NCBI GenBank assembly: GCA_025457615.1
Contig: JALOTZ010000003.1
Location: 145,614 to 209,613 of the forward strand
Length of the DNA: 64,000 nt
Origin: Verrucomicrobiota bacterium
Lineage (GTDB): Bacteria; Verrucomicrobiota; Verrucomicrobiia; Limisphaerales; DSYF01
Direction of reading: 5' to 3'
Part shown: positions 1 to 64,000 of the stretch, piece after piece
How the letters are laid out: each line of letters opens with the position of its first letter
Numbering within the stretch: position 1 is the first letter of the stretch
The notes under the pieces: generated by a model
Told to the model about the DNA's origin: nothing
Databases searched by the model: none
The model's input: only the letters and a program-made list of their open reading frames with translations
Position numbers and translations under genes: made by a program

Positions 1-719
1 CGGGTTTTGGTGAGGGTCACCTGCTGGCTGGCCCCCGAGCAACTCAGAGTGACGCGATGCCAGATCCCTGTCTCCATCGGCGTCGGATAGTCATGGTGGA
101 ATTGGAACTGGCCATAATTGGTGGGCGTGCTGGAAACCGCGATGGCCGCAAACGTTTCACCGTAACCTGCATCCGGGAAGTAGTTGAACTCGACCGCATT
201 CCTCACTCCCCCGCCCGACGGTGTCACTCCGTAACCCACAAACAGGTTGGTTCGCTGCGCGTCGGCCAGGTTGAACAGACTGAGCACCAGCGGAAACTCC
301 CGGGGCTTGCCGGGGGTCGTGCCGGCAGAAATGTCCTCCAACCGGATGTCGAAGGATGCCGTGAAGTCGTCGCTTCGCCTCAGCTCGGTGCGCAGTGGCA
401 GATGGAAGTAGCTGTTGGTCTTGGACGAGTCCCATGTGACACGCAGGACTTCGTGGGTGCTGTCCCAGGCGAACAGGGAGGACTCGCCATGAACCTGCCA
501 TCCACGCGAGGCGGGGTTGGTCGAGAAGTCCTCCTGGACGGTAACCCCGCAGGCCCGGTGTGCCAGCAGGGTGGCCGCCAGGAGTCCCAAGCCGGCGACC
601 GCCCCGCGCCCCAGCCCGCGCCAGCAACCTCGGGTCTGGCCTGGAACAAAAGTTCGCCTGGCTGACACCGGGGGTGCAGCGGGGGTTGCGGCGTCCGGGA
701 TGCGCAGGGAGCAGTTCAT
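1..719 (-). CDS. Secreted protein of unknown function, 3' end beyond the window
   Basis: The frame is open from an ATG at 719 to the left edge, so the C-terminus is missing. After about 30 residues comes a hydrophobic stretch (AVAGLGLLAATLLAHRACG) that looks like a signal peptide. The next part (VTVQEDFSTNPASRGW, then beta-rich sequence around FDIRLEDIS and FVGYGVTPS) resembles the jelly-roll or concanavalin-like beta sandwiches of secreted verrucomicrobial proteins; that is a fold guess, not a family match. The ATG overlaps the stop of the upstream gene by four bases (ATGA), which implies translational coupling and one mRNA. It would therefore share the cobalamin riboswitch at 1750-1898. A role in capturing or processing corrinoids at the cell surface is possible but unproven. 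Confidence 0.7.
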   Translation of the reverse strand, partial: MNCSLRIPDAATPAAPPVSARRTFVPGQTRGCWRGLGRGAVAGLGLLAATLLAHRACGVTVQEDFSTNPASRGWQVHGESSLFAWDSTHEVLRVTWDSSKTNSYFHLPLRTELRRSDDFTASFDIRLEDISAGTTPGKPREFPLVLSLFNLADAQRTNLFVGYGVTPSGGGVRNAVEFNYFPDAGYGETFAAIAVSSTPTNYGQFQFHHDYPTPMETGIWHRVTLSCSGASQQVTLTKT

Positions 720-1483
720 TTCCCCGCGTGTCCGGGCGGAGTGAAGACGGTGGCCACGGCATCCACCTCGGCCCGGCCGCTCAAGACTTCGATGCGAACG
801 AAGCGCACCTGCGGCAGTCGCACCGGGCGCCCCTGCGCATCGCACGCCCAGGCCAGGTCGTAACCCGCGCCGCCGGCTGAGCCCGAGTAAAGCCCGGCCA
901 CTTCCAGGTCGGTCAAGCCGGCGAAATCCTCCGGCGCCAAGCCGGGCGGGGGCGGGGTGTGAACATCCCCCTCGGGATCGGTCGGGAGCAGTTGGTCCAC
1001 GGTGGGAGCCCGGGCCGGGTCGAGCGTGTAGAAATGGACCCCGTCCTTGCTGACGGCGACCCGGGTTGTCCCGAAGTTCGCCCCGAACAGGGATCCATCA
1101 GTGGTCGGCGCGCCGATCCATTCAAACGTCTCCCAGTTGAAGTCGTTGGTGACGATGAATCCGGAGTTGCCGTAGATGATGAAATCCAGGCCGTATTCGT
1201 TGCAGGGATGGTTGAGGACCGGCGTGTGGAACTCGATCGTCAGCGATCCGCCTTCGCCGAGGGAAACGATGTCCCCGGTCGAGTAAGGCGGATTGAAGGG
1301 GGTGACGGCATCGCCCCAGGGATTGATGCGGGTGGGTTCGCCCAGCGCGGCGACCGCGTTGGTGTAACCCGGGGCGGGATGGGTGCCGGGATGGTAATCC
1401 ACGACGCCCTCGGCGAAGTCGGCGGCTTGGGACACGGAGACGGCGCCCGCGAGAGCGAGCGCCACGATTAACGATGTTTTCAT
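716..1483 (-). CDS. Secreted protein, first gene of a cobalamin-riboswitch operon
   Basis: This is a 255-residue protein with a clear signal peptide (MKTSLIVALALAGAVSVSQA, cleavage before ADF). I chose the ATG at 1483 over an in-frame ATG 15 bases upstream because GGAAAGA lies at Shine-Dalgarno distance from it. The mature part (VDYHPGTHPAPGYTNAVAAL, SLGEGGSLTIEFH, GLDFIIYGN) resembles small beta-sandwich 'cell surface proteins' that I recall beside cobalamin transport genes in other bacteria; that link comes from memory and was not checked. No catalytic motif is visible. The gene lies about 265 bases downstream of a cobalamin riboswitch on the same strand, so it should be repressed when cobalamin is plentiful. 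That is the best clue to its role, probably extracellular cobalamin binding or release. Confidence 0.85.
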   Translation of the reverse strand: MKTSLIVALALAGAVSVSQAADFAEGVVDYHPGTHPAPGYTNAVAALGEPTRINPWGDAVTPFNPPYSTGDIVSLGEGGSLTIEFHTPVLNHPCNEYGLDFIIYGNSGFIVTNDFNWETFEWIGAPTTDGSLFGANFGTTRVAVSKDGVHFYTLDPARAPTVDQLLPTDPEGDVHTPPPPGLAPEDFAGLTDLEVAGLYSGSAGGAGYDLAWACDAQGRPVRLPQVRFVRIEVLSGRAEVDAVATVFTPPGHAGK

Positions 1484-1749
1484 GACTGATCTTTCCAATA
1501 AAGCCGCGATGCCACAGCGGCGTTGTGCATTGGAGACCAGAGGGGGGAGAGGGGTGTTGCTCGGTGAGCAACAGATTCGCCATGCCGGCGCCGGTCGCAG
1601 ACCGCCGCCGCCAAAGCAAAAACCTCCATCCCCCGCAAAATGGAGAATGAAGGCTTCCTCATCTGCCGCCGGAAACCGTCCGGCGGCCTGGCCTCATCCT
1701 TCTCTTGGCGGAGAAGTGCCCCGACGCGTCGGGGCCGACGAGCACAGCC
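1484..1749 (-). other. Leader between riboswitch and coding region, with two hairpins
   Basis: No gene is visible here. Two perfect inverted repeats lie between the riboswitch and the start codon. One is the 18-base GCCCCGACGCGTCGGGGC at 1718-1735, just past the aptamer. The other is GTTGCTC-GGT-GAGCAAC at 1556-1572. Neither is followed by a T-run on the minus strand, so they are not standard intrinsic terminators. They could be part of the expression platform or a Rho-related control region. Confidence 0.45.
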
Positions 1750-1898
1750 AGATCGTTATCCTGACTCCGGACTCCGAGCCGCCCTCCCGCCTTCCCATCC
1801 GTCCCGCGCTGGCGGGGCCGAACAGTGGCTGTGGGAGATTGTGGTCCGTTACAGTGGCGCAACCGTCCCCGAATCTCACGGGGTTCCCTGACCTCTGA
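1750..1898 (-). promoter_or_regulatory. Cobalamin (B12) riboswitch
   Basis: Read on the minus strand, the segment carries the conserved cobalamin aptamer blocks in order. CAGGGAACCCCGTGAGATTC and GCGCCACTGTAACGG match the 5' core. Then come AGCCACTG and GATGGGAAGGCGGGAGG, and finally a B12-box-like GAGTCAGGATAACGATC at about 1751-1769. Order, spacing and strand fit the Rfam cobalamin family. It points at the two secreted-protein genes ending at 716 and beyond the left edge, not at the plus-strand TlpA gene. The B12 box deviates at its 3' end from the usual RAGYCAGGARACCTGCC. Confidence 0.92.
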
Positions 1899-2079
1899 CT
1901 GTCACTGTGGGGTGGAACGCCCACCCGCTTTCAAAGAACATCGTGTTGATACGCCCAATGACCCCGCCAGCCAAGGATATTTTCGCGGGATTGCGGCAGC
2001 CAGTGCCGGACCGGTCGCGGCTCCCTTCGATGCTTGCCAGTCATTCGGTGGCCGGGTAGAGCTACGCGAAAGGCAAATC

Positions 2080-3201
2080 ATGAAAATCAACTCCCTGGCT
2101 CTCCGGTCACTCTGGCGCGGTCCTGCGGCCCTGGCCGCTTTGCTCGCCTTGGTGGCCAGCGGTCCGCTGCGGGCCCAGGAGGCGGCGGAGACTGCGGCGT
2201 CGGAGGCGGATCGGGTCTGGGCGGAGACCGAGCGTGCGCTGACACCGCCCGTGCCGCCGGCCGAGTGGCGCGAGCGAAGGCCCAGCCGGGAGGAAATCGA
2301 ACAGTTTCGCGAACAACAGGGCAAGCTGGCGGCGGTGGCGGCCGGGCGCGCGCGCAATTTCTACGAACAGTACCCGGACCACCCGCAGGCCACCCAGGCG
2401 CGCGAGAAGGAACTGGAGATGGTCCGCATCGCGGTCCAGTTGGGAAACACCAACGCGACGGCGCGGCTCGAAGCGCTCGAGCAGGCCAAACTCAAGGATC
2501 CCGACCTCCCCGAGGAGGACCGGTTCGAGTTGCGGGCGGCGGCGGTGCAGCGCGCGGCCCTGGCCGGCGGCACCGGGGATCGCGACGCCATGATGGCCGC
2601 CTTCGAGGCGGGTGCGCGCGAGCTGATGAAAGAGTTTCCCGGCCGGGATGAACCCTCCGAGATGCTCCTGGGGCTGGCTCAGGTTGCCGATGCCGAAAAA
2701 GCCAGGGCGCTGGCCAGGGAGGTGGCGGAAGGCGGCGGGTCGGACAAGGTGAAGGCCTCCGCGCAAGCCCTGCTCAAGAAGTTCGACGCCCTCGGCAAAC
2801 CGCTCGACATCCGGTTCACCGCCGTGGATGGCCGCGAGGTGGACCTGGCCAGACTCAAAGGCAAGGTGGTGTTGGTGGATTTCTGGGCCACCTGGTGCGG
2901 ACCCTGCGTGGCCGAATTGCCCAAGGTCAAGGCCGCCTACGAACGGCTGCATCCGCAGGGATTCGAAATCGTCGGGATCAGTTTCGACAAGGACAGGGAG
3001 CGGCTGGAGTCCTTTGTCGAGAAGCAGGACATGACATGGCCGCAGTATTTCGACGGGAAGGGCTGGGAAAACGATCTCGGCCGCCAGTATGGCATCACCA
3101 GCATTCCCGCCATGTGGCTGGTGGATAAACAGGGCAACCTCGTGGACATGAGCGCGCGCGACCGGCTCGAGGACAAGGTCCAAAAGCTCCTCGCGCCCTA
3201 G
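2080..3201 (+). CDS. TlpA-family thiol-disulfide oxidoreductase, periplasmic
   Basis: This is a 373-residue exported protein. The ATG at 2080 follows an AAAGG ribosome site and starts a signal peptide (hydrophobic core ALAALLALVASGPLRAQ). About 200 helical, charged residues come next with no recognised domain. From about residue 235 there is a thioredoxin fold of the TlpA/AhpC-TSA kind, with the redox motif WCGPC in FWATWCGPCVAELPK, a cis-proline region SIPAMW, and the helper segment GISFDKDRERL. Such proteins reduce or isomerise disulfides in the periplasm, for example in cytochrome c maturation; the substrate here is unknown. The long helical N-terminal domain is a common addition in Planctomycetes-Verrucomicrobia relatives. 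It is followed after 12 bases by a membrane protein gene, so the two are likely co-transcribed. Confidence 0.88.
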   Translation: MKINSLALRSLWRGPAALAALLALVASGPLRAQEAAETAASEADRVWAETERALTPPVPPAEWRERRPSREEIEQFREQQGKLAAVAAGRARNFYEQYPDHPQATQAREKELEMVRIAVQLGNTNATARLEALEQAKLKDPDLPEEDRFELRAAAVQRAALAGGTGDRDAMMAAFEAGARELMKEFPGRDEPSEMLLGLAQVADAEKARALAREVAEGGGSDKVKASAQALLKKFDALGKPLDIRFTAVDGREVDLARLKGKVVLVDFWATWCGPCVAELPKVKAAYERLHPQGFEIVGISFDKDRERLESFVEKQDMTWPQYFDGKGWENDLGRQYGITSIPAMWLVDKQGNLVDMSARDRLEDKVQKLLAP

Positions 3202-3213
3202 GCGGCTTTCCGC

Positions 3214-3645
3214 ATGGACTGGACGAACAATCTCTTCGGCGACGGCCGCTTTCTGGGGATCGAGTGGAACACCTGGAAGGTGATCGGGTGGCTGGGCAAC
3301 GCGGTGTTCTTCTCGCGCTTTTTCCTGCAATGGTACGCCACCGAGAAGCGCAAGCAGGTGGTCGTCCCGCCGGCCTTCTGGTGGCTCAGCCTGGCCGGGT
3401 CCGGTCTCCTGCTCAGTTACGCGCTGTTTTACCGGCGCGATTCCGTCTTCATCTTCGCCTACCTGTTCACCTGGATTCCCTACATCCGCAACCTGGTCAT
3501 CCATTACCGCCATCTCGACGCGCACACGCAGTGTGTGAAATGCCGCGTGGAGTGTCCGCCGCACTCCCGCTACTGCCACGCCTGCGGCACCAAGCTGGCG
3601 GAGGAGATGGCAGGACATGAAGCAGGGGCTTCCCGATCCGAATAG
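3214..3645 (+). CDS. Lipid-A-disaccharide synthase N-terminal-like membrane protein with zinc ribbon
   Basis: The 143-residue protein begins with the LAB_N-type pattern (WKVIGWLGNAVFFSRFFLQW, then EKRKQVVVPPAFWWLS and LLSYALFYRRD), a three-helix membrane module found at the N-terminus of some lipid A disaccharide synthases and as stand-alone proteins. After the last helix (FAYLFTWIPYIRNLVIHYR) comes a small cysteine-rich tail, CVKC...C...CHAC, that looks like a zinc ribbon. The module's biochemical role is unsettled; a part in lipid A or undecaprenyl-lipid handling is the usual suggestion. The gene follows the TlpA gene by 12 bases. The zinc-ribbon tail is unusual for this family. Confidence 0.85.
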   Translation: MDWTNNLFGDGRFLGIEWNTWKVIGWLGNAVFFSRFFLQWYATEKRKQVVVPPAFWWLSLAGSGLLLSYALFYRRDSVFIFAYLFTWIPYIRNLVIHYRHLDAHTQCVKCRVECPPHSRYCHACGTKLAEEMAGHEAGASRSE

Positions 3646-3660
3646 GAGGGAACCGCGGCA

Positions 3661-3960
3661 TCAGCGCGCGGGTTGGGGCAGTGCTTCAAGCAAGACATCA
3701 GGAGCGCGTCCAGTTTTTTCGCCTTTTCCGCCTTCAACGCGGCCCGGCAAGGCTTCCTTCGCGCCCGCCAGGTCTGCGAAGCTCGGGAACACATGCGTCT
3801 GCGTCACGCGCGCGTGCGAACACGCGCCGGCCTCCCCGCCCGGCCCGGCGACGACGAAGGGCACGCGCAAGCCGCCTTCCCACACCGCACCCTTGCCGCC
3901 GGTGAGCGGTGAGTTTCTGCTCGGGGTGCCGTGGTCGGTGGTTTGAGGATGGCGCGGCAT
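3661..3960 (-). pseudogene. Fragment of a sulfatase gene
   Basis: On the minus strand a short open stretch reads TTDHGTPSRNSPLTGGKGAV, then WEGGLRVPFVVAGPG and HVFPSFADLAGAKE. This is the characteristic mid-to-C-terminal block of family S1 arylsulfatases (alkaline phosphatase superfamily). The catalytic Cys-X-Pro-X-Arg region, the metal ligands of the N-terminal half and the C-terminal domain are absent, and the sequence around it is not sulfatase. It is a decayed remnant. The rest of the 3646-4141 gap holds nothing I can recognise. Sulfatases abound in Verrucomicrobiota, so a dead copy is unsurprising. Confidence 0.75.
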
Positions 3961-4141
3961 CCCCGAGCTGTTCTCTGGCTTCATGTTCAAGGAGTTGAAC
4001 GGAAACCTCCGGCGGCTTTCCACCGGAAAGGTGAGGGAGAATTCCAATGTCCGTTGAAACTGCGACCAGGACAGGCACGGATGACGAGGTCGGCGACGGC
4101 TTGTCCGGCTGGGTTCTCCCGAAAGGGGCATGCCGCCTGTC

Positions 4142-4663
4142 CTACGCTGCCAGCGCCTTCCGCAGCTTGGCCAGCAAGCGTCCCTCTCCGCGTTCCGCAC
4201 TCCGCACTCCGTGTTTCGGGAGTTCATGTTCCCAGATGCGCAGCACGCGCCAGCCTTGCGCTCGCAGGGTTCGGTTCACCATCCGGTCCCGCGCTTTATT
4301 CGCCGCCAGTTTTTTCCGCCAGAACGCGGCGTTGTGGCGGGGCTTCGTGGCGTGCAGCGGGCAGGCGTGCCAGAAACAACCGTCCACGAACACCGCCAGC
4401 CGCAGCTTGGGGAAGACGAAGTCCGGCCGCACCCGTAGCCGCAGACGTGAGTCCGCGCCATCTCGCCATAGCGACGTCCGCTTTGAAGCTGGCGCCGACT
4501 GATCCCGGCGGCTACGCACGCTCAGTTGCTGGTGCCTCCGCCATCTGCTGATGCCATGCCGGCGAAACAGCGACGACAGCGCAAGCTCTGTGTCCTTGTT
4601 TCCGCGCGAGCGAATGCGGGACATGACCTGCGAGCGTTTCTCTTGTGTGAATACGTCAGCCAT
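4142..4663 (-). CDS. vsr: Very short patch repair endonuclease (Vsr)
   Basis: This 173-residue protein is the T:G mismatch nuclease that repairs deamination of 5-methylcytosine at sites methylated by a partner C5 methyltransferase. It starts with TQEKRSQVMSRIRSRGNKDT. The core RPDFVFPKLRLAVFVDGCFW (catalytic Asp at about residue 81, FWH at about 98-100) and FWRKKLAANKARD...WRVLRIWEHEL are intact. I start it at the ATG at 4663; an in-frame ATG at 4699 would overlap the upstream gene. Residues of about 49-77 (SVRSRRDQSAPAS...DSRLR) interrupt the usual short link between WRRHQ and the PDFVF motif and coincide with an inverted-repeat insertion at 4434-4516. It is the last gene of the cluster headed by the methyltransferase at 8075-9811. 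Confidence 0.9.
   Translation of the reverse strand: MADVFTQEKRSQVMSRIRSRGNKDTELALSSLFRRHGISRWRRHQQLSVRSRRDQSAPASKRTSLWRDGADSRLRLRVRPDFVFPKLRLAVFVDGCFWHACPLHATKPRHNAAFWRKKLAANKARDRMVNRTLRAQGWRVLRIWEHELPKHGVRSAERGEGRLLAKLRKALAA
4434..4516. repeat. Palindromic element inserted in frame within vsr
   Basis: The 83-base segment has matching ends: CGTAGCCGC at 4434 and its complement GCGGCTACG ending at 4516. Partial pairing continues inward (GTGAGTCCGCGCCA against TGGCGCCGACTGAT). It encodes the extra residues of about 49-77 of Vsr without a stop codon. Its GTAGC...GACGTGAG end resembles the element inside the dcm-like gene (9102-9195), so the two probably belong to one family. Confidence 0.65.
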
Positions 4664-4670
4664 CGCGGAT

Positions 4671-5396
4671 TCATGCAACCTGCGTGCGGAAGCGATCAAA
4701 CTCCTTTGGCAGCAGTTGCAGCAACTCCGCCGCGCTCAGGCCGTAAAGATACCAAGTCAGGTCAAGTTGGTTTAGCAGCGTTGCCAACCGCCGAGCCGCG
4801 CCGCGAACGTCCGAGCCTGCCCCGCGCTTGAAGGAGTCCTTCGTAGGGTCGTAATACAACTCCGTGGCAGCCTCCGCCACGGCGCGGTTGGTTACCAGTT
4901 CCTTCCGAGAGGCAAGCTGCTCGGCGATTTCACCGGGTTTCCACAGTGGATTGCACAGCATGGCAATCGCCCGCTTTGGCAGGTCGCGGTGCGCCCGTAC
5001 AATCAGGAAAGGACCGACAAGCAGATGCCGGTAGAACCGCTGGTGGTTGTCGAGAATTGGAAGCAGCCGCGCTTCGTCTTTCGGGTCCCGCCGGCCATTT
5101 CCATCCGCTGGGCAGACTTGGTCGAAGTAGAACAGCGTGAGCCAAGCCCACAGACCTTGGTCGCGCTCGGGGAGGTTGATTGCCGCTCTATCAACTAAAT
5201 CGTTGAAGAACAAGCCGGCGTCCAGCCGGTTGGTGAATACTCGCGGCAGTACCTCAACCTCCCCTGGCAGCTCCTCTGTCAACGCCGGGTCTTCGAGCAA
5301 TTCAACCGGTGGTGGAAGCGCAGGCTCCAAAGCCAACCGCCCTCGGTAGTTCGCGAACGCAGTCACTCCATCGGCGTTGAAACGACGTAGTCTCAT
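4671..5396 (-). CDS. Uncharacterised protein of the methyltransferase-GHKL-Vsr cluster (DUF6339-like)
   Basis: The 241-residue soluble protein begins MRLRRFNADGVTAFANYRG and contains NRLDAGLFFNDLVDRAAINL, WLTLFYFDQVCP, NHQRFYRHLLVGPFLIVRAH and a C-terminal RLATLLNQLDLTWYLYGLSA. The pattern looks like the DUF6339 family as I remember it, which has no known activity; I cannot confirm this. There is no signal peptide, membrane segment or recognised catalytic motif. It sits 14 bases after the 250-residue gene and directly before vsr, in an uninterrupted five-gene minus-strand run. A structural or regulatory part in a restriction-like system is inferred from context only. Confidence 0.75.
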   Translation of the reverse strand: MRLRRFNADGVTAFANYRGRLALEPALPPPVELLEDPALTEELPGEVEVLPRVFTNRLDAGLFFNDLVDRAAINLPERDQGLWAWLTLFYFDQVCPADGNGRRDPKDEARLLPILDNHQRFYRHLLVGPFLIVRAHRDLPKRAIAMLCNPLWKPGEIAEQLASRKELVTNRAVAEAATELYYDPTKDSFKRGAGSDVRGAARRLATLLNQLDLTWYLYGLSAAELLQLLPKEFDRFRTQVA

Positions 5397-5410
5397 GCGC
5401 GTGTCTCCTC

Positions 5411-6163
5411 CTAAAAAACCAGATCCAATTTGGCGCGCAACTCGTGCCGATGCGCGAATGTGGCCACCGCCTCATCAGTCCACGCTTCGCGATCCTGCTT
5501 CTGGTCTGGGTTTGGTAGCGGGGTGGAAACACCGAGATTTCGCGCAAACCGCACCCAGTCCGCTTGCCATCCCGGTTCCTCGTCGTCCTCAACCCACGCA
5601 TCTTCGATGAGGATGTGGGCCAAGATTCTCCGCAGGACTTCGGGATATACCAGCGACAGAAAGTGCTGCGAGCGAGCGAGGTCTTTCCACGTCGGTTTGG
5701 CATCTTTGTTCACCAGCAGACGCGGTGGATCGCTCTCCATATCGAGTTTCCAAAGCAGTTGGTCCAGCGCTTCCGGCACGGGCTCAAGCAACGGGCGGCG
5801 CTTGTCAGTAGCCTCACCTGCTTTCACAAACTGGATGCCATCTGCCTCGCCGAGCAGTTTGTGGTGTTCGTTGCCGGGCGGTTGCACAACGCGCACCCTA
5901 AACAGGATGCCATCCGGCACATCAAACTCGGTCAACCGCCTGTTGCTTGGGGGGCGCATGGCCGAAATGGTTCCCCATGCGAACTGCATCCAGAGGTTCT
6001 GCCGATGAGCCTCCAGCCAGACTTCGGCATTGCGAGGAAAGCGATAATCCGCCAACCGCAAGTCGGCATCGAAAACCCAAGTTCCCTGGTCCTCGCGGAG
6101 CGTGATGGATACGTCGCGCCGTTCAATCTTGCGACGCCCAGTGTAGTTAAACGTTCTCTTCAT
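5411..6163 (-). CDS. Uncharacterised 250-residue protein of the GHKL/methyltransferase cluster
   Basis: I do not recognise this protein. It is soluble and charged, starts MKRTFNYTGRRKIERRDVSI, and has an N-terminal half rich in beta-type segments (TWVFDADLRLADYRFP, VWLEAHRQNLWMQFAWG) and a helical C-terminal half ending AHRHELRAKLDLVF. The centre (LLVNKDAKPTWKDLARSQHF, then YPEVLRRILAHILIEDAW) reads like a helical scaffold. No nuclease motif is convincing. It starts inside the last codons of the GHKL ATPase gene (17-base overlap), so the two are translationally coupled. A dedicated partner of that ATPase is the simplest inference. Confidence 0.75.
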   Translation of the reverse strand: MKRTFNYTGRRKIERRDVSITLREDQGTWVFDADLRLADYRFPRNAEVWLEAHRQNLWMQFAWGTISAMRPPSNRRLTEFDVPDGILFRVRVVQPPGNEHHKLLGEADGIQFVKAGEATDKRRPLLEPVPEALDQLLWKLDMESDPPRLLVNKDAKPTWKDLARSQHFLSLVYPEVLRRILAHILIEDAWVEDDEEPGWQADWVRFARNLGVSTPLPNPDQKQDREAWTDEAVATFAHRHELRAKLDLVF

Positions 6164-8063
6164 CGGCTCCTTTCAACTCAATTGCGCGGACGACCAAGTC
6201 ACGCTTCTTGTCGAAACCACAAATGCCGAACTGGAAGTCCGGCTTTCGTAGTTCCAACTCGATGTAGTTTCCGTCTTCACGACTGACAATTACACCGTTG
6301 GCTTTCGGTTCTTGTCTGAGCGGCTGGCGTGTGAACACGAAATCGTCAGTCGCCCAGCGTTTGATCGCATTTCCACGGCGGACGGCATATGCAGCCTCAA
6401 TCCGGACCCGCACAGGAAACGACTCCGGCGGTGCGTCACCGGGTTTGAGAACGAAGCCGCCCTCCACTTGTCGGAGGTCAAATCGTCTCGGCTTTGGAGG
6501 CACGCCGCCAGGAGGCTCGCTCTGCTTGCCATCGTCACCGGGTTTCGACTTTTTTGCAGGCTCAGTTGGTCCTTCATCGGTTGGCAGGAAGAAAAGATCG
6601 AGCAGAAGCGTGGGATCGCCTTTCGTGTCGCGGGCATGGAGCGCCTGCATGATCTCAAACACGCTCCGCGTCACAAACTTGATGGCGTCCGGCCCGTAGA
6701 AATAGCGGTTGTGGAACTTCGGAGAGTCCTTCTGCCATTGCGTGTGATTGACGCCTTCCGCGTCACCTAGCAACCCGGCTAGCGGAGGATCTTCCACTTC
6801 AACCAAGGAGCGGCATCCCTGCAACTGCGGAGCACGCACATCTTTGATGAGAATGCCGTCACGCAGGAAAAGAGGGCGATAACCCGCATCACGGCAAGGC
6901 TCGATGTAAACGGTGAAGAAGGACATGGTTTCGGCTCTTCCATCCTTGGGCCGGACCCGGAGCGGAACCCGGACTCCAACACGCTGATTGGTTTCCATGC
7001 GAGTGCGAATTTGTGCCAGCGTGGCTTCCGGCAAGATCAATTCCCCGATCTTTCGCCAGTCTGGCGGTCTGGTTGGTTCTTCCGGCAGACTTACGATCTC
7101 TGCCGGTTTCGCGTATGCCGCCCATGCCGCGAACTGAACCACGGCTGCTTCCGAGGCGGGCAGCAGCGCTCTGTGAGCGGCGATGGACTCCGCGTCGATG
7201 CGGTGGTTGACGCTGGGGGCTTCAAGCTCGACCACCAACTCGCCGAGCAGGATTGGCCAGAAGAAATTCTGGACTACCCCGCGCCGCAGATCGTCCAAGC
7301 TCACGCGATCATCAACGCACGGCACCACCACCGAGAGGCCAGGTTTGTCCCGTCGCTTCAGCCCGAGGGTTTGCTCGAATCGGGCAATGAAATCAGAGTC
7401 AACCACGGGCAGCACCTGCTCTCCACCGCCGCTACGGCAACCGAACCAAGCATCGGGTTGGTAGTCCTTGCCCTGGATTGAGTGGCTGCGGACGACCGCC
7501 GAACCCATGAGCACTTTGGCTGGCGTATCGCTGCGGACACTCAAGCCAAACATCGAATGGAGTTTGCTGGCGGTGGGAAAGACCTGCTTGCCGATTCCCC
7601 AGCGTCCAAGGTTCTCGCCGGTCTTTGCCGAACGGCCGTCCGCCCTAAAGAAGCTGAAAAAGGCGTTGAACTCTGAATGCTCCAACCGCCATTCCGAAAC
7701 ATCCCCATTCAACCCTCTGGTTCCGAAGTCTTCGAAGGCGAGAAAACCAGTCTCGCCATTGAACAGTTCGGTGAAGCTGCCATTCCCCAACCCTTTCTCG
7801 AAGTGGACACGGGCCGGCTGGAATAAGTCCAATAGGGCGGTGCGAGCCTGCGCACTCGCCCCCGGCACCAATGCGATTCTCACAGTGACCTGCCGTTCGT
7901 TGGCGTCTCCGCGCATTGCTGCGTCGAGCGAGTTCTGAATTCCTTCGCGGACGAGAGCCTCGCTCAGGTTCTCCAAGCTCTCTGCCGTGAAGAAGGCGTC
8001 GTTCGCGGAGTCCCGCATTCGGTCGCAGGCTCGCCTTTCGTTGAAATGCCACTGTGGATTCAT
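6147..8063 (-). CDS. GHKL (MutL/Hsp90-type) ATPase of a methyltransferase-linked defence cluster
   Basis: This is a 638-residue protein. I chose the ATG at 8063 (MNPQWHFNERRACD) because it lies 11 bases after the methyltransferase stop; frame upstream of it would run into that gene. The N-terminal third carries all three GHKL boxes: the N-box ALVREGIQNSLDA (about residues 37-48), the G1 box FEDFGTRGL (about 110-118), and a GRWGIGK lid motif further on. Later parts include FFTVYIEPC and RNGDxx-type beta segments but no known domain. A proline- and lysine-rich linker precedes the last 120 residues. MORC/MutL-like GHKL ATPases linked to restriction-modification genes are known from comparative genomics. 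The expected role is an ATP-driven clamp that couples DNA recognition to the nuclease. Confidence 0.82.
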   Translation of the reverse strand: MNPQWHFNERRACDRMRDSANDAFFTAESLENLSEALVREGIQNSLDAAMRGDANERQVTVRIALVPGASAQARTALLDLFQPARVHFEKGLGNGSFTELFNGETGFLAFEDFGTRGLNGDVSEWRLEHSEFNAFFSFFRADGRSAKTGENLGRWGIGKQVFPTASKLHSMFGLSVRSDTPAKVLMGSAVVRSHSIQGKDYQPDAWFGCRSGGGEQVLPVVDSDFIARFEQTLGLKRRDKPGLSVVVPCVDDRVSLDDLRRGVVQNFFWPILLGELVVELEAPSVNHRIDAESIAAHRALLPASEAAVVQFAAWAAYAKPAEIVSLPEEPTRPPDWRKIGELILPEATLAQIRTRMETNQRVGVRVPLRVRPKDGRAETMSFFTVYIEPCRDAGYRPLFLRDGILIKDVRAPQLQGCRSLVEVEDPPLAGLLGDAEGVNHTQWQKDSPKFHNRYFYGPDAIKFVTRSVFEIMQALHARDTKGDPTLLLDLFFLPTDEGPTEPAKKSKPGDDGKQSEPPGGVPPKPRRFDLRQVEGGFVLKPGDAPPESFPVRVRIEAAYAVRRGNAIKRWATDDFVFTRQPLRQEPKANGVIVSREDGNYIELELRKPDFQFGICGFDKKRDLVVRAIELKGADEENV

Positions 8064-8074
8064 CGTTCTTGTTC

Positions 8075-9811
8075 CTATGCCGTTCTGAAGTCTACCCGCG
8101 CAATCTTCACTTCCTCGGCAAGCTGCGGGTTGCGATAGCACATGCCCGCCATCTGGGCTTCCGAGCAATAGAAGTCGTCATCGGCGAGTTCCTTGTTACG
8201 AAATCGTCTCCATGCTTCCCGGGCGATGGGCGCAAGCACCACCGGCCAGCCGCTGCGCTCGTAGTAAGGCGCGGTCAGCCTTGGCTCTAGTCTGGCCACT
8301 GGCGTGTATTCGTTCTCGTTCTTTCGGCAGATGGTTTCGCCGTGATCGAGTGCGCTGTCGGGATGCAGCCCGGCGTAGAGAAAGGCGATGGCAATCCACG
8401 CGCGTTTGAAAACGTCAGTTTCGACACGCCGTAGCGCCTGTGGTGGCAAATCAAGCAGCGGACGGACCCAGGCGACTGCCTGATCTTCCGTCACGGGCAG
8501 AGGCGCAGCGTCGAACGGGATGGCTTGATGCACAGGCTGGGCGGCAGTCAGGAAGTCGCGCACTTCTTCCGCGACCGCTTCGGCCACTATGGGCGGCACG
8601 GCGTTGCCGATGAGGCGGAACTGATGGGTGCGAGCCACGGGGAACCAGAACCAGTCAGGGAACGTCTGGATTCGCGCCGCCTCGCGCGGTGTGAGCGAAC
8701 GGTTCTGGTTCGGATGAATGAACATCAACCCGTCCTTGCTCAGATGGGCCACGATGGTGGAGCAAAGCTCGTCCCGGTGCTGGCGCTTGTAGCGGTCACT
8801 GAAGCAGGATCGGCTGTAGGTGAACTCCAGAGATTCCCCCCGCGCCTCCGCTTCACCGCTGTGCTCGCCTTGGCGCAGGCGGGCGAAGTCACGCAGATCA
8901 CGCTCGCTGTGCGGCCGGGCGCGGTGTGCGGTGAGATGCGACGCGCGCTCAATTTCCAAGATGGATTGCAGGTAGTGGCGCGCCGCCGCTCCACGCTCCG
9001 CCAGAAAGTCATTGCGCCGTTTCAAGTCGTAGTCGCATTCCTCGACGCCTCCGCCTGCCGGCACTTCAGGCAGATCGCCGATGGCATCCCAAAGCTTCGG
9101 TGTAGCAGCCGACGTGAGGAGGCTCTGATCAGATTCGGAGCGTGGGCAAGTTTCAGCACCATTCCTAAATGGAGCCTCGTGACCTCGGCTGCTACTTGAG
9201 AAGGCTCGCGCCGCGGGGCTCAACTCTCCCGCGAAGTATCCCGGAATGTCGTCACGCACGCCGATGACGAGTTGACGCCGACGCTTCTGCGGCACGCCGA
9301 GTTTCCAGGCTTCTTCAACCTGAGCTTGGACGCGGTAGCCCAGCTTGCGCGCCTCCGCCTGAACCATCGTGAAGAACTTGCCTTTCGCGGCGCTTTGGAG
9401 GCCGAGGACGTTTTCCATGACGAACACGCGCGGACGAAACGCGGCCACGTAGTCGAGGAAGTAACGGAAGAGGTAGCGGCGTTTGTCCCGGCGCACGCGC
9501 GAGCCGTGGTTGGCAGCATCCACCTGCCGCACGGTGCTGAAGCCCTGACACGGCGGCCCGCCAACGATGACATCCACACTGTTGACACCAATCCTGGCCG
9601 CCAATTCGTGAGGGGTGAAGCGCGAGAGGTCCTTGCAGAGGGCGAGCGTTTCCTTGCCGAAGTTCGCCTTGAAGGTGGCAATCGCCTGTTCGTTGAAGTC
9701 AACGGCGGCAAGGCACCGGAAACCGGCTCGCTCCATGCCAAGCGTGAAGCCGCCGCAACCGCAGAAGAGGTCGAGACAAGTCAGGGACTGAGTTGTTGTG
9801 TCCGTGGACAT
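8075..9811 (-). CDS. DNA (cytosine-5) methyltransferase with C-terminal extension
   Basis: The 578-residue protein carries the C5-methyltransferase motifs in order: I (LDLFCGCGGFTLGM, about 13-26), IV (GGPPCQGFS, catalytic Cys at about 88), VI (MENV, about 132), VIII (QKRRR, about 175), and X (LIGNAVPP, about 400-407). About 150 residues follow motif X (for example WVRPLLDLPPQALRRVETDV and RSGWPVVLAPIAREAWRRF), unlike plain Dcm enzymes; their role is unknown. Residues of about 204-238 come from a palindromic insertion (9102-9195) between motif VIII and the target recognition region. It heads the cluster methyltransferase, GHKL ATPase, two unknowns, Vsr. The start at 9811 follows a 240-nt structured leader. 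Vsr pairing suggests the target contains 5-methylcytosine prone to deamination. Confidence 0.92.
   Translation of the reverse strand: MSTDTTTQSLTCLDLFCGCGGFTLGMERAGFRCLAAVDFNEQAIATFKANFGKETLALCKDLSRFTPHELAARIGVNSVDVIVGGPPCQGFSTVRQVDAANHGSRVRRDKRRYLFRYFLDYVAAFRPRVFVMENVLGLQSAAKGKFFTMVQAEARKLGYRVQAQVEEAWKLGVPQKRRRQLVIGVRDDIPGYFAGELSPAARAFSSSSRGHEAPFRNGAETCPRSESDQSLLTSAATPKLWDAIGDLPEVPAGGGVEECDYDLKRRNDFLAERGAAARHYLQSILEIERASHLTAHRARPHSERDLRDFARLRQGEHSGEAEARGESLEFTYSRSCFSDRYKRQHRDELCSTIVAHLSKDGLMFIHPNQNRSLTPREAARIQTFPDWFWFPVARTHQFRLIGNAVPPIVAEAVAEEVRDFLTAAQPVHQAIPFDAAPLPVTEDQAVAWVRPLLDLPPQALRRVETDVFKRAWIAIAFLYAGLHPDSALDHGETICRKNENEYTPVARLEPRLTAPYYERSGWPVVLAPIAREAWRRFRNKELADDDFYCSEAQMAGMCYRNPQLAEEVKIARVDFRTA
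9102..9195. repeat. Palindromic element inserted in frame within the C5 methyltransferase gene
   Basis: A 24-base left arm beginning GTAGCAGCCGACGTGAGG at 9102 pairs with the right arm ending ACCTCGGCTGCTAC at 9195; 21 of 24 positions are complementary. The element adds residues of about 204-238 to the enzyme with no stop. Its ends resemble those of the element in vsr. Confidence 0.75.
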
Positions 9812-10051
9812 GAGCTGAAGCGCTCGCGAGTGCGTTCAGCCCTGTCGGGATGGCTTGCTGCCTGCGGTGGAACCCTTGGTGCCTGAAACAGAAGTGGGAC
9901 GCACTTACTTGCGTCCCAACTCAGGCACCTAGGAGGGCCCAACGCAGGAGCGCTTTCAGCGCGCCCCAATTGGGGCGCGCATCGAGCGCCGTCCTGCATT
10001 TCCGAAAGTTCCTAGGTTTCGAGTTGGACAGCAGCCGAAGCTACGCGAAAT
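9812..10051 (-). promoter_or_regulatory. Structured leader of the C5 methyltransferase gene (copy 1)
   Basis: From about 10051 down to the start codon at 9811 the minus strand matches the leader of the type III-like mod gene (13291-13520) in sequence and order. It opens with TTTCGCGTAGCTTCGGCTGC and CGAAACCTAGGAA. Next comes a long hairpin with GCAGGA/TCCTGC and GCGCGCCCC/GGGGCGCGC stems and the linker GGGCCCTCCTAGGTGCCTGA. A second hairpin has an outer stem GGTGCCTGA/TCAGGCACC and an inner stem GGGACGCA/TGCGTCCC. The match goes on through ACAGGGCTGA to near the ATG. Several stem pairs differ between copies while pairing is kept. It could be a cis-regulatory RNA or a mobile palindromic repeat. 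No coding capacity is evident in 9812-10175. Confidence 0.7.
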
Positions 10052-10175
10052 CAAATTGTGTTGTGGTCGTTAATTCATTCGTGTCGGTTAACGCGGCCAG
10101 CCTAGCGCAACCGGTGCGCTGGCGGCAACAGGCTCTCCCGCGATCTCGAGGGGAAATTCTCTTCTCGCTGGGGTG

Positions 10176-10580
10176 TCAAACCAGCCAGTTGATCTTGATC
10201 TCCTTCTCCACCGCTTTGAACTCCGGGTCGCCGGTGACGAGTTCGGCCTTGTGCTTCCGGGCCAGCGCGGCGGCGAAGGCGTCGGCCAGGCTGAGGCTTA
10301 AGCGCGATTTGAAGTCCGCCGCCACGTCGGCCAGTTCGCGGTCCGCCGGATGGAATTCAACAGGCAATGTGGGCAAATCACGGGCCACGTCCGCCCAGCG
10401 CGCGGCGCCGTCCTTGCGGAGGACCATGTATTTGACCTCGGCGTAGTTCACCTCGGTCATGTGCAGCGGCACGTCGCGCTGGCCGGCCCTTTCCAGCAGC
10501 GCGGCAACCTTGTCGTCGCCGGCTTCGCCCCGGAGAAACGCGAGCAGCGCAAAGCTATCGAGCACCGGTGCTGCGGGCAT
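10176..10580 (-). CDS. vapC: PIN-domain toxin, VapC type
   Basis: The 134-residue protein has the PIN ribonuclease layout: N-terminal LDSFALLAFLRGE with the first acidic residue, a mid acidic residue in HMTEVNYAEVKYMV, and LSLADAFAAALARKHKAELVTGDPEF with the later acidic cluster. I use the ATG at 10580, which gives MPAAPVLDSF and a normal VapC length. This start lies inside the end of the antitoxin gene (26-base overlap), the usual coupled arrangement. Such toxins cleave tRNA or rRNA when the antitoxin is lost. The catalytic residues look intact. The pair lies inside the defence island, between the two restriction-modification modules. Confidence 0.88.
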   Translation of the reverse strand: MPAAPVLDSFALLAFLRGEAGDDKVAALLERAGQRDVPLHMTEVNYAEVKYMVLRKDGAARWADVARDLPTLPVEFHPADRELADVAADFKSRLSLSLADAFAAALARKHKAELVTGDPEFKAVEKEIKINWLV

Positions 10581-10854
10581 GTTTGGCCTCCTCGATTTCC
10601 TTTTCCCGGCGTTTGTGCTCCGCCCACTCCTCCCCGAGCGGCTTGTCGCCGGGTTTGCGCTTGAGGATGCCACGCAGGCGGTTGATGGCGTGCCGGGTCA
10701 CCGGCTTCAGCAGGATGCCCTCGTCGGTGGCGGTGACGATGGCGCGGGTGCCGTCCTCAATGTGGTAGAGCTTGCGGAGCCGCAGCGGGATCACCACCTG
10801 GCCTTTGGTGGTGAACCAGACGGTGTCGGCTGGCGATGTCGTATTCACGAACAT
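10555..10854 (-). CDS. AbrB/SpoVT-type antitoxin of the PIN toxin
   Basis: This 99-residue protein has an N-terminal swapped-hairpin AbrB DNA-binding domain (VWFTTKGQVVIPLRLRKLYH, then GTRAIVTATDEGILLKPV). A basic helical tail (GILKRKPGDKPLGEEWAEHK, then RREKEIEEAKHA) should wrap around the toxin. It is translated just before the PIN toxin. Directly upstream lies a perfect palindrome overlapping a plausible promoter (10861-10900), which fits the autorepression known for this class. It has the size expected of an AbrB-type VapB antitoxin. Confidence 0.87.
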   Translation of the reverse strand: MFVNTTSPADTVWFTTKGQVVIPLRLRKLYHIEDGTRAIVTATDEGILLKPVTRHAINRLRGILKRKPGDKPLGEEWAEHKRREKEIEEAKHARSTGAR

Positions 10855-10860
10855 CAGTAT

Positions 10861-10900
10861 GACTTTTCTAAAAAGTCCGTCAACATCTTTCTAGTAAGAA
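10861..10900 (-). promoter_or_regulatory. Probable promoter and operator of the PIN/AbrB pair
   Basis: GACTTTTCTAAAAAGTC at 10861-10877 is a perfect palindrome with a three-base centre. A related half-site, CTTTCTAGTAAG, lies about 24 bases further upstream of the gene. On the minus strand a TTGACG hexamer precedes the palindrome. A -10-like sequence 17 bases on would fall almost at the start codon, so the transcript may be nearly leaderless. The segment is clearly more AT-rich than its surroundings. Confidence 0.5.
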
Positions 10901-11022
10901 AACCACACGAGAACAGAATCCGGAAGGAAACCCGGCTGGCGGCGCAGGTCAGGCCCCGCGCCTGACGCTGGCGACCGACACCTCGCTCAACTGGAGACAG
11001 GCGGAACGCCTCGTCCTACGCC

Positions 11023-11460
11023 TCAGCGAAGGGCGCTTGGCCGGTCGTCGCGCGGCGGACGATGGTCCCGGTTGCCACCACCGCCCGGGCCGCGGCCTTC
11101 GCCCTGTCTGCCGCCACCGGCACCGCCCCCGCCGCCGCCAACGCGCTGCACCGGTGTCGGTTTGATGACCGGCCGGCTCTCGGCGTTCAACGGCAGCACA
11201 AGGCGGAAGCCGAGATGGTGGTAGGGGTGATCTGGGTCTTGCGGACCGCGAAAGCAAGACGGGTTGCGATTGGAGACGCGACGATGGCCGTTCTCGCCGT
11301 TATACCATTACCTCCCCGCATGCCGCGATACGGCTTGCCGTCGGGCATGAAGCTCCCGCTGGCGGGGCCGGGCGGATGGTTCGTGGGGCTGTAGGAATAG
11401 TAGTCCCGTCCATACCAGTCGTTGACGAACTGCCAGACGTTGCCCGCCATGTTATAACTC
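11023..11460 (-). pseudogene. Truncated, frameshifted formylglycine-generating-enzyme-like gene
   Basis: On the minus strand NMAGNVWQFVNDWYGRDYYS and PPGPASGSFMPDGKPYRGMR match the C-terminal core of sulfatase-modifying (FGE-type) domains. At GGN the frame breaks. In the next frame the family pattern resumes as YNGENGHRRVSNRNPSCFRG and HHLGFRLVLPLN, followed by a glycine-rich tail and a stop at 11023. One base appears to be missing near 11300. Nothing of the N-terminal two thirds remains, because the ROK kinase gene ends just upstream. It is a remnant, probably of a secreted SUMF1-like protein, and fits the decayed sulfatase fragment at 3661-3960. Confidence 0.82.
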
Positions 11461-11507
11461 CACCTTTGCCTGGCGGGCCTTGGACGGGCCAGGCCAGGGC
11501 CCCGTCT

Positions 11508-12557
11508 TCAGGCTCCGTGCTTGTGGCGGTAGAGCGCCACCAGGGCGGCGCCGATGGCTTGGGAGAGCTCGCCCAGTTCGGCCGAGACGATCTTGAGCGT
11601 GTCGCGTTGCTGGGGCCAGAGATAGGGCCGGGCGGTCTCGCGCACGATGCGCAGGTAACGCTCGCGGAATTCCGGCGTGGTCGCCTCGTGATCCATCAAG
11701 CCGCCGCCGATGATGAAGATCCCCGGGTCCAGCGCCATCACCAGGTTGGCCACGTGGATGCCCATGACGCGCGCCTGGAAATCGAAGATCTCCATCGCCA
11801 GCGGGTCGCCTTGTTGCGCACGGCCCCGGAGCGAGAGCGCCTTGTCCTTGGTCGTGCCGGGCGCGGTGTGCAGCTCGTGGCCGGGATACCTGGGCAGTCG
11901 TTCCATCAGCAGATGACCCAGACCGGAGATCGTCGTGTACGCCTCGACGCAACCCCAGTCGCGTCCACAGCCGCAGAGAAGCGGTTGGCCGTTGAGACCG
12001 AGCAGTTGCAGCGGCACGGGCATGTGGCCGGCCTCCATGCCCGCCAGCGTGTCGCCGTCCAGGCACATGCCGTCCGCGCCGACGAACGCCGCGCCGAGGC
12101 CGGAGCCGGGCATCAGCATGGCGACGGAAGCGTTGGACTTGCCCCGGGCAAGCTTGGCCTCGGCGACACCGCCGTAATTGCCGTCGTTCCCCACGCACAG
12201 CGGCACAGGGTGTCCGATCTGCTGGGCGAGGGCGTTCCGGTAATCCTCGTAAACGTTCCAGCCGCAGAAACTGGCGGGCAGGTTGGGCGACTTGCCGAAT
12301 ACGCCATAGCGCTCATACGGCCCGGGAATGGCGAGCCCGACGCCGGCGACCTGCGACCACTCGAGCTGGTTCTGCGCGAGGAAATCGCCCGCACCGCCGA
12401 TCCAGGCGGCGATGACGCCCTCACGTCCGTTGTGCGCGTTGGTGGAGCGCTGCAGCACCTTGGTGCTCACGGCGTCCCCGTTCTCAAAGACCGCGGAGAA
12501 CTTGGTCGTGGTCGCACCGCTGTCGGTGCCGAGGAAAATGTCCGGTTTCGGGCTCAT
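11508..12557 (-). CDS. ROK-family sugar kinase
   Basis: This 349-residue protein has an N-terminal phosphate-binding loop (FLGTDSGATTTKF), the sugar-contact region GLAIPGPYERYG, CVGNDGNYGGVAEAKLARGK with the catalytic Asp, GSGLGAAFVG, and the ROK zinc motif CGCGRDWGCVE, and ends GGGLMDHE...AALVALYRH. Most such enzymes phosphorylate glucose, N-acetylglucosamine or related hexoses in the cytoplasm. No N-terminal winged helix is present, so it is a kinase rather than a ROK repressor. The start at 12557 (MSPKPDIFLG) is preferred; a start four codons upstream is possible. It stands alone in the defence island with no sugar genes nearby, so its substrate cannot be guessed. Confidence 0.87.
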   Translation of the reverse strand: MSPKPDIFLGTDSGATTTKFSAVFENGDAVSTKVLQRSTNAHNGREGVIAAWIGGAGDFLAQNQLEWSQVAGVGLAIPGPYERYGVFGKSPNLPASFCGWNVYEDYRNALAQQIGHPVPLCVGNDGNYGGVAEAKLARGKSNASVAMLMPGSGLGAAFVGADGMCLDGDTLAGMEAGHMPVPLQLLGLNGQPLLCGCGRDWGCVEAYTTISGLGHLLMERLPRYPGHELHTAPGTTKDKALSLRGRAQQGDPLAMEIFDFQARVMGIHVANLVMALDPGIFIIGGGLMDHEATTPEFRERYLRIVRETARPYLWPQQRDTLKIVSAELGELSQAIGAALVALYRHKHGA

Positions 12558-12655
12558 GCAGGATGTCATCCGTCGGGCCGGAATGTGTTCAACCGCCGGG
12601 CAAAAGGAAAGCTTGCAATCGGTGCGGCATCCTCCCGATCGAGGGGGATGCCTGC

Positions 12656-12925
12656 TCAATAGACCTCGTCATGGGTGCCGATGTCGGTGAACACCACCCG
12701 ATTCTTGGTGGCGAATAGAAAAAGGACCCGAACATTGTATTCAACGGAGAAACTCCAAAACTCCGCCAGATCGCCTGAGAGTTTGTGCGTTCGCAGGCGC
12801 GCGTCAAACGGGTCCTCCTGAAAGATCTCCACTCGCTTCCAGAAACTCTCCTCCAATCGTTTACGGCCTTCGATGCGCTTCTTGAAGGCCCGCTTGAAGG
12901 ACGAACTGAAGGCGATCCGCGTCAT
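12656..12925 (-). CDS. RelE/YafQ-type mRNA interferase toxin
   Basis: The 89-residue basic protein (MTRIAFSSSFKRAFKKRIEG, LRTHKLSGDLAEFWSFSV, NVRVLFLFATKNRVVFTDIG, THDEVY) has the compact RelE-superfamily arrangement, including the conserved KL.G....W.F....N.R region and a C-terminal IGTHDEVY typical of the YafQ/RelE-StbE group. Such toxins cut mRNA in the ribosome. It overlaps the upstream antitoxin gene by four bases (ATGA). It lies at the boundary between the ROK kinase and the second structured leader. Confidence 0.87.
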   Translation of the reverse strand: MTRIAFSSSFKRAFKKRIEGRKRLEESFWKRVEIFQEDPFDARLRTHKLSGDLAEFWSFSVEYNVRVLFLFATKNRVVFTDIGTHDEVY

Positions 12926-13134
12926 TCCGTCAGGGACTTCTTCAGCTCGCTGAGGGAACTGGAAAACTTTAGATCGCCACGCTTCATCTCCACGATACTG
13001 CGCCGTCCGCTGGCTTTGATTTCCCGGCGTCGATCCTCGACCAACGCGCGTTCGAGCAAGGACTTCAGCTCCAGCTTTTCCTCCGAGGAGCAGCTTCGGA
13101 TCTCTTCGACCAGCGCGGCAAATGTGGCGCTCAT
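12922..13134 (-). CDS. Antitoxin partner of the RelE-type toxin
   Basis: The 70-residue protein (MSATFAALVEEIRSCSSEEK, LELKSLLERALVEDRRREIK, MKRGDLKFSSSLSELKKSLT) is helical and highly charged, with an N-terminal helical part and an extended C-terminus likely to bind the toxin. The pattern is that of small uncharacterised antitoxins found directly before RelE-like genes. No classic ribbon-helix-helix motif is obvious. Its identification rests mostly on the four-base overlap with the toxin gene. The 13135-13290 stretch upstream contains nothing else I can identify. Confidence 0.72.
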   Translation of the reverse strand: MSATFAALVEEIRSCSSEEKLELKSLLERALVEDRRREIKASGRRSIVEMKRGDLKFSSSLSELKKSLTE

Positions 13135-13290
13135 GGGGCCACCATAATGCCCGGGCCCCTTGGAATCAACCTTTGCGCCCCGGATCTTCTGTCCGGCCCA
13201 ATCCCCGCGCTTGTCGCCCCACCCGGATTCGGGCTATGTTCGCCGCGTCCGGAGAAATCAAACGACCAGAAAACCCATTTAACCAAAATC

Positions 13291-13520
13291 ATTTCGCGTA
13301 GCTTCGGCTGCTGTTCACCTCGAAACCTAGGAAATTTCGTACAGAGGACAGCGTTTGAAGTGCGCCCCAGCCGGGGCGCATTGAAAGCGTTCCTCTGTGG
13401 GCCCTCCTAGGTGCCTGAGGTGGGGCGCAAGTAAATGCGTCCCATTTCATTTCAGGCACCAAAGAACCCACGGAGACAGTCACCAGACAGGGCTGATTCG
13501 CGCGCGAGCGATCTCAGCCC
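13291..13520 (+). promoter_or_regulatory. Structured leader of the type III-like mod gene (copy 2)
   Basis: This 230-nt segment ends at the mod start codon and is homologous to the leader of the C5 methyltransferase gene (9812-10051), in the same orientation relative to the gene. Hairpin 1 (about 13350-13398) has an ACAGAGGA/TCCTCTGT outer stem and a TGCGCCCC/GGGGCGCA inner stem. Hairpin 2 (about 13410-13460) has GGTGCCTGA/TCAGGCACC outside and GGGGCGCA/TGCGTCCC inside. Where the copies differ in stems the partner base usually differs too. Shared unpaired blocks include CGAAACCTAGGAA and GGGCCCTCCTAGGTGCCTGA, the latter containing an anti-Shine-Dalgarno-like CCTCCT. No clear Shine-Dalgarno sequence precedes the ATG. 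Confidence 0.72.
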
Positions 13521-16500
13521 ATGCCCGAGAGCAATGCATTGCAGCGGTTGCAGGCGCTTCTGCGCGACCTGTTCCAATACGACTACGCCGACCTGGACTT
13601 CGGCATCTACCGGCTGCTGCGGTTGAAACGCGGCGAGGTCGAGGCGTTCCTGACCGAGCAACTGCCGCGACGGGTGGACGAGGTGTTCAAGGGGGCGGTC
13701 GGTGATGTTCATGCGCAACTGGAGCGCGAGCTTGCCGGTTTGGCTGAACGGGTGAGGCAGGAGATCGACGCCGAGGCGCTCGCGCCGACCGGGGAGATCA
13801 AGGAGGATCACCGGCACCAGAAGGCGAAGGCGGCGCGGGAGTTGATTGCGGCTTACGAGGCCAAGCGTCAGCAGGTTCAGGAGATTCAGGTCAGCGAGGA
13901 GCAGAAGGCGGAGGTGTTCAATCATCTCTGGGCGTTCTTCTCGCGCTACTACGAGGCGGGCGATTTCATCCCGAAGCGACGCTACGGGGCGCGGGAAACC
14001 TACGCCGTACCCTACAATGGCGAGGAAGTCTTCTTCCACTGGGCCAACCGCGACCAGCACTACGTGAAGACCGCCGAGAGCCTGCGCGATTACGCCTTCA
14101 CCGTGGGCATGCTCGGCCAACCGTGCCGGGTGCGGTTCACGCTCACCGAAGCGAGCCTGCCACCCGGCAACACCAAGGGCGACACGCGCTACTTCTTTCC
14201 GCTGCCGAAGGAAGCGGCGTGGGACAAGGCCACGCGCATGTTCACGCTGCCGTTCCACTACCGGCTGCCCACCGAAACGGAGATCGAGAAACACGGCAAG
14301 AACAGCCGGCTGCAGGAATCCGTCCTGCAAGCGGCGCTGCCGAAGATCATTGAGGCCGTGCCCGAGGCCGGCTTGAAGGCGCGGCTCGCCGAAATCGTGG
14401 AGCCGAAGCAAAACGAGGAAACGAGCCTGCTTCTGAAGCGGCTGCGCCACTTCTGCCGCAAGAACAGCAGCGACTATTTCATCCACAAGAACCTCGACGG
14501 TTTCCTGCGGCGCGAGTTGGAGTTTTACCTCAAAGACCAAGTGCTGCATCTGGCCGATCTCGACGGCGACCTGCCGGGCAAGCAGCGCACGCTGCGGGTG
14601 ATCCGGAAACTGGCCGAGGAAGTAATCCAGTTCCTCGCGCAGATCGAGAACGTCCAAAAACGGCTGTTCGAGAAGCGCAAATTCGTCCTGAAAACCGACT
14701 ACCTCGTGCCCATCCAGAACGTCCCGCGCGAATTGTGGAAGGAAGTTGCCGGCAACGCCGGTCAGTTGGCCGCGTGGAAAGAGTTATTCGCCATCGACCC
14801 GCCTGCCGATCAGCGGGCAGGGTCGAAGAAGGTGAACGAGAAGTTCCTGGCGGAGCATCCGACGCTGGTGGTGAACACCGCGCATTTCAATGCGCCTTTC
14901 AAGGAGCGGCTGCTGACCGCATTCGATGATGTGGACGAAGCAACCGACGGGCTGCTGATTTGCTCAGAGAATTACCAAGCCCTGCGTTTTCTCCTGCGCA
15001 AATGCGCCGCCGGAGTTGATTGCATTTACATTGATCCGCCATACAACACCGGCGATTCCCAGATCCCTTACAAGAACGGCTATCTCTTCTCCTCGTGGGT
15101 TGCGTTGATGGAGGGCCGGCTTACGGAAGCAATGAAGCTCGTGACGAAAGACGCGATCCTGTTCATCGCCATAGATGATTTTGAGATGGCCGATCTCTGC
15201 CAGGTTATGGACCGAGAGTTTCCATACCTGCGCAGGGAGATGATTGTCGTCAACCATCACCCACAGGGAGGCAAAGCCAAGACCTTCGCGACAACGCACG
15301 AATACATGCTTGTGTGTGTGCGAAGGGACTGCGCAAGGGCACTCGCCGGCAGGGAAGACTCTGAGACTACCGAGCGGCGTCCGTTCAAGCGCAGTGGCAC
15401 GGCGGAGAGCAATTTCAGGAAAGGCAGACCCAATAGTTTCTACGCGGTATTGGCAGACCCCGAGACAAAGAAGGTTGTTGGTCTCGAACCGCGGCCGGAT
15501 GGCGACTATCCAACAGGTCCAACCGAAGACGGTCGCATCCGCATATACCCGGTAGGAGAGCAAGAAGAGGAGCGTGTGTGGCGCCGCTCCTACGAATCGG
15601 CTCTCGGCCTCCTCCGCGAGGGCAAGTTGGTGTGCAGTGACGCGATGACGGTTTACCAATTGATTGAGGCTGGGGATAGAACGCCTGCCCTCTTTAGCAA
15701 CTGGGTTGATCGCCGTTACAACGCTGGAACGTATGGCGCAAACCTCCTTGCTGACATCATCGGAAAACACAACCCGTTTGCTTATCCCAAGTCCATACAC
15801 ACGGTCGGCGATGCGCTCTTTGCCGGCAGGCTTGAGGATGACAATGTGTGCTTGGACTTCTTCGGCGGGTCAGGCACGACCGGCCATGCGGTCATCAATT
15901 TGAACAGAGAGGATGGCGAGCAGCGCAAGTTCATCATAGTCGAGATGGGTGAGCACTTCGATACCGTGCTCGTGCCTCGTATCCAGAAAGTGATGTTCAC
16001 TCCCGAATGGAAAAGCGGCAAGCCGGTGCGGATGGCGACGAAGGAGGAAGCCGAGCGGACGCCGCGTTTGGTGAAAGTGCTGCGGTTGGAGGGCTACGAG
16101 GACGCCCTGCACAACTTGGTCTCGGATGAGACGCTCGAACGCGAAGCGCCGCGCGCAAAGGCGATCAAGGGCAAGGTTGGCGACGACGCTTACCGGCTGA
16201 CCTACATGGCGCGGCTGCCGGTGGAGGCGAGCGCGAGCATGTTGAATCTGGCGAAGCTGGAACATCCGTTTGCCTACACCATCGAGGTGCTCGGCGAGGA
16301 CGGGCCGCGCACGGAGACGGTGGATTTGGTGGAGACGTTCAACTTCCTCTACGGCCTGCACGTCCAGCGTATCGAGAGGTGGCGCGACGAGGCCGCCAAG
16401 CGGGACTACCGCGCGGTCAAGGCGAAGAAGGCCGACGGGCGGCGCGTGTTGGTGCTGTGGCGCGACATGGACAAGCTTGATCCCGCCGTCGAGCGGAAGT

Positions 16501-16628
16501 TTCTGGAGGCGCGGCTGAAGCAGGACGGGCCGTTCGACGAGGCGTGGATCAACGGCGACTGCGCCGTGCCGGGTGTGCGGTCGTTGGACGGGCTGTTTAA
16601 GCGGTTGCTGGAGGAGGAAGAACGGTGA
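13521..16628 (+). CDS. Type III-like adenine-specific DNA methyltransferase (Mod)
   Basis: This is a 1035-residue beta-class amino-methyltransferase. Catalytic motif IV, DPPYNTG, is at about residue 505 and precedes the S-adenosylmethionine motif FGGSGTTGHA at about 781, the order seen in type III Mod proteins. The first 470 residues (coiled segments such as KAARELIAAYEAKRQQVQEI, then FFHWANRDQHYVKTAESLRD and YFFPLPKEAAWDKATRMFTL) and the last 200 are not part of the fold. They should include target recognition and Res contacts. Mod is larger than classic EcoP enzymes (about 650) but normal for the Mod-helicase pairs of many environmental bacteria. It starts immediately after the structured leader and is followed, 232 bases later, by the helicase-nuclease. 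It probably methylates adenine on one strand of an asymmetric site. Confidence 0.92.
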   Translation: MPESNALQRLQALLRDLFQYDYADLDFGIYRLLRLKRGEVEAFLTEQLPRRVDEVFKGAVGDVHAQLERELAGLAERVRQEIDAEALAPTGEIKEDHRHQKAKAARELIAAYEAKRQQVQEIQVSEEQKAEVFNHLWAFFSRYYEAGDFIPKRRYGARETYAVPYNGEEVFFHWANRDQHYVKTAESLRDYAFTVGMLGQPCRVRFTLTEASLPPGNTKGDTRYFFPLPKEAAWDKATRMFTLPFHYRLPTETEIEKHGKNSRLQESVLQAALPKIIEAVPEAGLKARLAEIVEPKQNEETSLLLKRLRHFCRKNSSDYFIHKNLDGFLRRELEFYLKDQVLHLADLDGDLPGKQRTLRVIRKLAEEVIQFLAQIENVQKRLFEKRKFVLKTDYLVPIQNVPRELWKEVAGNAGQLAAWKELFAIDPPADQRAGSKKVNEKFLAEHPTLVVNTAHFNAPFKERLLTAFDDVDEATDGLLICSENYQALRFLLRKCAAGVDCIYIDPPYNTGDSQIPYKNGYLFSSWVALMEGRLTEAMKLVTKDAILFIAIDDFEMADLCQVMDREFPYLRREMIVVNHHPQGGKAKTFATTHEYMLVCVRRDCARALAGREDSETTERRPFKRSGTAESNFRKGRPNSFYAVLADPETKKVVGLEPRPDGDYPTGPTEDGRIRIYPVGEQEEERVWRRSYESALGLLREGKLVCSDAMTVYQLIEAGDRTPALFSNWVDRRYNAGTYGANLLADIIGKHNPFAYPKSIHTVGDALFAGRLEDDNVCLDFFGGSGTTGHAVINLNREDGEQRKFIIVEMGEHFDTVLVPRIQKVMFTPEWKSGKPVRMATKEEAERTPRLVKVLRLEGYEDALHNLVSDETLEREAPRAKAIKGKVGDDAYRLTYMARLPVEASASMLNLAKLEHPFAYTIEVLGEDGPRTETVDLVETFNFLYGLHVQRIERWRDEAAKRDYRAVKAKKADGRRVLVLWRDMDKLDPAVERKFLEARLKQDGPFDEAWINGDCAVPGVRSLDGLFKRLLEEEER

Positions 16629-16697
16629 GACCAAAGCGGGACGGTTGTTGCGTGATTGGATGCGTTGCACTGAATTGGCCTTGCCACTGGCCGTCGG

Positions 16698-16797
16698 AAA
16701 AGCGGCGGAGGGCCGCCGCACTCCAAAACCTGGCGGACACGGGCGGGCGACTGGAGCTCGCGAAGCGTCTTGGAGTGCGGCAGTCCTCTGCCGCTTT
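16698..16797. repeat. Palindromic repeat between mod and res
   Basis: The arms AAAGCGGCGGAGGGCCGCCG...CACTCCAA (from 16698) and TTGGAGTGCGGCAG...CTGCCGCTTT (to 16797) are inverted copies with a few mismatches, separated by about 45 bases. Mod and Res genes are normally adjacent or overlapping, so this 100-base element accounts for much of the 232-base gap. Confidence 0.75.
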
Positions 16798-16860
16798 CTT
16801 CCTGGCTGGCGCTCTCGGACGTCCTTGGCGCGGTCCAGTCCATGACACAGTGGAGGACGC

Positions 16861-19800
16861 ATGAGACTGGAACACGCGCTGGTTCTGAACCGGTATTTTC
16901 ACGCCCTGTTGGATGCGCGTGAGCTGACCGAGTTGAAGCAGCCGATGAACGTGCAGGAAGGCCGGGCGGCGGACGGGCAGAGCTACTTCTACGGGGCGCT
17001 GTTGGGGCGGGCGCAGGACGCGGCTTTGCGGGACAAGCTGGCGGAGTATGACGCGCGCGTGATGGGTTACGAGGCGCGGCTGGCGAAAGCGCGCGGCCAG
17101 TTTGCGTTCAAGTATTTCCAGTACCTCGGCCTGCTTTACACCGAAATCTGCCTCGACCGGCTGACGTCCGAGCCGGCGGCCTTCCTGGCTGACTTGAATG
17201 CGTTCCTCCAACGCCAGAAGCGCGCCGAACCAGCGCTGCACGAGTTTACGGCGTTCGAGCCGGATGATCTGCGGCGGCTGGCATTCTTCATGGCGACCGG
17301 CAGCGGCAAGACCTTGCTGCTTCATGTAAACCTGTGGCAGATGCTCCATTACCTGCGGCATGGCCGGCATCCCGAAGCGCTGGTGAGGCGCGCGGACAAG
17401 CGGCGGGAGTTCGATTCCATCCTGCTCATCACGCCCAATGAGGGGCTCTCGGAACAGCACTTGAAGGAGTTCCACCTCAGCGGAGTGGACGCGGTGCTGC
17501 TCGTGGAAGACCGGTCGGGACAGCAGTCGTTCGAGCCCCGGGTGCGGATCATTGAGATCAGCAAGCTGGCCGAGGCCGCCAGCGGCGAGGGGGTGAGCGT
17601 GGCACTGGAGTCGCTGGGCAGCGCCAATCTGGTGTTCGTGGACGAGGGACACAAAGGCACCGGCAGCGAAGCGCGGACGTGGAAGAACCGGCAACAGGCA
17701 TTGGGCAAGGACGGATTCATTATGGAATACAGCGCGACGTTTGCGCAGGCCATTGGCGCGGCGGGACGGAAGGTGCAGGAGGAGTTGAGGGTCGAATACG
17801 GCAAATCCATCCTCATGGACTATTCCTACCGGCATTTCTATCACGATGGCTACGGGAAGGATTTCCGGGTGTTGAACCTGTCGCGGGCGCGGGAGACCCA
17901 GGCCCACGACTTGTTGGTTGGCGGCCTGCTGGCGTTCTACCAGCAATACCACCTGTTCCATAAGAACCAGGACACCTACCGGCCCTACAACCTGGAGAAG
18001 CCGCTCTGGGTGTTTCTCGGTTCCAGTGTCAAGGCCATCTACACGCGGGACGGTCGCAGCCGCAGCGACGTGGCGCAGGTGGTGGAGTTTCTTCGCAGGT
18101 TCCTGGAAGAGCCAGACTGGGCCACCCGCACCATGCGGTCATTCCTCAACGGGGAAAGTGGCTTTCAGGATGCCCAGACCCGGGGCGATTTGTTCAAACC
18201 GTTGATGGAGGAACTCGCCGGACGCGATGCCGTCCGGCTTTACGGGGAAATCTGCCAGCGGCTTTTCCACGGCGCGGGGGGGCTGGAGGTGTGGGAACTC
18301 AAGAACGCGGACGGCGAGCTGGCGCTGCGGGTTTCAACTTCATCCGGGAGGGAACGCCCCTACTTTGCCGTGATCAACATCGGCGACGTGAGCGCGTTCA
18401 AGAAGCACCTGGAGGAGAACCTGAAGCTGGACGTCCACGAGGACAAGTTCTGCGGCTCGCTGTTCGGCGAGATTGACCGGCCCGATTCAGCGGTCAACGT
18501 ACTGGTCGGCGCGAAGAAGTTCATCGAGGGCTGGTCGAGTTGGCGCGTGTCCGCGATGGGCTTGCTGAACATCGGGCGGGGCGAAGGTCCGCAGGTTATC
18601 CAGTTGTTCGGCCGCGGTGTCCGGTTGAAGGGCAGGCAATGGTCATTGAAGCGCAGCACGCCGCCACGTCCGGGGGGATTGGAGAATCTGGAGAAGCTGC
18701 TGATCTTCGGCTGGAACGCCGAATATCTCCAAGCGTTCCGCGACATGATCGCGGCCGAGGAAATTCAGGAGGAACTGGAGTTGTGGGTGCGGCTGGTGAA
18801 TCCGCAACCGCCTCTGCCCATTCCCGTGCCGCGGGCCGGCTATCGTGTGGAATCGGAGACGTGGCAACTGGAGGCAACGGCCCTGCAAGTCCTGGTGGAC
18901 CTTACTCCCACGGTGACAGCCATCGCGGGGAAGGAGATCGCCGCAGGACACTTGGGACGCGGCCGGGAGGTGGATCTTGGAGCGGAGGGCGAGGGCGGCG
19001 TGCTGGATTTCGACGCCCTGTATGCGGACCTCTTGGAATACAAGGCGCAGCGCGGTTACCAGAATCTGCTGGTGCGTCGGCAGGTGTTGCCGGATTTGCT
19101 GTCCAGGAACCACTTGCGCCTGGTGGAAACGGATGCCTGCGACCCGCAACGTCTGCAGGAAGGAGCAAGCCGGCTGCTGCGAGCTTGTCTGGATCGGTTC
19201 TACAGCCAGAAGGCCAGGCAGGCCGAAGCCGCTCAACTCGAACCTCAACCCCTGGTCTTGCGGGAACGCGCCACGACCGTTTACCGGGTGCGAGCGCCGG
19301 TGGACATCCTGGCCGAGATCAAGAATCTGGTGAAGCGGCGGAAGTTCGACAGCGAGGGCGAAAAGCCAATCCCCCGATTGCACATCGACCAGAGCCTGTT
19401 CAACCCGCTGCTCCTCAACCCCGCCGACTTCAAGCTGGAGGACGTTTCGGTCAGTCCTCCGGGTCTGGGCAAGAACGAGCGCAACTTCGTGAGCGACCTG
19501 CGGTCGTTCTGGGCCGCACATCGGGCCGAAGAACCCTATCGACACTACGAGATCCACCTGCTGCGCAACATGCCCAAGGTGGGCGTCGGATTCTTCATCC
19601 ACAGCGGGTTTTACCCGGACTTCATTCTGTGGGCTCGGGACCGACGGGACAGGACCACCTACGTCCGCTTCCTGGATCCGCACGGGATGCACCATGGCGG
19701 TCTGATGGGCAACGAGAATCGTTTTGCGGCATTCCGGCAATTGCAGGTGGTAAGCCGGCAGCCCGAGTTCCAGCGGCGCAAGATCAGGCTGGATGGTTTC

Positions 19801-19935
19801 CTCCTTGTGGCTACGCCTTTGGAGCAGATTGTGGATAGGAATGGCAGGGACTGGCGGGACTTGGAGCGGGACTTTCCCCTGATCAGGCAGGACGGGGATT
19901 ACCACCGGAAAGTGCTGAGCTTTCCCGGCCCTTGA
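16861..19935 (+). CDS. Type III-like restriction subunit (Res): SF2 helicase with C-terminal nuclease-like domain
   Basis: In this 1024-residue protein, Walker A (MATGSGKT) is at about residues 144-151. The DEAD-like motif II reads DEGHKG at about 261, and motif VI-like IQLFGRGVRLKG is present. The C-terminal part has GFFIHSGFYPDFILWARD and YVRFLDPHGMHHG at about 910-945, the place where related Res proteins carry a PD...(D/E)xK endonuclease. Here the lysine position reads histidine (DPH), so nuclease activity is uncertain. The enzyme should translocate along DNA and cleave when unmodified sites meet, working with Mod. The ATG at 16861 follows a GGAGG site. Both Mod and Res are full length. 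Confidence 0.9.
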   Translation: MRLEHALVLNRYFHALLDARELTELKQPMNVQEGRAADGQSYFYGALLGRAQDAALRDKLAEYDARVMGYEARLAKARGQFAFKYFQYLGLLYTEICLDRLTSEPAAFLADLNAFLQRQKRAEPALHEFTAFEPDDLRRLAFFMATGSGKTLLLHVNLWQMLHYLRHGRHPEALVRRADKRREFDSILLITPNEGLSEQHLKEFHLSGVDAVLLVEDRSGQQSFEPRVRIIEISKLAEAASGEGVSVALESLGSANLVFVDEGHKGTGSEARTWKNRQQALGKDGFIMEYSATFAQAIGAAGRKVQEELRVEYGKSILMDYSYRHFYHDGYGKDFRVLNLSRARETQAHDLLVGGLLAFYQQYHLFHKNQDTYRPYNLEKPLWVFLGSSVKAIYTRDGRSRSDVAQVVEFLRRFLEEPDWATRTMRSFLNGESGFQDAQTRGDLFKPLMEELAGRDAVRLYGEICQRLFHGAGGLEVWELKNADGELALRVSTSSGRERPYFAVINIGDVSAFKKHLEENLKLDVHEDKFCGSLFGEIDRPDSAVNVLVGAKKFIEGWSSWRVSAMGLLNIGRGEGPQVIQLFGRGVRLKGRQWSLKRSTPPRPGGLENLEKLLIFGWNAEYLQAFRDMIAAEEIQEELELWVRLVNPQPPLPIPVPRAGYRVESETWQLEATALQVLVDLTPTVTAIAGKEIAAGHLGRGREVDLGAEGEGGVLDFDALYADLLEYKAQRGYQNLLVRRQVLPDLLSRNHLRLVETDACDPQRLQEGASRLLRACLDRFYSQKARQAEAAQLEPQPLVLRERATTVYRVRAPVDILAEIKNLVKRRKFDSEGEKPIPRLHIDQSLFNPLLLNPADFKLEDVSVSPPGLGKNERNFVSDLRSFWAAHRAEEPYRHYEIHLLRNMPKVGVGFFIHSGFYPDFILWARDRRDRTTYVRFLDPHGMHHGGLMGNENRFAAFRQLQVVSRQPEFQRRKIRLDGFLLVATPLEQIVDRNGRDWRDLERDFPLIRQDGDYHRKVLSFPGP

Positions 19936-20059
19936 CACGGTGCCGCAGCGGCCTCTTGCGTTACCAGGCAACATCGCCTGCCGGCGTTGCGCATGACCCG
20001 GTTGGCGTCCGCAGCCGTCACGGCCGGCCAGGTCAGCGGCCGAGGGCATATCCCGCAGC

Positions 20060-20514
20060 TCACTTCCGTCGCCGCATGCGGGCGAGGGTGGATTGGAAGT
20101 CGAAGCTGCGGGCGTGGCCGTCCAGGCCAATGCGCCAGAGGCGGGGCGGGGCGTTTCCCTCCGCCAACGAGATCATTTTCGCGTAGCTCTTGCGGATGCA
20201 CTGCGCCTTGGCGTCAGGTGTTGCCTCGTTCAATCCGTGCAGAATGAACAGGTACAACTTGGAGCGGCTGAGGTGGTAGAGGGCCAGCGGGTCATGGGTG
20301 ATGGCTTTGTCACCCGTCACGGCCAGCCAACCCCGTTGCCCCACCTTGGCAATCCAGATTTCGTCGGGGGTGGTGCGGGAGAAAACCTCGTCATGCAGCA
20401 CAACCTCGATGTTCGCGGCTTGCAGCACCCCCTTGAAACTCCGTCCGCCTGAGTTCCGGCGATGAACAGGGTCGGGGGCTCAGGCCGCGAGCCGGTTGCA
20501 CCAGCGGAGGGCAT
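20060..20514 (-). pseudogene. PIN-like toxin gene with a single-base frameshift
   Basis: From the ATG at 20514 the frame reads MPSAGATGSRPEPPTLFI and then leaves the family pattern. If one base is added near 20458 the reading becomes LFIDRNSGGRSFKG and joins VLQAANIEVVLHDEVFSRTT, PDEIWIAKVGQRGWLAVTGD and the rest to a stop at 20060. This is the PIN-like toxin fold (first Asp in FIDR, later acidic residues in HDEVF, PDEIW and TGDK). Without the change, only a product starting at a GTG at 20428 and lacking the first catalytic Asp could be made. It overlaps the upstream DUF433 antitoxin gene, its usual partner. A sequencing error cannot be excluded. Confidence 0.7.
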
Positions 20515-21169
20515 CCTCGATTTCCGTGGCCTTCGCACCGAAGTCTTCGGCCATTGCCTGGATGCCTTCACCGGCGGCAAAACGCGCGGCAATGACCTCG
20601 GCTTTCACCCCGAGCCGGGCGATGACGGGCCGGCCAAACCCAATCGAGGGATCCAGAGCAATGGTGTTACGGTGGGAATGGGCGATGGGCAGCAAGAAAC
20701 GCGAGGCGAACCCGTCGGCCCCGTAGTCGAGGCGTTTCAGTCCTTCCTCGATGACCGGCTCCGCGACCACTTGCCCGCGCTCCGAGAGCGAAACGAGACG
20801 ATCTTCCATCCGCAGGAAGAGGTTGCGGTGGTCGTAGCGAAAGTTCTCGTGGGCGAGGAAGTGCAGATCGGGATTGATTTCGCGCAGATAGTCCATGGCC
20901 CGGCGGAAGCGGTTCAGGGGTATGCCATAACCGCGACGGACGAGGTGTAGGACGTGCGCCTCGATGAGATCCAGGAACGAAAGGGTTTTCGCGGCTGGCC
21001 CACGCTGGCCGAGCACCGGCTGGCTGCGACGTGGCTGTCCGGCGGCCTTGTAGTTGCGGCCACGAAACCAAGTCCGCAAAGTCGAGGGGCTGGCGCCGAG
21101 ATACCGGGCGGCCTCCGCCAAGCGATAGGCGGGAACGATCTTGATCTCCTCTGGAGCTGGCAGAGTCAT
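20480..21169 (-). CDS. DUF433-type antitoxin with N-terminal HTH
   Basis: This 229-residue protein has a MerR-like helix-turn-helix at the N-terminus (YRLAEAARYLGASPSTLRTW) followed by SFLDLIEAHVLHLVRRGYGI. The C-terminus is a DUF433 module (IALDPSIGFGRPVIARLGVK, then IAARFAAGEGIQAMAEDFG). DUF433 proteins are antitoxins for PIN-like toxins, and the gene directly downstream and overlapping is such a toxin, though frameshifted. The ATG at 21169 is preferred to a GTG 14 codons upstream. If the toxin is dead, this gene is an orphan antitoxin and regulator. Confidence 0.83.
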   Translation of the reverse strand: MTLPAPEEIKIVPAYRLAEAARYLGASPSTLRTWFRGRNYKAAGQPRRSQPVLGQRGPAAKTLSFLDLIEAHVLHLVRRGYGIPLNRFRRAMDYLREINPDLHFLAHENFRYDHRNLFLRMEDRLVSLSERGQVVAEPVIEEGLKRLDYGADGFASRFLLPIAHSHRNTIALDPSIGFGRPVIARLGVKAEVIAARFAAGEGIQAMAEDFGAKATEIEDALRWCNRLAA

Positions 21170-21316
21170 GCGATGACGCCGACGGTTTTTCACGCGTGTA
21201 CCATAGCTCACGCAGGGGTGCCAGTCTTCTTTTGACAGCTTGAGACAGTGGGGACCACTTCCGGTCCGGGGGCACGGACGGCGCCGCGTCCGCAGCGTCG
21301 GCGAGGCTGTCTGACA

Positions 21317-22981
21317 TCACGGCTCACGGGCGGTCTGCACAGGCAGAGCCGAAAGCGGCACGTTGGGATTGGTTTGCGGGAAGTAATCCGCCGCCCATTC
21401 GTTGGCAAACAGGATCACCGGGTTGCGCCCCATGTCGTAGGCGATCCGGGAGCCGGTCGGCAGGGACAAGGCCTCCAGTTGATCCTCGGCGATGCCTGAA
21501 GGCAGCCAGCGGACGACGGCGAAGGGGGCGGGTTCGAGGCGGGACTCGGCGCCGTACTCGCTCTCGAGCCGGTATTGCACGACCTCGAACTGGAGCGGGC
21601 CGACGGCGGCCAGCAGGGGGATCTTGCTCGCCGTATTGCGCAGGTAAAGCGCCTGGATGACGCCTTCCTGGAGCAACTGGTCCAAGCCCTGGCGGAATTG
21701 TTTGTACTTGGCTGTGTTGGGATTGTGCAGGTAGCTGAACGCTTCCGGCGTAAACCGCGGAATCTCGTTGAAGGTGATGGCCGGATCCGTCGTCAGGGTG
21801 TCCCCGATGCCGAAGTCCGGCAACCCGACCAGCCCGATGATGTCTCCCGGATACGCCTCGTCCACGGTCTCGCGCTCGTTGCCAAACAACTTGTGGGAAC
21901 TGGACAGCCGCACCTTCTTCGCCGAGCGCGGATGCAGCACCGTCATATCCCGCTCGAATTTTCCCGAGCACACGCGGATGAACGCGATGCGGTCGCGGTG
22001 TTTCGGATCCATGTTCGCCTGGATCTTGAAGATGAACCCGGAGAACGCGGGGTGCTCGGGAGCAACAAGGGTGGCGCGGCCGTCCCGGCTGCTGGCGTCG
22101 CCGTTTGCCCCCGGGTTCGGCAGGCGAGACGCCTGCGCCACATTCCGCCCCTTCGGCCCGGGCGAGTGTTTCAGGAACCCATCGAGCAGCAGTTGCACCC
22201 CGAAGTTGTTGATGGCGCTGCCAAAGAAGACCGGCGTGGTGGTGCCGGCCAGCACCGCCGCGTCATCAAATCCGTGCCCCGCATGCTCGAGCATCTCCAG
22301 CTCCTCCACCGTGTGGTGGAAGGTGTCGTCGTCAAGCCGGCCACGCAGGGTTTCATCGTGCAGGCTGCCCACCTCGACCGGCGCCCGGAACTGCCCGCCC
22401 ACCGTGCGCTCGAAGAGATGCATCTGCTGGGTGTGCCGGTCGTAAACGCCCTGGAAATCCATCCCCCGCCCGATCGGCCAGTTGACCGGGAACGCCCCGA
22501 TACTCAGCACCCGCTCCAGCTCGTCGAGCAGCTCCAGCGGATTCTTCATCGGCCGGTCGCACTTGTTCATGAAGGTGAAGATGGGCACGCCGCGCTGGCG
22601 GCAGACCTCGAACAGTTTGCGCGTCTGCGGCTCGATGCCTTTGGCCGAATCGATCACCATCACCACCGAATCCACCGCTGTCAGCACCCGGTAGGTGTCC
22701 TCGGAGAAGTCCTTGTGGCCCGGCGTGTCCAGCAGGTTGATGCGGTAGCCGTCGTAGTCGAACTGGAGCACTGTGGAGCTGATCGAGATCCCGCGCTTCT
22801 TCTCCAGCTCCATCCAATCCGAGGTGGTGGCGCGCTGGTTCTTGCGGGCGGTGACCGAACCGGCGAGCTGCACGGCCCCGCCGTACAGCAGCAGCTTCTC
22901 CGTCAGCGTGGTCTTGCCCGCGTCCGGATGCGAGATGATGGCGAACGTCCGCCGTTTCTGGATCTCTCTGGCGATACTCAC
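21317..22981 (-). CDS. prfC: Peptide chain release factor 3 with an in-frame insertion
   Basis: This is a 554-residue translational GTPase that recycles RF1/RF2 from the ribosome after termination. The G motifs are intact: SHPDAGKTTLTE, DTPGHKDFSEDTYR, and NKCD. The domain order and the C-terminal LPSGIAEDQLEALSLPTGSR fit RF3. Translation probably begins at the GTG at 22981 (VSIAREIQKRRTFAIISHPD), since the sequence upstream is a non-coding repeat leader. Between SPGPK and the conserved EHPAFSGFIFKIQANMDPKH lies an extra segment (RNVAQASRLPNPGANG and DASSRDGRATLVAP) encoded by a palindromic insertion at about 22066-22150. RF3 is non-essential in many bacteria, so it may tolerate this. Confidence 0.93.
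   Translation of the reverse strand: MSIAREIQKRRTFAIISHPDAGKTTLTEKLLLYGGAVQLAGSVTARKNQRATTSDWMELEKKRGISISSTVLQFDYDGYRINLLDTPGHKDFSEDTYRVLTAVDSVVMVIDSAKGIEPQTRKLFEVCRQRGVPIFTFMNKCDRPMKNPLELLDELERVLSIGAFPVNWPIGRGMDFQGVYDRHTQQMHLFERTVGGQFRAPVEVGSLHDETLRGRLDDDTFHHTVEELEMLEHAGHGFDDAAVLAGTTTPVFFGSAINNFGVQLLLDGFLKHSPGPKGRNVAQASRLPNPGANGDASSRDGRATLVAPEHPAFSGFIFKIQANMDPKHRDRIAFIRVCSGKFERDMTVLHPRSAKKVRLSSSHKLFGNERETVDEAYPGDIIGLVGLPDFGIGDTLTTDPAITFNEIPRFTPEAFSYLHNPNTAKYKQFRQGLDQLLQEGVIQALYLRNTASKIPLLAAVGPLQFEVVQYRLESEYGAESRLEPAPFAVVRWLPSGIAEDQLEALSLPTGSRIAYDMGRNPVILFANEWAADYFPQTNPNVPLSALPVQTAREP
22066..22150. repeat. Palindromic element inserted in frame within prfC
   Basis: The segment has imperfect inverted arms: GGGTGGCGCGGCCGTCCCGG near 22070 against GGCGAGACGCCTGCGCCAC near 22140, with a CCCGGGTT-containing centre. 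It encodes about 28 residues absent from ordinary RF3 proteins. The arms differ from those in vsr and dcm, so it is a second family. Confidence 0.65.
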
Positions 22982-23046
22982 AGGAGCCGGGGAGCCTAGC
23001 AGGCCCGCCGGGCAGGACAAGGCGGGAAGAGGGGGAAATGCGGGCA

Positions 23047-23199
23047 CGGGTGCATCCGGACACTGCCCCCGAGCGCGGCCTTCAGGCCGCTTCCACGTCC
23101 GAAGGGCACGCGATGAAACGCTGGTTGTGCGGGCTTGCGAATGCTGAAGCGGCATCCATGCCGCGCTCCGGTTAGAATTGCGTTCGAGGGCAGTGTCAA
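23047..23199 (-). promoter_or_regulatory. 153-nt leader repeat upstream of prfC (copy 1)
   Basis: Read toward prfC, the segment opens with TTGACA (23199-23194) and, 16 bases on, TTCTAA (23177-23172), a plausible sigma-70 promoter. It then has hairpin sequences GCGGCATGGATGCCGC and GCGGCCTGAAGGCCGC and ends near CGGATGCACCCG. A near-collinear copy lies at 48972-49125 in front of the spmAB-like gene, in the same orientation relative to the gene. The remaining bases of the 22982-23302 gap contain no gene. Confidence 0.6.
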
Positions 23200-23302
23200 G
23201 AAGCCCAAGCCAACCCGACCAGCCCGCACCAGCCAGGTCGGCCTACCGGACAACATACAGGCGTGTTGACTCAAGTATCTTAATTGCAATTGGTTGAAAA
23301 CA

Positions 23303-24715
23303 CTATTGGCCGCGGTCAGGCGCCGGTCGGGCGGGGTCGTCAACCCGAATGACGATCTTGGGCGGCTTGCGTCGAGCGGCGTACTTCGCGACCCGGGACT
23401 GCTCGTCCATGAGGAGGATTCGACGCCGGGCCGCCAAGGCCTGAGGAGAATCCGGGAACTCGATCAAGATCCGCTGCAACAACTCCCGGCCCGCGGGATC
23501 TTTGGTAGATTGTTGGAGGGTCCATGCGGCCTTGAGTCCCATCCACTCCGCGCGGCGGGCCGGGGGTTGGCCGTCCATGGCCAGCAGCAGATCCACCTGT
23601 TCGATGGCGGCATCGAGCTTTCCCAACCGTCCGAGTGCCCGGGCGAATTCTTCCCGTGCCCCGGTATCGTCCGGATTCCGGGTCAGGGTGTGGGAAAGGA
23701 CTTCGGCCCGGGTGCGGGCGCGATCCATCCCGGCTTCGTCATGGATCCCGGGCTCCGCCCAGTCGTCATGCAATGCGGGCAAATGCACCGGTTTGGCCTG
23801 TTGTTGTTCCAGCCACTCCTCGGCGGTGGGAGGGATCCGATTCAATCGGAGGCGGGCCATGCGATCGAGGTGTGTGCCCGGGTAACGCTGACAGATCACC
23901 TCCAGGCAACGGCGCGCGCCTTGGGGATCATTCCGCAACTGAAGGTGCCAGTCGGCCAGCCGGTGCAGCGCCACACAGGCGTCGGAGGGCGAAAGGTCCG
24001 GCTGCGCGCAGAGGTCGTTCACCGTCTGCTCGGCCTGCTGGAAGTCGTGGAAGTGAACCGCGTAAAGCTCGGCGAGCATCATCCACCCGTTGAAGTCGTT
24101 CTCGCATTGTTCCAGTTCCCGCAGGACCTCCCACTCGGCTTCGGCGTACTTGCCGAACTTGATCCGCGCAATGGCCTGGGCGTAACTGGGTGTCCGCTTG
24201 GGGGAGGTCATCACGGGCAGGGTCGCGCGCACCACCGGCGCCAGCCAGATCACCACCGCCAAGCCCGCCGCGCTGGCGCCCCCCACCCACAAGGCCAAAG
24301 CCGACACCGGCAGCATGAACACGCTCCAGACCAGGGCGGTGCTGTTGAAGTCGGCGGGATGCTCGGTTCCCGCGCGGATCGTCCACAGCATCCCTGCCAA
24401 CGACACGGCGGACCAGTAGGACGCGATCACGCTCATTCCCGGACTGGCCAGCCCCAAGGCCTTCCAGAACCAGGGTCCGCCGGCATTCTTGGCCACATCC
24501 ACCTCCGGCAGGAAGGGCGGCAACCAGCTCGCTAATCCGAGGTTGGCGAGAAACCATCCCCCCATCGGCACCGCCACACCTTGGCCCGCCCACTCGAGGA
24601 AGGCACGAACCCGGACTGCCTCGGTCTCATCCTCACGCAACGGCAGTCGCCGCTGGAAATGCAGCGTCAGCCAGACCAGGCTGCCCATGAAGAGCGCATG
24701 AACAAAAAAGCTCAT
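23303..24715 (-). CDS. Membrane protein with C-terminal tetratricopeptide-like helices, function unknown
   Basis: In this 470-residue protein the first 170 residues hold about four hydrophobic segments (MSFFVHALFMGSLVWLTLHF; GVAVPMGGWFLANLGLASWL; GMSVIASYWSAVSLAGMLW; ALVWSVFMLPVSALALWVGG and on). The rest is helical repeat sequence of the TPR kind (SYAQAIARIKFGKYAEAEWE; WMMLAELYAVHFHDFQQAEQ; LGRLGKLDAAIEQVDLLLAM). The size, N-terminal membrane block and TPR tail resemble rhomboid-type membrane proteins in outline, but no Ser-His protease motif (GASGA) is present, so I do not call it one. The tail should be a protein-docking surface. The divergent neighbour at 24854 encodes a coiled-coil membrane protein. 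Confidence 0.75.
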   Translation of the reverse strand: MSFFVHALFMGSLVWLTLHFQRRLPLREDETEAVRVRAFLEWAGQGVAVPMGGWFLANLGLASWLPPFLPEVDVAKNAGGPWFWKALGLASPGMSVIASYWSAVSLAGMLWTIRAGTEHPADFNSTALVWSVFMLPVSALALWVGGASAAGLAVVIWLAPVVRATLPVMTSPKRTPSYAQAIARIKFGKYAEAEWEVLRELEQCENDFNGWMMLAELYAVHFHDFQQAEQTVNDLCAQPDLSPSDACVALHRLADWHLQLRNDPQGARRCLEVICQRYPGTHLDRMARLRLNRIPPTAEEWLEQQQAKPVHLPALHDDWAEPGIHDEAGMDRARTRAEVLSHTLTRNPDDTGAREEFARALGRLGKLDAAIEQVDLLLAMDGQPPARRAEWMGLKAAWTLQQSTKDPAGRELLQRILIEFPDSPQALAARRRILLMDEQSRVAKYAARRKPPKIVIRVDDPARPAPDRGQ

Positions 24716-24853
24716 ACCGTCGGTCCTCTCAACCCGGACCCACCGTAGGATAACCGGTCGGGCAAACCAAGCCCCGCCTCGAGATACGATTCCCGGGACA
24801 GCTTGCCTGCGCGCTTGCCAACCTCATCGGGCGTGGTCATGATCCCCGGCGCT

Positions 24854-25642
24854 ATGAAATCGAGAATTCCGCTGTTGGTGCTCGTGGTGGTATCCCTGGC
24901 ATTGCTGGTCGCCTTGCTGGCCACCCGCCGCCAAGCCACTGAACAGTCCGCCCAGAAAGACAGCCTCATCACCCATCACTCGAATGAGTGGCAAAAGACG
25001 TCGATCGCCCTGGAAGAGGTGCGCCACGAGCGGGCGGGCCTCGAGCGGGACCTGTCGGTGCTGACCACGAATTATTCCTCCCTGTCCAATTCCTACCAGA
25101 GCACCACCGGCCTGCTGGCCACCACCAAGAACACCCTGGCCGAGACCGCCGCGGCCCTCCAAGCGGCGGAAGCCAAGATCGCCAACCTCGAAGGAGAGAA
25201 TCAGGCCCTCGACAAACAAACCACCGATCTGAACGCCTCGCTGACTGCCCTGACGGTTCAGATCGAGGAAACCCGGCAACAGCTCGAGGTGGCGCAAGGC
25301 GACAAGGCCATGCTCCAGGCCGAACTCGAGAAGCTCATGGCCGAAAAGGCTGAACTCGAACGCCAGCTCAACGACCTCGAGGTCCTTAAGGACCAGATCC
25401 ACAAGATCCGCGCCGAACTGGCCATCGAGCGGCGTCTGGATTGGATTCGCCGCGGTATTCTCGGCACCGAGGAGAAGGGGGCCACCCGGCAGATGCAGAC
25501 AGCCCGCGATTCGGTGGGAACCGGGCCGAAGACGTCGGACGAGCCCAAGTACGATCTCAACGTCGAGATTCTCGAGGACGGCACCGTGCGCGTCCTGTCC
25601 CCAGCCACCAATGCCCCGGCCGCGCCGGCCGCGGCGCCGTAG
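24854..25642 (+). CDS. Membrane-anchored coiled-coil protein
   Basis: From the ATG at 24854 this is a 262-residue protein with one N-terminal transmembrane helix (MKSRIPLLVLVVVSLALLVA). A long heptad-rich coiled coil follows (residues of about 30-185; for example LQAAEAKIANLEGENQALDK and LEKLMAEKAELERQLNDLEV), then a C-terminal acidic and alanine-proline tail. An in-frame ATG at 24839 would add five residues. It has no enzymatic motif. Such proteins often act as periplasmic or inner-membrane spacers or scaffolds. It is followed by an FmdB-type zinc-ribbon gene and a secreted protein, possibly one transcription unit, but no shared function is evident. Confidence 0.78.
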   Translation: MKSRIPLLVLVVVSLALLVALLATRRQATEQSAQKDSLITHHSNEWQKTSIALEEVRHERAGLERDLSVLTTNYSSLSNSYQSTTGLLATTKNTLAETAAALQAAEAKIANLEGENQALDKQTTDLNASLTALTVQIEETRQQLEVAQGDKAMLQAELEKLMAEKAELERQLNDLEVLKDQIHKIRAELAIERRLDWIRRGILGTEEKGATRQMQTARDSVGTGPKTSDEPKYDLNVEILEDGTVRVLSPATNAPAAPAAAP

Positions 25643-25742
25643 TGGACGGCGGCCCCACCGAAGGGGTTGCGGCTCGATCGCGGCCAACCGCGGGCCGCTC
25701 CACTTGACGGATGGACTTGTGCGGATCAATAGGAAGTTCGCT

Positions 25743-26060
25743 ATGCCAACCTACGGTTACGTTTGCGACAAGTGCGGCCACGAGTTTGAGACGTTCCAGT
25801 CGATCACCGCGGATCCCTTGAAGGTGTGTCCCGAGGATCTCTGCAGCCGGAAGCGCTGGGGCAAGGGCAAGGTCCGGCGCACCATCGGCGCGGGGGCCGG
25901 ACTCCTCTTCAAAGGCAGCGGCTTCTACATCACCGATTACCGCAGCGAAGGCTACAAGCAGGCGGCCAGCAAGGAATCCTCGACGGCCAAACCCGCGTCC
26001 GCCGACGCCGCGCCCGCCGCCCCGAAGGAATCCAAACCTTCCAAACCCGCGTCCGCCTAG
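25743..26060 (+). CDS. FmdB-family zinc-ribbon protein
   Basis: The 105-residue protein begins MPTYGYVCDKCGHEFETFQS with a CxxC, and the second cysteine pair is in VCPEDLCSRK. This is the FmdB-type putative regulatory zinc ribbon, followed by the family's GAGAGLLFKGSGFYITDYRS segment. An alanine-, lysine- and proline-rich low-complexity tail (SKESSTAKPASADAAPAAPK) ends the protein. The ATG at 25743 has a good AGGAAG site eight bases upstream. The family is widespread but its role is unknown despite the name, which comes from a formamidase operon. Confidence 0.9.
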   Translation: MPTYGYVCDKCGHEFETFQSITADPLKVCPEDLCSRKRWGKGKVRRTIGAGAGLLFKGSGFYITDYRSEGYKQAASKESSTAKPASADAAPAAPKESKPSKPASA

Positions 26061-26079
26061 GCGACGGCAGGAGCCGATC

Positions 26080-27438
26080 TTGAAAGCCTCCCCTGCCGCG
26101 CTCTGGTTGCTCTGCCTGAGCTTGGGGGCAGGCCCGACCCTGCCCGCAGCCGCCGAATCGCAGATGATCCGCAGCGCTTCCGGCCAGTTCAGCGTTCTGG
26201 CGTCCGAGCCCACGGCAACTTCAGCCAGCTCTGCCTTCCTGGCTGAATCGGACTTGCTCCGGCTGGATCCCGGACTCCTGACCGTCTCTGCCGAACGCCT
26301 GCGCCAGGCGCTGGTGCGGGAACTTCACGATCGTTCGCCGTGGGAGGGACGAATTCTGTTCCGGGTGCGGGGCACGGACTCGTTTCGGGCGCCGGTGGAG
26401 GTGGTGGCAGAATGGCAGGGAACCGGGTGGCGATACCAGGTGTCCCTGCCCGAATACCTGGCGCGGGACCGGTTTGTGCAAGCCTTGGTGGAAGTGGACC
26501 TGATGGAAATCGCCAACCGCACGTCCGCCGGCCGGGCCGCCGAGATTCCCGCGTGGCTGACCGAGGGACTCACCGCCCAACTGCTGGCCTCACGTTCCGC
26601 GGAACTCATCCTGCCGCCGCCCAAACTGAACCTGCGCGGGGTGAGCGCGACCCCCTGGGTGTTGGAACAGGTGAAGTATCAACCGCTGGCGCTGGCCCAT
26701 GCCCAGCTCCAGACCAACGCGCCGCTGAGCCTGGAGCAATTGAGCTGGCCCACGCCGGAAAGTTTCGAGGGCCGCCAGGGGCAGGTGTACCGCCACTGTG
26801 CGCATCTGCTGGTAACCCGGCTCCTGCAACTCCCTGAAGGCCCCGCGCGCCTCCATGCCTTCATTCACAACCTCGGCAGCCATTACAACTGGCAGGTGGC
26901 GTTCCTGAACACCTATCCAGCCCAGTTCCCCAGCCTGTTGGACTTCGAGAAATGGTGGACCTTGCAGGTCGCCCACTTCACCGGACGCGACCTCAGCGCC
27001 ACCTACACCTATTCAGAAAGCGTCCAACGGCTGCGGGAGGCCGCGCGGTTCCCGGTGGAAGTGCGCCTGGCCACCAACACCCTGCCCATGCATGGCGAGG
27101 TCAGGCTCCAGACCATCCTCGAAGCCTGGGATGGCAACCGCCAACGACGCGCGCTGGAACAGACACTCACCGACCTCGCGCTGCTGCGCAGCCGCATCGC
27201 GCCCGAACTGGTGGCGTTGCTGGATGATTACCGGCTGACGCTCGGCACCTACCTCAAGCAACGGGACCGGGCTGGGATTTACCTGCCCAAGGGCGGCAAC
27301 CGGCAGGCCTCGGTCACGCTTCTGACGCGGCGCACCTTGCGGACCCTGGATCAGCTCGATGCCGAACTCACCGACCTGTCGCCCACCCCGCAGACCCCGC
27401 CGGCTTCGGTCCCGTCACCCGAATCGTCCCCACGGTAA
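26080..27438 (+). CDS. Secreted peptidase-MA-like protein lacking the zinc motif
   Basis: This is a 452-residue exported protein. It starts at a TTG (26080) with GGCAGGAG at proper distance and a signal peptide (ALWLLCLSLGAGPTLPAAA). The central part follows the collagenase-like peptidase MA layout seen in many Verrucomicrobiota (RILFRVRGTDSFRAPVEVVA; FVQALVEVDLMEIANRTSAG; EIPAWLTEGLTAQLLASRS; QVYRHCAHLLVTRLLQLPEG; then FEKWWTLQVAHFTGRD). Where active members have HExxH, this protein reads VEVDLMEI, so it is probably catalytically dead. The C-terminal 140 residues are helical. It is the third gene after the coiled-coil and FmdB genes. It may bind peptides or act structurally. Confidence 0.75.
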   Translation: MKASPAALWLLCLSLGAGPTLPAAAESQMIRSASGQFSVLASEPTATSASSAFLAESDLLRLDPGLLTVSAERLRQALVRELHDRSPWEGRILFRVRGTDSFRAPVEVVAEWQGTGWRYQVSLPEYLARDRFVQALVEVDLMEIANRTSAGRAAEIPAWLTEGLTAQLLASRSAELILPPPKLNLRGVSATPWVLEQVKYQPLALAHAQLQTNAPLSLEQLSWPTPESFEGRQGQVYRHCAHLLVTRLLQLPEGPARLHAFIHNLGSHYNWQVAFLNTYPAQFPSLLDFEKWWTLQVAHFTGRDLSATYTYSESVQRLREAARFPVEVRLATNTLPMHGEVRLQTILEAWDGNRQRRALEQTLTDLALLRSRIAPELVALLDDYRLTLGTYLKQRDRAGIYLPKGGNRQASVTLLTRRTLRTLDQLDAELTDLSPTPQTPPASVPSPESSPR

Positions 27439-27462
27439 GCCCATCCGCGCCCCAGCCCACGG

Positions 27463-27695
27463 ACCGCGGGTCCATGACCCGCAGCAGCCACAAAGCTCCC
27501 GAAGCCCACAACCAACTCGCAGGCTACCCGCACCTGCGGACCCGCTGCGGCTCACGGAGCCGCGCTCCAACGACGGATCGCGGGTCCATGACCCGCAGCA
27601 GCCACGATGCTCCAGCAGCCCACCTCCAATCCGGAGTTCTCCCGCACTCTCGCCGCCGCGGCGGCTCACAGAGCTGCGCCACCCTGAGAATGGCT
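27463..27695 (+). repeat. Interspersed palindromic repeat, two units (MITE-like family)
   Basis: Two copies of CGCGGGTCCATGACCCGCAG followed by CAGCCAC lie about 117 bases apart (near 27470 and 27587). The first continues as a unit ending CTGCGGCTCACGGAGCCGCG (near 27553-27573). The second ends in GAGAATGGCTGG, a degenerate form of the terminal repeat of the complete element at 31187-31439. Matching units occur at 32110-32225 (opposite strand) and 49882-49985. The 27439-27710 gap contains no gene. Confidence 0.75.
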
Positions 27696-27710
27696 GGCCG
27701 GACCCCTCAC

Positions 27711-27738
27711 TTGACACCCCCGGCAGCGCACCTATCTT
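27711..27738 (+). promoter_or_regulatory. Probable sigma-70 promoter of kamA-nth
   Basis: TTGACA at 27711-27716 is a perfect -35 hexamer. TATCTT at 27733-27738 is a good -10 with a 16-base spacer. The predicted start of transcription is just before the kamA ATG at 27752, so the leader would be only a few bases long. Confidence 0.65.
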
Positions 27739-27751
27739 GCGCACACAATTC

Positions 27752-28990
27752 ATGCAGAGGCTCGATTCATTGGCCCAGGACGCCGACCTCCCGGATGCGG
27801 ATCCCGCAAGCAGCTTGAAGGGATTTTGCTCCGCTGGCCGGGGCTATTGGGGGAACGTCTCCGAGGCCGACTGGAACAACTGGCGCTGGCAACTCCAGCA
27901 CCGCATTCAGACCCCGGAGCAGCTCCAGCAGTTGATGCCCACACTGACGCCCGAGGAAGTGGCGGGCGCCCGGCTGGCCAATCACAAACTGGCCCTTGGG
28001 ATCACACCCTACTTCTTCAACCTGATCGATCCGGCCGACGAACTGTGTCCGATCCGCTGGCAGGTCATTCCGCGGGAGCAGGAAACGCACACCGCCTCCT
28101 GGGAGATGAGCGATCCGTGCGGGGAAGACTCGCATTCGCCGGTCGCGGGCCTGGTGCACCGGTATCCGGACCGGGTGTTGTTCATGGTCACCGACCGCTG
28201 CGCGAGCTACTGCCGCTACTGCACCCGCTCCCGGCTGGTCAGCAACGCCACCGGATACGATTTCCATCCCAACTTCGAGGCCCAGATCGATTACATCCGG
28301 CGCACGCCGTCGGTGCGCGACGTCCTGCTCAGCGGCGGCGATCCGCTGCTGTTGAGCGATGAGAAGCTGGAGACCCTGCTGAGCCGGCTGCGGGCGATTC
28401 CGCATGTCGAGTTCCTGCGGATCGGGTCGCGCATCCCGATCTTCTTGCCCCAGCGCATCACTCCCGCGCTGTGCGACATGCTGCGGCAGTTTCATCCCTT
28501 GTTCCTCAGCGTGCACTCCAATCACCCGCGCGAGCTGACCACCGAGGTGCGGGACGCGCTCGGGCGCCTGGCGGACGCCGGGATTCCGCTGGGCAACCAG
28601 TCGGTGCTCTTGCGCCACGTCAATGACAATCCGGAAGTCATGAAGGCCCATGTGCAGAAGCTGCTGATGTGCCGGGTGCGGCCCTATTACATCTATCAGT
28701 GCGATCTCATCGCCGGCTCGGCGCATCTGCGGGCCAGCGTACGCCGGGGATTGCAGATCATGGAGGCGCTGCGCGGCCATACCACCGGCTACGCCGTGCC
28801 CACCTATGTCATCGACGCGCCCGGCGGCGGCGGCAAGACACCCGTCTCGCCCGAATACGTCCTGAGCCGCAACGCCGACCGCGTGGTCATCCGCAATTAC
28901 GAAGGCAAGCTCTTCGAGTATCCCGAGGCGTCGGACGGCACGCCGTTGTTCGAGGCGCCCCGGGAGATCGAGAAGTCCGAGTGGGTGTGA
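27752..28990 (+). CDS. kamA: KamA-family radical SAM protein (lysine 2,3-aminomutase type)
   Basis: This is a 412-residue radical S-adenosylmethionine, pyridoxal-phosphate enzyme. The cluster motif CASYCRYC (C-x3-C-x2-C) lies in MVTDRCASYCRYCTRSRL. GGDPLLLSD, HSNHPRELT and the PLP-lysine region APGGGGKTPVSPEY are present. The length fits KamA proteins rather than the shorter EpmB (about 340). Members interconvert alpha- and beta-lysine or glutamate; without partner genes the substrate is uncertain. It has a strong promoter directly upstream (27711-27738) and is followed by nth with a start that overlaps or lies 12 bases beyond its stop. Start MQRLDSLAQDADLPD at 27752. Confidence 0.9.
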   Translation: MQRLDSLAQDADLPDADPASSLKGFCSAGRGYWGNVSEADWNNWRWQLQHRIQTPEQLQQLMPTLTPEEVAGARLANHKLALGITPYFFNLIDPADELCPIRWQVIPREQETHTASWEMSDPCGEDSHSPVAGLVHRYPDRVLFMVTDRCASYCRYCTRSRLVSNATGYDFHPNFEAQIDYIRRTPSVRDVLLSGGDPLLLSDEKLETLLSRLRAIPHVEFLRIGSRIPIFLPQRITPALCDMLRQFHPLFLSVHSNHPRELTTEVRDALGRLADAGIPLGNQSVLLRHVNDNPEVMKAHVQKLLMCRVRPYYIYQCDLIAGSAHLRASVRRGLQIMEALRGHTTGYAVPTYVIDAPGGGGKTPVSPEYVLSRNADRVVIRNYEGKLFEYPEASDGTPLFEAPREIEKSEWV

Positions 28991-29001
28991 TTCGCGAAGG
29001 C

Positions 29002-29670
29002 ATGCCCCGCGAATCGACAGACGCCAGACTCGATCGGACCCTTCGGATCATCGCCGGTTTGAAGCGGGCCTATCCGTCCGCGCATTGCGAGCTGAACTTC
29101 TCCAGCCCGCTTGAATTGCTCATTGCCACCATCCTGTCCGCCCAGTGCACAGACAAGCAGGTGAACATCGTCACCGCCGACCTGTTCCGGAAATACCGCA
29201 CCGCGCAGGATTACGCCCGCGCGCCGCAGGCCGAACTGGAGAACGACATCCGCCGGCTGGGCTTCTTCCGCAACAAGGCGAAGAACATCCGGGCCTGCTG
29301 CCAGGCGCTGGTGGAGAAACATGGCGACCAGGTGCCGCGCACCCTGGAGGAACTCACCGCGCTGGATGGCGTGGGGCGCAAGACCGCCAACGTGGTGTTG
29401 GGCAACGCGTTTGGGCTCAACAAAGGCGTGGTGGTGGATACCCACGTCGGCCGCCTCTCAAACCGGTTGGGCCTGACGAGGCACAACGATCCGGTCAAGA
29501 TCGAGCAGGATCTCATGAAGCTGGTGCCGCGCGAGGACTGGACCTTGTTCAGCCACTGGCTCATCTGGCACGGCCGCCGCCGGTGCAGCGCCCGCAAACC
29601 CGACTGCCCCCATTGCGAGATCCGCTCGCTTTGTCCCAGTGCCAGCCAGCCTGGAGAAACCGGGACCTGA
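29002..29670 (+). CDS. nth: Endonuclease III
   Basis: This 222-residue base-excision DNA glycosylase/AP lyase removes oxidised pyrimidines. The helix-hairpin-helix LTALDGVGRKTANVVLGNAF contains the catalytic Lys, and VVVDTHVGRLSNRLGL the catalytic Asp. The C-terminal 4Fe-4S cluster CSARKPDCPHCEIRSLC has the C-x6-C-x2-C-x5-C spacing. An alternative GTG at 28987 would overlap the kamA stop (GTGA) and add five residues; I prefer the ATG at 29002, which has GAAGG upstream. It is probably co-transcribed with kamA. Confidence 0.94.
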   Translation: MPRESTDARLDRTLRIIAGLKRAYPSAHCELNFSSPLELLIATILSAQCTDKQVNIVTADLFRKYRTAQDYARAPQAELENDIRRLGFFRNKAKNIRACCQALVEKHGDQVPRTLEELTALDGVGRKTANVVLGNAFGLNKGVVVDTHVGRLSNRLGLTRHNDPVKIEQDLMKLVPREDWTLFSHWLIWHGRRRCSARKPDCPHCEIRSLCPSASQPGETGT

Positions 29671-29819
29671 AGCCAGCGGGATGAATGGGGCTCGCGCGTC
29701 GCTGCCCCAAGCCGCGCGCCTGGCCACGCCCCGCCCCCCTGCCAGATCCGGCGTTGCGCATGCAGCGCACGACCATTGCGCGCTTGCCTGACGCGGCGGT
29801 GGGTTGGACACTTCCGCGC

Positions 29820-31085
29820 ATGGAGATCACGACTCTGGGAGAATGCCGTTTCAGCTCGCCCGAAAAGCATTTCGTCAGCGACAACCTTCGCGTGCCCGCG
29901 GTGATTCGCCAATCGCCCGAGGCGCCGCCGGACCCGAGTGCGCTCGCGTTTGAACTGGCCGGGCGTCGGGAGAAACTGTTCTTCGATCCCAAGACCACGC
30001 GCGCGGGCATCGTGACTTGCGGCGGACTCTGCCCCGGCCTGAACAACGTCATCCGGTCGGCGTACCTCGAGTTGACCTTCGGCTACGGGGTGAAGGAGGT
30101 GCTGGGCTTCCGCGACGGTTACCGCGGTTTGGATCCCCAGCGCGGATTGGAGCCCTTGGTGTTGACCCGGGAACTGGTGGACGACATTCACAAGGAGGGC
30201 GGCACCATGCTGGGCACGTCCCGCGGTCCGGTGGACACCGGGCTGGCCGTGGACAACCTCATCCGGCGCGGCGTCAACCTGCTGTTGTGCGTGGGCGGCG
30301 ACGGCACCCAGCGCGGCGCGCATGAACTCTACGTCGAGGCCAGCAAGCGCGGGCATCCGTTGGCCGTGGCGGGTGTGCCCAAGACCATTGACAACGATGT
30401 GCAATACGTTTCCCGCACGTTCGGTTACTTGACCGCGCTCGAGGAATCGCGCTGGGTCATCGATGCCGCCCACACCGAGGCGCACAGCGTCGAGAACGGC
30501 ATCAGCCTGGTGAAACTCATGGGGCGCCACGCCGGCTTCATCGCGGCCGGCGCCACGGTGGCCAGTCAAGACGTGAACTTCTGTCTGATCCCCGAGGTGC
30601 CTTTCCAGCTCGAGGGCCCCAAAGGATTCCTGGCGGCCTTGAAAACGCGCGTCGTGCAGCGCCGGCACGCGGTCATCGTGGTCGCCGAAGGCGCCGGTCA
30701 GGACCTGATTCCCGCCGGGTCCGGCCAGCGGGACGCGTCCGGCAACGTGAAGCCCCAGGAGATCGGCGGGTTTCTGCGCGAGCAGATCGAGGCGCATTTC
30801 AAGGCGGAAGGCGTGCCAATGGTGTTCCGTTACTTCGATCCCAGCTACCAGATTCGCAGTCGTCCGGCCAACTGCGGCGATGCGATCCTGTGCGACCAGT
30901 TTGCCCGGCACGCGGTGCACGCCGCCATGGCTGGCAAGACCGGTTTGGTGATCGGCCTCTTGCACGACCAGTTCATCCATGTGCCCACCGCGCTGCTGGC
31001 CAAAGGCGGCAAACGGGTCAGCCCCACCGATCTCCTCTGGCAGGCGGTGCTCGCCAGCACGGGTCAGCCAGCGGTGTTTGGATAG
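29820..31085 (+). CDS. pfkA: ATP-dependent 6-phosphofructokinase, plant/spirochaete-like group
   Basis: This 421-residue enzyme phosphorylates fructose 6-phosphate in glycolysis. Substrate and nucleotide motifs are GIVTCGGLCPGLNNVIRSAY, GTSRGPVD, CVGGDGTQRGA, GVPKTIDND and MGRHAGFIAA. The glycine after GGD (rather than Asp) points to ATP, not pyrophosphate, as donor. An N-terminal extension and the GGDGT form place it with the longer group found in plants and several bacteria. I start it at the ATG at 29820 (MEITTLGECRFSSPEKHF), where conservation begins; ATGs further upstream would only add arginine-rich sequence. Confidence 0.9.
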   Translation: MEITTLGECRFSSPEKHFVSDNLRVPAVIRQSPEAPPDPSALAFELAGRREKLFFDPKTTRAGIVTCGGLCPGLNNVIRSAYLELTFGYGVKEVLGFRDGYRGLDPQRGLEPLVLTRELVDDIHKEGGTMLGTSRGPVDTGLAVDNLIRRGVNLLLCVGGDGTQRGAHELYVEASKRGHPLAVAGVPKTIDNDVQYVSRTFGYLTALEESRWVIDAAHTEAHSVENGISLVKLMGRHAGFIAAGATVASQDVNFCLIPEVPFQLEGPKGFLAALKTRVVQRRHAVIVVAEGAGQDLIPAGSGQRDASGNVKPQEIGGFLREQIEAHFKAEGVPMVFRYFDPSYQIRSRPANCGDAILCDQFARHAVHAAMAGKTGLVIGLLHDQFIHVPTALLAKGGKRVSPTDLLWQAVLASTGQPAVFG

Positions 31086-31186
31086 GCCGGTTGCCAGAGT
31101 GGAGCGGATTGCGCGGCGGCAGCGCATGGGCCCCCGAGGCCACAGGCTACACCTGCTGTATTGGGAAGGCCGCATGCGCCGGAAAT

Positions 31187-31439
31187 GCAGCCATTCTCAT
31201 TTTGGAGCGCGGGTCCGCGACCCGCAGCAGCCACGATCCGGGGGACGCTCTCGCCCAAATCCAAAATCCCACGCACTGGCGCACGCGCTGCGGCTGACGG
31301 AGCCGCATCCGGGCCGCGGGTCCGCGACCCGCAGCAGCTTTGCCAGGAACAAGGTCACCGGAAGATTGCAAACGGCCTCCCGTGGCGGTGGTGCTGCGGC
31401 TCAGGGATCCGCGCTCCGGACCAAAATGAGAATTGCTGC
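31187..31439. mobile_element. MITE-like element with 19-bp terminal inverted repeats
   Basis: The left end GCAGCCATTCTCATTTTGG (31187-31205) and the right end CCAAAATGAGAATTGCTGC (31421-31439) are complementary at 18 of 19 positions. Inside are two CGGGTCCGCGACCCGCAGCA palindromes and a GCTGCGGCTGACGGAGCCGC unit shared with the other copies in the window. There is no open frame of useful size, so it is non-autonomous. No clear target duplication is visible. The rest of 31086-31510 contains no gene. Confidence 0.75.
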
Positions 31440-31510
31440 CAGAAATGACAATACCATTGACTGACCCGTGTGATGACCGTGTGAACTTGGGTTGGGGAGA
31501 TGATGTCTCG

Positions 31511-31996
31511 TCAATCTCGCAGGTTCTTAAATTGGACGGCGACGGGGAGGTCTTTGGCGCGGACGGCGGCCATGACCCGCTGCAAGTCATCCCGGCTCTT
31601 GCCCTGCACCCGCACCTGCTGATCCTGAATCTGCGTGGTCACCTTCAGCTTCAGATCGCGAATCAGTCCTGTGATCTGCTTGGCCACCTCGGTGGCGATG
31701 CCTTGCTTGATCCGGATGACCTGGCGGGCGTGGCCGAGCGGGGAGACGTCCGGGTCGCACTTCTCGACACTCTTCAGGTCGATACTGCGCTTGGCGAGCT
31801 TGCCCAGGACGATCTCGACCAGGGCGCGCAGTTTGTACTCGTCCCCCGCGGCGAGCTTGATGTCGTGTTTCTCGAGCTTGATCTCCGCGTGGGAGCCCTT
31901 GAAATCGAAACGGTTGGCCAGTTCCTTGTGGGCCAGGTTGACGGCGTTCTCGATCTCCATCGAGTTGACTTCACTGACGATGTCGAATGACGGCAT
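31511..31996 (-). CDS. yajQ: YajQ-family nucleotide-binding protein
   Basis: The 161-residue protein has the full YajQ pattern: MPSFDIVSEVNSMEIENAVN, LANRFDFKGSHAEIKLEK, DLKSVEKCDPDVSPLGHARQ, IKQGIATEVAKQITGLIRD, and VQGKSRDDLQRVMAAVRAKD to FKNLRD. It is a small two-domain cytoplasmic protein that binds nucleic acid or nucleotide; in Xanthomonas a member binds cyclic di-GMP. The length equals the family norm. The start is the ATG at 31996. It is monocistronic, between two repeat elements. Confidence 0.94.
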   Translation of the reverse strand: MPSFDIVSEVNSMEIENAVNLAHKELANRFDFKGSHAEIKLEKHDIKLAAGDEYKLRALVEIVLGKLAKRSIDLKSVEKCDPDVSPLGHARQVIRIKQGIATEVAKQITGLIRDLKLKVTTQIQDQQVRVQGKSRDDLQRVMAAVRAKDLPVAVQFKNLRD

Positions 31997-32099
31997 GGGG
32001 GACAGGCTACGGAAACGGTGGCCAAAGGGAAGCTTGCAGCCCTCGTTTCCGTTCCCCCGCTCCTGATCAACCTGCCTGGCGATGGAGATCCGTAGGAGG

Positions 32100-32230
32100 A
32101 GCAGGAGAAGGCCGACGCGGCTCCGTGAGCCGCCGCAGCGGCGCAGGTGCGGGTGGCCGGCGATCAGATCGTGGGCGTGCGGAGCAGCGGGGCGGCTGCG
32201 GGTCGTGGATCCGCGGTCCGGGGCCAACCG
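32100..32230 (-). repeat. Interspersed palindromic repeat (MITE-like family), minus orientation
   Basis: On the minus strand the segment reads ACCGCGGATCCACGACCCGC, GCTGCTCCGCACGCCCACGA and GCGGCGGCTCACGGAGCCGC, collinear with the unit at 49882-49985 and related to 27463-27573. No terminal repeats are evident, so it is a partial copy. It fills most of the 31997-32334 gap between yajQ and the antiporter gene. Confidence 0.7.
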
Positions 32231-32334
32231 CTGGGCGCCGGTTCGTGCCAGAAACGGATACACCCCCCTGACTGAAACAGGATTCGTGTCTTGTGCCCGG
32301 CGTGGGTTCGGGCTAGTTCTGCGGCGCGCGAAGC

Positions 32335-33864
32335 ATGCAGACCATCACTCGACAGTCATGGATCGGTGGACCGTTCAATCGATGGGGGTTGCCGGTGCTG
32401 TGGCTGGTTTTGGTCACTGGTGGAGCCTGGGCGGCGGGCGGCGGCCCCGGGTCTGCCGAAGCGCCGTTTCCGCCCCCGTTGGAGAGCTATGGGGACTCGC
32501 ACCTGACCACGGTGGGGGCGGTCTTGAAGCACCGGGTGGCCAAGGAGCCGTTCAACCTGGTGGCCACCCTCCTCTTTCTCGGGGCGGTGACGCACACCTT
32601 CCTCACCCACAAACTCCGCCACCTCGCGCATGTGATCGAGGACCGGCACAAGACGCAACACGCCGGCGAGGCTGGCACGCCTCCCGTGAGCAAGACGGCG
32701 CGGCTGCTGCATTTCCTGGGGGAGGTGGAGGCGGTGTTCGGGATCTGGGTGATCCCGCTTTGCCTTTGGATGGTCTTCGAGAAGGGCGCGGCAGCGACGA
32801 TTGGCTATCTAAGCTACCGGGTGCATTACACCGAACCGATCTTCGTGGTGGTGATCATGGCCATTTCCGGGACCCGTCCGGTGCTGCAGCTCGCGGAAAT
32901 GCTGATGCAGAAGGTGGCGTCCCTGGGCAAGGGTCGGGTGGTGGCGTGGTGGTTCAGCATCCTCACCCTGGGCCCGCTGCTGGGGTCGTTCATTACCGAG
33001 CCGGCGGCCATGACGATCTCCGCGTCGCTTCTGGTCCGCCAGTTCTACCGGCTCAAGCCTCCGGCCTTGCTGGCCTACGCCACCCTCGGCCTGTTGTTCG
33101 TGAACGTGTCCATGGGCGGAACGCTCACGCACTTCGCGGCGCCACCGGTGCTGATGGTGACGGGCAAGTGGGGTTGGGACACGCCGTTCATGATGTCGCA
33201 CTTCGGTTGGATCACGATCACGGGGGTGGTGACCTGCAACATCCTCTATTTCCTCGTCTTCCGGAGACACTTTGCCCATCTCCAGGGCGCGCTCGATGCC
33301 CTGGGCCAGGCGATCTCGCATTCCGCGGCGCCCATCCCGCTTTGGGTGACGACCGGACACCTCCTGTTCATGGTCGCGGCGGTAATGTCGGCACATTACC
33401 CGGTGTTGCTGGTGGGCAGTCTCCTGTTCTTCCTGGCCTTCTTCGAGATCACCCAGGATTACCAGGGGGCATTTCAGCTCCGGTCCCCGATTCTGGTGGG
33501 ATTCTTCCTGGCCGGGCTGGTCATTCACGGCGGACTGCAGCAATGGTGGATTGGGCCGGTGCTGGGGAATCTGAGCGAGATGCCGTTGCGGTTTGGCGCC
33601 ATTGTGTTGACGGCGTTCAACGACAACGCCGCCATCACCTATCTGGCGTCGCAGGTGCCGGACCTGAGCGACACCATGAAATATGCGGTGGTGGAGGGCG
33701 CGGTGATCGGTGGCGGTCTCACGGTGATCGCCAACGCCCCGAATCCGGCGGGCCAGTCGATTTTGAGCAAGCACTTCGAGGACGGCATTTCCCCGCTGGG
33801 CCTGTTCCTCGGGGCGCTGGTCCCCACCGTGATCTTCACCGTGTTGTTCACCCTCTGGGGGTGA
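32335..33864 (+). CDS. Putative Na+/H+ antiporter
   Basis: This is a 509-residue polytopic inner-membrane protein with about eleven hydrophobic helices after an N-terminal signal-like segment (WGLPVLWLVLVTGGAWAAGG). It matches a family annotated as putative Na+/H+ antiporters, with EPIFVVVIMAISGTRPVLQL, GPLLGSFITEPAAMTISASL, SMGGTLTHFAAPPVLMV, LTAFNDNAAITYLASQVPDL and VIANAPNPAGQSIL. The family belongs to the ion transporter (IT) superfamily. The paired N-x-P and acidic loops fit cation binding. It probably exports sodium or keeps pH balanced. No neighbouring gene shares the role; convergent to the gene at 34071. Confidence 0.88.
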   Translation: MQTITRQSWIGGPFNRWGLPVLWLVLVTGGAWAAGGGPGSAEAPFPPPLESYGDSHLTTVGAVLKHRVAKEPFNLVATLLFLGAVTHTFLTHKLRHLAHVIEDRHKTQHAGEAGTPPVSKTARLLHFLGEVEAVFGIWVIPLCLWMVFEKGAAATIGYLSYRVHYTEPIFVVVIMAISGTRPVLQLAEMLMQKVASLGKGRVVAWWFSILTLGPLLGSFITEPAAMTISASLLVRQFYRLKPPALLAYATLGLLFVNVSMGGTLTHFAAPPVLMVTGKWGWDTPFMMSHFGWITITGVVTCNILYFLVFRRHFAHLQGALDALGQAISHSAAPIPLWVTTGHLLFMVAAVMSAHYPVLLVGSLLFFLAFFEITQDYQGAFQLRSPILVGFFLAGLVIHGGLQQWWIGPVLGNLSEMPLRFGAIVLTAFNDNAAITYLASQVPDLSDTMKYAVVEGAVIGGGLTVIANAPNPAGQSILSKHFEDGISPLGLFLGALVPTVIFTVLFTLWG

Positions 33865-33995
33865 TCGCACCCAGGGGTGTGGGACTGATTCTTGGCAGCA
33901 ATCTCTGAACAGGTGGGGCTACGCTGCGCGCAGCCAGGCTTCGATCCTCCAGCAGCACACCGACAATCCGAAGACCACCCGCAGCCGAGCCACCA

Positions 33996-34015
33996 GGCGC
34001 CGGGGCACCGGCGCC
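33996..34015. other. Hairpin between convergent genes
   Basis: GGCGCCGG and CCGGCGCC form an 8-bp perfect stem with a four-base loop, midway between the convergent antiporter gene and the gene ending at 34071. It has no T-run on either side, so it is not a typical intrinsic terminator. It may block exonucleases or assist Rho-dependent ends. Confidence 0.4.
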
Positions 34016-34070
34016 CGGCCAACAACGGAAGAACCGTCGCCGCACAGCGGCCTTGGGGCGACCCAATGGG

Positions 34071-34616
34071 TTACGGCTCCTGGGGGGTCGCGATTGGGAC
34101 AGGAGCGGTGAGCGGTGTGTTGGTGTTCTCGGTGGGGGGTACGACGGTCCTTTTCGACTGATGGACCTCCAAAGTCCGGAGGTTCTGGTCCACCACGGCA
34201 ACGTCCGGATGTTCGGAGCCCAGGTGTTCGATCAGAACGGCCCGGACCTTACGATAAGCGGATTCAGCCGATGCGTAGTCGCCTTGGAGCGCGTACAGGT
34301 TGGCCATTCGATTCAGCGCGGCGGCGCCGTCGGGAGTTTCCTTCCCCAATTGGGCCACCAAGGACTGTTCCACCCGGATCAGGGGCTCGAAGGCAGACGG
34401 GCCATTGGATTGTGCCGAGGGGATCATGCCTTCCAAACCCATCAACCCCAACCGGTCGCTGGCGTTCCAGGATTCCTGCAAGGCCTGTCGCTCGCTCAGC
34501 ACCTGACCGATGAGATAAAAGAGAAGGGCACTGACCACCAAGCCGACGATCCAGAGCGCTGCCCGCATGGGTTTCAACGGCTGGTCCGAGTCTGCGTTCT
34601 TGCCTGTTTTGGTCAT
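34071..34616 (-). CDS. Single-pass membrane protein with TPR-like domain
   Basis: From the ATG at 34616 this is a 181-residue protein with a cytoplasmic N-terminus (MTKTGKNADSDQPLKPMR), one transmembrane helix (AALWIVGLVVSALLFYLIGQ), and an outward domain. That domain contains a tetratricopeptide-like pair (AALNRMANLYALQGDYASAE, SAYRKVRAVLIEHLGSEHPD) typical of kinesin-light-chain-like TPRs, then a threonine-proline tail. There is no enzymatic motif. It begins 28 bases downstream of the tRNA-His gene on the same strand and may be co-transcribed with it. Confidence 0.75.
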   Translation of the reverse strand: MTKTGKNADSDQPLKPMRAALWIVGLVVSALLFYLIGQVLSERQALQESWNASDRLGLMGLEGMIPSAQSNGPSAFEPLIRVEQSLVAQLGKETPDGAAALNRMANLYALQGDYASAESAYRKVRAVLIEHLGSEHPDVAVVDQNLRTLEVHQSKRTVVPPTENTNTPLTAPVPIATPQEP

Positions 34617-34643
34617 CTCCGCATGCCACGCCCGGAAAGGGAG

Positions 34644-34720
34644 TGGGGTGACCGACGGGGCTCGAACCCGCGACAGCCAGAACCACAATCTGGAGCTCTA
34701 CCAACTGAGCTACGGCCACC
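34644..34720 (-). tRNA. tRNA-His (anticodon GTG)
   Basis: On the minus strand GGTGGCCG begins a complete cloverleaf. The D arm is AGCTCAGTTGGTAGAGCT, the anticodon arm is CCAGA-TTGTGGT-TCTGG with GTG, and the T arm is GCGGGTTCGAGCCCCGT. The acceptor end has the extra 5' G (G-1) opposite C73, characteristic of tRNA-His, and the CCA is encoded. Confidence 0.97.
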
Positions 34721-34777
34721 AACCCGGCGCCCAAGCTACCAGCCCCGCTCCACAGGTCAAGCGCCCCGGACGCGCCC

Positions 34778-34923
34778 GCAGCCATTCTCATTGTGGCCCG
34801 GAGATACGGCTCCATAAGCCGCACCACTCCCGCCACGGGAGGCCGCTCTCCATCTTCCAGTGGCCTGGTTCCAGGCGAAGCGGCTGCGGGTCGCGGACCC
34901 GACCCGATCAAAATGAGAATTGC
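34778..34923. mobile_element. MITE-like element, 146 bp, upstream of carB
   Basis: The left end GCAGCCATTCTCATTGTGG (34778-34796) and right end CAAAATGAGAATTGC (34909-34923) are inverted copies of the same terminal repeat as the element at 31187-31439. The centre includes CGGCTGCGGGTCGCGGACCC and a block (34829-34894) nearly identical to 36809-36874. It ends 77 bases before the carB start. Confidence 0.75.
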
Positions 34924-35000
34924 CGAGGCGCCCGTGACGATCCGCGCTCGACAAGCCGCGGACATCCCTGTTTTCATGCGGGCCGCTGTTGATCACTGCC

Positions 35001-36791
<1,791 letters not shown>

Positions 36792-36808
36792 CAGCCCGCG
36801 CATCGATC

Positions 36809-36935
36809 CCCGCCACGGGAGGCCGTTCTCCATCTTCCAGCGGCCTGGTTCCAGGCGAAGCGGCTGCGGGTCGCCCGTCCTCCGGAGCAGAGCCACTGCG
36901 GAGGGGGGACGGACCCGCGCTCCAAACGGAGAACT
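36809..36935 (+). repeat. Degenerate copy of the MITE-like family downstream of carB
   Basis: Bases 36809-36874 match 34829-34894 at 64 of 66 positions in the same orientation (CCGCCACGGGAGGCCG..., CGGCCTGGTTCCAGGCGAAG). The right part departs and ends CCAAACGGAGAACTGCGG, a decayed terminal repeat. It begins 18 bases after the carB stop and occupies the gap before clpP. Confidence 0.75.
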
Positions 36936-37005
36936 GCGGGCGCCGCGCCCGTCACGCTTGACCGGCTCTGCCTGCTGACATAGGTTCGCCGGCAACTTGA
37001 TTGGA

Positions 37006-37632
37006 ATGATGAACGAACAAAATTTTCTGGTGCCGATGGTGGTCGAGCAGACCGGCCGCGGCGAACGCGGATACGACATCTACTCGCGCCTGCTGGTGGA
37101 CCGCATTGTGTTCCTGGGCACGCCGGTGGACGACATGGTGTCCAACCTGATCATCGCGCAGCTCTTGTTCCTGCAGATGACCGATCCGAAGAAGGACATC
37201 CATCTGTACCTCAATTCACCGGGTGGCAGTGTGACGGCGGGGTTGGCGATCTACGACACCATCCAGTATCTGACCTGCGACGTGAACACCTACTGCATCG
37301 GGCAGGCGGCCAGCATGGGGGCGGTGTTGCTGGCGGCGGGCACCAAGGGCAAGCGGTTTGCGCTGCCCAACGCCCGCATCATGATCCATCAACCCTGGGG
37401 CGGCGTTCAGGGTCAGGCCACCGATATCAGCATCCAGGCCAAGGAGATCCTCCGATTGAAGGATCGCCTGAACGAGATCCTCGCCCACCACACCGGCAAG
37501 CAGGTGGAGGACATCGCCCGGGACACCGACCGCGACCGGTTCTTGTCGGCCGAAGAGGCCCGGGACTACGGGCTGGTCGATCAGGTGGTGGTTTCGCGCA
37601 AGGAAATCCCGGCCGAGCCGGCCAAGAGTTAG
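37006..37632 (+). CDS. clpP: ATP-dependent Clp protease proteolytic subunit
   Basis: This is a 208-residue ClpP with the catalytic triad in place: Ser in [16 protein letters not shown], His in [18 protein letters not shown], Asp in [20 protein letters not shown]. The N-terminus ([20 protein letters not shown]) is processed in other species before YDIYSRLL or nearby. Two adjacent ATGs (37006 and 37009) are possible starts after TTGGA. It forms the barrel that degrades unfolded proteins delivered by ClpX, encoded 74 bases downstream. Confidence 0.95.
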
Positions 37633-37706
37633 CCGGGAATGGCCGGTTGGTCTCAAGTGTGCTGCCACGTCTTGCTGGTTCGTAGCTGCTGAACGACACT
37701 CTCGAC

Positions 37707-39008
<1,302 letters not shown>

Positions 39009-39011
39009 CCG

Positions 39012-39608
39012 CTACAGCAGGTTCACCGGCAAGGCATCCGGCGGAGAGGCGTCGAACTCCACCTCTGGAAGCCGGGCCGGCGACGAAGCCGGCGGCCTCG
39101 CCGCAGCGACCGCCCGACGACCCCACGTCCGCGTTTGCGGATTCTGGAGCACCGTGGGGCGAGGTTGGACGGCTGGCCACAACTTGCCCCGAATGGTCCT
39201 GAGGGTTTGGATGCAGGTCTGCAATTCCTCGATCGAGACGCAGGGCCCGATCTCGGCGTGCCGGACCCCATGGGCGCGGTTTGCAGCCGCAAGCACCGCT
39301 GCTCCCGCTGCGGTCAACTCGAGTCGCTCTGATCGGCAATGATCGCAGTTGGGCACATACTGCACCCAACCTGCCTCAGCGAGGCGATCCGCGAGCACCT
39401 GGACGTTCTGTCGCGAGCGGCCGCGCTGCCGCGCCACCTGAGGTACGGTGAGGCCCGGTTCCCGCGACAACAACCTGAGCACCGCCTGACCGGCCGCTGA
39501 CAGCGGCCGCGCACCACGAACGATCCGGGACCCATTCCGAACCGCGCCGACAAAGATCTCCGCCTCCTCAAACAAATTTCCCAACTCATCACGCAAGGCC
39601 GTTGACAT
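39012..39608 (-). CDS. MarR-type winged-helix transcriptional regulator with C-terminal extension
   Basis: This is a 198-residue protein. Residues of about 35-115 (LSAAGQAVLRLLSREPGLTV, PQVARQRGRSRQNVQVLADR, LAEAGWVQYVPNCDHCRSER, LELTAAGAAVL) form a MarR winged helix. A Cys pair in NCDHC in the wing may sense metal or oxidation. The last 60 residues are alanine- and proline-rich low complexity. A perfect inverted repeat TGACAATGATTTGTCA touches the start codon, so autorepression is likely. No transporter or efflux gene is adjacent to suggest a target. Confidence 0.85.
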   Translation of the reverse strand: MSTALRDELGNLFEEAEIFVGAVRNGSRIVRGARPLSAAGQAVLRLLSREPGLTVPQVARQRGRSRQNVQVLADRLAEAGWVQYVPNCDHCRSERLELTAAGAAVLAAANRAHGVRHAEIGPCVSIEELQTCIQTLRTIRGKLWPAVQPRPTVLQNPQTRTWGRRAVAAARPPASSPARLPEVEFDASPPDALPVNLL

Positions 39609-39644
39609 GACAATGATTTGTCATAGTGGCACTCCCCTGTCAAC
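39608..39644 (-). promoter_or_regulatory. Promoter and inverted-repeat operator of the MarR-type gene
   Basis: TGACAA-TGAT-TTGTCA (39608-39623) is a palindrome with 6-bp arms, immediately upstream of the ATG at 39608. A -35-like TTGACA lies at 39644-39639 on the minus strand. The operator would cover the -10 region and start site. The remaining 39645-39790 holds no gene that I can identify. Confidence 0.6.
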
Positions 39645-39790
39645 TATCGGTCCCAGGGAGACCCGAAGCAGTCCGATGGCTTGAGCGCTTGCCAAGGAGA
39701 ATCCCTCATAGCCCGATTTCACGCGGTGAACCCGTGGAGGTAGCCGCCGCACGTCCGTTGGCGGTCTGGAAGACGTGATGGCGACCCGGC

Positions 39791-40894
39791 CTACAGGGCG
39801 GCGGCCACGAGATCCCCGACCTGGGTGGTGCTGTGGCCCATTTTACCGGCGGCCAGGGACTGGATCTTGGTGTTGATGACCTTGACCACGGCCTGTTCGA
39901 TGGCGTCGGCGGCTTTCGTTTCCCCGAGGAACTCCAGCATCATGCCACCGGCGTTGATGGCGGCCAGCGGGTTGATGACATTCTGGCCGGTGTACTTGGG
40001 GGCGCTGCCGCCCATGGGCTCGAACATCGAGGTGCCTTCTGGATTGAGGTTGCCCCCGGCGGCCACGCCCAGTCCACCCTGCACCATGGCGGCCAGGTCG
40101 GTGATGATGTCCCCGAACATGTTGTCGGTGACGATCACGTCGAACCATTCCGGGTTCTTCACGAACCACATGCAGATGGCGTCCACATGGGCGTAATCGG
40201 TTTTCACCGAGGGATGGCCGGGGGCCATGTCCTGGAAGGCGCGCCACCAGAGGTCGAAGGCGTAGGTCAGCACGTTGGTCTTGCCGCAGAGGGTGAGCTG
40301 GGCAGTCTTGCCGGCGCTGACGTCCTCGGGCTTGAGCCCCTTCCAAGCCTTGCCTCCCCGGCGCTTCTTCGCGACCTCGAAGGCATACTTCAGGCAGCGG
40401 TCCACCCCGCGCCGGGTGTTGATGGATTCCTGCACCGCCACCTCGTTCGGCGTTCCCTTGAAGAGGTTGCCGCCCGCGCCCGCATAAAGTCCTTCGTTGT
40501 TCTCGCGCACCACGATGAAGTCCACGTGCTCGGGGCCCTTGTCCTTGAGCGGACAATCCGCGGCGCGATAGAGCTTCACCGGGCGGAGGTTGATGTATTG
40601 CTCCAGTTCGAAGCGCAAGCGCAGGAGAATCCCCTTCTCGAGGATGCCGGGTTTGACCTGGGGATGACCCACGGCGCCGAGATAGATCGCCTTGTACTGG
40701 CGAAGCTCCCCGATCGCGCTGTCCGGCAGGATCTCGCCGGTCCGGAGAAAGCGGTCCCCGCCGAAGTCGTAGGGTTGCCAGTTGAGCTTGAATCCGAACT
40801 TGGCCGCCGCCGCCTCGCACACCTTGATGGCTTCCCGGGTGACCTCCGGACCGGTTCCGTCGCCGCCGATGACTGCAATGTTGTGAGTCGTCAT
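39791..40894 (-). CDS. leuB: 3-isopropylmalate dehydrogenase (isocitrate/isopropylmalate dehydrogenase family)
   Basis: This 367-residue NAD-linked beta-decarboxylating dehydrogenase starts MTTHNIAVIGGDGTGPEVTR. Substrate and metal motifs include ELEQYINLRPVKLY, IVVRENNEGLYAGAGG, VIVTDNMFGDIITDLAAMVQ and GGSAPKYTGQNVINPLAAIN. The R-x8-R and K-x3-D elements fit LeuB and the related tartrate/malate enzymes. LeuB (leucine synthesis, oxidising 3-isopropylmalate) is the best call, although no other leu genes are here, so an isocitrate-type role is not excluded. It is divergent from fabD with 130 bases between. Confidence 0.82.
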   Translation of the reverse strand: MTTHNIAVIGGDGTGPEVTREAIKVCEAAAAKFGFKLNWQPYDFGGDRFLRTGEILPDSAIGELRQYKAIYLGAVGHPQVKPGILEKGILLRLRFELEQYINLRPVKLYRAADCPLKDKGPEHVDFIVVRENNEGLYAGAGGNLFKGTPNEVAVQESINTRRGVDRCLKYAFEVAKKRRGGKAWKGLKPEDVSAGKTAQLTLCGKTNVLTYAFDLWWRAFQDMAPGHPSVKTDYAHVDAICMWFVKNPEWFDVIVTDNMFGDIITDLAAMVQGGLGVAAGGNLNPEGTSMFEPMGGSAPKYTGQNVINPLAAINAGGMMLEFLGETKAADAIEQAVVKVINTKIQSLAAGKMGHSTTQVGDLVAAAL

Positions 40895-41024
40895 ATGAAA
40901 TCTGACACCCGCCCCTGCGGGAGCCCGAAATCCTACCGCTTTGCGGGGGGCAGGCAATGGATTTTTGAAAGCCTCATTCCTGTCTTTCGTTGGCATGGCG
41001 TTTCGTGTTTGCTGGGCGGACCTT

Positions 41025-41951
41025 ATGAGCAAAACCGCCTTGTTGTTTGCCGGCCAGGGTGCGCAGGTGGTCGGAATGGGCCGGGAGTTCGCCGAGCAAC
41101 TGCCAGCCGCGAAGTCCTGGTTCGACCAAGCCAACACCGCCCTGGGTTATGATCTGGCCGCCCTTTGTTTCAACGGGCCGGAAGACGACTTGACCCAGAC
41201 GGAGCACGCGCAGCCGGGCATCTATCTGGTGAGCTGGGTGGCGTTCCAGTTGCTGCGGGAGCGGGTGCCGGGTCTGGCGTTTGAGGCGGCCGCCGGGTTG
41301 TCCCTGGGCGAATTCACCGCCCTGGCCGCGGCGGGTGCGATGAGTTTCGAGGCCGGGTTGAGAGTGGTCCGGCAGCGCGGCCGCTTCATGCAGGAAGCCT
41401 GCGACGCCACCCGGGGCGGCATGGCGGCCGTGATCGGACTCGAGGAGGAGGCCACGCGCGAGGTCTGTAGCCAGGCGGGCGTGGTGCTGGCCAATCTGAA
41501 CTGCCCGGGCCAGCTGGTGATTTCGGGCGAGGTCGAGAACATCGCCCGGGCCGTCGAACTCGCCAAGGCCAGGGGAGCCAAGCGGGCCATCCCCTTGCCG
41601 GTGGCCGGGGCCTATCACTCGCCGCTCATGGCTGGCGCCCAGCCCAAACTCAGAGCGGTACTGGATGGCGTGGAAATCCGGACGCCCATTGTGCCCGTGA
41701 TTTCCAATGTCACCGCCCAGGCCCACGGAGCGCCGGAGGAGATCAGGTCCCGCCTGGTCGAGCAAGTCACGTCCTCCGTGCGGTGGGAAGCCTCCCTGCG
41801 TCATCTGCTGGCGCAGGGCTTCACCCGGTTCATCGAGCTGGGGCCGGGCACCGCGTTGAGCGGGTTCATGAAACGCATCGACAAGTCGGCGCAAATGCTC
41901 AACGTCGCCGACCTGGGCAGCCTCGAGGCCACCGTGGCAGCGCTGGGTTGA
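41025..41951 (+). CDS. fabD: Malonyl-CoA:acyl-carrier-protein transacylase
   Basis: The 308-residue protein loads malonyl groups onto acyl carrier protein for fatty acid synthesis. The motifs are LFAGQGAQVVGMGREF, the nucleophile elbow GLSLGEFTALAAAGAMS (Ser), the Arg in VRQRGRFMQEAC, and the His in VAGAYHSPLMAGAQ. The GxSxG serine and active-site histidine are both present. The ATG at 41025 follows a GGCGGA site; the frame is open further upstream but without conservation. It ends 92 bases before the small Dabb gene on the same strand. Confidence 0.94.
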   Translation: MSKTALLFAGQGAQVVGMGREFAEQLPAAKSWFDQANTALGYDLAALCFNGPEDDLTQTEHAQPGIYLVSWVAFQLLRERVPGLAFEAAAGLSLGEFTALAAAGAMSFEAGLRVVRQRGRFMQEACDATRGGMAAVIGLEEEATREVCSQAGVVLANLNCPGQLVISGEVENIARAVELAKARGAKRAIPLPVAGAYHSPLMAGAQPKLRAVLDGVEIRTPIVPVISNVTAQAHGAPEEIRSRLVEQVTSSVRWEASLRHLLAQGFTRFIELGPGTALSGFMKRIDKSAQMLNVADLGSLEATVAALG

Positions 41952-42043
41952 CCGAAGCCGCGCGCCCGATGGCCGGCCCCTCGGCGCCCGGCGTCGAAAG
42001 CCCGTGCTTGCGCCCGCCCCGCGCATTCACACACTCCTGGCTC

Positions 42044-42343
42044 ATGTTCTCGCACATCGTCATTTTCTGGACCGATCCGGCGCAGCCGGGTGCGGTGGAT
42101 GAATTGATCGCGGGCGCCCATCGGTATCTCCAGGACATCCCGGGCATCCGGCACTTTCACGTCGGGCGCATGGTGGGCAGCCAGCGTCCGGTGGTGGATC
42201 AAACCTACCAGGTGGCCCTGAACACGGGGTTTGCCGACAAGGCGGCGCAGGACGCCTATCAGGTGCATCCGCGGCACCTCGAGTTTGTGGAGAAGGTGTT
42301 CAAACGCGTCTGCACCAGGGTGGCGGTTTATGACTTTGAGTGA
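42044..42343 (+). CDS. Dabb (stress-responsive A/B barrel) domain protein
   Basis: The 99-residue protein has the dimeric alpha/beta barrel pattern: MFSHIVIFWTDPAQPGAVDE, then IPGIRHFHVGRMVGSQRPVV, YQVALNTGFADKAAQDAYQV and HPRHLEFVEKVFKRVCTRVA. These small proteins often bind or process hydrophobic or quinone-like ligands, but most bacterial members are uncharacterised. The ATG at 42044 gives the normal family length. It follows fabD by 92 bases and may be co-transcribed; no functional link is evident. Confidence 0.87.
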   Translation: MFSHIVIFWTDPAQPGAVDELIAGAHRYLQDIPGIRHFHVGRMVGSQRPVVDQTYQVALNTGFADKAAQDAYQVHPRHLEFVEKVFKRVCTRVAVYDFE

Positions 42344-42433
42344 GGACCGCGCCGTGATTGTTGCGTGTCGCACCAGGCGTGCGAGTCGGTTCCCGCGGCG
42401 GCTCTGAGCGCCACGCCTTACGCAACCCGCCTC

Positions 42434-43354
42434 TCACGCGCGTGGATGAAACTTCCGGTGCACATCCCGCAACCGGTGGCCCGTGACGTGCGTGTAAACT
42501 TCCGTGGTGCTGATGTTGGCATGGCCGAGCAGTTCCTGGATGATGCGCAGGTCGGCGCCGTGCTCGAGCAGGTGGGTGGCGAAGCTGTGGCGCAGCATGT
42601 GCGGGGTGACATTGCGCCCGATGTCCGCCCGCTTCACCCGCCGTTTGATCCGCGCCCAGAGGGTGGTGTGGCCAAAGGGGGTGCCGCGTTGCGTCAGGAA
42701 CACCGCCGCCGGTGAACGGGGGGTGACCAGGGTGGGCCGTCCGGCTTCGAGGTAACGGTTCAAGGCCTCGACGGCCTTGCGTCCCACCGGGACGACGCGC
42801 TCCTTGTTGCCTTTGCCGATGACGTTGATGAAGCCGGCGTCGAGCTGGAGCTGCTCCAGTCTCAACCCGCGCAGTTCGGCCAGGCGCAGACCGCAGGCGT
42901 AGGCCAGCTCGAGGATGGCCTGGTCGCAGAGGCTGGCCGGTGTCGCGGGCTCCTCCGGGGTGAGCAGGCGTTCCACCTCGGTGGACGTGAGCGCCTGGGG
43001 CAGGCGTTTCCAGCGCCGCGGCAGCGAGAGGTGTTCGGCCAGGTTGACGGGCAGGAATTTTTCGTTCTCGGCAAACCGATAGAACGCGCGCAAGGCGGCG
43101 ATCTCCAGGTAAACACTCTCGCTGCTCAGCCGCTTCGCGGAGTCCTCGGGCTCATCGGCGAGCGGTCGCGTCCGTTCAGCCTGGAGGAAGGCGGTGAGGT
43201 GTTGGAGCTCGACCAGCGTCCAGTCGTTCAGTCCCTGGGAGGCGGCCCAGGCGACGAACTTGTTGAGCAGCGCCGCGTAGGTGCGCTGGGTGTTCTCCGA
43301 CTGCCCGCGCTCATGGCGCAGGTAGGTCAGGAAATCTTCCACCAGAGTCTGCAA
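42434..43354 (-). CDS. xerD: XerC/XerD-type site-specific tyrosine recombinase
   Basis: The 306-residue protein has an N-terminal SAM-like core-binding domain (VEDFLTYLRHERGQSENTQR) and a catalytic domain with the full set: Arg in ACGLRLAELRG, Lys in IGKGNKERVVPVG, HMLRHSFATHLLEHGADLR (His-x2-Arg), His in LLGHANISTT, and Tyr in TEVYTHV. The length and absence of phage-type extras mark it as a chromosome-dimer-resolution recombinase acting at dif with FtsK; whether it is XerC or XerD cannot be told here. It follows purC by four bases on the same strand, suggesting a shared transcript. Confidence 0.92.
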   Translation of the reverse strand: MQTLVEDFLTYLRHERGQSENTQRTYAALLNKFVAWAASQGLNDWTLVELQHLTAFLQAERTRPLADEPEDSAKRLSSESVYLEIAALRAFYRFAENEKFLPVNLAEHLSLPRRWKRLPQALTSTEVERLLTPEEPATPASLCDQAILELAYACGLRLAELRGLRLEQLQLDAGFINVIGKGNKERVVPVGRKAVEALNRYLEAGRPTLVTPRSPAAVFLTQRGTPFGHTTLWARIKRRVKRADIGRNVTPHMLRHSFATHLLEHGADLRIIQELLGHANISTTEVYTHVTGHRLRDVHRKFHPRA

Positions 43355-43358
43355 GGGT

Positions 43359-44249
43359 TCAAAGCGGCTGGCCCGTCAGCCGCCGGTAGGCCTCGAGGTA
43401 TTTCTCCGCCGTCCGGGCCACCACGTCCGGCGGCAACACGGGCCCGGGCGGCTGCTTGTCCCAGTCGAGCGTTTCCAGATAGTCCCGGACAAACTGCTTG
43501 TCGAAGCTGGGCTGCCCTCTTCCGGGGGCATACTGGCCGGCCGGCCAGAAGCGCGAGGAATCCGGCGTGAGCACCTCATCGATCAGGATCAGTTTCCCGT
43601 CGAACAGCCCGAATTCGAACTTGGTGTCGGCAATCAGGATGCCGCGTTCGCGGGCGTAGTCGCGCCCCGCCGTGTAGATTTTCAGGCTCAGATCGCGCGC
43701 CTGCCGGGCCAGATCAACGCCAACGATCTCGGTCGCCCGTTCGAAGGAGATGTTCTCGTCATGGCCTTGCTCCGCCTTCGTCGAGGGTGTGAAGATGGGT
43801 TCGGGCAGTTCGGCGGATTCGGTCAACCCGACCGGCAAAGGAATGCCGCAGACGGTCTGGGATTTCCGGTACTCCTTCCAGCCCGAGCCGGACAGGTAGC
43901 CGCGCACGATGCACTCGATGGCGAGGGGTTTGGCCTTCTGGACGATCATGCAGCGCCGGGCCAACTGGCGGGCGAAGGGTTGCAGGCGGGGCGGGAGCGG
44001 ATCGGTTGCGCCCGCCAGCAAATGGTTGGGAACCAGCGCGGCGAAGCGTTGAAACCAGAAGTGCGAAATCTGCGTGAGCACCTCGCCCTTGCGGGGGATG
44101 CCGTTGGGCATCACCACGTCGAAGGCGGAAATCCGGTCCGTGGCCACGAGCAGGAGGGCGTCGCCGAGGTCGAAGATTTCCCGCACCTTGCCGCTCTTGA
44201 CCTTCGGGATGCCCGGCAATTGGAGTTCGAGCACTGTGTTGTCAGACAT
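43359..44249 (-). CDS. purC: Phosphoribosylaminoimidazole-succinocarboxamide synthase
   Basis: This 296-residue enzyme of purine synthesis joins aspartate to carboxyaminoimidazole ribonucleotide, using ATP. It has KVKSGKVREIFDLGDALLLV, ATDRISAFDVVMPNGIPRKG, IECIVRGYLSGSGWKEY, STKAEQGHDENISF, ADTKFEFGLFDGKLILIDEV and LTPDSSRFWPAGQY. This is the longer form found in fungi and many bacteria (about 300 residues) rather than the 237-residue E. coli form. The start is the ATG at 44249. It is divergent from the SCO-family gene. Confidence 0.94.
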   Translation of the reverse strand: MSDNTVLELQLPGIPKVKSGKVREIFDLGDALLLVATDRISAFDVVMPNGIPRKGEVLTQISHFWFQRFAALVPNHLLAGATDPLPPRLQPFARQLARRCMIVQKAKPLAIECIVRGYLSGSGWKEYRKSQTVCGIPLPVGLTESAELPEPIFTPSTKAEQGHDENISFERATEIVGVDLARQARDLSLKIYTAGRDYARERGILIADTKFEFGLFDGKLILIDEVLTPDSSRFWPAGQYAPGRGQPSFDKQFVRDYLETLDWDKQPPGPVLPPDVVARTAEKYLEAYRRLTGQPL

Positions 44250-44373
44250 GCGGGAGATGATGGCCGGAGCCCGGAAGGCTTCAAGGCCCAAGTGGCCGTG
44301 GACCAGCGGGAAGGCTGGATTACGCGGCCGCGGCTCCTTGCCTTTGGCATCAGCTGAGGCAGACTGGCCGTGC

Positions 44374-45279
44374 ATGATGATGACTCGCCGGGTATCCCTG
44401 CTGTGGTTGGCGGTTGTTGTCCTCTCGACCGCTTCCTGCAAGAAGCCGGCCCCCGCGGAGCCCGCCCCGGCGCTCCCGAGCCGGAGCTATTCCGTGACCG
44501 GCATGGTGATGTCGGTCCAGCCGCCGCAGAGCCAGGTGGTGGTCAAGCACGAGAAGATCCCCGGTTACATGATGGCGATGACCATGCCGTTCCTGGTGCG
44601 GGACACCAACGCCCTGAGCGGCCTGATCCCCGGCGAGGAGATCACGTTCACCATGGTGGTCACCGCGGACGACGCCTGGATCGAGAACATTGAGAAGACC
44701 GGCAAGGCCGAGAACATCCTGCCGGCCGGCGCCGGGATCCGGATCGTACGCGACGTCGAGCCCCTCGAGGCGGGCGATCCGCTGCCCGATTACGCCTTCG
44801 TGAGCGAAAGGGGCCAGGCGATTCGCCTGAGCCAGTTTCGAGGCCAGGCGCTGGCGCTTTCCTTCCTGTTCACCCGCTGTCCGGTTCCCACCTTCTGTCC
44901 GCTCACGGCCCGGAAGCTGGCCCAGACGCAGAACCAACTGCTGGCCCGCCCCGGGGGCCCGACCAACTGGCACATTCTGGCCATCACCATGGATCCCGGG
45001 TTCGACACGCCGGAACGGTTGAGGCAGTTCGGCGAGATCTACGGTTACCTGCCGGAACATTGGACCTTCCTGACCGGCGAACTCATCGACATCACCGCCT
45101 TGGGCGAACAGTTCGGGCTTCAGTTCTGGAACGCGGACGGCACCGTCAACCACAACCTTCGCACCGTGGTGGTGGATGCCGGGGGACTCATCCGCACCAA
45201 CCTGGCCGGCAACGAGTGGGCGGTGGATGCACTGGTGCACGAGGTGGTGCGGGCCGCTGCCGCGGCGGACAATCCGTGA
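44374..45279 (+). CDS. SCO1/SenC-family copper lipoprotein with N-terminal copper-binding domain
   Basis: This 301-residue protein starts at ATG 44374 with a lipoprotein signal (LWLAVVVLSTASCKK; lipidated Cys after about 22 residues). The first domain (VTGMVMSVQPPQSQVVVKHE, then IPGYMMAMTMPFLV) has the CusF-like copper-binding pattern with Met residues in MMAMTM. The second is SCO1/thioredoxin-like (PLPDYAFVSERGQAIRLSQF; ALSFLFTRCPVPTFCPLTAR; ITMDPGFDTPERLRQFGEIY) with the copper-binding Cys pair in CPVPTFC and a distal His in TVNHNLRTVVVDAGG. It should deliver copper to cytochrome c oxidase CuA or act as a thiol reductase. Confidence 0.88.
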   Translation: MMMTRRVSLLWLAVVVLSTASCKKPAPAEPAPALPSRSYSVTGMVMSVQPPQSQVVVKHEKIPGYMMAMTMPFLVRDTNALSGLIPGEEITFTMVVTADDAWIENIEKTGKAENILPAGAGIRIVRDVEPLEAGDPLPDYAFVSERGQAIRLSQFRGQALALSFLFTRCPVPTFCPLTARKLAQTQNQLLARPGGPTNWHILAITMDPGFDTPERLRQFGEIYGYLPEHWTFLTGELIDITALGEQFGLQFWNADGTVNHNLRTVVVDAGGLIRTNLAGNEWAVDALVHEVVRAAAAADNP

Positions 45280-45324
45280 GCCGCGACTGCACCTTCGCAT
45301 CCTTGCGCCCTTGCATGGCCCGCC

Positions 45325-47601
45325 TCACAACAGGTTTACCGGATCGATGTCCACCGTCAGGGTCACGTCCGCCGGGGCCGCGAACGGCCCCAGCAAGGCT
45401 GCGAGGCGCCCGCTGAGTTCGGTCATCTGGCGCGTGTGCAGGGTGAGTTGGTAGCGGTAAAGCGTTTCGGCGCGCAGCAGGGGTGCGGGCGCCGGCCCCT
45501 TGATCTGAGTTCCGGGCAGGTCGGCTGTGGCCTGCTCGAGCTCCCGATGCAGGTGGTCGGCCGTGAACCTCACCTTGTCCTCGTTGCGCCCCTTGAGCGT
45601 GATCAGGGCGATGCGTGAGAACGGCGGATACGCCAGCGCCTTGCGGAACTCGATCTCCTGTTCGTAGAAGCCGGTGTAGTCGTGCCGGCGTGCATATTGG
45701 ATGGCCGGGTGAAACGGGGTGAAGGCCTGCACGAACACCTCGCCCTCGACCTCGCCCCGCCCCGCCCTGCCCGCCACCTGGGTCAGCAATTGAAACGTGC
45801 GTTCGCCGGCCCGGAAGTCCGGCTGGTGCAGCGCCATGTCGGCATAGATGATCCCCACCAGCGTCACGTTGGGGAAGTGCAGACCCTTGGCGATCATCTG
45901 GGTGCCCACCAGAATGTCGATCTTGCCGGCCCGGAAGTCGCCCAGGATCCGGCGGTAATCCTCCTTGCGCTTGAGTGTGTCGGAGTCCATCCGCACCACC
46001 CGCGCGCGCGGAAACAACTGCTGCAGGGTGTGCTCGACGCGCTCGGTGCCCAGGCCGGCATAGCGGATGCCGGGGTTGCGGCATTTCTCGTTGGGACAGC
46101 GGGCGGGCACCGGTTGCTCGCAGCCGCAGATGTGGCAGAGGAGTTTTGCGGCCTTGCGGTGGTAGGTGAGGGTGACGCTGCAGTTCGGGCACTCGGCGAC
46201 ATACCCGCACAACGGACACTGGAGCGAGGTGGAATAGCCGCGGCGGTTGAGGAAGAGGATGGTTTGCTCCTGGCGCTCCAGCCGCTGCGTGATGGCTTCC
46301 TTGAGCTGGGGGGAGAAGATGGGGATGCCCTTCTCCTGGCGGGCGGCCTGGCGCATGTCCACCACGCGCACCAGCGGCATCTTCTTGTCGTCCGCCCGCT
46401 CGGGCAGCTCCAGCAGCGCGTACTTCTTCCGGACACAATTGTGAAAGGTCTCCAGGGACGGAGTCGCGGACCCCAGCACGACCACCGCGTTCTCCCGCTG
46501 TCCGCGCAGCACAGCGAGGTCGCGGGCGTGGTAGCGCGGGGCCTCCTCCTGCTTGTAACTGTGCTCGTGTTCCTCATCCACGATGATCAGGCCCAGCGGC
46601 TCCACCGGCGCGAACACCGCCGAGCGCGCCCCGACCACGATGCGCGCCCGGCCCTGCCGGATCTTGTGCCATTCGTCATGACGCTCCCCCGCCGACAGAT
46701 GGCTGTGCAGCACCGCCACGAGGGTCTGGAGGTTCCCGGAACAGAACCGCGCCTTGAACCGCTCCACCGTCTGCGGTGTGAGTGAAATCTCCGGCACCAG
46801 CACAATCGCGCCTTTGCCCTGTTCGAGCGCGTGCGCGATGGCCTGCAGATACACCTCCGTCTTCCCGCTGCCGGTGACGCCGTGCAGGAGGAATGTCGAG
46901 GATGGACGAGGGACGAGGGAGGATGCTTTCGCGTTTCCATCTTCCCGGTTCGATCCTCCCCGGCGGCTGCGATGCATGGCCGTGGTGATCGCCTCCAACG
47001 CCTGCGCCTGCGCCGCGTTCAACGGCAACGGCTGGGTGGGCACGATGTGTTCGTGGACGTAGGGATCGCGTTCGGACCGTTCGCTGCTCAGGGCAATCAG
47101 GCCCTTGTCCTCGAGACGGCGCACGGTCGAGGCGGTGGTTTCGGCGAGCTCGACCAGTTCCTGCAAGGGCAACTCGCGTCGTTCCTCGATGAGATTCCAG
47201 ACCTCCTGCTGGCGCCTGGATAACTTGGGGAATTCACCCGTCACCGGCAGTGCGCGGACATGGAGCCGTTCCCGCCAGCCCGCCTGTTCGCGTCGCACCG
47301 CCTCCGGCAACACGCTCTTCAGGGCGATCTCCGGCGCGCAGCAATAGTAATCGGCCATCCAGCGGGCCAGTTGCAGCACCTTGGGCGTCACCAGGGACTG
47401 CGTGCCGATGACTTTGAGGACGGGTTTGAGGTTGGGGTAGTCCGATTCCTCGGCCAGCGCGGTGACCACGCCCAGGACCTTGCGCGGGCCGAAGGGCACC
47501 TGCACCCGGCTGCCCACCTCCACCTGCCGCTCCCATTCGGCGGGAACCAGGTAATCGAACTCCCGCCGCAACGCGATTTCCAGTGTGACCCGGGCAATCA
47601 T
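45325..47601 (-). CDS. priA: Primosomal protein N' (replication restart helicase)
   Basis: This is a 758-residue PriA. The N-terminal 3'-DNA-binding domain begins MIARVTLEIALRREFDYLVP. Walker A lies in LHGVTGSGKTEVYLQAI and the DEEH box in IIVDEEHEHSYKQEEAPRYH. The paired zinc sites are CPLCGYVAECPNC and CHICGCEQPVPARCPNEKC. The helicase C-terminal motifs are LGTERVEHTLQQLFP and VGTQMIAKGLHFPNVTLVG. It reloads DnaB at stalled forks. The segment of about 25 residues before the Walker A (HRSRRGGSNREDGNAKASSL and on) is extra and low in complexity. Its ATG at 47601 overlaps the stop of the spmAB-like gene by four bases. Confidence 0.95.
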   Translation of the reverse strand: MIARVTLEIALRREFDYLVPAEWERQVEVGSRVQVPFGPRKVLGVVTALAEESDYPNLKPVLKVIGTQSLVTPKVLQLARWMADYYCCAPEIALKSVLPEAVRREQAGWRERLHVRALPVTGEFPKLSRRQQEVWNLIEERRELPLQELVELAETTASTVRRLEDKGLIALSSERSERDPYVHEHIVPTQPLPLNAAQAQALEAITTAMHRSRRGGSNREDGNAKASSLVPRPSSTFLLHGVTGSGKTEVYLQAIAHALEQGKGAIVLVPEISLTPQTVERFKARFCSGNLQTLVAVLHSHLSAGERHDEWHKIRQGRARIVVGARSAVFAPVEPLGLIIVDEEHEHSYKQEEAPRYHARDLAVLRGQRENAVVVLGSATPSLETFHNCVRKKYALLELPERADDKKMPLVRVVDMRQAARQEKGIPIFSPQLKEAITQRLERQEQTILFLNRRGYSTSLQCPLCGYVAECPNCSVTLTYHRKAAKLLCHICGCEQPVPARCPNEKCRNPGIRYAGLGTERVEHTLQQLFPRARVVRMDSDTLKRKEDYRRILGDFRAGKIDILVGTQMIAKGLHFPNVTLVGIIYADMALHQPDFRAGERTFQLLTQVAGRAGRGEVEGEVFVQAFTPFHPAIQYARRHDYTGFYEQEIEFRKALAYPPFSRIALITLKGRNEDKVRFTADHLHRELEQATADLPGTQIKGPAPAPLLRAETLYRYQLTLHTRQMTELSGRLAALLGPFAAPADVTLTVDIDPVNLL
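46898..46968. repeat. Low-complexity insertion within priA
   Basis: The region encodes residues not seen in ordinary PriA, between AITTAMHRS and FLLHGVTGSGKT. It contains repeated GATGGACGAGGG-like words on the plus strand rather than clean inverted arms, so it does not match the palindromic families inside vsr, dcm or prfC. Its boundaries are approximate. Confidence 0.45.
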
Positions 47602-48911
47602 CCGAACATCCACCGGCAGATCAGCACCGAAGCCACCATCCCCACCCCGTCGGCGACCAATCCCGCGGGCACCGCATGCCGCGTCCGATGAACCGCCACG
47701 GATCCGAAATAGACCGCGACCACGTAGAGCGTGGTCTCGGTGCTGCCGAAGATGGTGCCGCCCATGGTGGCCAGGAGGCTGTCGGCCCCGTGCGTCTTCA
47801 CCAGATCGGTGAACAGGCCCAGCGTCCCGCTGCCGCTCAGCGGACGCATCAGGCACAGCGGCACGAGTTCGGCGGGGAACCGCAGGCGTTCAAGAATCGG
47901 CCGCAGGCCCTGGGTCACGAGTTCGATGCCCCCCGCGGCGCGAAACATGCCCACCGCGACCAGGATGGCAACCAGGAAGGGGATGATGCGCAAGGCCACC
48001 TGGAACCCTTCCTTGCCCCCCTCGACAAACTCTTCATAGACCTTCACGCCCTTGAGCGCGGCCACCAGCGGGAACCAGGTGAACAGGAACGGCACGGCGA
48101 GCAGCGAGGCGGTCTTGACCACGCGGACGAAGAGCCGGGATTCGTCCGCCGCCAGGACCTGGAGCAGGAACAGATAGACAAAGAACCCCACAAACCCGAC
48201 GATGATCAACCCTCCCCAGAACGGCATCGGCCGGAGGGGCTCCGTCGCCCCCGGCACGGCTGCGACCTCGTGTGGCTCGACGTCCGGCGGCGCCGGCGTT
48301 TGTTCGGCGTCCGACCGTGCGGGCAAGCGGAACAGGGGCCACCTTTCCATCCACTTGGCCGCACTGATGCCTGCCACCGTCGCGCAAAAGCTGGCGAGGA
48401 GGGCGGGGCCGACGATGGCGGTGGGATGGACTGCGCCGTGAACCGCCAGCACGCCGATGGCGGTGAGCGGCAGCAACTGGATGGAGCCGGTGTTGATGGC
48501 CAGGAAGGTGCACATGGCATTCGACGCGGTGCCCGGGCGGGGGTTGAGCGTCTCCAGATCTTTCATGGCGCGAAGGCCGAGGGGCGTGGCGGCGTTGGCC
48601 AGGCCGAGCATGTTGGCCGCCATGTTCATCACCATGCTCCCCAGGGCCGGGTGATCAGCGGGAACATCCGGGAACAGCCGGCGCAAAAGCGGGCGCAGGA
48701 GCCCGGCCAGGGCCTGAACAAATCCGGCCCGTTCCGCAAGGCGCATCAACCCCAGCCACAGCGCCATGATGCCCGCCAGGGGTAGGGCCAGCTTCATGAC
48801 GGCGTACTCGGCCCGCTCCAATCCGGCCTGGGTCACCTGGTCCAGCGACCCGTTGATCCCGCCGAGGACCACCGCCAGCAGCAGCAGTCCCAGCCAGATG
48901 TAATTGAGCAT
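47598..48911 (-). CDS. Fused spore maturation protein A/B-like (nucleoside recognition domain) membrane protein
   Basis: The 437-residue polytopic membrane protein contains two Gate/nucleoside-recognition halves. The SpmA-like half has IWLGLLLLAVVLGGINGSLD, GLMRLAERAGFVQALAGLLR and NMAANMLGLANAATPLGLRA. The SpmB-like half has GFQVALRIIPFLVAILVAVG, LMRPLSGSGTLGLFTDLVK and FGSTETTLYVVAVYFGSVAV. In Bacillus these are two proteins linked to spore core dehydration; fused forms are common in non-sporulating Gram-negatives, where the substrate is unknown. It overlaps priA by four bases and is preceded by a repeat leader shared with prfC. Confidence 0.88.
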   Translation of the reverse strand: MLNYIWLGLLLLAVVLGGINGSLDQVTQAGLERAEYAVMKLALPLAGIMALWLGLMRLAERAGFVQALAGLLRPLLRRLFPDVPADHPALGSMVMNMAANMLGLANAATPLGLRAMKDLETLNPRPGTASNAMCTFLAINTGSIQLLPLTAIGVLAVHGAVHPTAIVGPALLASFCATVAGISAAKWMERWPLFRLPARSDAEQTPAPPDVEPHEVAAVPGATEPLRPMPFWGGLIIVGFVGFFVYLFLLQVLAADESRLFVRVVKTASLLAVPFLFTWFPLVAALKGVKVYEEFVEGGKEGFQVALRIIPFLVAILVAVGMFRAAGGIELVTQGLRPILERLRFPAELVPLCLMRPLSGSGTLGLFTDLVKTHGADSLLATMGGTIFGSTETTLYVVAVYFGSVAVHRTRHAVPAGLVADGVGMVASVLICRWMFG

Positions 48912-48971
48912 GCCCGCAGGCTACTGAGCAGCGTGGCGGAGGCGAGGAAAAAGCCGGTCCACGACCCGGTC

Positions 48972-49125
48972 CGGGTGCGTCTGGACACTGCCCCCGGCGC
49001 GCGGCCTTCAGGCCGCTTCAACGTCTGAAGGGCACGCGATGAAACGCTGGTTCCGCGGGCTTGCGAAGGCTGAAGCGGCGTGAATGCCGCGACCCGGCTG
49101 GAATTGCGTTCGCGGACGGTGCCAA
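48972..49125 (-). promoter_or_regulatory. 154-nt leader repeat upstream of the spmAB-like gene (copy 2)
   Basis: Collinear with 23047-23199 and in the same orientation relative to its downstream gene. Read on the minus strand, it starts TTGGCA, 17 bases before a TCCAGC-like -10 (weaker than in copy 1). It then has GAACGCAATTC, ACCAGCGTTTCATCGCGTGC and the hairpin GCGGCCTGAAGGCCGC, and ends near GACGCACCCG. It ends about 60 bases before the ATG at 48911. Confidence 0.6.
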
Positions 49126-49151
49126 GAAGCGCCCGGTCCCAGCGGGTGCGA

Positions 49152-49826
49152 TCAGCGCTTGCGTTGGTAGGCTTCGGTGCCGTGCCTGGTCCGCACCAGC
49201 GCGGCACACCGTGCTTGCAGAACCTCATCCGGCGTCCACCTCCGCCACGTCACCGGCTGGACGGCGCACAGCGCCTGCTGCCAGGCCCGGCGATCCAGGC
49301 CCAGCGGCGGCGGTTGCACCGAGCCTTGAATCAACAACCCGCTCCGGGTGCGACGCTGCGCCGCCCCGGCCACCTTGCGGCCGTGCCAGAGCACATCATT
49401 GAGTTCATGACCGGCGAAGCATTGTCCGGGCGCAGACCGGCGGGCCTCCGCCGCCAGTGCGGTCGGAACCGCGAGTTCCTCGAACGCGCGCCGGATCCAT
49501 TCGTGCAGGCGCCGGTAGCTCATCGCCGCCTTCCACCCATGCCACTCGTGCCCGGCCGGGATCACCACGCTGTAGGTCCAATCGGCGTCATGGGGCACGA
49601 TCCCGCCGCCGGTGGGCCGCCGGACCAGCGGCCGCAGCGCCGTGGCGCGCTCGACCTCGGTGATCCTCTGGAAATACCCGAAGGACGCGGCGGGCTGGGT
49701 CCAGCGGTAGAACCGCAACACCGGCTGGCCGATCCGCGGGGCCGACTCCAGCAACGCCTCGTCCAACGCCATGTTGAATGCGGGTTCGCCAGGGCCGGAA
49801 TCAAGAATCAACCAGGATTCGCTCAC
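49152..49826 (-). CDS. Lipoate-protein ligase A-like (biotin/lipoate transferase fold)
   Basis: From the GTG at 49826 (VSESWLILDSG) this is a 224-residue protein with the lipoyl/biotin/octanoyl transferase pattern: GEPAFNMALDEALLES, VLRFYRWTQPAASFGYFQ, LVRRPTGGGIVPHDADWTYS and CFAGHELNDVLWHGRKVAGA, with the substrate Lys in GRKVAGAAQ. The RRPTGGG motif is the family signature. It attaches lipoate or octanoate to carrier proteins such as dehydrogenase E2 subunits. No additional C-terminal adenylation domain is visible, so it may be an octanoyltransferase-like variant. The frame extends upstream into repeat sequence, which argues for the internal GTG. Confidence 0.84.
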   Translation of the reverse strand: MSESWLILDSGPGEPAFNMALDEALLESAPRIGQPVLRFYRWTQPAASFGYFQRITEVERATALRPLVRRPTGGGIVPHDADWTYSVVIPAGHEWHGWKAAMSYRRLHEWIRRAFEELAVPTALAAEARRSAPGQCFAGHELNDVLWHGRKVAGAAQRRTRSGLLIQGSVQPPPLGLDRRAWQQALCAVQPVTWRRWTPDEVLQARCAALVRTRHGTEAYQRKR

Positions 49827-49881
49827 GCGCGGCAGTGTAAGTGGGAAGCTGGGATCCAGGGAGAAAAATAGGCCCTCTCGC

Positions 49882-49985
49882 GGGCGAGGCCTCGCAGCGG
49901 CCACGCTGCTCCACACGCCCACGACCAGATCGGGAGCCACCTGCACCGCCGCCGCCGCTGCGGCTCACGGAGCCGCGCCCCAACC
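49882..49985 (+). repeat. Interspersed palindromic repeat (MITE-like family)
   Basis: The unit reads GCTGCTCCACACGCCCACGA, AGATCGGGAGCCACCTGCAC and CTGCGGCTCACGGAGCCGCG, collinear with the minus-strand copy at 32100-32230 and related to 27463-27573. It lies in the 300-base gap 49827-50126 between recJ and the lipoate ligase-like gene; nothing else is recognisable there. Confidence 0.72.
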
Positions 49986-50126
49986 ACGGACCGCGGGCGG
50001 CGGAACCGCCTTGGGCTGGCCGATTCCCGACCGGATGGACCCGGCCTACAGCCACGGACCTGATGCAGGGCCGATGCCCCCACCGGACAATCCACACCGG
50101 TTCCAGGGGTCAGGAGTTCTCAAACT

Positions 50127-51842
50127 TCAACCGGGACGCCAATCCAACACTTTCAACTGGAGGGCGCGTCGTCCGTTGTAGTCATTGATCTGCGGGGTGA
50201 AGGCGAGGTCGAAGGTGCCCACCGGCAACGAGCGGTCCCCGGCACGCCACCAGACAGCTTCACAGGTCGCGCTGCCGTCGGTCACCCACAGCTTCACGTG
50301 CTGCCCGTCCGCTCCCATCCGGCGCAAGGCGCGCGCGTGGGTCAGATGTCGCGCCACCAACTGGACGCCGGGATTGCCCTGACCACAAGGATGGAGCCGC
50401 TCGAGCTCCTCCAGTTGTGACAAGGTCATCTCGTCCAGGCCAACCTCCGCATCCAGCCGGAGCGGAGGCTGCAAATCAAGCGGCTTCAAGGTGCGCCGCG
50501 CGATCTCGTTCAGCCGCGTCCGCAAATCATCCAGACGGTCCGGATGCACCGTCAGTCCGGCCGCCATGGCGTGGCCGCCGTGCCGGATCAACAGGTCATC
50601 GCATTCGCGCAACGCCGCCGCCAGGTCAAACCCGGCGATGCTGCGTCCGGACCCGCGCCAATGGTCCCCGTCACCCCCGATGATCAGGGTGGGGCGGTAG
50701 AACTCCTGGAGAATGCGCGAGGCGACGATGCCCACCACGCCGATGTGCCAGAGCAGGCGGCCCTCCACAATGACCAGGTCGCGTTCGGGATCGAACCGGC
50801 TGCGCACCGCGCCGGCGGCTTCCTTGAGGATGGATTGCTCGACCTCCTGCCGCTCCCGGTTTCGGGCGTCCAGTGCCTGGGCAATGGGTATCGCCTCCTC
50901 GAGCGTCTCCGCCTGCAACAGCTTCAAGGCGGCCTCGGCCGTTTCGAGCCGGCCGGCAGCGTTGAGGCGAGGCCCCAACTGAAACCCCACCTCATACACG
51001 CCGGCCGGCGAGGCTGTGCCGGCCACTTCCTTCAGAGCCACCAACCCCGGTCGCCGGGTCTTGTCCAGCCACTCGAGTCCCGCCGTCACCAGGATGCGAT
51101 TCTCGCCCACCAACGGCACAATGTCGGCAATCGTTCCCAACGCGACCAAATCGAGCCATGGACGCACATCCAAGGCTTCCGCGGCGGCCAGTCCCTCGGC
51201 CCGGCCGCGCTTGACCAGTGCATGGGCCAGCTTGAAGGACAATCCCACGGAACACAGCTCACGGAAATCTGGTTCATCATCGGCGGCGAGCTGTGGATTC
51301 ACCAAGGCCACGGCGGCGGGGGCGGGATGGGAAACCTGGTGATGGTCGAGCACGACCACCTCCACGCCCTGTGCGCGCATCCCATCGATGGTTTCAACGG
51401 CGGTGGATCCGCAGTCCACGGCCAGGAGCAGGCGGGCGGGATGGGCCTTCAGACAATTCTCCACGCCATCCCGGCTGAGTCCGTAGCCCTCGTCCATTCG
51501 GCTCGGCAGGTACCCGCTGACGTGCCAACCAAGCCGGCCCAGCACCTCGAGGAGCAACGCCGTCGAGGTCACACCGTCCACATCGTAATCCCCGAACACG
51601 ACCACGGGTTCACCGTGGTCGCGGGCCTGCCAGAGCCTATCCACGGCGCGATCCATCTGGGGCAGCAGGAAGGGATCAGCGAGGTTCTTGAGCCGGGGAT
51701 CCAGGAAAGTCTGGACGGCCTCGGCCTGGCTGAAGCCCCGATTGATCAGGCATTGCGCCATGAGCAGGGAGACCCCTGTCTGGCGACCCAGGGGTTGTGC
51801 CAGCAGCGGCTGCGCCGGGGCCAGGTCCCAGCGGTATTTCAT
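50127..51842 (-). CDS. recJ: Single-stranded-DNA-specific exonuclease RecJ
   Basis: This 571-residue protein is the 5'-3' exonuclease used in recombination and mismatch repair. DHH motifs are VVFGDYDVDGVTSTALLLE, LLAVDCGSTAVETID and VEVVVLDHHQVSHPAPAAVA. The family segment GFQLGPRLNAAGRLETAEAA is present. The DHHA1 domain contains LLWHIGVVGIVASRILQEFY and GSGRSIAGFDLAAALRE with GGHAMAAGLTV, followed by the C-terminal OB-type domain. The start is the ATG at 51842, which overlaps the ExoD gene stop by four bases (ATGA). The length is normal for RecJ. Confidence 0.95.
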   Translation of the reverse strand: MKYRWDLAPAQPLLAQPLGRQTGVSLLMAQCLINRGFSQAEAVQTFLDPRLKNLADPFLLPQMDRAVDRLWQARDHGEPVVVFGDYDVDGVTSTALLLEVLGRLGWHVSGYLPSRMDEGYGLSRDGVENCLKAHPARLLLAVDCGSTAVETIDGMRAQGVEVVVLDHHQVSHPAPAAVALVNPQLAADDEPDFRELCSVGLSFKLAHALVKRGRAEGLAAAEALDVRPWLDLVALGTIADIVPLVGENRILVTAGLEWLDKTRRPGLVALKEVAGTASPAGVYEVGFQLGPRLNAAGRLETAEAALKLLQAETLEEAIPIAQALDARNRERQEVEQSILKEAAGAVRSRFDPERDLVIVEGRLLWHIGVVGIVASRILQEFYRPTLIIGGDGDHWRGSGRSIAGFDLAAALRECDDLLIRHGGHAMAAGLTVHPDRLDDLRTRLNEIARRTLKPLDLQPPLRLDAEVGLDEMTLSQLEELERLHPCGQGNPGVQLVARHLTHARALRRMGADGQHVKLWVTDGSATCEAVWWRAGDRSLPVGTFDLAFTPQINDYNGRRALQLKVLDWRPG

Positions 51843-52516
51843 GATCCTCCCCCCGAGGATTGCAGCAGTCCGTTTCCCCATTTCAGCAGGTAGGGCAACA
51901 GCACCCCGCCCATGAGGCCGAAATACGCCAGGGTGGCCGCCACCGCACCGTAGCCGATCCAGACGGTCACACCGTCCTCCTCCATGATGCTCAGGGCGAT
52001 GAGGATGATGGCATAACTGGGCAGCGAGTTGGTGAAGAGCACGATGGGAGGAAACGGCAGGGCCAGCAGCAGGGCCATGAACGCCATCAATGCCCCGTTG
52101 ACAAACATGGCCGACGGCCAAGCCAGCCAGCGGGTGCGACGCGGTCGGACCAGCCGTTCGAGGAAGCGCAGGAATCCGATGCTGGCTCGCAGGATGCGCT
52201 GCACGGTTCTTGGCTTCAGCTCCCGCTCGCCGAGGAAGCGGGGCAGCACCGGCGGCCGGCCCACGGCCAGGCGTACACTCAGCATCCCCACGATCAATCC
52301 CATCGCGGTGCTGAATCCCGGCAACGACACCGGCACCACGAACGGCAGGCAGGCAAACAACATCACCAGGTAAATCCCGCGTCCCCCGGTCCGTTCGAGA
52401 ATCTGGTTCAAAGACATCCCCTCGCCACTGCTGCCCGCTTGCAGAAGCTGGCTCAAGCGAACCGACAACGGAACGTGCGCCGCCGGCGGGGTATGGGATG
52501 GGACCGGGTCAGTCAT
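51839..52516 (-). CDS. ExoD-family membrane protein
   Basis: This is a 225-residue protein with an N-terminal cytoplasmic part and four to five hydrophobic helices (GIYLVMLFACLPFVVPVSLP; FSTAMGLIVGMLSVRLAVGR; ALMAFMALLLALPFPPIVLF; SYAIILIALSIMEEDGVTVW; ATLAYFGLMGGVLLPYLLK). The pattern SLNQILERTGGRGIYLV and the proline-containing loops match ExoD (exopolysaccharide synthesis protein in Sinorhizobium). Its molecular role is unclear. It is coupled to recJ by a four-base overlap, a pairing with no known functional reason. Confidence 0.87.
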   Translation of the reverse strand: MTDPVPSHTPPAAHVPLSVRLSQLLQAGSSGEGMSLNQILERTGGRGIYLVMLFACLPFVVPVSLPGFSTAMGLIVGMLSVRLAVGRPPVLPRFLGERELKPRTVQRILRASIGFLRFLERLVRPRRTRWLAWPSAMFVNGALMAFMALLLALPFPPIVLFTNSLPSYAIILIALSIMEEDGVTVWIGYGAVAATLAYFGLMGGVLLPYLLKWGNGLLQSSGGGS

Positions 52517-52601
52517 GGTTGAACGGCGGTTCGGCCAGGGCCGGCGGGGGCAAGCGGTCGCGCCGCGGTTGCCAACCGGGCACCCCTTGCTGAAACCACC
52601 A

Positions 52602-52925
52602 TCACCCGACGGCGGAGCCGGAACGATCCGATCGAGCGTGGGAACGGCCCAGGAATCTGCGGATTGTCAGCAGGAGCCGGACGGCGCCCAAGCCGGCGCT
52701 CACCCAGCGCGTCGGTCCCTTGGTGCGGCGCGCGAACCAGAACCCGGCCACGGGCAGGCCCAGCCACAGCAGAGGCCGCAGCCCGGTGGGAAGCCGATCC
52801 ATCCAGCGCAGCGGGGCCAGGGCCTGCTGAAGTTCGGAGGCCACCACCAGGCGCAGGGTGGCGGATTCCGCGCACAGGAAGCGTTTCTGGAGGGCCAACT
52901 GTTCTAGTGCTTTCCCCGGAGCCAT
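52602..52925 (-). CDS. Small protein of the YqjD-YqjE type operon
   Basis: The 107-residue protein has a helical N-terminus (LQKRFLCAESATLRLVVASE), one hydrophobic segment (RPLLWLGLPVAGFWFARRT), and a basic C-terminus. It overlaps the end of the upstream YqjE-like gene by 22 bases, and its size and position match the YqjK-like third member of yqjD-yqjE-yqjK operons; sequence similarity is weak, so the call rests mainly on context. It probably sits in the inner membrane. The 52517-52601 gap holds nothing else. Confidence 0.65.
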   Translation of the reverse strand: MAPGKALEQLALQKRFLCAESATLRLVVASELQQALAPLRWMDRLPTGLRPLLWLGLPVAGFWFARRTKGPTRWVSAGLGAVRLLLTIRRFLGRSHARSDRSGSAVG

Positions 52926-53293
52926 TCGCGATCCTTCTTAAGCTCCTCCAGTGTGCCGGAGAACGGAGCGCCGCTGGACTTGAGTCGATTCCACATGACC
53001 GCCAGCACCACCGCGCCGACAAGCAGCAGCAGCAGTGCGAGACCGAACAATCCCGCCAGGCCCCACCAGCAATGCACCACCAAGGCCACCGCACCCACGC
53101 CCATGGCCAGCCCCAGAAAGATCAGCATCACCCCGATGCACAACCAGAGGCCCGCCTGGAGGACACGGTGCTTCTCCTCCTGCAACTCCACGGACAGGAG
53201 TTGCAGGCGATTGTGAAGCAGGGCGAGGATTCCTTCCCCCACCCGCTTCACAGAATCGACGAGGCCCCCCGACTTGGGCTCAGGCGAGGCCAT
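52904..53293 (-). CDS. YqjE-like (phage holin superfamily) membrane protein
   Basis: This is a 129-residue protein. The N-terminus (LVDSVKRVGEGILALLHNRL, QLLSVELQEEKHRVLQ) is amphipathic. Two transmembrane helices follow (AGLWLCIGVMLIFLGLAMGV; CWWGLAGLFGLALLLLLVGA), then a charged tail. It fits the putative Actinobacterial-holin-X/YqjE superfamily. It lies three bases after the DUF883 gene and overlaps the next gene. In E. coli the yqjDEK operon is induced in stationary phase and YqjD attaches ribosomes to the membrane; a similar stress role is plausible. Confidence 0.82.
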   Translation of the reverse strand: MASPEPKSGGLVDSVKRVGEGILALLHNRLQLLSVELQEEKHRVLQAGLWLCIGVMLIFLGLAMGVGAVALVVHCWWGLAGLFGLALLLLLVGAVVLAVMWNRLKSSGAPFSGTLEELKKDREWLRGKH

Positions 53294-53296
53294 GCG

Positions 53297-53632
53297 CTAT
53301 TTGCGGCCGATCAGCACACCGATGAGGACGCCCATCACGAAGGCCGCCCCCGCCGATTCGTAAGGGTGGGAGCGGATGGCCTTGTCGGTCGCACGCGCGG
53401 CCGCCACGGTCTTGTCCTCCCAGCGGGCGCAGGAAACTTTTGCCTGTTCCAGCGCAATCGCCAGACGCGACCGCGCCTGCTTGGCTTTCTCGCTCATCTT
53501 TTCGCCCATTTCGCCGGCGGTGGCCTTGAGCAACTCCTCGGCATCCCGAGCCAAGGTCTTCAGATCACCCACGACTCTGTCCTTGGAGATGGCTTCATGC
53601 TCTCGTTCGATGTTTTCGAAGTGTGTTTCCAT
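53297..53632 (-). CDS. DUF883 (YqjD/ElaB-type) membrane-anchored protein
   Basis: This 111-residue protein has a long helical N-terminus (DRVVGDLKTLARDAEELLKA, TAGEMGEKMSEKAKQARSRL) and a C-terminal GG-rich membrane helix with the family ending (AIRSHPYESAGAAFVMGVLI, GVLIGRK). YqjD/ElaB proteins tether ribosomes to the inner membrane under stress. It is the first gene of a three-gene operon with the YqjE-like and YqjK-like proteins. The ATG at 53632 (METHFENIEREHEAIS) is the only start that keeps the usual length. Confidence 0.88.
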   Translation of the reverse strand: METHFENIEREHEAISKDRVVGDLKTLARDAEELLKATAGEMGEKMSEKAKQARSRLAIALEQAKVSCARWEDKTVAAARATDKAIRSHPYESAGAAFVMGVLIGVLIGRK

Positions 53633-53942
53633 TGTGGTTCCTTTCCAGTTGATGGGATCCCGTTCCGGCTACAATTAAGTCTCGTCCATGCACGCTGTCA
53701 AACCCGCGGATCGATTTCCAGCCGGATTTCTTGTCGAACACCGCGCGCTGCCGTTCAACCGAGGCCGGGGTTTCCAGCCACTCGGGTTGGCTCCGAGATC
53801 TTGCTCGGAGGCTTTGCGTGCCAGGTCGAGCGAAGGGTGGGTCCGGTTGCCCGCCGGGCAGACCGATTCTCAAAAGAGACTTCCAGGCAGGCAGGGTCGC
53901 ACCTGGGCGGAATCCAACTCACTCGACCCCGAAGCCGATCTC
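53633..53942. other. Gap with no recognisable feature
   Basis: This 310-base stretch lies between the TerC gene stop and the DUF883 gene. It probably contains the promoter of the DUF883 operon, but I see no clear -35/-10 pair, hairpin terminator, repeat family member or supported coding frame. Confidence 0.5.
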
Positions 53943-54920
53943 CTATCCTCGATCTGGCCTTTCTCCCGTCTGGCGCCGGGCCACCATCAGCGAGAGGACA
54001 ACCGAGGTGAGGATGATCGCGGCCACGACCGCCAGGGAGATCGAGATGGGGATTTCGAACTGGAACCAATACCGCGGTTCATGGCCGTGCGGACTCACCA
54101 GCATCTTGGTGCCGATGAACATCAACACCAGCGCCAATCCGGTCTTCAGATAGAGGAAGTAGCGCATGGCGCCGGCCAGCAGGAAATACATCGAGCGCAG
54201 GCCGAGAATCGCGAACACGTTCGAGGTGAACACGATGAACGGCTTCTGTGTGACGGCGAAGATGGCGGGGATCGAGTCCACGGCAAAGATCAGGTCGGTC
54301 GTTTCCACCATCAACAACACCAACGCCAGCGGGGTGAGAGCCCGCCGGCCATTGAGCGTCGTCAGGAACCGCTGCCCGTTGTACTCGGGGGAGACCGGAA
54401 ACAGCCGTCGGGCCAGCCGCAGCACCGGATTCTTCTCCGGATGCACCCCCTCCTCGGAGGCGAACAGCATCTTGAGCCCGGTGAGCAGCAGGAAGGCGCC
54501 GAAGATGTAGAGCATCCACATGAACCGCTGCACCAAGGCCGCGCCGGCCGCGATCATGACGCCGCGCATCAACAACGCCCCCAGGATGCCCCAGAAGAGC
54601 ACCCGATGCTGGTAGGCGGCCGGCACGCGGAAGTAGGCGAAGATGAGGGCGATCACGAAAACGTTGTCCATGGACAGGGACAACTCGATGAGGTAGCCGG
54701 TGAGGAATTCGAGGGACTCCTCGGTGCCCCGGGTGAAGCGCAGGCCCAGCGCGAAGAGGCAGGACAACGTCACCCAGAGGGTGGTCCAGAGCGAGGCTTC
54801 CCGGATCCCGACCACATGGGCCTCGCGATGGAAGACCCCGAGGTCCAGGGCCAGGAAGAACAGGATGCAGGCAACAAACCCCGCCCAATGCCAGGGCGTG
54901 ATCTCCATGAGGGCAAGCAT
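53943..54920 (-). CDS. TerC-family integral membrane protein
   Basis: This is a 325-residue protein with about eight transmembrane helices. The conserved TerC elements are LTGYLIELSLSMDNVFVIAL and LVLLMVETTDLIFAVDSIPA, IFAVTQKPFIVFTSNVFAIL, GLRSMYFLLAGAMRYF. The two acidic motifs (SMDN and FAVDS) suit metal-ion binding; family members export manganese or help membrane protein insertion. Two starts are possible (54920 and 54908). It begins 12 bases after the secDF stop on the same strand, which hints at a shared transcript with the Sec genes. Confidence 0.92.
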   Translation of the reverse strand: MLALMEITPWHWAGFVACILFFLALDLGVFHREAHVVGIREASLWTTLWVTLSCLFALGLRFTRGTEESLEFLTGYLIELSLSMDNVFVIALIFAYFRVPAAYQHRVLFWGILGALLMRGVMIAAGAALVQRFMWMLYIFGAFLLLTGLKMLFASEEGVHPEKNPVLRLARRLFPVSPEYNGQRFLTTLNGRRALTPLALVLLMVETTDLIFAVDSIPAIFAVTQKPFIVFTSNVFAILGLRSMYFLLAGAMRYFLYLKTGLALVLMFIGTKMLVSPHGHEPRYWFQFEIPISISLAVVAAIILTSVVLSLMVARRQTGERPDRG

Positions 54921-54932
54921 GGACGGGTGCGG

Positions 54933-57482
54933 CTAGGCTTGAACCGGCACGGGGCCCGGCCCCGGCGCCGGCGATCCGCCAATGGCCGGCCGCTGCCCCT
55001 TGTGCCAGCGCAGCACGATGAAGCAGGCGATGTAGATGCTCGAGTAGGTGCCGGTCAGGATGCCGACCAGGAACGCGAAGGCGAAGTCGTTGATCACCCC
55101 GCCGCCGAAAAGGTAGAGCGCCAGGGTCGCAAGAAACACCGTGCCCGAGGTGATGATCGTGCGGCTCAGGGTCTGGTTGAGCGCGGTGTTCATCACCTCC
55201 CGGAACGTGCCGCGCACCCCCAGCTTGAGATCCTCCCGCACGCGGTCGAAAATCACGATGGTGTCATTGATCGAGAACCCGATGATCGTGAGGAACGCGG
55301 CCACCGTGGTCGCGTTGAACTCGCGTCCGGCCAGGAAATACCAGCCGCTGGTCATCAACAGATCGTGCAGAATGGCGATGACGGCGCCGATGGCGAACGA
55401 GAATTCGTAACGGAAGGCGACGTAAACCAGGATGCCGAACAAGGACAACAGGGCGGCCACCACGGCGGTCTTGGCGATCTGCTTGCCCACCGTCGGCCCC
55501 ACCTTGTCCACACTGAGCAACTCGAACTGGGCCGTGGGGAAGGTCTGGGTCAGGGCCGAACGCACCAGCTCGCTGGTTTCGGTCCGGGCCGCGCCCGCCG
55601 CCGCCTCACCTCCGCCGGCTCGGACCGTGATGCGGAGGCTTTCGTTGGCGCTGGTGATGTCGCGCTGGAACTGCACCTGCGAAGCGCCGCGGCCCAGGGC
55701 ATCGACCGTGGCCCGGATCTTGTCCACCTCGATCTCGCCCCGCTGGCGGGCGGACTGGTCAAACGCCAGCGTGAAGGAATCGCCGCCCACGAAGTCAACA
55801 CTCAGCGCGTCCTTGCCGCGGACGAAGATGCCGTAGCTGTTACCCGCGATGATCAGGATCCAGGAAGCGATGAAGGCGGGCACGGCCACCTTCATGAAGT
55901 CGAGCTTGCTGGCCCGGACCAGGTGCAGCATGGGCAGGCTCTTGAGCAGGTTGCGCGCGAGCAGGAACTCGAAGAACAGGCGGGTGATGAACAGCGCCGT
56001 GAACATGCTCACCGCCACGCCGATGGTGAGGGTGACCCCGAAGCCCTTGACCGGCCCGACGCCCATCTTCCACAGGATGATCGAGGAAATGAGGGTGGTG
56101 ACGTTGCTGTCAAAGATGGTGCTGAACGCCTTCTCGTAGCCCGCGGTGACCGCCCCGCGCATGGACTTGCCGGCGGCCAGTTCCTCCCGCACACGTTCAA
56201 AAATCAGCACGTTGGCGTCCACCGCCATGCCAATCGTCAGCACGATGCCGGCGATGCCCGGCAAGGTGAGCGTGGTGTCGATGGCGCACATGACGCCCAG
56301 CAGGATGACGACGTTGAGCGCCAGGGCGGCGTTAGCGATGAGGCCGGCCAACAGGTAATACACCAGCATGAACACGGAAACCGCGACCAGGCCGATGACC
56401 ACCGCCTTGATGCCGCTGGCGATGGAGTCGCGTCCCAGGGATGGGTCCACCTCGCGGGACTCGACGAGGACCAGCGGTGCGCGCAGCGGATTGAGAAGGA
56501 TTTGCGCCAGTTCCTGCGCCTCGCGGGCGTCGAAGGAGCCGCTGATCTCGCCGCTGCCGCCCAGAATCTCCGTGCGGATCACCGGGGCCGAGTAAAGCTC
56601 GCCGTCCAGAATGATGGCCAGGCGGTTGCCCACATTCTCACGCGTGATCTCGGCAAAGATCGAAGCGCCGCGACTGTCGAAGGTGAAACTGATCTTGGGT
56701 TCGCCCAGGTTGCCGCGGGTCACGAAGGCGCTGGTGACGTATTGGCCCGTCAGCCCGCGCTCGGGCCGGCGCTTGACCAGGATGGATTCCAGGCGTTCCC
56801 CGCCCTCCTGGCTGCGGTGTTTGAGCTGGAGCACTTCGTAGCCGGGCACGAGGGCTCCCTCGGCCAGGAGGCGCTCGCTTTGGGGATGCACCAGGCGGAA
56901 CTCGAGAAACGCGGCCTTCTGGATGTTGCGCAGCGCCTCCTCCTTCTCCGACTGGGAGAGCCCGGGCAACTGCACCAGAATGCGGTTCTCGCCCGCCGGC
57001 TGGATCACGGGCTCGGAGACGCCCAGGACATCCACGCGGCGGCGCAACACCTCGACAGCCTGCGGGAGGGCCGACTGCAATTCTTCGGCGTTGGCCAGCC
57101 GGTTGGTGTCCATTTCCATCAGGAAGGAAGTGCCGCCCTGCAGATCCAGGCCCAGCTTGATCTGGCCCGCGGCCTGGCGCTGCAGCCGGTTCAGGATGGC
57201 CGCGGTCGGCCGGAGTTCCGCGCTGGTGGCGAACTGGGGGAAGTAGGGTCGAATATCGTTGGTGCCGATGGCCTCGACCAGGTTGCCGAACGCATTGTCG
57301 GGATTGCTCTGTCGCAGCGATTCGGCGCGCGTGACAATCCCGGAAAACGTGTCATCCGTGCGCACCGCGCTCCGTTTGAACACCTCGATCAGGTCGCGCC
57401 CGGCGGGGGGATACAGTTCGTAGAGGGCCCAAGCCACAAGGAGGGCCACCAGCGCCCACCGCCAGAAGGAATTACGGTTCAT
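54933..57482 (-). CDS. secDF: Fused protein translocase SecD-SecF
   Basis: This 849-residue inner-membrane protein uses proton flow to help export through SecYEG. The SecD half has AGQIKLGLDLQGGTSFLMEM, the periplasmic P1 domain, and SIASGIKAVVIGLVAVSVFM with GIAGIVLTIGMAVDANVLIF (D-x-N). The SecF half has DFVGGDSFTLAFDQ, PTVGKQIAKTAVVAALLSLF and TIIGFSINDTIVIFDRVRED. Its proton-path acidic residues are present. Fused SecDF is common outside enterobacteria. The start is the ATG at 57482, 14 bases after yajC. Confidence 0.94.
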   Translation of the reverse strand: MNRNSFWRWALVALLVAWALYELYPPAGRDLIEVFKRSAVRTDDTFSGIVTRAESLRQSNPDNAFGNLVEAIGTNDIRPYFPQFATSAELRPTAAILNRLQRQAAGQIKLGLDLQGGTSFLMEMDTNRLANAEELQSALPQAVEVLRRRVDVLGVSEPVIQPAGENRILVQLPGLSQSEKEEALRNIQKAAFLEFRLVHPQSERLLAEGALVPGYEVLQLKHRSQEGGERLESILVKRRPERGLTGQYVTSAFVTRGNLGEPKISFTFDSRGASIFAEITRENVGNRLAIILDGELYSAPVIRTEILGGSGEISGSFDAREAQELAQILLNPLRAPLVLVESREVDPSLGRDSIASGIKAVVIGLVAVSVFMLVYYLLAGLIANAALALNVVILLGVMCAIDTTLTLPGIAGIVLTIGMAVDANVLIFERVREELAAGKSMRGAVTAGYEKAFSTIFDSNVTTLISSIILWKMGVGPVKGFGVTLTIGVAVSMFTALFITRLFFEFLLARNLLKSLPMLHLVRASKLDFMKVAVPAFIASWILIIAGNSYGIFVRGKDALSVDFVGGDSFTLAFDQSARQRGEIEVDKIRATVDALGRGASQVQFQRDITSANESLRITVRAGGGEAAAGAARTETSELVRSALTQTFPTAQFELLSVDKVGPTVGKQIAKTAVVAALLSLFGILVYVAFRYEFSFAIGAVIAILHDLLMTSGWYFLAGREFNATTVAAFLTIIGFSINDTIVIFDRVREDLKLGVRGTFREVMNTALNQTLSRTIITSGTVFLATLALYLFGGGVINDFAFAFLVGILTGTYSSIYIACFIVLRWHKGQRPAIGGSPAPGPGPVPVQA

Positions 57483-57496
57483 GGGAAAAGGTCGGA

Positions 57497-57847
57497 CTAG
57501 GATTGCCCGGAGGGCTCGCCGCTGCGCTCCAGGATTTCGCTGACGGCGCCCTTGGTGATTTCCAGCTTGGCATCCGCCGAACGCAGGGTGACCGCCTTGT
57601 CCTTGACGGCGAGCACCGTTCCGACGATGCCGCCCGAGGTCACGACCTTGTCGCCTGGACGGAGCGTGGTCAGGAGTTGCTGGTGTTCCTTGGCCTTCTT
57701 CTGTTGGGGGCGGATCAGCACGAAATAGAACACCACCAACAGCAGGACCAGGGGAACAAAGCCCGCCCAACCGGGGGTGGACTGACCGCCCTGCTGGGGC
57801 GCGGGAGCCATGGCCAGCAGAGGTGCGATTCCGTAAGTAAGGTTCAT
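57497..57847 (-). CDS. yajC: Preprotein translocase subunit YajC
   Basis: This is a 116-residue protein with one transmembrane helix (FVPLVLLLVVFYFVLIRPQQ) followed by the YajC signature KKAKEHQQLLTTLRPGDKVV and TSGGIVGTVLAVKDKAVTLR. The N-terminus before the helix is glutamine- and proline-rich (APAPQQGGQSTPGWAG). It associates with SecDF; the secDF gene follows after 14 bases. I use the ATG at 57847 (MNLTYGIAPLL); an ATG 11 codons upstream lacks support. Confidence 0.93.
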   Translation of the reverse strand: MNLTYGIAPLLAMAPAPQQGGQSTPGWAGFVPLVLLLVVFYFVLIRPQQKKAKEHQQLLTTLRPGDKVVTSGGIVGTVLAVKDKAVTLRSADAKLEITKGAVSEILERSGEPSGQS

Positions 57848-57905
57848 AAAGCCAATAGAGCCCGACACTTTAGGCAACACCCCCGCTTTGGCAAGCGTTA
57901 TGAGG

Positions 57906-58928
57906 TCAAAAGCGACTGCCTTTCAGGATGGCTTGGGCCGCACGCTTTACGTTCTCCGACAGTTCCCGGGGCCGGACGACCGTGGCCCGTCCGCCCCAGC
58001 TCAGGATCCACCGCTCCACCTCGCCCAGGCTCGAAAGGCGCAGCTGGAGTTCGACGCCGCCTCCGCGCAGTTCCCTCAGTTCCTGCGAATCATGCCAGCG
58101 CTTCTCCCGGATGTAATCCGCCACCTCGGGGGTGAACCGGATCACGACGTCAAACCGGCCCGCCCCGGAATGCACCCCGAAACTGTCCTTGAGCCGCTGT
58201 TCCAGCGAGAACCCCGGCGGCCGCTTGAACTGCTCGCCGGTGGCCCGCACCGACCGGATGCGCGCCGGCACGAAGGTGCGGATGTCCCGGCGCAGGTGGT
58301 CGTAACCGAACAGGAACCATTCGCCGTTGATGTTGCCCAGGTGGCAGGGATCGACGCGGCGGGTTTCCGGCTGGGTCTGGCCGGGTTTGCGATACTCGAT
58401 GTCGAGTTGTTCACGCCGCGCCACCGCCCGCGCCAGCGCATCGAACACCTCCAGGTTCAGGATCGGTTCGGCGCGGGTCCGGAACGAAATGGCTTCGCTC
58501 AACTCGGTGAGGTTGATGGACATCGTTTCCGGGAGGGATTGCTCCATTTTCTTGAGGGCGGAAATCAGCGGCCGCTCGAAGTGGGTTCCCCGGTATTGCT
58601 GGAGGGCCTTTTCGGCCACCAGCAGGGCGAAGAGTTCACCTTCCGTCAATTGCAGGGTGGGAAAGGCGTTCACCTCCTCGGTGTAATGATAGCCGAACCG
58701 CTGCGGATGGTATTCGAGCGGCAGTTCGAGCCGGTCCCGCATGAATTCGAGGTCGCGCTGCACCGTTTTGCTGCTGACTTCCAACTGCCGCCCCAGGGTG
58801 GTGGTGTTGGGAAATTGTCCGGCCTGAATCGCCTGATGAATGCGCAACATGCGCTCCAACGGGGGACGCGAATGCAGCGTCAACGGCCCCGAATCCGCCT
58901 TGCGGGGTTGGGATCGCCTGGTGGCCAT
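57906..58928 (-). CDS. WYL-domain transcriptional regulator
   Basis: The 340-residue protein has an N-terminal helix-turn-helix (RMLRIHQAIQAGQFPNTTTL, GRQLEVSSKTVQRDLEFMRD) and a middle WYL domain (QLDIEYRKPGQTQPETRRVD, PCHLGNINGEWFLFGYDHLR, RDIRTFVPARIRSVRATGEQ). The C-terminal WCX-like extension is RFTPEVADYIREKRW and WILSWGGRATVVRPRELS. WYL regulators bind nucleic acids or nucleotides and often control DNA-damage or phage-defence genes. No defence gene is adjacent here; it sits between yajC and rho on the same strand. Confidence 0.9.
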   Translation of the reverse strand: MATRRSQPRKADSGPLTLHSRPPLERMLRIHQAIQAGQFPNTTTLGRQLEVSSKTVQRDLEFMRDRLELPLEYHPQRFGYHYTEEVNAFPTLQLTEGELFALLVAEKALQQYRGTHFERPLISALKKMEQSLPETMSINLTELSEAISFRTRAEPILNLEVFDALARAVARREQLDIEYRKPGQTQPETRRVDPCHLGNINGEWFLFGYDHLRRDIRTFVPARIRSVRATGEQFKRPPGFSLEQRLKDSFGVHSGAGRFDVVIRFTPEVADYIREKRWHDSQELRELRGGGVELQLRLSSLGEVERWILSWGGRATVVRPRELSENVKRAAQAILKGSRF

Positions 58929-58965
58929 GGGGGAACCCGGCGCAGCAAAGGCCGGCCGGCACGGG

Positions 58966-60102
58966 CTAGAGGAGTTTGGACAACAGTTCCTCGTTGGTCT
59001 TGTGCTTGCGGCACGCGGCCAGCAGCGTCTCCATCGCCTCGATCGGATTCAAGTCCACCATCGTGCGTCGCAGCTTGCGGATCGCCTCGATGTACTGGGG
59101 CGGGAAGAGCTTCTCCTCCTTGCGGGTGCCGCTGCGCGGAATGTCCAGCGCGGGGAACAACCGGCGGTCGGAAAGCTTCCGGTCCAGGATCAGCTCCATG
59201 TTGCCGGTGCCCTTGAACTCCTGGAAAATCAACTCGTCCATGCGCGAACCGGTATCCACCAGCGCCGTGGCGATGATGGTCAGCGAACCCCCGTGCTCGA
59301 TCTTGCGGGCGGACGCGAACATTTTGCGGGGAATCTCCAGCGCGCGGGCATCCACCCCACCGGTCATGGTCCGTCCGCTGCCGCCATGGGCGCTGTTGTA
59401 GGCCCGGGCCACGCGGGTGAGCGAGTCCATGAGCACAAACACGTCCTGGCCGGCTTCGACGATGCGGCGGCAGCGCTCGATGGTGAAGCGGGACAGGCGC
59501 ACATGGGTGTCGAGGTCCTGATCGTTCGAGGACGCCACCACCTCGGCCTTGACGGACCGCTGGAAGTCCGTGACCTCCTCGGGCCGTTCATCGATGAGCA
59601 GGACGATCACGGCCACCTCGGGATGATTGGCGGCGACCGCGTTGGCGATCTGCTTCAGAATGGTGGTCTTGCCGGTGCGGGGCGGAGCCACAATCAGGCC
59701 GCGCGTCCCTTTGCCGATGGGGGTGACCAGGTCGATGATGCGCGTCTCGAGCAGGTCCGGCGTGGTCTCCAGCTTGAACTTCTCGATGGGATCGATGGTG
59801 GTCAGGTTCTCGAAGCGGACGGCCTTGAGATAGTCTTGAAAGAGCATCCCGTTGACCTTGGTCACGGACTTGAGCTGCGGGCTGTGGCCGCGATGGGGCG
59901 GCTGGGTGGGGCCCTCGATCAGGCTGCCTTCCCGCAGAAAACTGCGCTTGATGGTGTCCGGCGTGACGAAGATGTCCGTGGGTTTGGGGCAATAGTGCTG
60001 CTGGCTGGTGCGGAGGAAGCCGAAGCCCTTCTCCGAGATCTCCAGGTAGCCGGACCCCAGGTCGCCGTTGTTCTTCCCTTCATTCGCTTCTGTCTTGCTC
60101 AT
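58966..60102 (-). CDS. rho: Transcription termination factor Rho
   Basis: This is a 378-residue hexameric RNA helicase. The RNA-binding cold-shock-like domain contains GYLEISEKGFGFLRTS. Walker A is IVAPPRTGKTTILKQIA and Walker B lies in VIVLLIDERPEEVTDFQR. The Q-loop/R-loop region is ARAYNSAHGGSGRTMTGGVD, and the arginine-finger area lies in KLSDRRLFPALDIPRSGTRK. It lacks most of the N-terminal helical bundle of E. coli Rho (419 residues). The start at 60102 (MSKTEANEGKNN) has AAGGA upstream. A 220-base gap with an inverted repeat precedes it. Confidence 0.94.
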   Translation of the reverse strand: MSKTEANEGKNNGDLGSGYLEISEKGFGFLRTSQQHYCPKPTDIFVTPDTIKRSFLREGSLIEGPTQPPHRGHSPQLKSVTKVNGMLFQDYLKAVRFENLTTIDPIEKFKLETTPDLLETRIIDLVTPIGKGTRGLIVAPPRTGKTTILKQIANAVAANHPEVAVIVLLIDERPEEVTDFQRSVKAEVVASSNDQDLDTHVRLSRFTIERCRRIVEAGQDVFVLMDSLTRVARAYNSAHGGSGRTMTGGVDARALEIPRKMFASARKIEHGGSLTIIATALVDTGSRMDELIFQEFKGTGNMELILDRKLSDRRLFPALDIPRSGTRKEEKLFPPQYIEAIRKLRRTMVDLNPIEAMETLLAACRKHKTNEELLSKLL

Positions 60103-60322
60103 AACATCCTTAGTAGGTCGAGGCCGTCCAATGAAAACCAGAAAACCCAAGATTGAAATGGGAACAGTTTAGAAGTGAACACCCCGAATCTTATCATCCA
60201 CAAGGGGTGTTACCAGACCTTCGACGACGCCTATTTACTGCTTAACCCTCCCGGCTGCAACAACTATTTTTGGGCATTTTGCTCATTGAAGCGCCGTCGC
60301 GGCAGCCCTAAGCTGATTCCGC
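60103..60322 (-). promoter_or_regulatory. Leader region of rho with an inverted repeat
   Basis: AACACCCC (60179-60186) and GGGGTGTT (60204-60211) can form an 8-bp stem with a 17-base loop, about 80 bases before the rho start. The surrounding bases are AT-richer than the genome. Rho genes are often autoregulated through their leaders; whether this stem matters is unknown. The gap is also upstream of psd on the other strand. Confidence 0.4.
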
Positions 60323-61009
60323 ATGAAGAACGCAGGCAAAGCCGGATCCTCCGCGTTTCGGATGATCCTGTGGACGCTGGTGCTGCTGGCTGTGGTTCTT
60401 GCCGCAGCTTTTGTGGCCACAGTGGCGGGGGGTCTCATCTTGGTGTTTTCGTGGGTCCTGATTGGCCTTTGGGTGGTGTTTGCCCTGTTCTGCCTCTACT
60501 TCTTTCGAGATCCGACCCCGCGTGTTCCCCTGGGAGCGGGGTTGGTGGTGGCGCCGGCGCACGGCAAGGTGGACCTGATTGATACGACCGAGGAGGCGCA
60601 GTTCATGGGGGGAGCCTGCCAGCGCGTCTCCATCTTCCTGTCCGTTTTCGACGTGCACGTCCAGAACGCGCCCGTGGCGGGCCGGGTGGCGTTCTACAAG
60701 TACACCCAGGGCAGGTTCCTCAACGCCATGAAGGCCGACTCGGCCGCGCATAACGAGAACGCGGTCATCGGGTTCGAGTCTTCCGACCCGGCGGGGGTCA
60801 AGATCGGCGTGCGGCTGATCGCGGGCCTCATTGCCCGTCGCATCGTGCCGTGGGTGGCCGTGGGGGAGACGGTCGGGCGCGGGGACCGCATCAGTCTGAT
60901 CCAGTTCGGGTCGCGGGTGGACCTGTATCTGCCCCGGGAAGCCCGGGTGCAGGTGAGGCTGGGCCAGAAGGTGGTCGGGGGACAGACCGTGATTGCTTCG
61001 TTGGACTGA
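60323..61009 (+). CDS. psd: Phosphatidylserine decarboxylase
   Basis: This 228-residue enzyme makes phosphatidylethanolamine. The N-terminal region has two membrane helices (MILWTLVLLAVVLAAAFVAT; GGLILVFSWVLIGLWVVFAL) and RDPTPRVPLGAGLVVAPAHG. The catalytic part has VSIFLSVFDVHVQNAPVAGR, and the autocleavage site is the Gly-Ser of IQFGSRVDLYLP, which yields the pyruvoyl group. The short form fits the archaeal/verrucomicrobial type 2 family. It is followed after four bases by pssA, the enzyme that supplies its substrate. Confidence 0.93.
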   Translation: MKNAGKAGSSAFRMILWTLVLLAVVLAAAFVATVAGGLILVFSWVLIGLWVVFALFCLYFFRDPTPRVPLGAGLVVAPAHGKVDLIDTTEEAQFMGGACQRVSIFLSVFDVHVQNAPVAGRVAFYKYTQGRFLNAMKADSAAHNENAVIGFESSDPAGVKIGVRLIAGLIARRIVPWVAVGETVGRGDRISLIQFGSRVDLYLPREARVQVRLGQKVVGGQTVIASLD

Positions 61010-61013
61010 CCCC

Positions 61014-61883
61014 ATGAACGTCGAGTTCCCTCCAGCAGCTGAAGCGGACAAGCTGCGCATTTATTTCTGGCCGAACCTTTTGACGGCGGGAAACCTGTTC
61101 TGCGGTTTTCTGGCCCTGACCAAGATTGTGGAGGCGAATCCGGGCTCGGAGCATTTTGTGCGCTCCATCCATGGCGCCCTGTTCCTGATTCTGCTGGCCA
61201 CCATTTTCGATCTCCTCGACGGGCGCGTCGCCCGGATGGCCGGCAAGGAAAGCCCCTTCGGACAGGAGTTTGATTCGCTGGCGGACATCATTTCCTTTGG
61301 CGCCGCGCCCGCCTTCCTGGTGCATCGGATCGTGCTGGCGGACATGTGGCCCGCGCATCCGCAGGTGGGCTGGTTGATTGCGTCAGTGTACCTGATTTGC
61401 GGCGCGTTCCGGCTGGCGCGTTTCAACTGCATGGCCCGGCGGGAGCGGTCCAGCGGCAGGGAGTTTCAAGGTTTCCCGATCCCGGCGGCGGCCGGGATGG
61501 TGGCCTCGCTGACGTTGCTGCTCCTGTGGGTGGAGGAGAAGGGGTTTCCCGAGAGCCGGTGGCGTTACATCCTGCCCGTGCTGCTCATCTTCCTCTCCGC
61601 CATGATGGTGAGCGAGGTGCGTTATCCCAGCTTCAAAGCGCTTGATTTCCGCGCCCGACGAACCTTCCCCAAGATGCTGGCGATTGTCCTGGTCGTGGCG
61701 GTCTTCGTGATCCTTTGGGAAAACGTCCTGCCCATCGCCGCCCCGGTCATCTTCTCCGCCTACCTGGTCTATGGCTTCGTCCGTCCCTGGCTTCCCAAGC
61801 GGACGCGCCAGGGCATCGAGGATGAGGATCTCGAGGAGGAAGCCCGGGAAGCCGATGCCGGCGCCCCGGACGCCCCGCGCTGA
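61014..61883 (+). CDS. pssA: CDP-diacylglycerol-serine O-phosphatidyltransferase
   Basis: This 289-residue membrane enzyme makes phosphatidylserine from CDP-diacylglycerol and serine. The CDP-alcohol phosphatidyltransferase motif is DGRVARMAGKESPFGQEFDS followed by LAD (DGxxAR...G...D...D). Six or so hydrophobic helices (LFLILLATIFDLL; SVYLICGAFRLARFNC; GMVASLTLLLLWVEEKG; MLAIVLVVAVFVILWENVLP) and an acidic C-terminal tail follow. It is in an operon with psd, upstream by four bases, and shares a TGATG with the LysE-family gene. The ATG at 61014 is used. Confidence 0.93.
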   Translation: MNVEFPPAAEADKLRIYFWPNLLTAGNLFCGFLALTKIVEANPGSEHFVRSIHGALFLILLATIFDLLDGRVARMAGKESPFGQEFDSLADIISFGAAPAFLVHRIVLADMWPAHPQVGWLIASVYLICGAFRLARFNCMARRERSSGREFQGFPIPAAAGMVASLTLLLLWVEEKGFPESRWRYILPVLLIFLSAMMVSEVRYPSFKALDFRARRTFPKMLAIVLVVAVFVILWENVLPIAAPVIFSAYLVYGFVRPWLPKRTRQGIEDEDLEEEAREADAGAPDAPR

Positions 61884-62572
61884 TGTCTGGCCTCGAGCCC
61901 ATTGTCCTGGCGGCTCTGGTGGGGTGCTTCAGTGGCTTCCTGATCTCCATGCCGGTGGGGCCGGTCAACCTGACAATTCTGAACGAGGGGGCGCAGCGGG
62001 GATTCCTGCACGCGGCCTTGATCAGTCTGGGCGCCGTCTCCATGGAGGTCATCTACTGCCTGATCGCTTTCACGGGCTTTGCGTCGTTGTTCGAAGCGGG
62101 CATCATCAAGGCGGCCATGGAACTGGTCAGCTTTGTGTTCCTGGTCTTCCTGGGATTCAAGTTCCTGGTGGCGCGGACGGTGGAGGCGCCAACCCATCTG
62201 ACCCGGGTGACGGATCGGATCGAGGCGCGCATCGAGGAGCGGTTGGATCCGCATTCGGCCTTCATGACGGGTTTTGTGCAGGTCATGGCCAACCCGGGCG
62301 TGCTGTTGTTCTGGATCATCCTGGCCGCCAACCTGATTTCTCGCGGCTGGGTCGGGCCTGCGGCGGCGGAGCGCCTGGCCTGTGTCGCCGGGGTGACGCT
62401 GGGCGTGGGTGGCTGGTTCCTGGGCCTGAGCGCGGCCGCCTCCCTCGGGCGGGCCAGGTTCAGCGAGCACGCCCTGCTGCAACTCGAACGCGCTTCGGGC
62501 GTGGCCCTGTTGATCCTGGCGGCCTGGCACGGGATCCACTTGATCCTGAGCCTGGCTCGCGGCGCGCTCTGA
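61883..62572 (+). CDS. LysE-family transporter
   Basis: This 229-residue protein has about six transmembrane helices and the LysE/RhtB-type N-terminal motif GFLISMPVGPVNLTILNEGA, QRGFLHAALISLGAVSMEVI, with FVFLVFLGFKFLVAR and NPGVLLFWIILAANLIS. Members export amino acids or related small molecules. The ATG at 61883 overlaps the pssA stop (TGATG), so translation is coupled to the phospholipid genes. The substrate is unknown; release of excess serine is a guess suggested only by the neighbour. Confidence 0.88.
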   Translation: MSGLEPIVLAALVGCFSGFLISMPVGPVNLTILNEGAQRGFLHAALISLGAVSMEVIYCLIAFTGFASLFEAGIIKAAMELVSFVFLVFLGFKFLVARTVEAPTHLTRVTDRIEARIEERLDPHSAFMTGFVQVMANPGVLLFWIILAANLISRGWVGPAAAERLACVAGVTLGVGGWFLGLSAAASLGRARFSEHALLQLERASGVALLILAAWHGIHLILSLARGAL

Positions 62573-62714
62573 ACTGCCGGCCAGCCGGGGCGCGGATCCA
62601 CCGCTCCAGCCTGCCATCGAGGTTGCCGCGAAGACACGACATGAAAGCATTGAGTTTCAAGGGGGAATCTGATTAGCTCGCCCGTCGCTTGGGAGTAATC
62701 AATCCATAACCGCC

Positions 62715-63824
62715 ATGCCTGAACCCGTTCCTTACCTCGATCTGAAGGCTCAACTCCAGCCCCTGCGAGCTGAGCTGGAAGCCGCCTTTGCCCGCACCCT
62801 CGACCATTGCTCCTTCTGCCTGGGACCCGACGTCGCCCAGTTCGAGAAGGACTTCGCGGCCTTCATCGGCACGCAACACTGCGTCGGCGTCAACAGCGGC
62901 ACCTCGGCCCTGCATATCGCGCTGCTGCTGCTGAACGTGGGGCCGGGCGACGAGGTCATCACCACGCCGTTCACCTTCGTCGCCACCAGTTGGGCGATTT
63001 CCTATGTGGGGGCGAGGCCGGTTTACGTGGACATTGATGACAACACGTTCAACCTCGATCCCCATCTCCTCGAGCAGGCCATCACGCCGAGAACCAAAGC
63101 CCTTCTGCCGGTGCATCTCTACGGTCATCCTTGTGACCTGGATCCGATCCTGGCTGTGGCCCGGAAACACAACCTGCCCCTGGTCGAAGACACGGCCCAG
63201 GCGCACGCGGCGAAATACAAGGGCCGGACGGTCGGGACGTTTGGCCAGATCTCCTGTTTCAGCTTCTATCCCGGCAAGAACCTCGGCGCCTGCGGCGAGG
63301 GCGGGGCCCTGCTGACCAACGACGCGGCCCTGGCCCAACGGGCGCGGGCGTTGCGGGAACATGGGTCCACCGTGCGCTATTACCACGACGAAGTGGGCTA
63401 CAATTACCGCATGGAGGGCATCCAGGGCGCCGCGCTGGGCGTCAAACTCAAGCACCTGGCCCGCTGGACGGAGGGGCGCCAGTCGGTGGCGCGGCGCTAC
63501 CACGAATTGCTGGCGGACACCCCCCTGCAACTGCCGGTGGAATCCGCCCGGGTGGAAAGCGCGTATCACCTGTATGTGGTCCGACACCCGAAACGGGACG
63601 ATTTGATGAAGTACCTCCAGGCGCACCAGGTCGGTTGCGCCCTGCACTACCCGCTGCCACTGCACCTCCAAAAATGCTACGCCTCACTCGGCTATCAGCC
63701 GGGCGATTTCCCGGTGGCGGAACGGGCCGCGCGGGAATGTCTCAGCCTGCCGATCTATCCCGAGCTGACCCAAGCCCAGATCGAGCGCGTGTCCGAGGTC
63801 ATCCACGACTACTTCCGGGGCTGA
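62715..63824 (+). CDS. DegT/DnrJ/EryC1/StrS-family aminotransferase
   Basis: This is a 369-residue PLP enzyme that transaminates keto-sugar nucleotides. Motifs are CVGVNSGTSALHIALLLLNV, DEVITTPFTFVATSWAISYV, VYVDIDDNTFNLDPHLLEQA, LPVHLYGHPCDLDPILAVAR and VEDTAQAHAAKYKGRTVGTF. The PLP lysine lies in CFSFYPGKNLGACGEGGALL, followed by VGYNYRMEGIQGAALGVKLK. The start MPEPVPYLDLKAQLQP at 62715 matches the family N-terminus. The product is likely an amino sugar for O-antigen or surface polysaccharide; no other sugar genes are in the window to name it. Confidence 0.92.
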   Translation: MPEPVPYLDLKAQLQPLRAELEAAFARTLDHCSFCLGPDVAQFEKDFAAFIGTQHCVGVNSGTSALHIALLLLNVGPGDEVITTPFTFVATSWAISYVGARPVYVDIDDNTFNLDPHLLEQAITPRTKALLPVHLYGHPCDLDPILAVARKHNLPLVEDTAQAHAAKYKGRTVGTFGQISCFSFYPGKNLGACGEGGALLTNDAALAQRARALREHGSTVRYYHDEVGYNYRMEGIQGAALGVKLKHLARWTEGRQSVARRYHELLADTPLQLPVESARVESAYHLYVVRHPKRDDLMKYLQAHQVGCALHYPLPLHLQKCYASLGYQPGDFPVAERAARECLSLPIYPELTQAQIERVSEVIHDYFRG

Positions 63825-63836
63825 CGCCGGACCGAA

Positions 63837-64000
63837 TCATTCCAATCCGCGCTCGGTCAAATCATCCTCGTCGAGGCCGAGGTAGTGACCCAGTTCGTGC
63901 AGCAGTGTGGTGCGCACTTCCTCCCGGAAGGCCCCCTCCTCGTGATCCGCGAACTCCCAAAGGTTGTCGAGGAACAGGATGATTTGCGGAGGCATCGGGG
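63837..64000 (-). CDS. Zincin-like metallopeptidase family protein, 5' end beyond the window
   Basis: The frame is open from the right edge to a stop at 63837, giving PPQIILFLDNLWEFADHE, FREEVRTTLLHELGHYLGLD and EDDLTERGLE. The HELGH zinc motif and the surrounding pattern match the small bacterial metallopeptidase family that resembles MMPs (about 120-140 residues). An ATG at 63995 lies inside the conserved part, so the real start is probably beyond the window. Only the C-terminal third can be described. Confidence 0.87.
   Translation of the reverse strand, partial: PMPPQIILFLDNLWEFADHEEGAFREEVRTTLLHELGHYLGLDEDDLTERGLE

Follow-up and report, generated by a model that had tools for sequence, protein, structure and literature searches.

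Operons in which a paraMORC GHKL ATPase accompanies a cytosine DNA methylase (DCM) and Vsr have been known since 2008, when Iyer et al. described such GHKL families in restriction-modification (R-M) operons (PMC2292703). An SFII helicase is a usual, though not universal, member of these operons, and the traits that define the paraMORC accessories include an S5 domain following the GHKL domain. The PADLOC candidate PDC-M33, composed of a GHKL protein (A), a protein B and a DUF6339 protein (C; PF19866) in the order A-B-C beside R-M genes, is also already known; no paper naming PDC-M33 or DUF6339 was found in our literature search. In the HEF_HK/Response_reg_2 system, a GHKL protein and its partner occur with a C5 methylase, and Vsr lies downstream in many genera (PMC8011034). 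In the GHKL-Shedu protein VcSduA, a DUF4263 nuclease is fused to a GHKL ATPase that is proposed to control the effector; VcSduA was shown to be anti-phage and needs both ATPase and nuclease for this activity (PMC12137116).

We analysed a 64,000-nt stretch of DNA from a Verrucomicrobiota bacterium (GCA_025457615.1 JALOTZ010000003.1:145614-209613; hereafter, the window), in which a five-gene cluster had been predicted at positions 4142-9811. All five ORFs are present where they were predicted, co-directional on the minus strand and separated by gaps of 11, -17, 14 and 7 bases. They encode a C5 cytosine DNA methyltransferase (P0005, 578 aa; 8075..9811; Pfam PF00145, 5.2e-62), a paraMORC-like GHKL ATPase (component A, P0004, 638 aa; 6147..8063), component B (P0003, 250 aa; 5411..6163), component C (P0002, 241 aa; 4671..5396) and a Vsr mismatch endonuclease (P0001, 173 aa; 4142..4663; Pfam PF03852, 3e-16; NCBIfam TIGR00632, 3e-30). 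Pfam thus backs the predicted methylase and Vsr, and the GHKL assignment is backed by the four GHKL motifs of P0004 (REGIQNSLDA at residue 39, EDFGT at 111, GRWGIGK at 153 and GLSVVVP at 242), which are conserved in the family alignment. Compared with the nearest relative, dN/dS was 0.05 for GHKL, 0.06 for C, 0.08 for B, 0.08 for the methylase and 0.28 for Vsr. These values and the recurrence of the GHKL-B-C trio, with the C5 methylase where contigs allow, indicate that the five ORFs are real genes. No Pfam or NCBIfam family matched P0002, P0003 or P0004 at E<=0.1, and B and C had no PADLOC match at 0.1. As for the parts of a type II R-M system, P0005 supplies the C5 methyltransferase, and neither Pfam nor PADLOC detected a linked restriction endonuclease in the window cluster except Vsr, in agreement with the original prediction. 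A type III R-M pair adjoins the cluster at 13521-19935.

P0004 matched the candidate component PDC-M33A with an E-value of 1.1e-13 over residues 1-287, which is the N-terminal half only. Profile-profile alignment (hhalign) of the GHKL family with the M33A family gave 1.5e-39, and in a FastTree phylogeny the window-type GHKLs formed one clade (support 1.000) inside the M33A diversity. The profile search proposed for 4671-5396 also bore fruit: the C family aligned over its full length with the DUF6339 family (E 1.9e-6, probability 89.5%) once the alignments were enlarged, a first try with smaller alignments having reached only 0.0078. C is therefore a remote homologue of DUF6339/PDC-M33C. Unrelated pairings, used as controls, gave E>=0.013. 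B against M33B gave an equivocal result (E 0.0045, probability 7.7%), although no other off-diagonal pair that was left scored better, and neither B nor C gave a signal when aligned with any of the cluster's other families. P0002 itself had no Pfam or PADLOC match to the curated PF19866 and PDC-M33C models, genome G000 contained no PF19866 match, and none of the GHKL, B and C families matched a PDB entry by sequence.

A more distant relative (L025) carries a GHKL protein, a 316 aa protein, a DUF6339 (PF19866) protein labelled PDC-M33C by PADLOC, a C5 methylase and Vsr. The same cassette was found at DUF6339 loci of Bacillota, Actinomycetota, Deinococcota and other verrucomicrobial genomes, where GHKL-B-DUF6339 stands beside a C5 methylase, often Vsr, and restriction enzymes. 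A gene of about 77 aa precedes GHKL in both groups (L020 and L022 of this branch; L035-L038, L040, L080 and L084 of the DUF6339 branch). The GHKL match to M33A, the homology of C to DUF6339 and the shared cassette together argue that the cluster is a divergent branch of both the paraMORC accessories of R-M operons and the candidate system PDC-M33.

The window cluster shares with PDC-M33 the GHKL-B-C order beside R-M genes, the protein sizes, the adjacent C5 methylase and the frequent Vsr. It differs in that no PADLOC or Pfam model picks up B or C, the GHKLs form a separate clade, no restriction enzyme is linked, the methylase has a fused C-terminal domain, and VapBC lies upstream at most verrucomicrobial loci. 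A match to a catalogued candidate was thus found for GHKL and, remotely, for C, and not at the level of curated models for B and C. Like the paraMORC R-M accessories, the window GHKL adjoins DCM and Vsr and has the four motifs. Unlike them, the cluster has no SFII helicase (the Res helicase of the type III pair lies at 16861-19935, on the opposite strand), the C-terminal part of P0004 has no RE-nuclease, TIR or other Pfam match, and B and C are not recognisable in the available description of those operons (PMC2292703). The HEF_HK/Response_reg_2 system resembles the cluster in its neighbours; however, P0001-P0005 had no PF19191 or PF19192 match at E<=0.1, and the window has two partner proteins, one predicted to be all-helical and one beta-sandwich/helical. 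Neither B nor C had a Pfam match to Response_reg_2, and a genome profile search with PF19192 gave no match anywhere, controls included, so that it carries no weight. Unlike VcSduA, P0004 has no Pfam match that would indicate a fused nuclease, DUF4263 included.

The trio was searched for in 97 relatives, 388 genomes of the phylum, the GTDB contig collection and plasmids. Its order (P0004-P0003-P0002) is kept at 13 loci, namely the window, L006-L009, L010/L012 (probably one split locus), L011, L019-L023 and a Rhizobium plasmid (L027); genome G668 has the same contig as L011 and was counted once. The original prediction had called for a search for co-occurrence of all five genes, and this held for the trio and, at 12 of the 13 loci, for the C5 methylase; Vsr is linked at eight. 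The position of the methylase varies: it may precede or follow the trio, in L019 it is encoded on the opposite strand, and in L027, which also encodes a 389 aa protein, it is about 2.6 kb away. The identity of C across loci ranges from 85% down to 22%. In L023, an in-frame stop interrupts B, and a 177 aa extension fused to C, considered as an SRA-like reader, had no Pfam match. The cluster is rare and patchy: the GHKL query matched in four of the 97 relatives, and the B family was found in six of the 388 phylum genomes. C was not found in phages by tblastn or in viral contigs by scanning, and no GHKL cluster was found at G419/L085.

AlphaFold2 models of B and C were built on 11-12 sequences, with those of L027 left out. 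The C model is all-helical (pLDDT 90.5) and has no PDB or viral fold match. The B model (pLDDT 82.9, pTM 0.52) combines a predicted beta-sandwich at about residues 11-155 with C-terminal helices; its matches, to C2/fn3 beta-sandwiches, are at fold level only, none at E<=0.001. Seven residues of C (W83, H124, R164, N170, Y181, D183 and Q210) are kept in 11-12 of 12 distant members, and it has no acidic metal-site motif of, for example, the PD-(D/E)XK type. Judging by these models, B and C do not look like nucleases.

The window Vsr passes the NCBIfam vsr cut-off, aligns to the solved Vsr structures 1odg, 1vsr and 1cw0 at about 1e-12, and is the only Vsr in its genome. Two genomes keep the trio and methylase with no Vsr anywhere, namely G668 (L011; 96% complete) and G336 (88% complete), which has Mrr; Vsr is therefore not an obligatory part of the cluster. 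No linked nuclease was found at L011/G668. Elsewhere the linked nucleases differ by locus: Vsr alone, Mrr (L022), McrBC-like pairs (L020 and L081) or GmrSD/NERD/NgoFVII (L080), and, at plasmid DUF6339-type loci, AlwI, MutH/Sau3AI, Shedu or other type II enzymes. Nuclease partners are swapped both within and between the two branches.

Three features of these loci that the original prediction missed are new here: the upstream VapBC at most verrucomicrobial loci, an extra methylase C-terminal domain that also occurs free-standing, and in-frame GTAG-REP inserts. Upstream of the methylase, on the minus strand, lie a VapC-type PIN toxin gene (10176..10580; Pfam PIN, 2.6e-18) and a gene for an AbrB/MazE-type VapB antitoxin (10555..10854; Pfam MazE_antitoxin, 4.6e-4, below cut-off). 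Across both branches, 12 loci have a VapC homologue on their 5' side in the same orientation, 8 to 889 bases away; a thirteenth copy, cut by the contig end, precedes L032. VapB homologues are paired with VapC at L006, L009-L011, L019-L021, L023, L025, L034 and L082, and in L019 the GHKL frame, taken at its longest, runs into vapC. In nine genomes (about 46 Mb), selected for having the cluster, this VapC type has 14 copies, ten of them at the ten clusters; by our estimate, well under 0.01 would be expected within 1 kb by chance. Four more copies, at L098, L108, L111 and L113, have a C5 methylase or Vsr nearby, with no trio seen in the short flanks. VapBC may serve as a guard or as an abortive layer; it may also be a passenger of C5 R-M loci, because this type occurs away from such clusters as well (31 of the 97 relatives carry it).

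The methylase is intact, with its catalytic motifs in place; DLFCGCGG, GGPPCQGFS, MENV, QKRRR and RLIGNAVPP are conserved in L006, L008 and L010. Alignment and hmmsearch delimited a fused C-terminal domain in P0005 (residues ~440-578, LHPD..SGWP..EAWRR; 8078..8494, minus strand). The same domain is a free-standing gene of about 117 aa in L025 and L034, between methylase and vsr, and in L012, between C and vsr; hmmsearch gave 4e-51 and 5.5e-51, using a profile of which these sequences are themselves members. Moreover, two pairs of GTAG-REP palindromes are inserted in frame. One, in the methylase (9102..9195; inverted repeat 9102-9125/9172-9195), is absent from L006. The other, in vsr just before RPDFVF (4434..4516; inverted repeat 4434-4463/4487-4516), is absent from L006 and L009, and L008 and L012 have different inserts at the same site. 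The GTAG-REP core occurs 29 times in the genome versus 0 for the reversed control. Intragenic GTAG-REPs are already known and are frequent in Opitutus terrae (PMC3733652).

The original view of the cluster as incompletely described and probably anti-phage fits a recurrent, methylase-linked GHKL cluster whose defence role is inferred from its neighbours. We lean, with somewhat better than even confidence, towards a reading in which the methylase marks self, GHKL-B-C targets unmarked DNA, either directly or by way of a replaceable effector, and Vsr carries out repair. The C5 methylase, to judge from its family, would mark host DNA. The GHKL protein would form an ATP-dependent dimer that clamps DNA. 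B (a putative beta-sandwich adaptor) and C (predicted helical, with conserved basic residues) would be its partner complex, and this complex would act on DNA lacking the methylase mark. The end effect would come from the linked nuclease, a replaceable part, if one is present, and otherwise from obstruction of the DNA by the clamp itself. Vsr would repair T:G mismatches arising from deaminated 5-methylcytosine rather than cut phage DNA, and suicide or addiction may be a further layer contributed by the upstream VapBC. The double requirement of VcSduA for its ATPase and nuclease supports effector control by GHKL proteins in general. Somewhat unlikely, by comparison, is restriction without any cutting, in which the methylase would mark self, GHKL-B-C would clamp or compact unmarked DNA, and nucleases and VapBC would be optional. 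Eukaryotic MORC proteins are the model to which such clamping or compacting is likened. The minimal L011/G668 locus, consisting of VapBC, trio and methylase, is what restriction without cutting predicts; an unlinked or unrecognised nuclease could also serve G668.

The other explanations place the cutting within the cluster or dispense with defence. Vsr might be the restriction nuclease, with GHKL-B-C sensing unmethylated sites and activating it as a nickase, as MutL does with MutH/Vsr. It is the sole nuclease of the window cluster and the only Vsr of the genome, is linked at eight of the 13 trio loci, and MutL-Vsr coupling is an established precedent cited for these operons (PMC2292703). We nevertheless consider this unlikely: G668 and G336 retain trio and methylase with no Vsr (G336 being 88% complete), its dN/dS of 0.28 stands against 0.05-0.08 in the other four genes, an in-frame insert adjoins the conserved core of vsr, and Vsr also accompanies C5 methylases already paired with a restriction enzyme of their own. 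Vsr thus probably does not perform the restriction step, and the original alternative that Vsr and the ATPase make it up runs against a genome that keeps trio and methylase and lacks any Vsr. As Vsr belongs to a family of repair enzymes, the economical and most likely reading is that it is a repair companion of the C5 methylase. It is quite improbable that C (P0002/DUF6339) or B is an effector nuclease of unrecognised fold, despite the confident C model with no PDB match and the polar residue set from W83 to Q210 kept in nearly all members. The all-helical C model lacks an acidic metal-site signature, B is a predicted beta-sandwich, neither model shows a nuclease fold, one of these two proteins (4671-5396 and 5411-6163) having been suggested in the original prediction as a possible new nuclease or effector, and the cassette is usually accompanied by other nucleases, as an accessory would be. 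Very improbable, finally, is a cluster that regulates or maintains the methylome, combining a housekeeping methylase, repair and a chromosome-organising MORC-like ATPase. That the window cluster has no restriction enzyme linked to it and that Vsr functions in repair would suit it, whereas the patchy distribution (4/97 relatives for GHKL, 6/388 phylum genomes for B), the plasmid-borne DUF6339 relatives beside restriction enzymes and the adjoining type III R-M pair would not.

The mechanism of the MORC-like GHKL ATPases recorded beside methylases from 2008 onwards is not known. The present branch reduces to a compact core of an ATPase, a predicted beta-sandwich/helical protein and a predicted helical protein with no PDB match. 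Because this core is compact and a minimal natural locus exists without Vsr or a linked nuclease, restriction by an ATPase complex would be directly testable.

A small conserved protein of approximately 77 aa is encoded ahead of the GHKL ATPase gene in many of the compared loci, in both the window-type trio (GHKL-B-C) branch and the DUF6339/PDC-M33 branch (L020, 11347-11640; L022, 1775-2014; L035-L038, L040, L080 and L084), but no counterpart turned up in the window cluster. In L023, the homolog of partner protein C (2500-3720) carries a fused C-terminal extension of approximately 175 residues, for which no Pfam match was found, and the adjoining B homolog contains an in-frame stop.

In the window, GTAG-REP palindromes form in-frame inserts in both the methylase gene (9102-9195) and vsr (4434-4516). 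Alignment of five Vsr proteins revealed differing inserts at one common site in three of them, including those of L008 and L012, immediately ahead of the conserved PDF motif.

One VapBC toxin-antitoxin lineage, located at 10176-10854 in the window, lies repeatedly 5' of clusters of both branches and in the same direction (also in L006, L009-L011, L019-L021, L023, L025, L032, L034 and L082). Additionally, C5 methylase or Vsr genes occur near the same lineage in L098, L108, L111 and L113, with no trio in view. Other window neighbors are a YafQ-type toxin (12656-12925) and, on the strand opposite to the cluster, a type III-like R-M pair of an N6_N4 methylase and a ResIII helicase (13521-19935).

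Directly upstream of the L008 methylase gene, a short ORF (about 7760-8010), whose translation was read by eye, encodes a putative XRE-type helix-turn-helix protein, resembling the controller proteins of R-M systems.

Follow-up and report, generated by a model that had tools for sequence, protein, structure and literature searches.

A candidate riboswitch-like leader RNA ahead of anti-phage defence genes in Verrucomicrobiota

Introduction

EAR and put RNAs are cis-acting leaders that bring about processive antitermination. The control of R-M systems known so far is mostly gene-specific, and the coordination of many defence systems in bacteria is an open question. The window analysed here, a stretch of 64,000 nucleotides from a Verrucomicrobiota bacterium, contains two methyltransferase genes preceded by similar leaders, which an earlier note on this DNA had read as a sign of coordinated control, for example by a methylation-timing RNA switch.

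Results and Discussion

The leader pair in the window

The genes concerned are the following:

8075-9811, minus strand: C5 cytosine DNA methyltransferase (PF00145, 5.2e-62)
13521-16628, plus strand: type III-like Mod, an N6/N4 methyltransferase (PF01555, 4.7e-21; PADLOC MTase_III, 8e-175)
16861-19935, plus strand: type III Res, the partner of mod and the next gene (PADLOC REase_III, 1.5e-135)

The leaders of about 230-240 nt that the earlier note had called homologous (9812-10051, minus, for the C5 methyltransferase; 13291-13520, plus, for mod) are 79% identical by blastn, over query positions 1-238 of 240. Orientation relative to the gene is kept, and both run exactly up to the ATG (9811 and 13521, respectively). 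The stem variants that it listed were also recovered, namely GCAGGA/TCCTGC versus CAGAGGA/TCCTCTG in the stem here named P3a, and GGGACGCA/TGCGTCCC versus GGGGCGCA/TGCGTCCC in the second one. The linker GGGCCCTCCTAGGTGCCTGA is indeed identical in both leaders, but its CCTCCT lies partly inside a covarying helix (helix B, below), so the anti-Shine-Dalgarno role suggested for it is not required. Both leaders fold more stably than their shuffled versions (MFE z of -6.16 for the C5 leader and -7.27 for the mod leader), with 0/200 shuffles as stable.

A conserved core with a pseudoknot

The core model, R1, covers 170 nt. In the window, the core presents these elements:

9877-10052, minus strand: core of the C5 methyltransferase leader (copy 1), with P1, helix A, the P2/B pseudoknot, P3, hairpin D and strand C3 (R1, 179.5 bits; covariation)
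13290-13461, plus strand: core of the mod leader (copy 2; R1, 177.6 bits)
10021-10027, minus strand: helix A 5' strand CCAACTC, partner GAGTTGG at 9922-9916 (covariation)
13315-13321, plus strand: helix A 5' strand TCACCTC, partner GAGGTGG at 13417-13423 (covariation)
10004-10020, minus strand: P2 hairpin GAAA/TTTC, whose loop CCTAGG (10016-10011) pairs with CCTAGG at 9933-9928 as helix B (matched versus swapped strands)
13322-13338, plus strand: P2 hairpin GAAA/TTTC, whose loop CCTAGG (13326-13331) pairs with 13406-13411 as helix B (covariation; matched versus swapped strands)
9944-9997, minus strand: P3 arm with P3a GCAGGA/TCCTGC, P3b GCGCT/AGCGC and P3c CGCGCCCC/GGGGCGCG (covariation)
13342-13397, plus strand: P3 arm with P3a CAGAGGA/TCCTCTG, P3b, and P3c TGCGCCCC/GGGGCGCA (covariation)

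Covariation in the core is present in a set of 19 copies and in a second set of 100 copies, and it is strong in the latter. Across the 100 copies, 99.0% of the cells of helix A are paired and all seven of its pairs show changes on both sides; this helix could not be parsed in 13 of 135 copies. Helix B, which joins the P2 loop to the linker, reaches in class I (the copies with the 3' end type of the window leaders) a longest paired run of 5.93 with its own strands versus 3.77 with swapped ones, a figure that, like the other shuffle and swap statistics given here, still contains kinship among the copies. The P2 stem occurs as GAAA/TTTC and AAAA/TTTT, the pair at columns 65-106 is GU in 14/19 copies, P1 is capped by UUCG, and the unpaired stretches of the core are highly conserved. 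The element shares with riboswitches a 5' leader position, a conserved structure and pairs that covary.

Promoter-like sequences were found upstream:

10099-10128, minus strand: sigma70-like promoter of the C5 methyltransferase leader, TTGCCG (10128-10123), 18 nt, TAGGCT (10104-10099) (pattern scan and sequence)
13211-13240, plus strand: sigma70-like promoter of the mod leader, TTGTCG (13211-13216), 18 nt, TATGTT (13235-13240) (pattern scan and sequence)

Such a promoter, scored as TTGNNN-16..19-TANNNT or either of two TATAAT-like variants, lies 41-56 nt upstream of the element in 72/134 copies, compared with 4.1 +- 1.9 in shuffles.

Hairpin D

The core is followed by a hairpin with a U-rich tail:

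9886-9918, minus strand: hairpin D GGGACGCA/TGCGTCCC with U-rich tail, terminator-like (terminator scan, one site, 0.6 expected by chance)
13422-13453, plus strand: hairpin D GGGGCGCA/TGCGTCCC with U-rich tail (the mod copy alone gave no terminator-scan call)

At least five T among the 10 nt after D were counted in 49/51 copies of class I, 31/39 of class II and 15/18 of class III, and in its sequence the hairpin appears terminator-like in all classes. The U-rich tail could instead be a pseudoknot linker. When the 3' strand of P3c was compared with that of D, swapped strands were as good in 0/1000 cases in class I, 23/1000 in class II and 323/1000 in class III; a P3c/D strand exchange is therefore not claimed in general. 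In a distant subfamily (seven copies), the strand before the U run matches the P3c 3' strand (7/5000 swaps equal or better).

An alternative pairing near the start codon

Between hairpin D and the gene, two further elements were recognized:

9859-9877, minus strand: T strand, able to pair with the P3a 3' strand in an alternative fold (own duplex -23.2 kcal, copy L053)
13467-13479, plus strand: T strand CCCACGGAGACAG, alternative partner of the P3a 3' strand (own duplex -17.7 kcal, copy L054)
9812-9842, minus strand: P5 hairpin abutting the C5 methyltransferase start codon (-14.7 kcal, tail of 0 nt)
13490-13520, plus strand: P5 hairpin abutting the mod start codon (-18.7 kcal, tail of 0 nt)

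Two partners are available to the P3a 3' strand of the defence class, one within the core and the other being T, and both pairings covary. For 53 copies, the T helix has a mean energy of -17.3 kcal with its own strands versus -13.1 +- 0.41 kcal with swapped ones, and none of 2000 swaps matches it. The same was found in 21 further copies (-21.0 versus -15.7 +- 0.61 kcal; 0/5000 swaps), which come from 24 selected visually because their 3' ends resemble that of class I, three of them unparsable. In class II the T helix is weak (11/2000 swaps as good), in a set that included some class I-like copies. Hence, by sequence statistics, P3a and T are mutually exclusive pairings in class I, as is expected of a riboswitch.

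The computed energies of the two states hardly differ (-0.1 +- 4.9 kcal on average, 53 copies). The MFE fold contains T in 34/53 defence-class copies and P3a in 19/53, and the predicted fold of the mod copy flips depending on the length of coding sequence included, so computed folds decide little. The T strand of the mod leader contains a GGAG Shine-Dalgarno-like run; without looping-out by P5, a run of this kind is separated from the ATG by tens of nucleotides, and it is found ahead of P5 in only 39/56 copies. Start-adjacent hairpins also form in shuffled spacers, but they are weaker than P5.

Distribution and downstream genes

The covariance-model search proposed in the earlier note returned covarying copies concentrated upstream of defence genes in a single orientation. 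R1 found copies in 104 of the 320 genomes of the order, with at least 1-8 in each, these numbers being minima since the large searches scored the best 8, 7 and 18 candidates per genome. The genome of the window has seven good copies, every one with an ORF downstream. Named carriers of the element include Ereboglobus sp. PH5-10 and Geminisphaera colitermitum TAV2. Of the 32 class I copies flanked by 450 nt at both ends, all have a sense ORF directly downstream and 10 have a divergent ORF on the 5' side.

There are 59 class I copies in the order. Fifty of them carry a helix C strand and a P5-like motif and score above 100 bits, which is the written rule for the class, and nine belong to it by hand assignment alone (L027, L029, L038, L076, L079, L085, L093, L113 and L142); twelve copies were assigned by hand after inspection of sequences and proteins. 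Their genes form 13 BLAST families, and every family has a member that matches R-M or other defence profiles or, in the case of RadC, heads an R-M operon. These are R-M, BREX, Hma, PLD-helicase or similar families. Profiles were scanned for the genes of 58/59 class I copies (L101 was omitted for its doubtful start), 48/51 of class II and 21/22 of class III; 3/135 copies (L040, L043 and L071) reach a contig end with no usable gene. Matches were inspected individually for some 22-23 class I genes, which include both window genes, L023, L063, L011, L082, L072, L006, L025, L007, L084, L052, L027, L033, L067, L008, L029, L020, L046, L060, L078, L024 and L019, and the others were placed by tallies and BLAST families. 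The ORF of L061, which in its correct frame stops after 131 codons, matches the PLD-helicase family; the BLAST grouping, made with another, wrong frame, placed it with the L007 family.

The core with a simpler 3' end mostly precedes other genes, often of surface type. In Opitutaceae-like genomes, ten genes behind class I-like 3' ends, chosen by eye from 24 loci, were scanned; three are of surface-glycan type and one has no assignment, so the 3' module is not restricted to defence. Scanning viral contigs with a pattern yielded two stretches that carry the element, L314 and L315. The ORF after the L315 element shares 73% identity with its counterpart at L181 and 52% with the one at L024, which is a methyltransferase (PADLOC).

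The RNA family is large and apparently without prior description. With Rfam 15, no family exceeded the gathering threshold in positions 9700-13700 of the window (best E 0.49) or in 14 related loci, where the best match was a sub-threshold Acido-Lenti-1 hit at L125, beyond the element itself. Full-text searches of a PMC collection turned up no account of a leader of this kind; an earlier sighting is possible in a 2017 survey, which reportedly lists 224 candidate RNAs. The Pedo-repair RNA motif, also a candidate structured bacterial RNA, was considered for its name. It is recorded for Pedobacter, and the passages found name no Verrucomicrobia (PMC2864571). It was set aside given this host taxon, and no match of that name appeared in the Rfam scans.

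A probable two-state switch and its rivals

To judge from its sequence, the element is probably an RNA switch with two states, a riboswitch-like attenuator that is transcribed and acts in cis. Transcription from the upstream promoter-like sequence would give the pseudoknotted core (helix A, the P2 loop-linker pairing and the three-part P3) and then hairpin D. If a metabolite, a second messenger or a protein bound and stabilised the core, P3a would stay closed, T, which contains the GGA(G) Shine-Dalgarno-like run, would be free, and the operon would be translated. With the core open, T and strand C would form a long hairpin around D, which would lower translation, and D may also cut transcription. 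Different R-M, BREX and similar operons would thereby answer to a single signal in their expression, as would surface-type genes via the simpler 3' ends.

Of the earlier note's interpretation, the shared, covarying structured RNA ahead of defence genes is upheld, but not the methylation-specific part. The leader also heads genes for HsdR, BrxA, RadC, HmaA and PLD-helicase, and the core precedes surface-type genes as well, which leaves the idea of methylation timing unsupported.

The core might instead bind a shared RNA-binding or host defence protein that represses or activates all target operons. The highly conserved unpaired stretches and the UUCG-capped P1 would suit this, and leaders of different families within one genome are more alike (74.3%) than leaders of the same family across genomes (69.2%; plain figures without a significance test), as a common partner would lead one to expect. 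However, no candidate protein was identified in a search that covered NusG, and regulation by the product of a single target gene is unlikely with 13 BLAST families under one leader; this explanation is considered unlikely overall. It could also be that RNA polymerase, once modified by the core, reads through long accessory operons (R-M, surface, glycan), as with EAR and put RNAs. The kinds of genes targeted are similar to those under known antitermination systems, many downstream genes are long, and the terminator-like D must be passed before the gene. Nevertheless, the covarying T/P3a exchange and P5 at the ATG come after D and point to translation. A single NusG match, with no specialised paralogue, was seen in the genome of the window (94% complete), which is weak evidence against the type based on a NusG paralogue. 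Such an antitermination RNA is regarded as rather improbable.

The other option of the earlier note was two insertions of a mobile palindromic repeat; here it may be extended to REP-like or attC-like single-strand recombination sites. Hairpins, several copies and the proximity to mobile defence genes recall such elements, yet there are at least 1-8 copies per genome, a sense ORF follows at a near-fixed distance, promoter-like sequence lies upstream, G-U pairs are conserved, and the mod leader has no blastn match in plasmid or phage collections. Many copies in both orientations and in any context, the mark of REP or mobile palindromes, were not what was found, nor do the seven copies of this genome, each with its downstream ORF, fit such a repeat. 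This origin is hardly credible.

Beyond the two-state switch itself, it is conceivable, and suggested here only tentatively, that the element represents a phylum-wide riboswitch class that co-regulates anti-phage operons (R-M, BREX, Hma and PLD-helicase) and the cell surface, the latter through secreted-type proteins, heptosyltransferases and acyltransferases. If so, one RNA-sensed signal would set the envelope barrier and the DNA barrier together. Within a single order, defence-operon genes from 13 BLAST families stand behind one RNA module with a covarying two-state platform. If the switch is confirmed, it would offer a way to the signal by which such defence systems are armed, allow new defence operons to be found by the leader alone and link defence genes to surface genes.

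Comparison with known systems

Attenuating and translational riboswitches share with this element a promoter, a conserved pseudoknotted core, a terminator-like hairpin and strand exchange near the start codon. They differ in that the targets here are R-M, BREX and surface-type genes rather than metabolism, and no Rfam family passed its threshold. The latter also separates the leader from EAR and put RNAs, which are likewise cis-acting leaders for accessory or exopolysaccharide genes, and so do its switch strand, which covaries, and its hairpin at the start codon. With the control of R-M systems by C proteins or antisense RNA, the element would share its purpose, a tuned R-M expression; in contrast to those gene-specific regulators, one leader type serves 13 BLAST families.

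Two leaders in the window

The start codons of the C5 methyltransferase and of the type III-like mod gene, read on both strands, are the end points of two leaders with 79% identity over 238 bases (blastn). The stem sequences and the unchanged linker given in an earlier note are correct. The two leader RNAs fold with z values of -6.16 and -7.27, and none of 200 dinucleotide shuffles was as good. The features of this region are the following:

4671-5396 and 5411-6163: ORFs without a match in Pfam or PADLOC
6147-8168, minus strand: ORF after the C5 methyltransferase, no Pfam family, matched only by the PADLOC candidate model PDC-M33A (1.2e-13)
8075-9811, minus strand: C5 methyltransferase (PF00145)
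9812-10051, minus strand: leader of the C5 methyltransferase
10176-10673, minus strand: PIN-domain ORF (PF01850, 5.2e-18)
13291-13520, plus strand: leader of the mod gene
13521-16628, plus strand: type III-like mod gene (PF01555)
from 16861: type III Res gene, after mod

The PIN-domain ORF lies between both leaders, directly upstream of the C5 leader and on its strand; it is toxin-like by family only.

Core anatomy and covariation

From 5' to 3', the element consists of the UUCG-capped hairpin P1, helix A, hairpin P2 (stem GAAA/UUUC), the three-part arm P3, the 3' strand of helix A, and hairpin D with a U-rich tail. The P2 loop and a distant linker form helix B, a pseudoknot. The covariance model R1 (170 positions) was built from 19 copies, in which 22 of 48 pairs change on both sides (shuffled mean 11.0; 0/500). 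In an alignment of 100 copies fitted to the model, 94.1% of cells were paired against 77.1% after shuffling, with 672 against 161 double-change cells and a covariation of 0.488 against 0.177 (0/500 in each case), and the signal was lost once partners were slid by 1-3 columns. For helix A, 99.0% of cells were paired and 7/7 pairs showed double changes; hairpin D, as aligned, was paired in just 80.1%. A separate parse of the strands by sequence motif agrees: helix A has all seven pairs in 48/56 class I, 32/45 class II and 18/18 class III parsed copies (classes defined by the 3' end, below). Helix B forms 5.93, 5.42 and 6.89 paired bases with its own strands in classes I, II and III, versus 3.77, 3.50 and 5.97 with swapped ones. 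Columns 65-106 hold a G-U pair in 14/19 copies and in 77/100 of the larger set; this conserved pair speaks for a core that would act as RNA rather than as single-stranded DNA.

Distribution

In its own genome the element was found in four separate copies by blastn and in seven at 55 bits or more with R1. Five of these seven precede methyltransferase or R-M-like genes: the C5 methyltransferase, two mod genes, a DrmMI/IIG-like gene (called by PADLOC only, without a Pfam hit) and a type III methyltransferase on the same contig, beyond the window. The remaining two stand ahead of ORFs with signal-peptide-like starts, as judged by eye. The element is present at 3 of the 9 PF01555 matches of this genome.

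The earlier note had proposed a covariance-model search, which revealed many relatives with covarying pairs across the order Limisphaerales: 104 of 320 genomes, or 53 of 154 good assemblies, carry 1-8 copies each (eight candidates were scored per genome). In the phylum sample, 33/387 genomes had the element, own genome counted, some only weakly (24-60 bits), and in an Opitutaceae-like family 27/150. A pattern scan of named genomes gave at least 117 stretches. Among the 80 listed, the record labels, mostly of MAGs, are chiefly Verrucomicrobiota (including Limisphaerales, Opitutaceae and Puniceicoccales), with a few Phycisphaerae, Planctomycetota, Victivallales, Deltaproteobacteria, Pseudomonadota and Actinomycetota. 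The Proteobacteria-labelled copy L186 has the score of L033 of the order and turned up as its duplicate, so the two are one copy. Two IMG/VR contigs (L314 and L315) also carry the element, with a methyltransferase-like ORF behind that of L315.

Three classes by 3' end and the genes behind them

A total of 135 distinct copies from the order were read along with their downstream genes. Class I, the kind at both window genes, comprises 59 gene-bearing copies, 50 of them assigned by rule and nine by hand. Its 3' end has strand C3 (GGCAC, pairing with GTGCC), strand T and also hairpin P5, and in 56/59 the called ORF starts 50-100 nt past the core. Class II (51 copies) has the core and D, and in 41/51 an ORF begins 12-45 nt further along. 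Class III (22 copies) is a subfamily whose helix B hardly varies, with 20/22 starts at 12-45 nt.

The class I genes of the order form 13 single-linkage BLAST families, possibly still distantly related to each other. Pfam assigned, among 58 members, N6_N4_Mtase (18), MmeI_Mtase (10), ResIII (9), N6_Mtase (5), C5 DNA_methylase (4), PLDc_2 (4), Eco57I (3), Mrr_cat (3), HSDR_N_2 (3), RadC (2) and BrxA (1), in agreement with PADLOC. One-by-one scans represented all families except RadC and gave type III and II, type I and C5 methyltransferases, IIG, DrmMI/IIG-like, HsdR, Mrr-type IIG, HSDR_N/type I, BrxA, HmaA and PLD-SNF2 helicase types. The RadC genes with a class I leader are the first genes of RadC-type III methyltransferase-type III Res operons, by profile in L217 (1966-7368; contig of L009) and by tblastn to methyltransferase and Res in L074. 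L285, from outside the order, ends in the methyltransferase (tblastn); Res is seen in L217 and L074. Given the profile hits and this operon context, all class I families of the order either are defence families or head an R-M operon.

The expected concentration of copies upstream of defence genes holds for class I of the order, whereas classes II and III mostly precede other genes. The 48 scanned class II genes gave Ig_3 in 7, NHL in 4, RCC1-type in 3 and Laminin_G_3 in 3, with signal peptides assigned by eye only. At most five of the 48 had a PADLOC match at 1e-10, including DndC (L118), a PsyrT/DpdF-like helicase (L125) and a REase_III fragment (L114). In class III, 3/21 genes are N6_N4 methyltransferases and the remainder mostly have no hit or surface-type domains. 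Six of ten genes after class I-like 3' ends in the Opitutaceae-like family are R-M or PLD-helicase genes; the other four are two of glycosyltransferase family 9, one acyltransferase 3 and one without assignment (class I-like leaders precede such glycosyltransferase or acyltransferase genes in L326, L329 and L317). Distant subfamilies stand ahead of secreted-type, glycan-type and methyltransferase-like genes, named by eye from sequence. From these tallies within and beyond the order, the class I 3' module is strongly, but not solely, linked to defence.

Alternative pairings and hairpins at the 3' end

In class I, the 3' strand closing P3a is also complementary to strand T, located behind helix C. 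The mean P3a/T duplex energy was -17.3 kcal/mol for own partners and -13.1 +- 0.41 for swapped ones (0/2000; 53 copies), and the own T was better than the mean of dissimilar donors in 51/53. In 24 additional copies, most from other families and selected by eye as having a 3' end like that of class I, the values were -21.0 and -15.7 +- 0.61 (0/5000; 21/24 parsed). The longest pairing, in L182, has 16 consecutive pairs. Since P3a covaries as well as the T pairing, its strand has two covarying partners. Under crude constraints the two folds have similar computed energies (difference -0.1 +- 4.9 kcal); the MFE fold has T in 34 of 53 copies and P3a in 19, and that of the mod copy has either, varying with the length of coding sequence added. 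As read from the structures, the T fold forms a nested arrangement together with strand C and D and cuts across helix A. In a nested description the P3a and T states would therefore be mutually exclusive.

In 56/56 copies tested, P5 sits against the start codon (within 0-2 nt in 52/56), with a median of -16.0 kcal against -10.6 in shuffled spacers, and an SD-like run precedes it in 39/56. The stem of D has medians of -15.0, -12.4 and -13.8 kcal in classes I, II and III, and at least five T among the next 10 bases in 49/51, 31/39 and 15/18 copies. By sequence, D is terminator-like in every class. A terminator scan of the two window leaders alone was not significant: the C5 leader gave one site against 0.6 expected, the mod leader no site against 0.8.

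Copies of a distant genus show complementarity between the strand ahead of the U-run and the 3' strand of P3c (own -16.2 versus -13.0; 7 copies; 7/5000), a predicted second kind of strand exchange ahead of a U-run. In this subfamily (L300-L302, L308, L310-L312), that strand mimics the P3c 5' strand; the copies mostly precede surface-type genes, by eye, and L311 a methyltransferase-like ORF.

Putative promoter and transcription

A promoter-like pattern (TTGNNN-(16-19)-TANNNT or either of two TATAAT-like variants), defined after inspection of the upstream sequences, is present in 72/134 copies with its end 41-56 nt before the element, compared with 4.1 +- 1.9 (maximum 10) in 100 shuffled upstream sets. 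Both window copies have such a pair; a stricter consensus promoter scan of the window leaders found none. Among class I copies flanked by 450 nt on either side, all 32 have a sense ORF of at least 110 codons beginning within 120 nt downstream, and 10/32 a divergent ORF on the opposite side. The words ATGTAA/G (44 occurrences) or GACCAG (43), as alternatives, lie 16-27 nt ahead of the core in many copies of the order, within the predicted transcript.

Evolution and possible mechanism

Mean leader identity is 74.3% between different gene families within a genome (40 pairs), 69.2% within one family across genomes (250 pairs) and 67.5% when both family and genome differ (1413 pairs), all computed with L061 misplaced among the families. 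The higher likeness within a genome fits a resident leader that may have been recruited by incoming genes, or a possible concerted adaptation to a common partner.

Sequence evidence supports a transcribed position, a pseudoknotted conserved core, two putatively exclusive covarying pairings, terminator-like and start-codon hairpins, and the association with defence. In a possible mechanism, the core would bind a signal, T would sequester the initiation region and D would terminate transcription.

Rfam 15 showed no family at threshold in the window leader region and 14 related loci, and the full-text literature searched gave no report of such a leader. To our knowledge, there is no precedent for different defence operons under one RNA module. 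The kind of element, a structured cis-regulatory leader, is already known.
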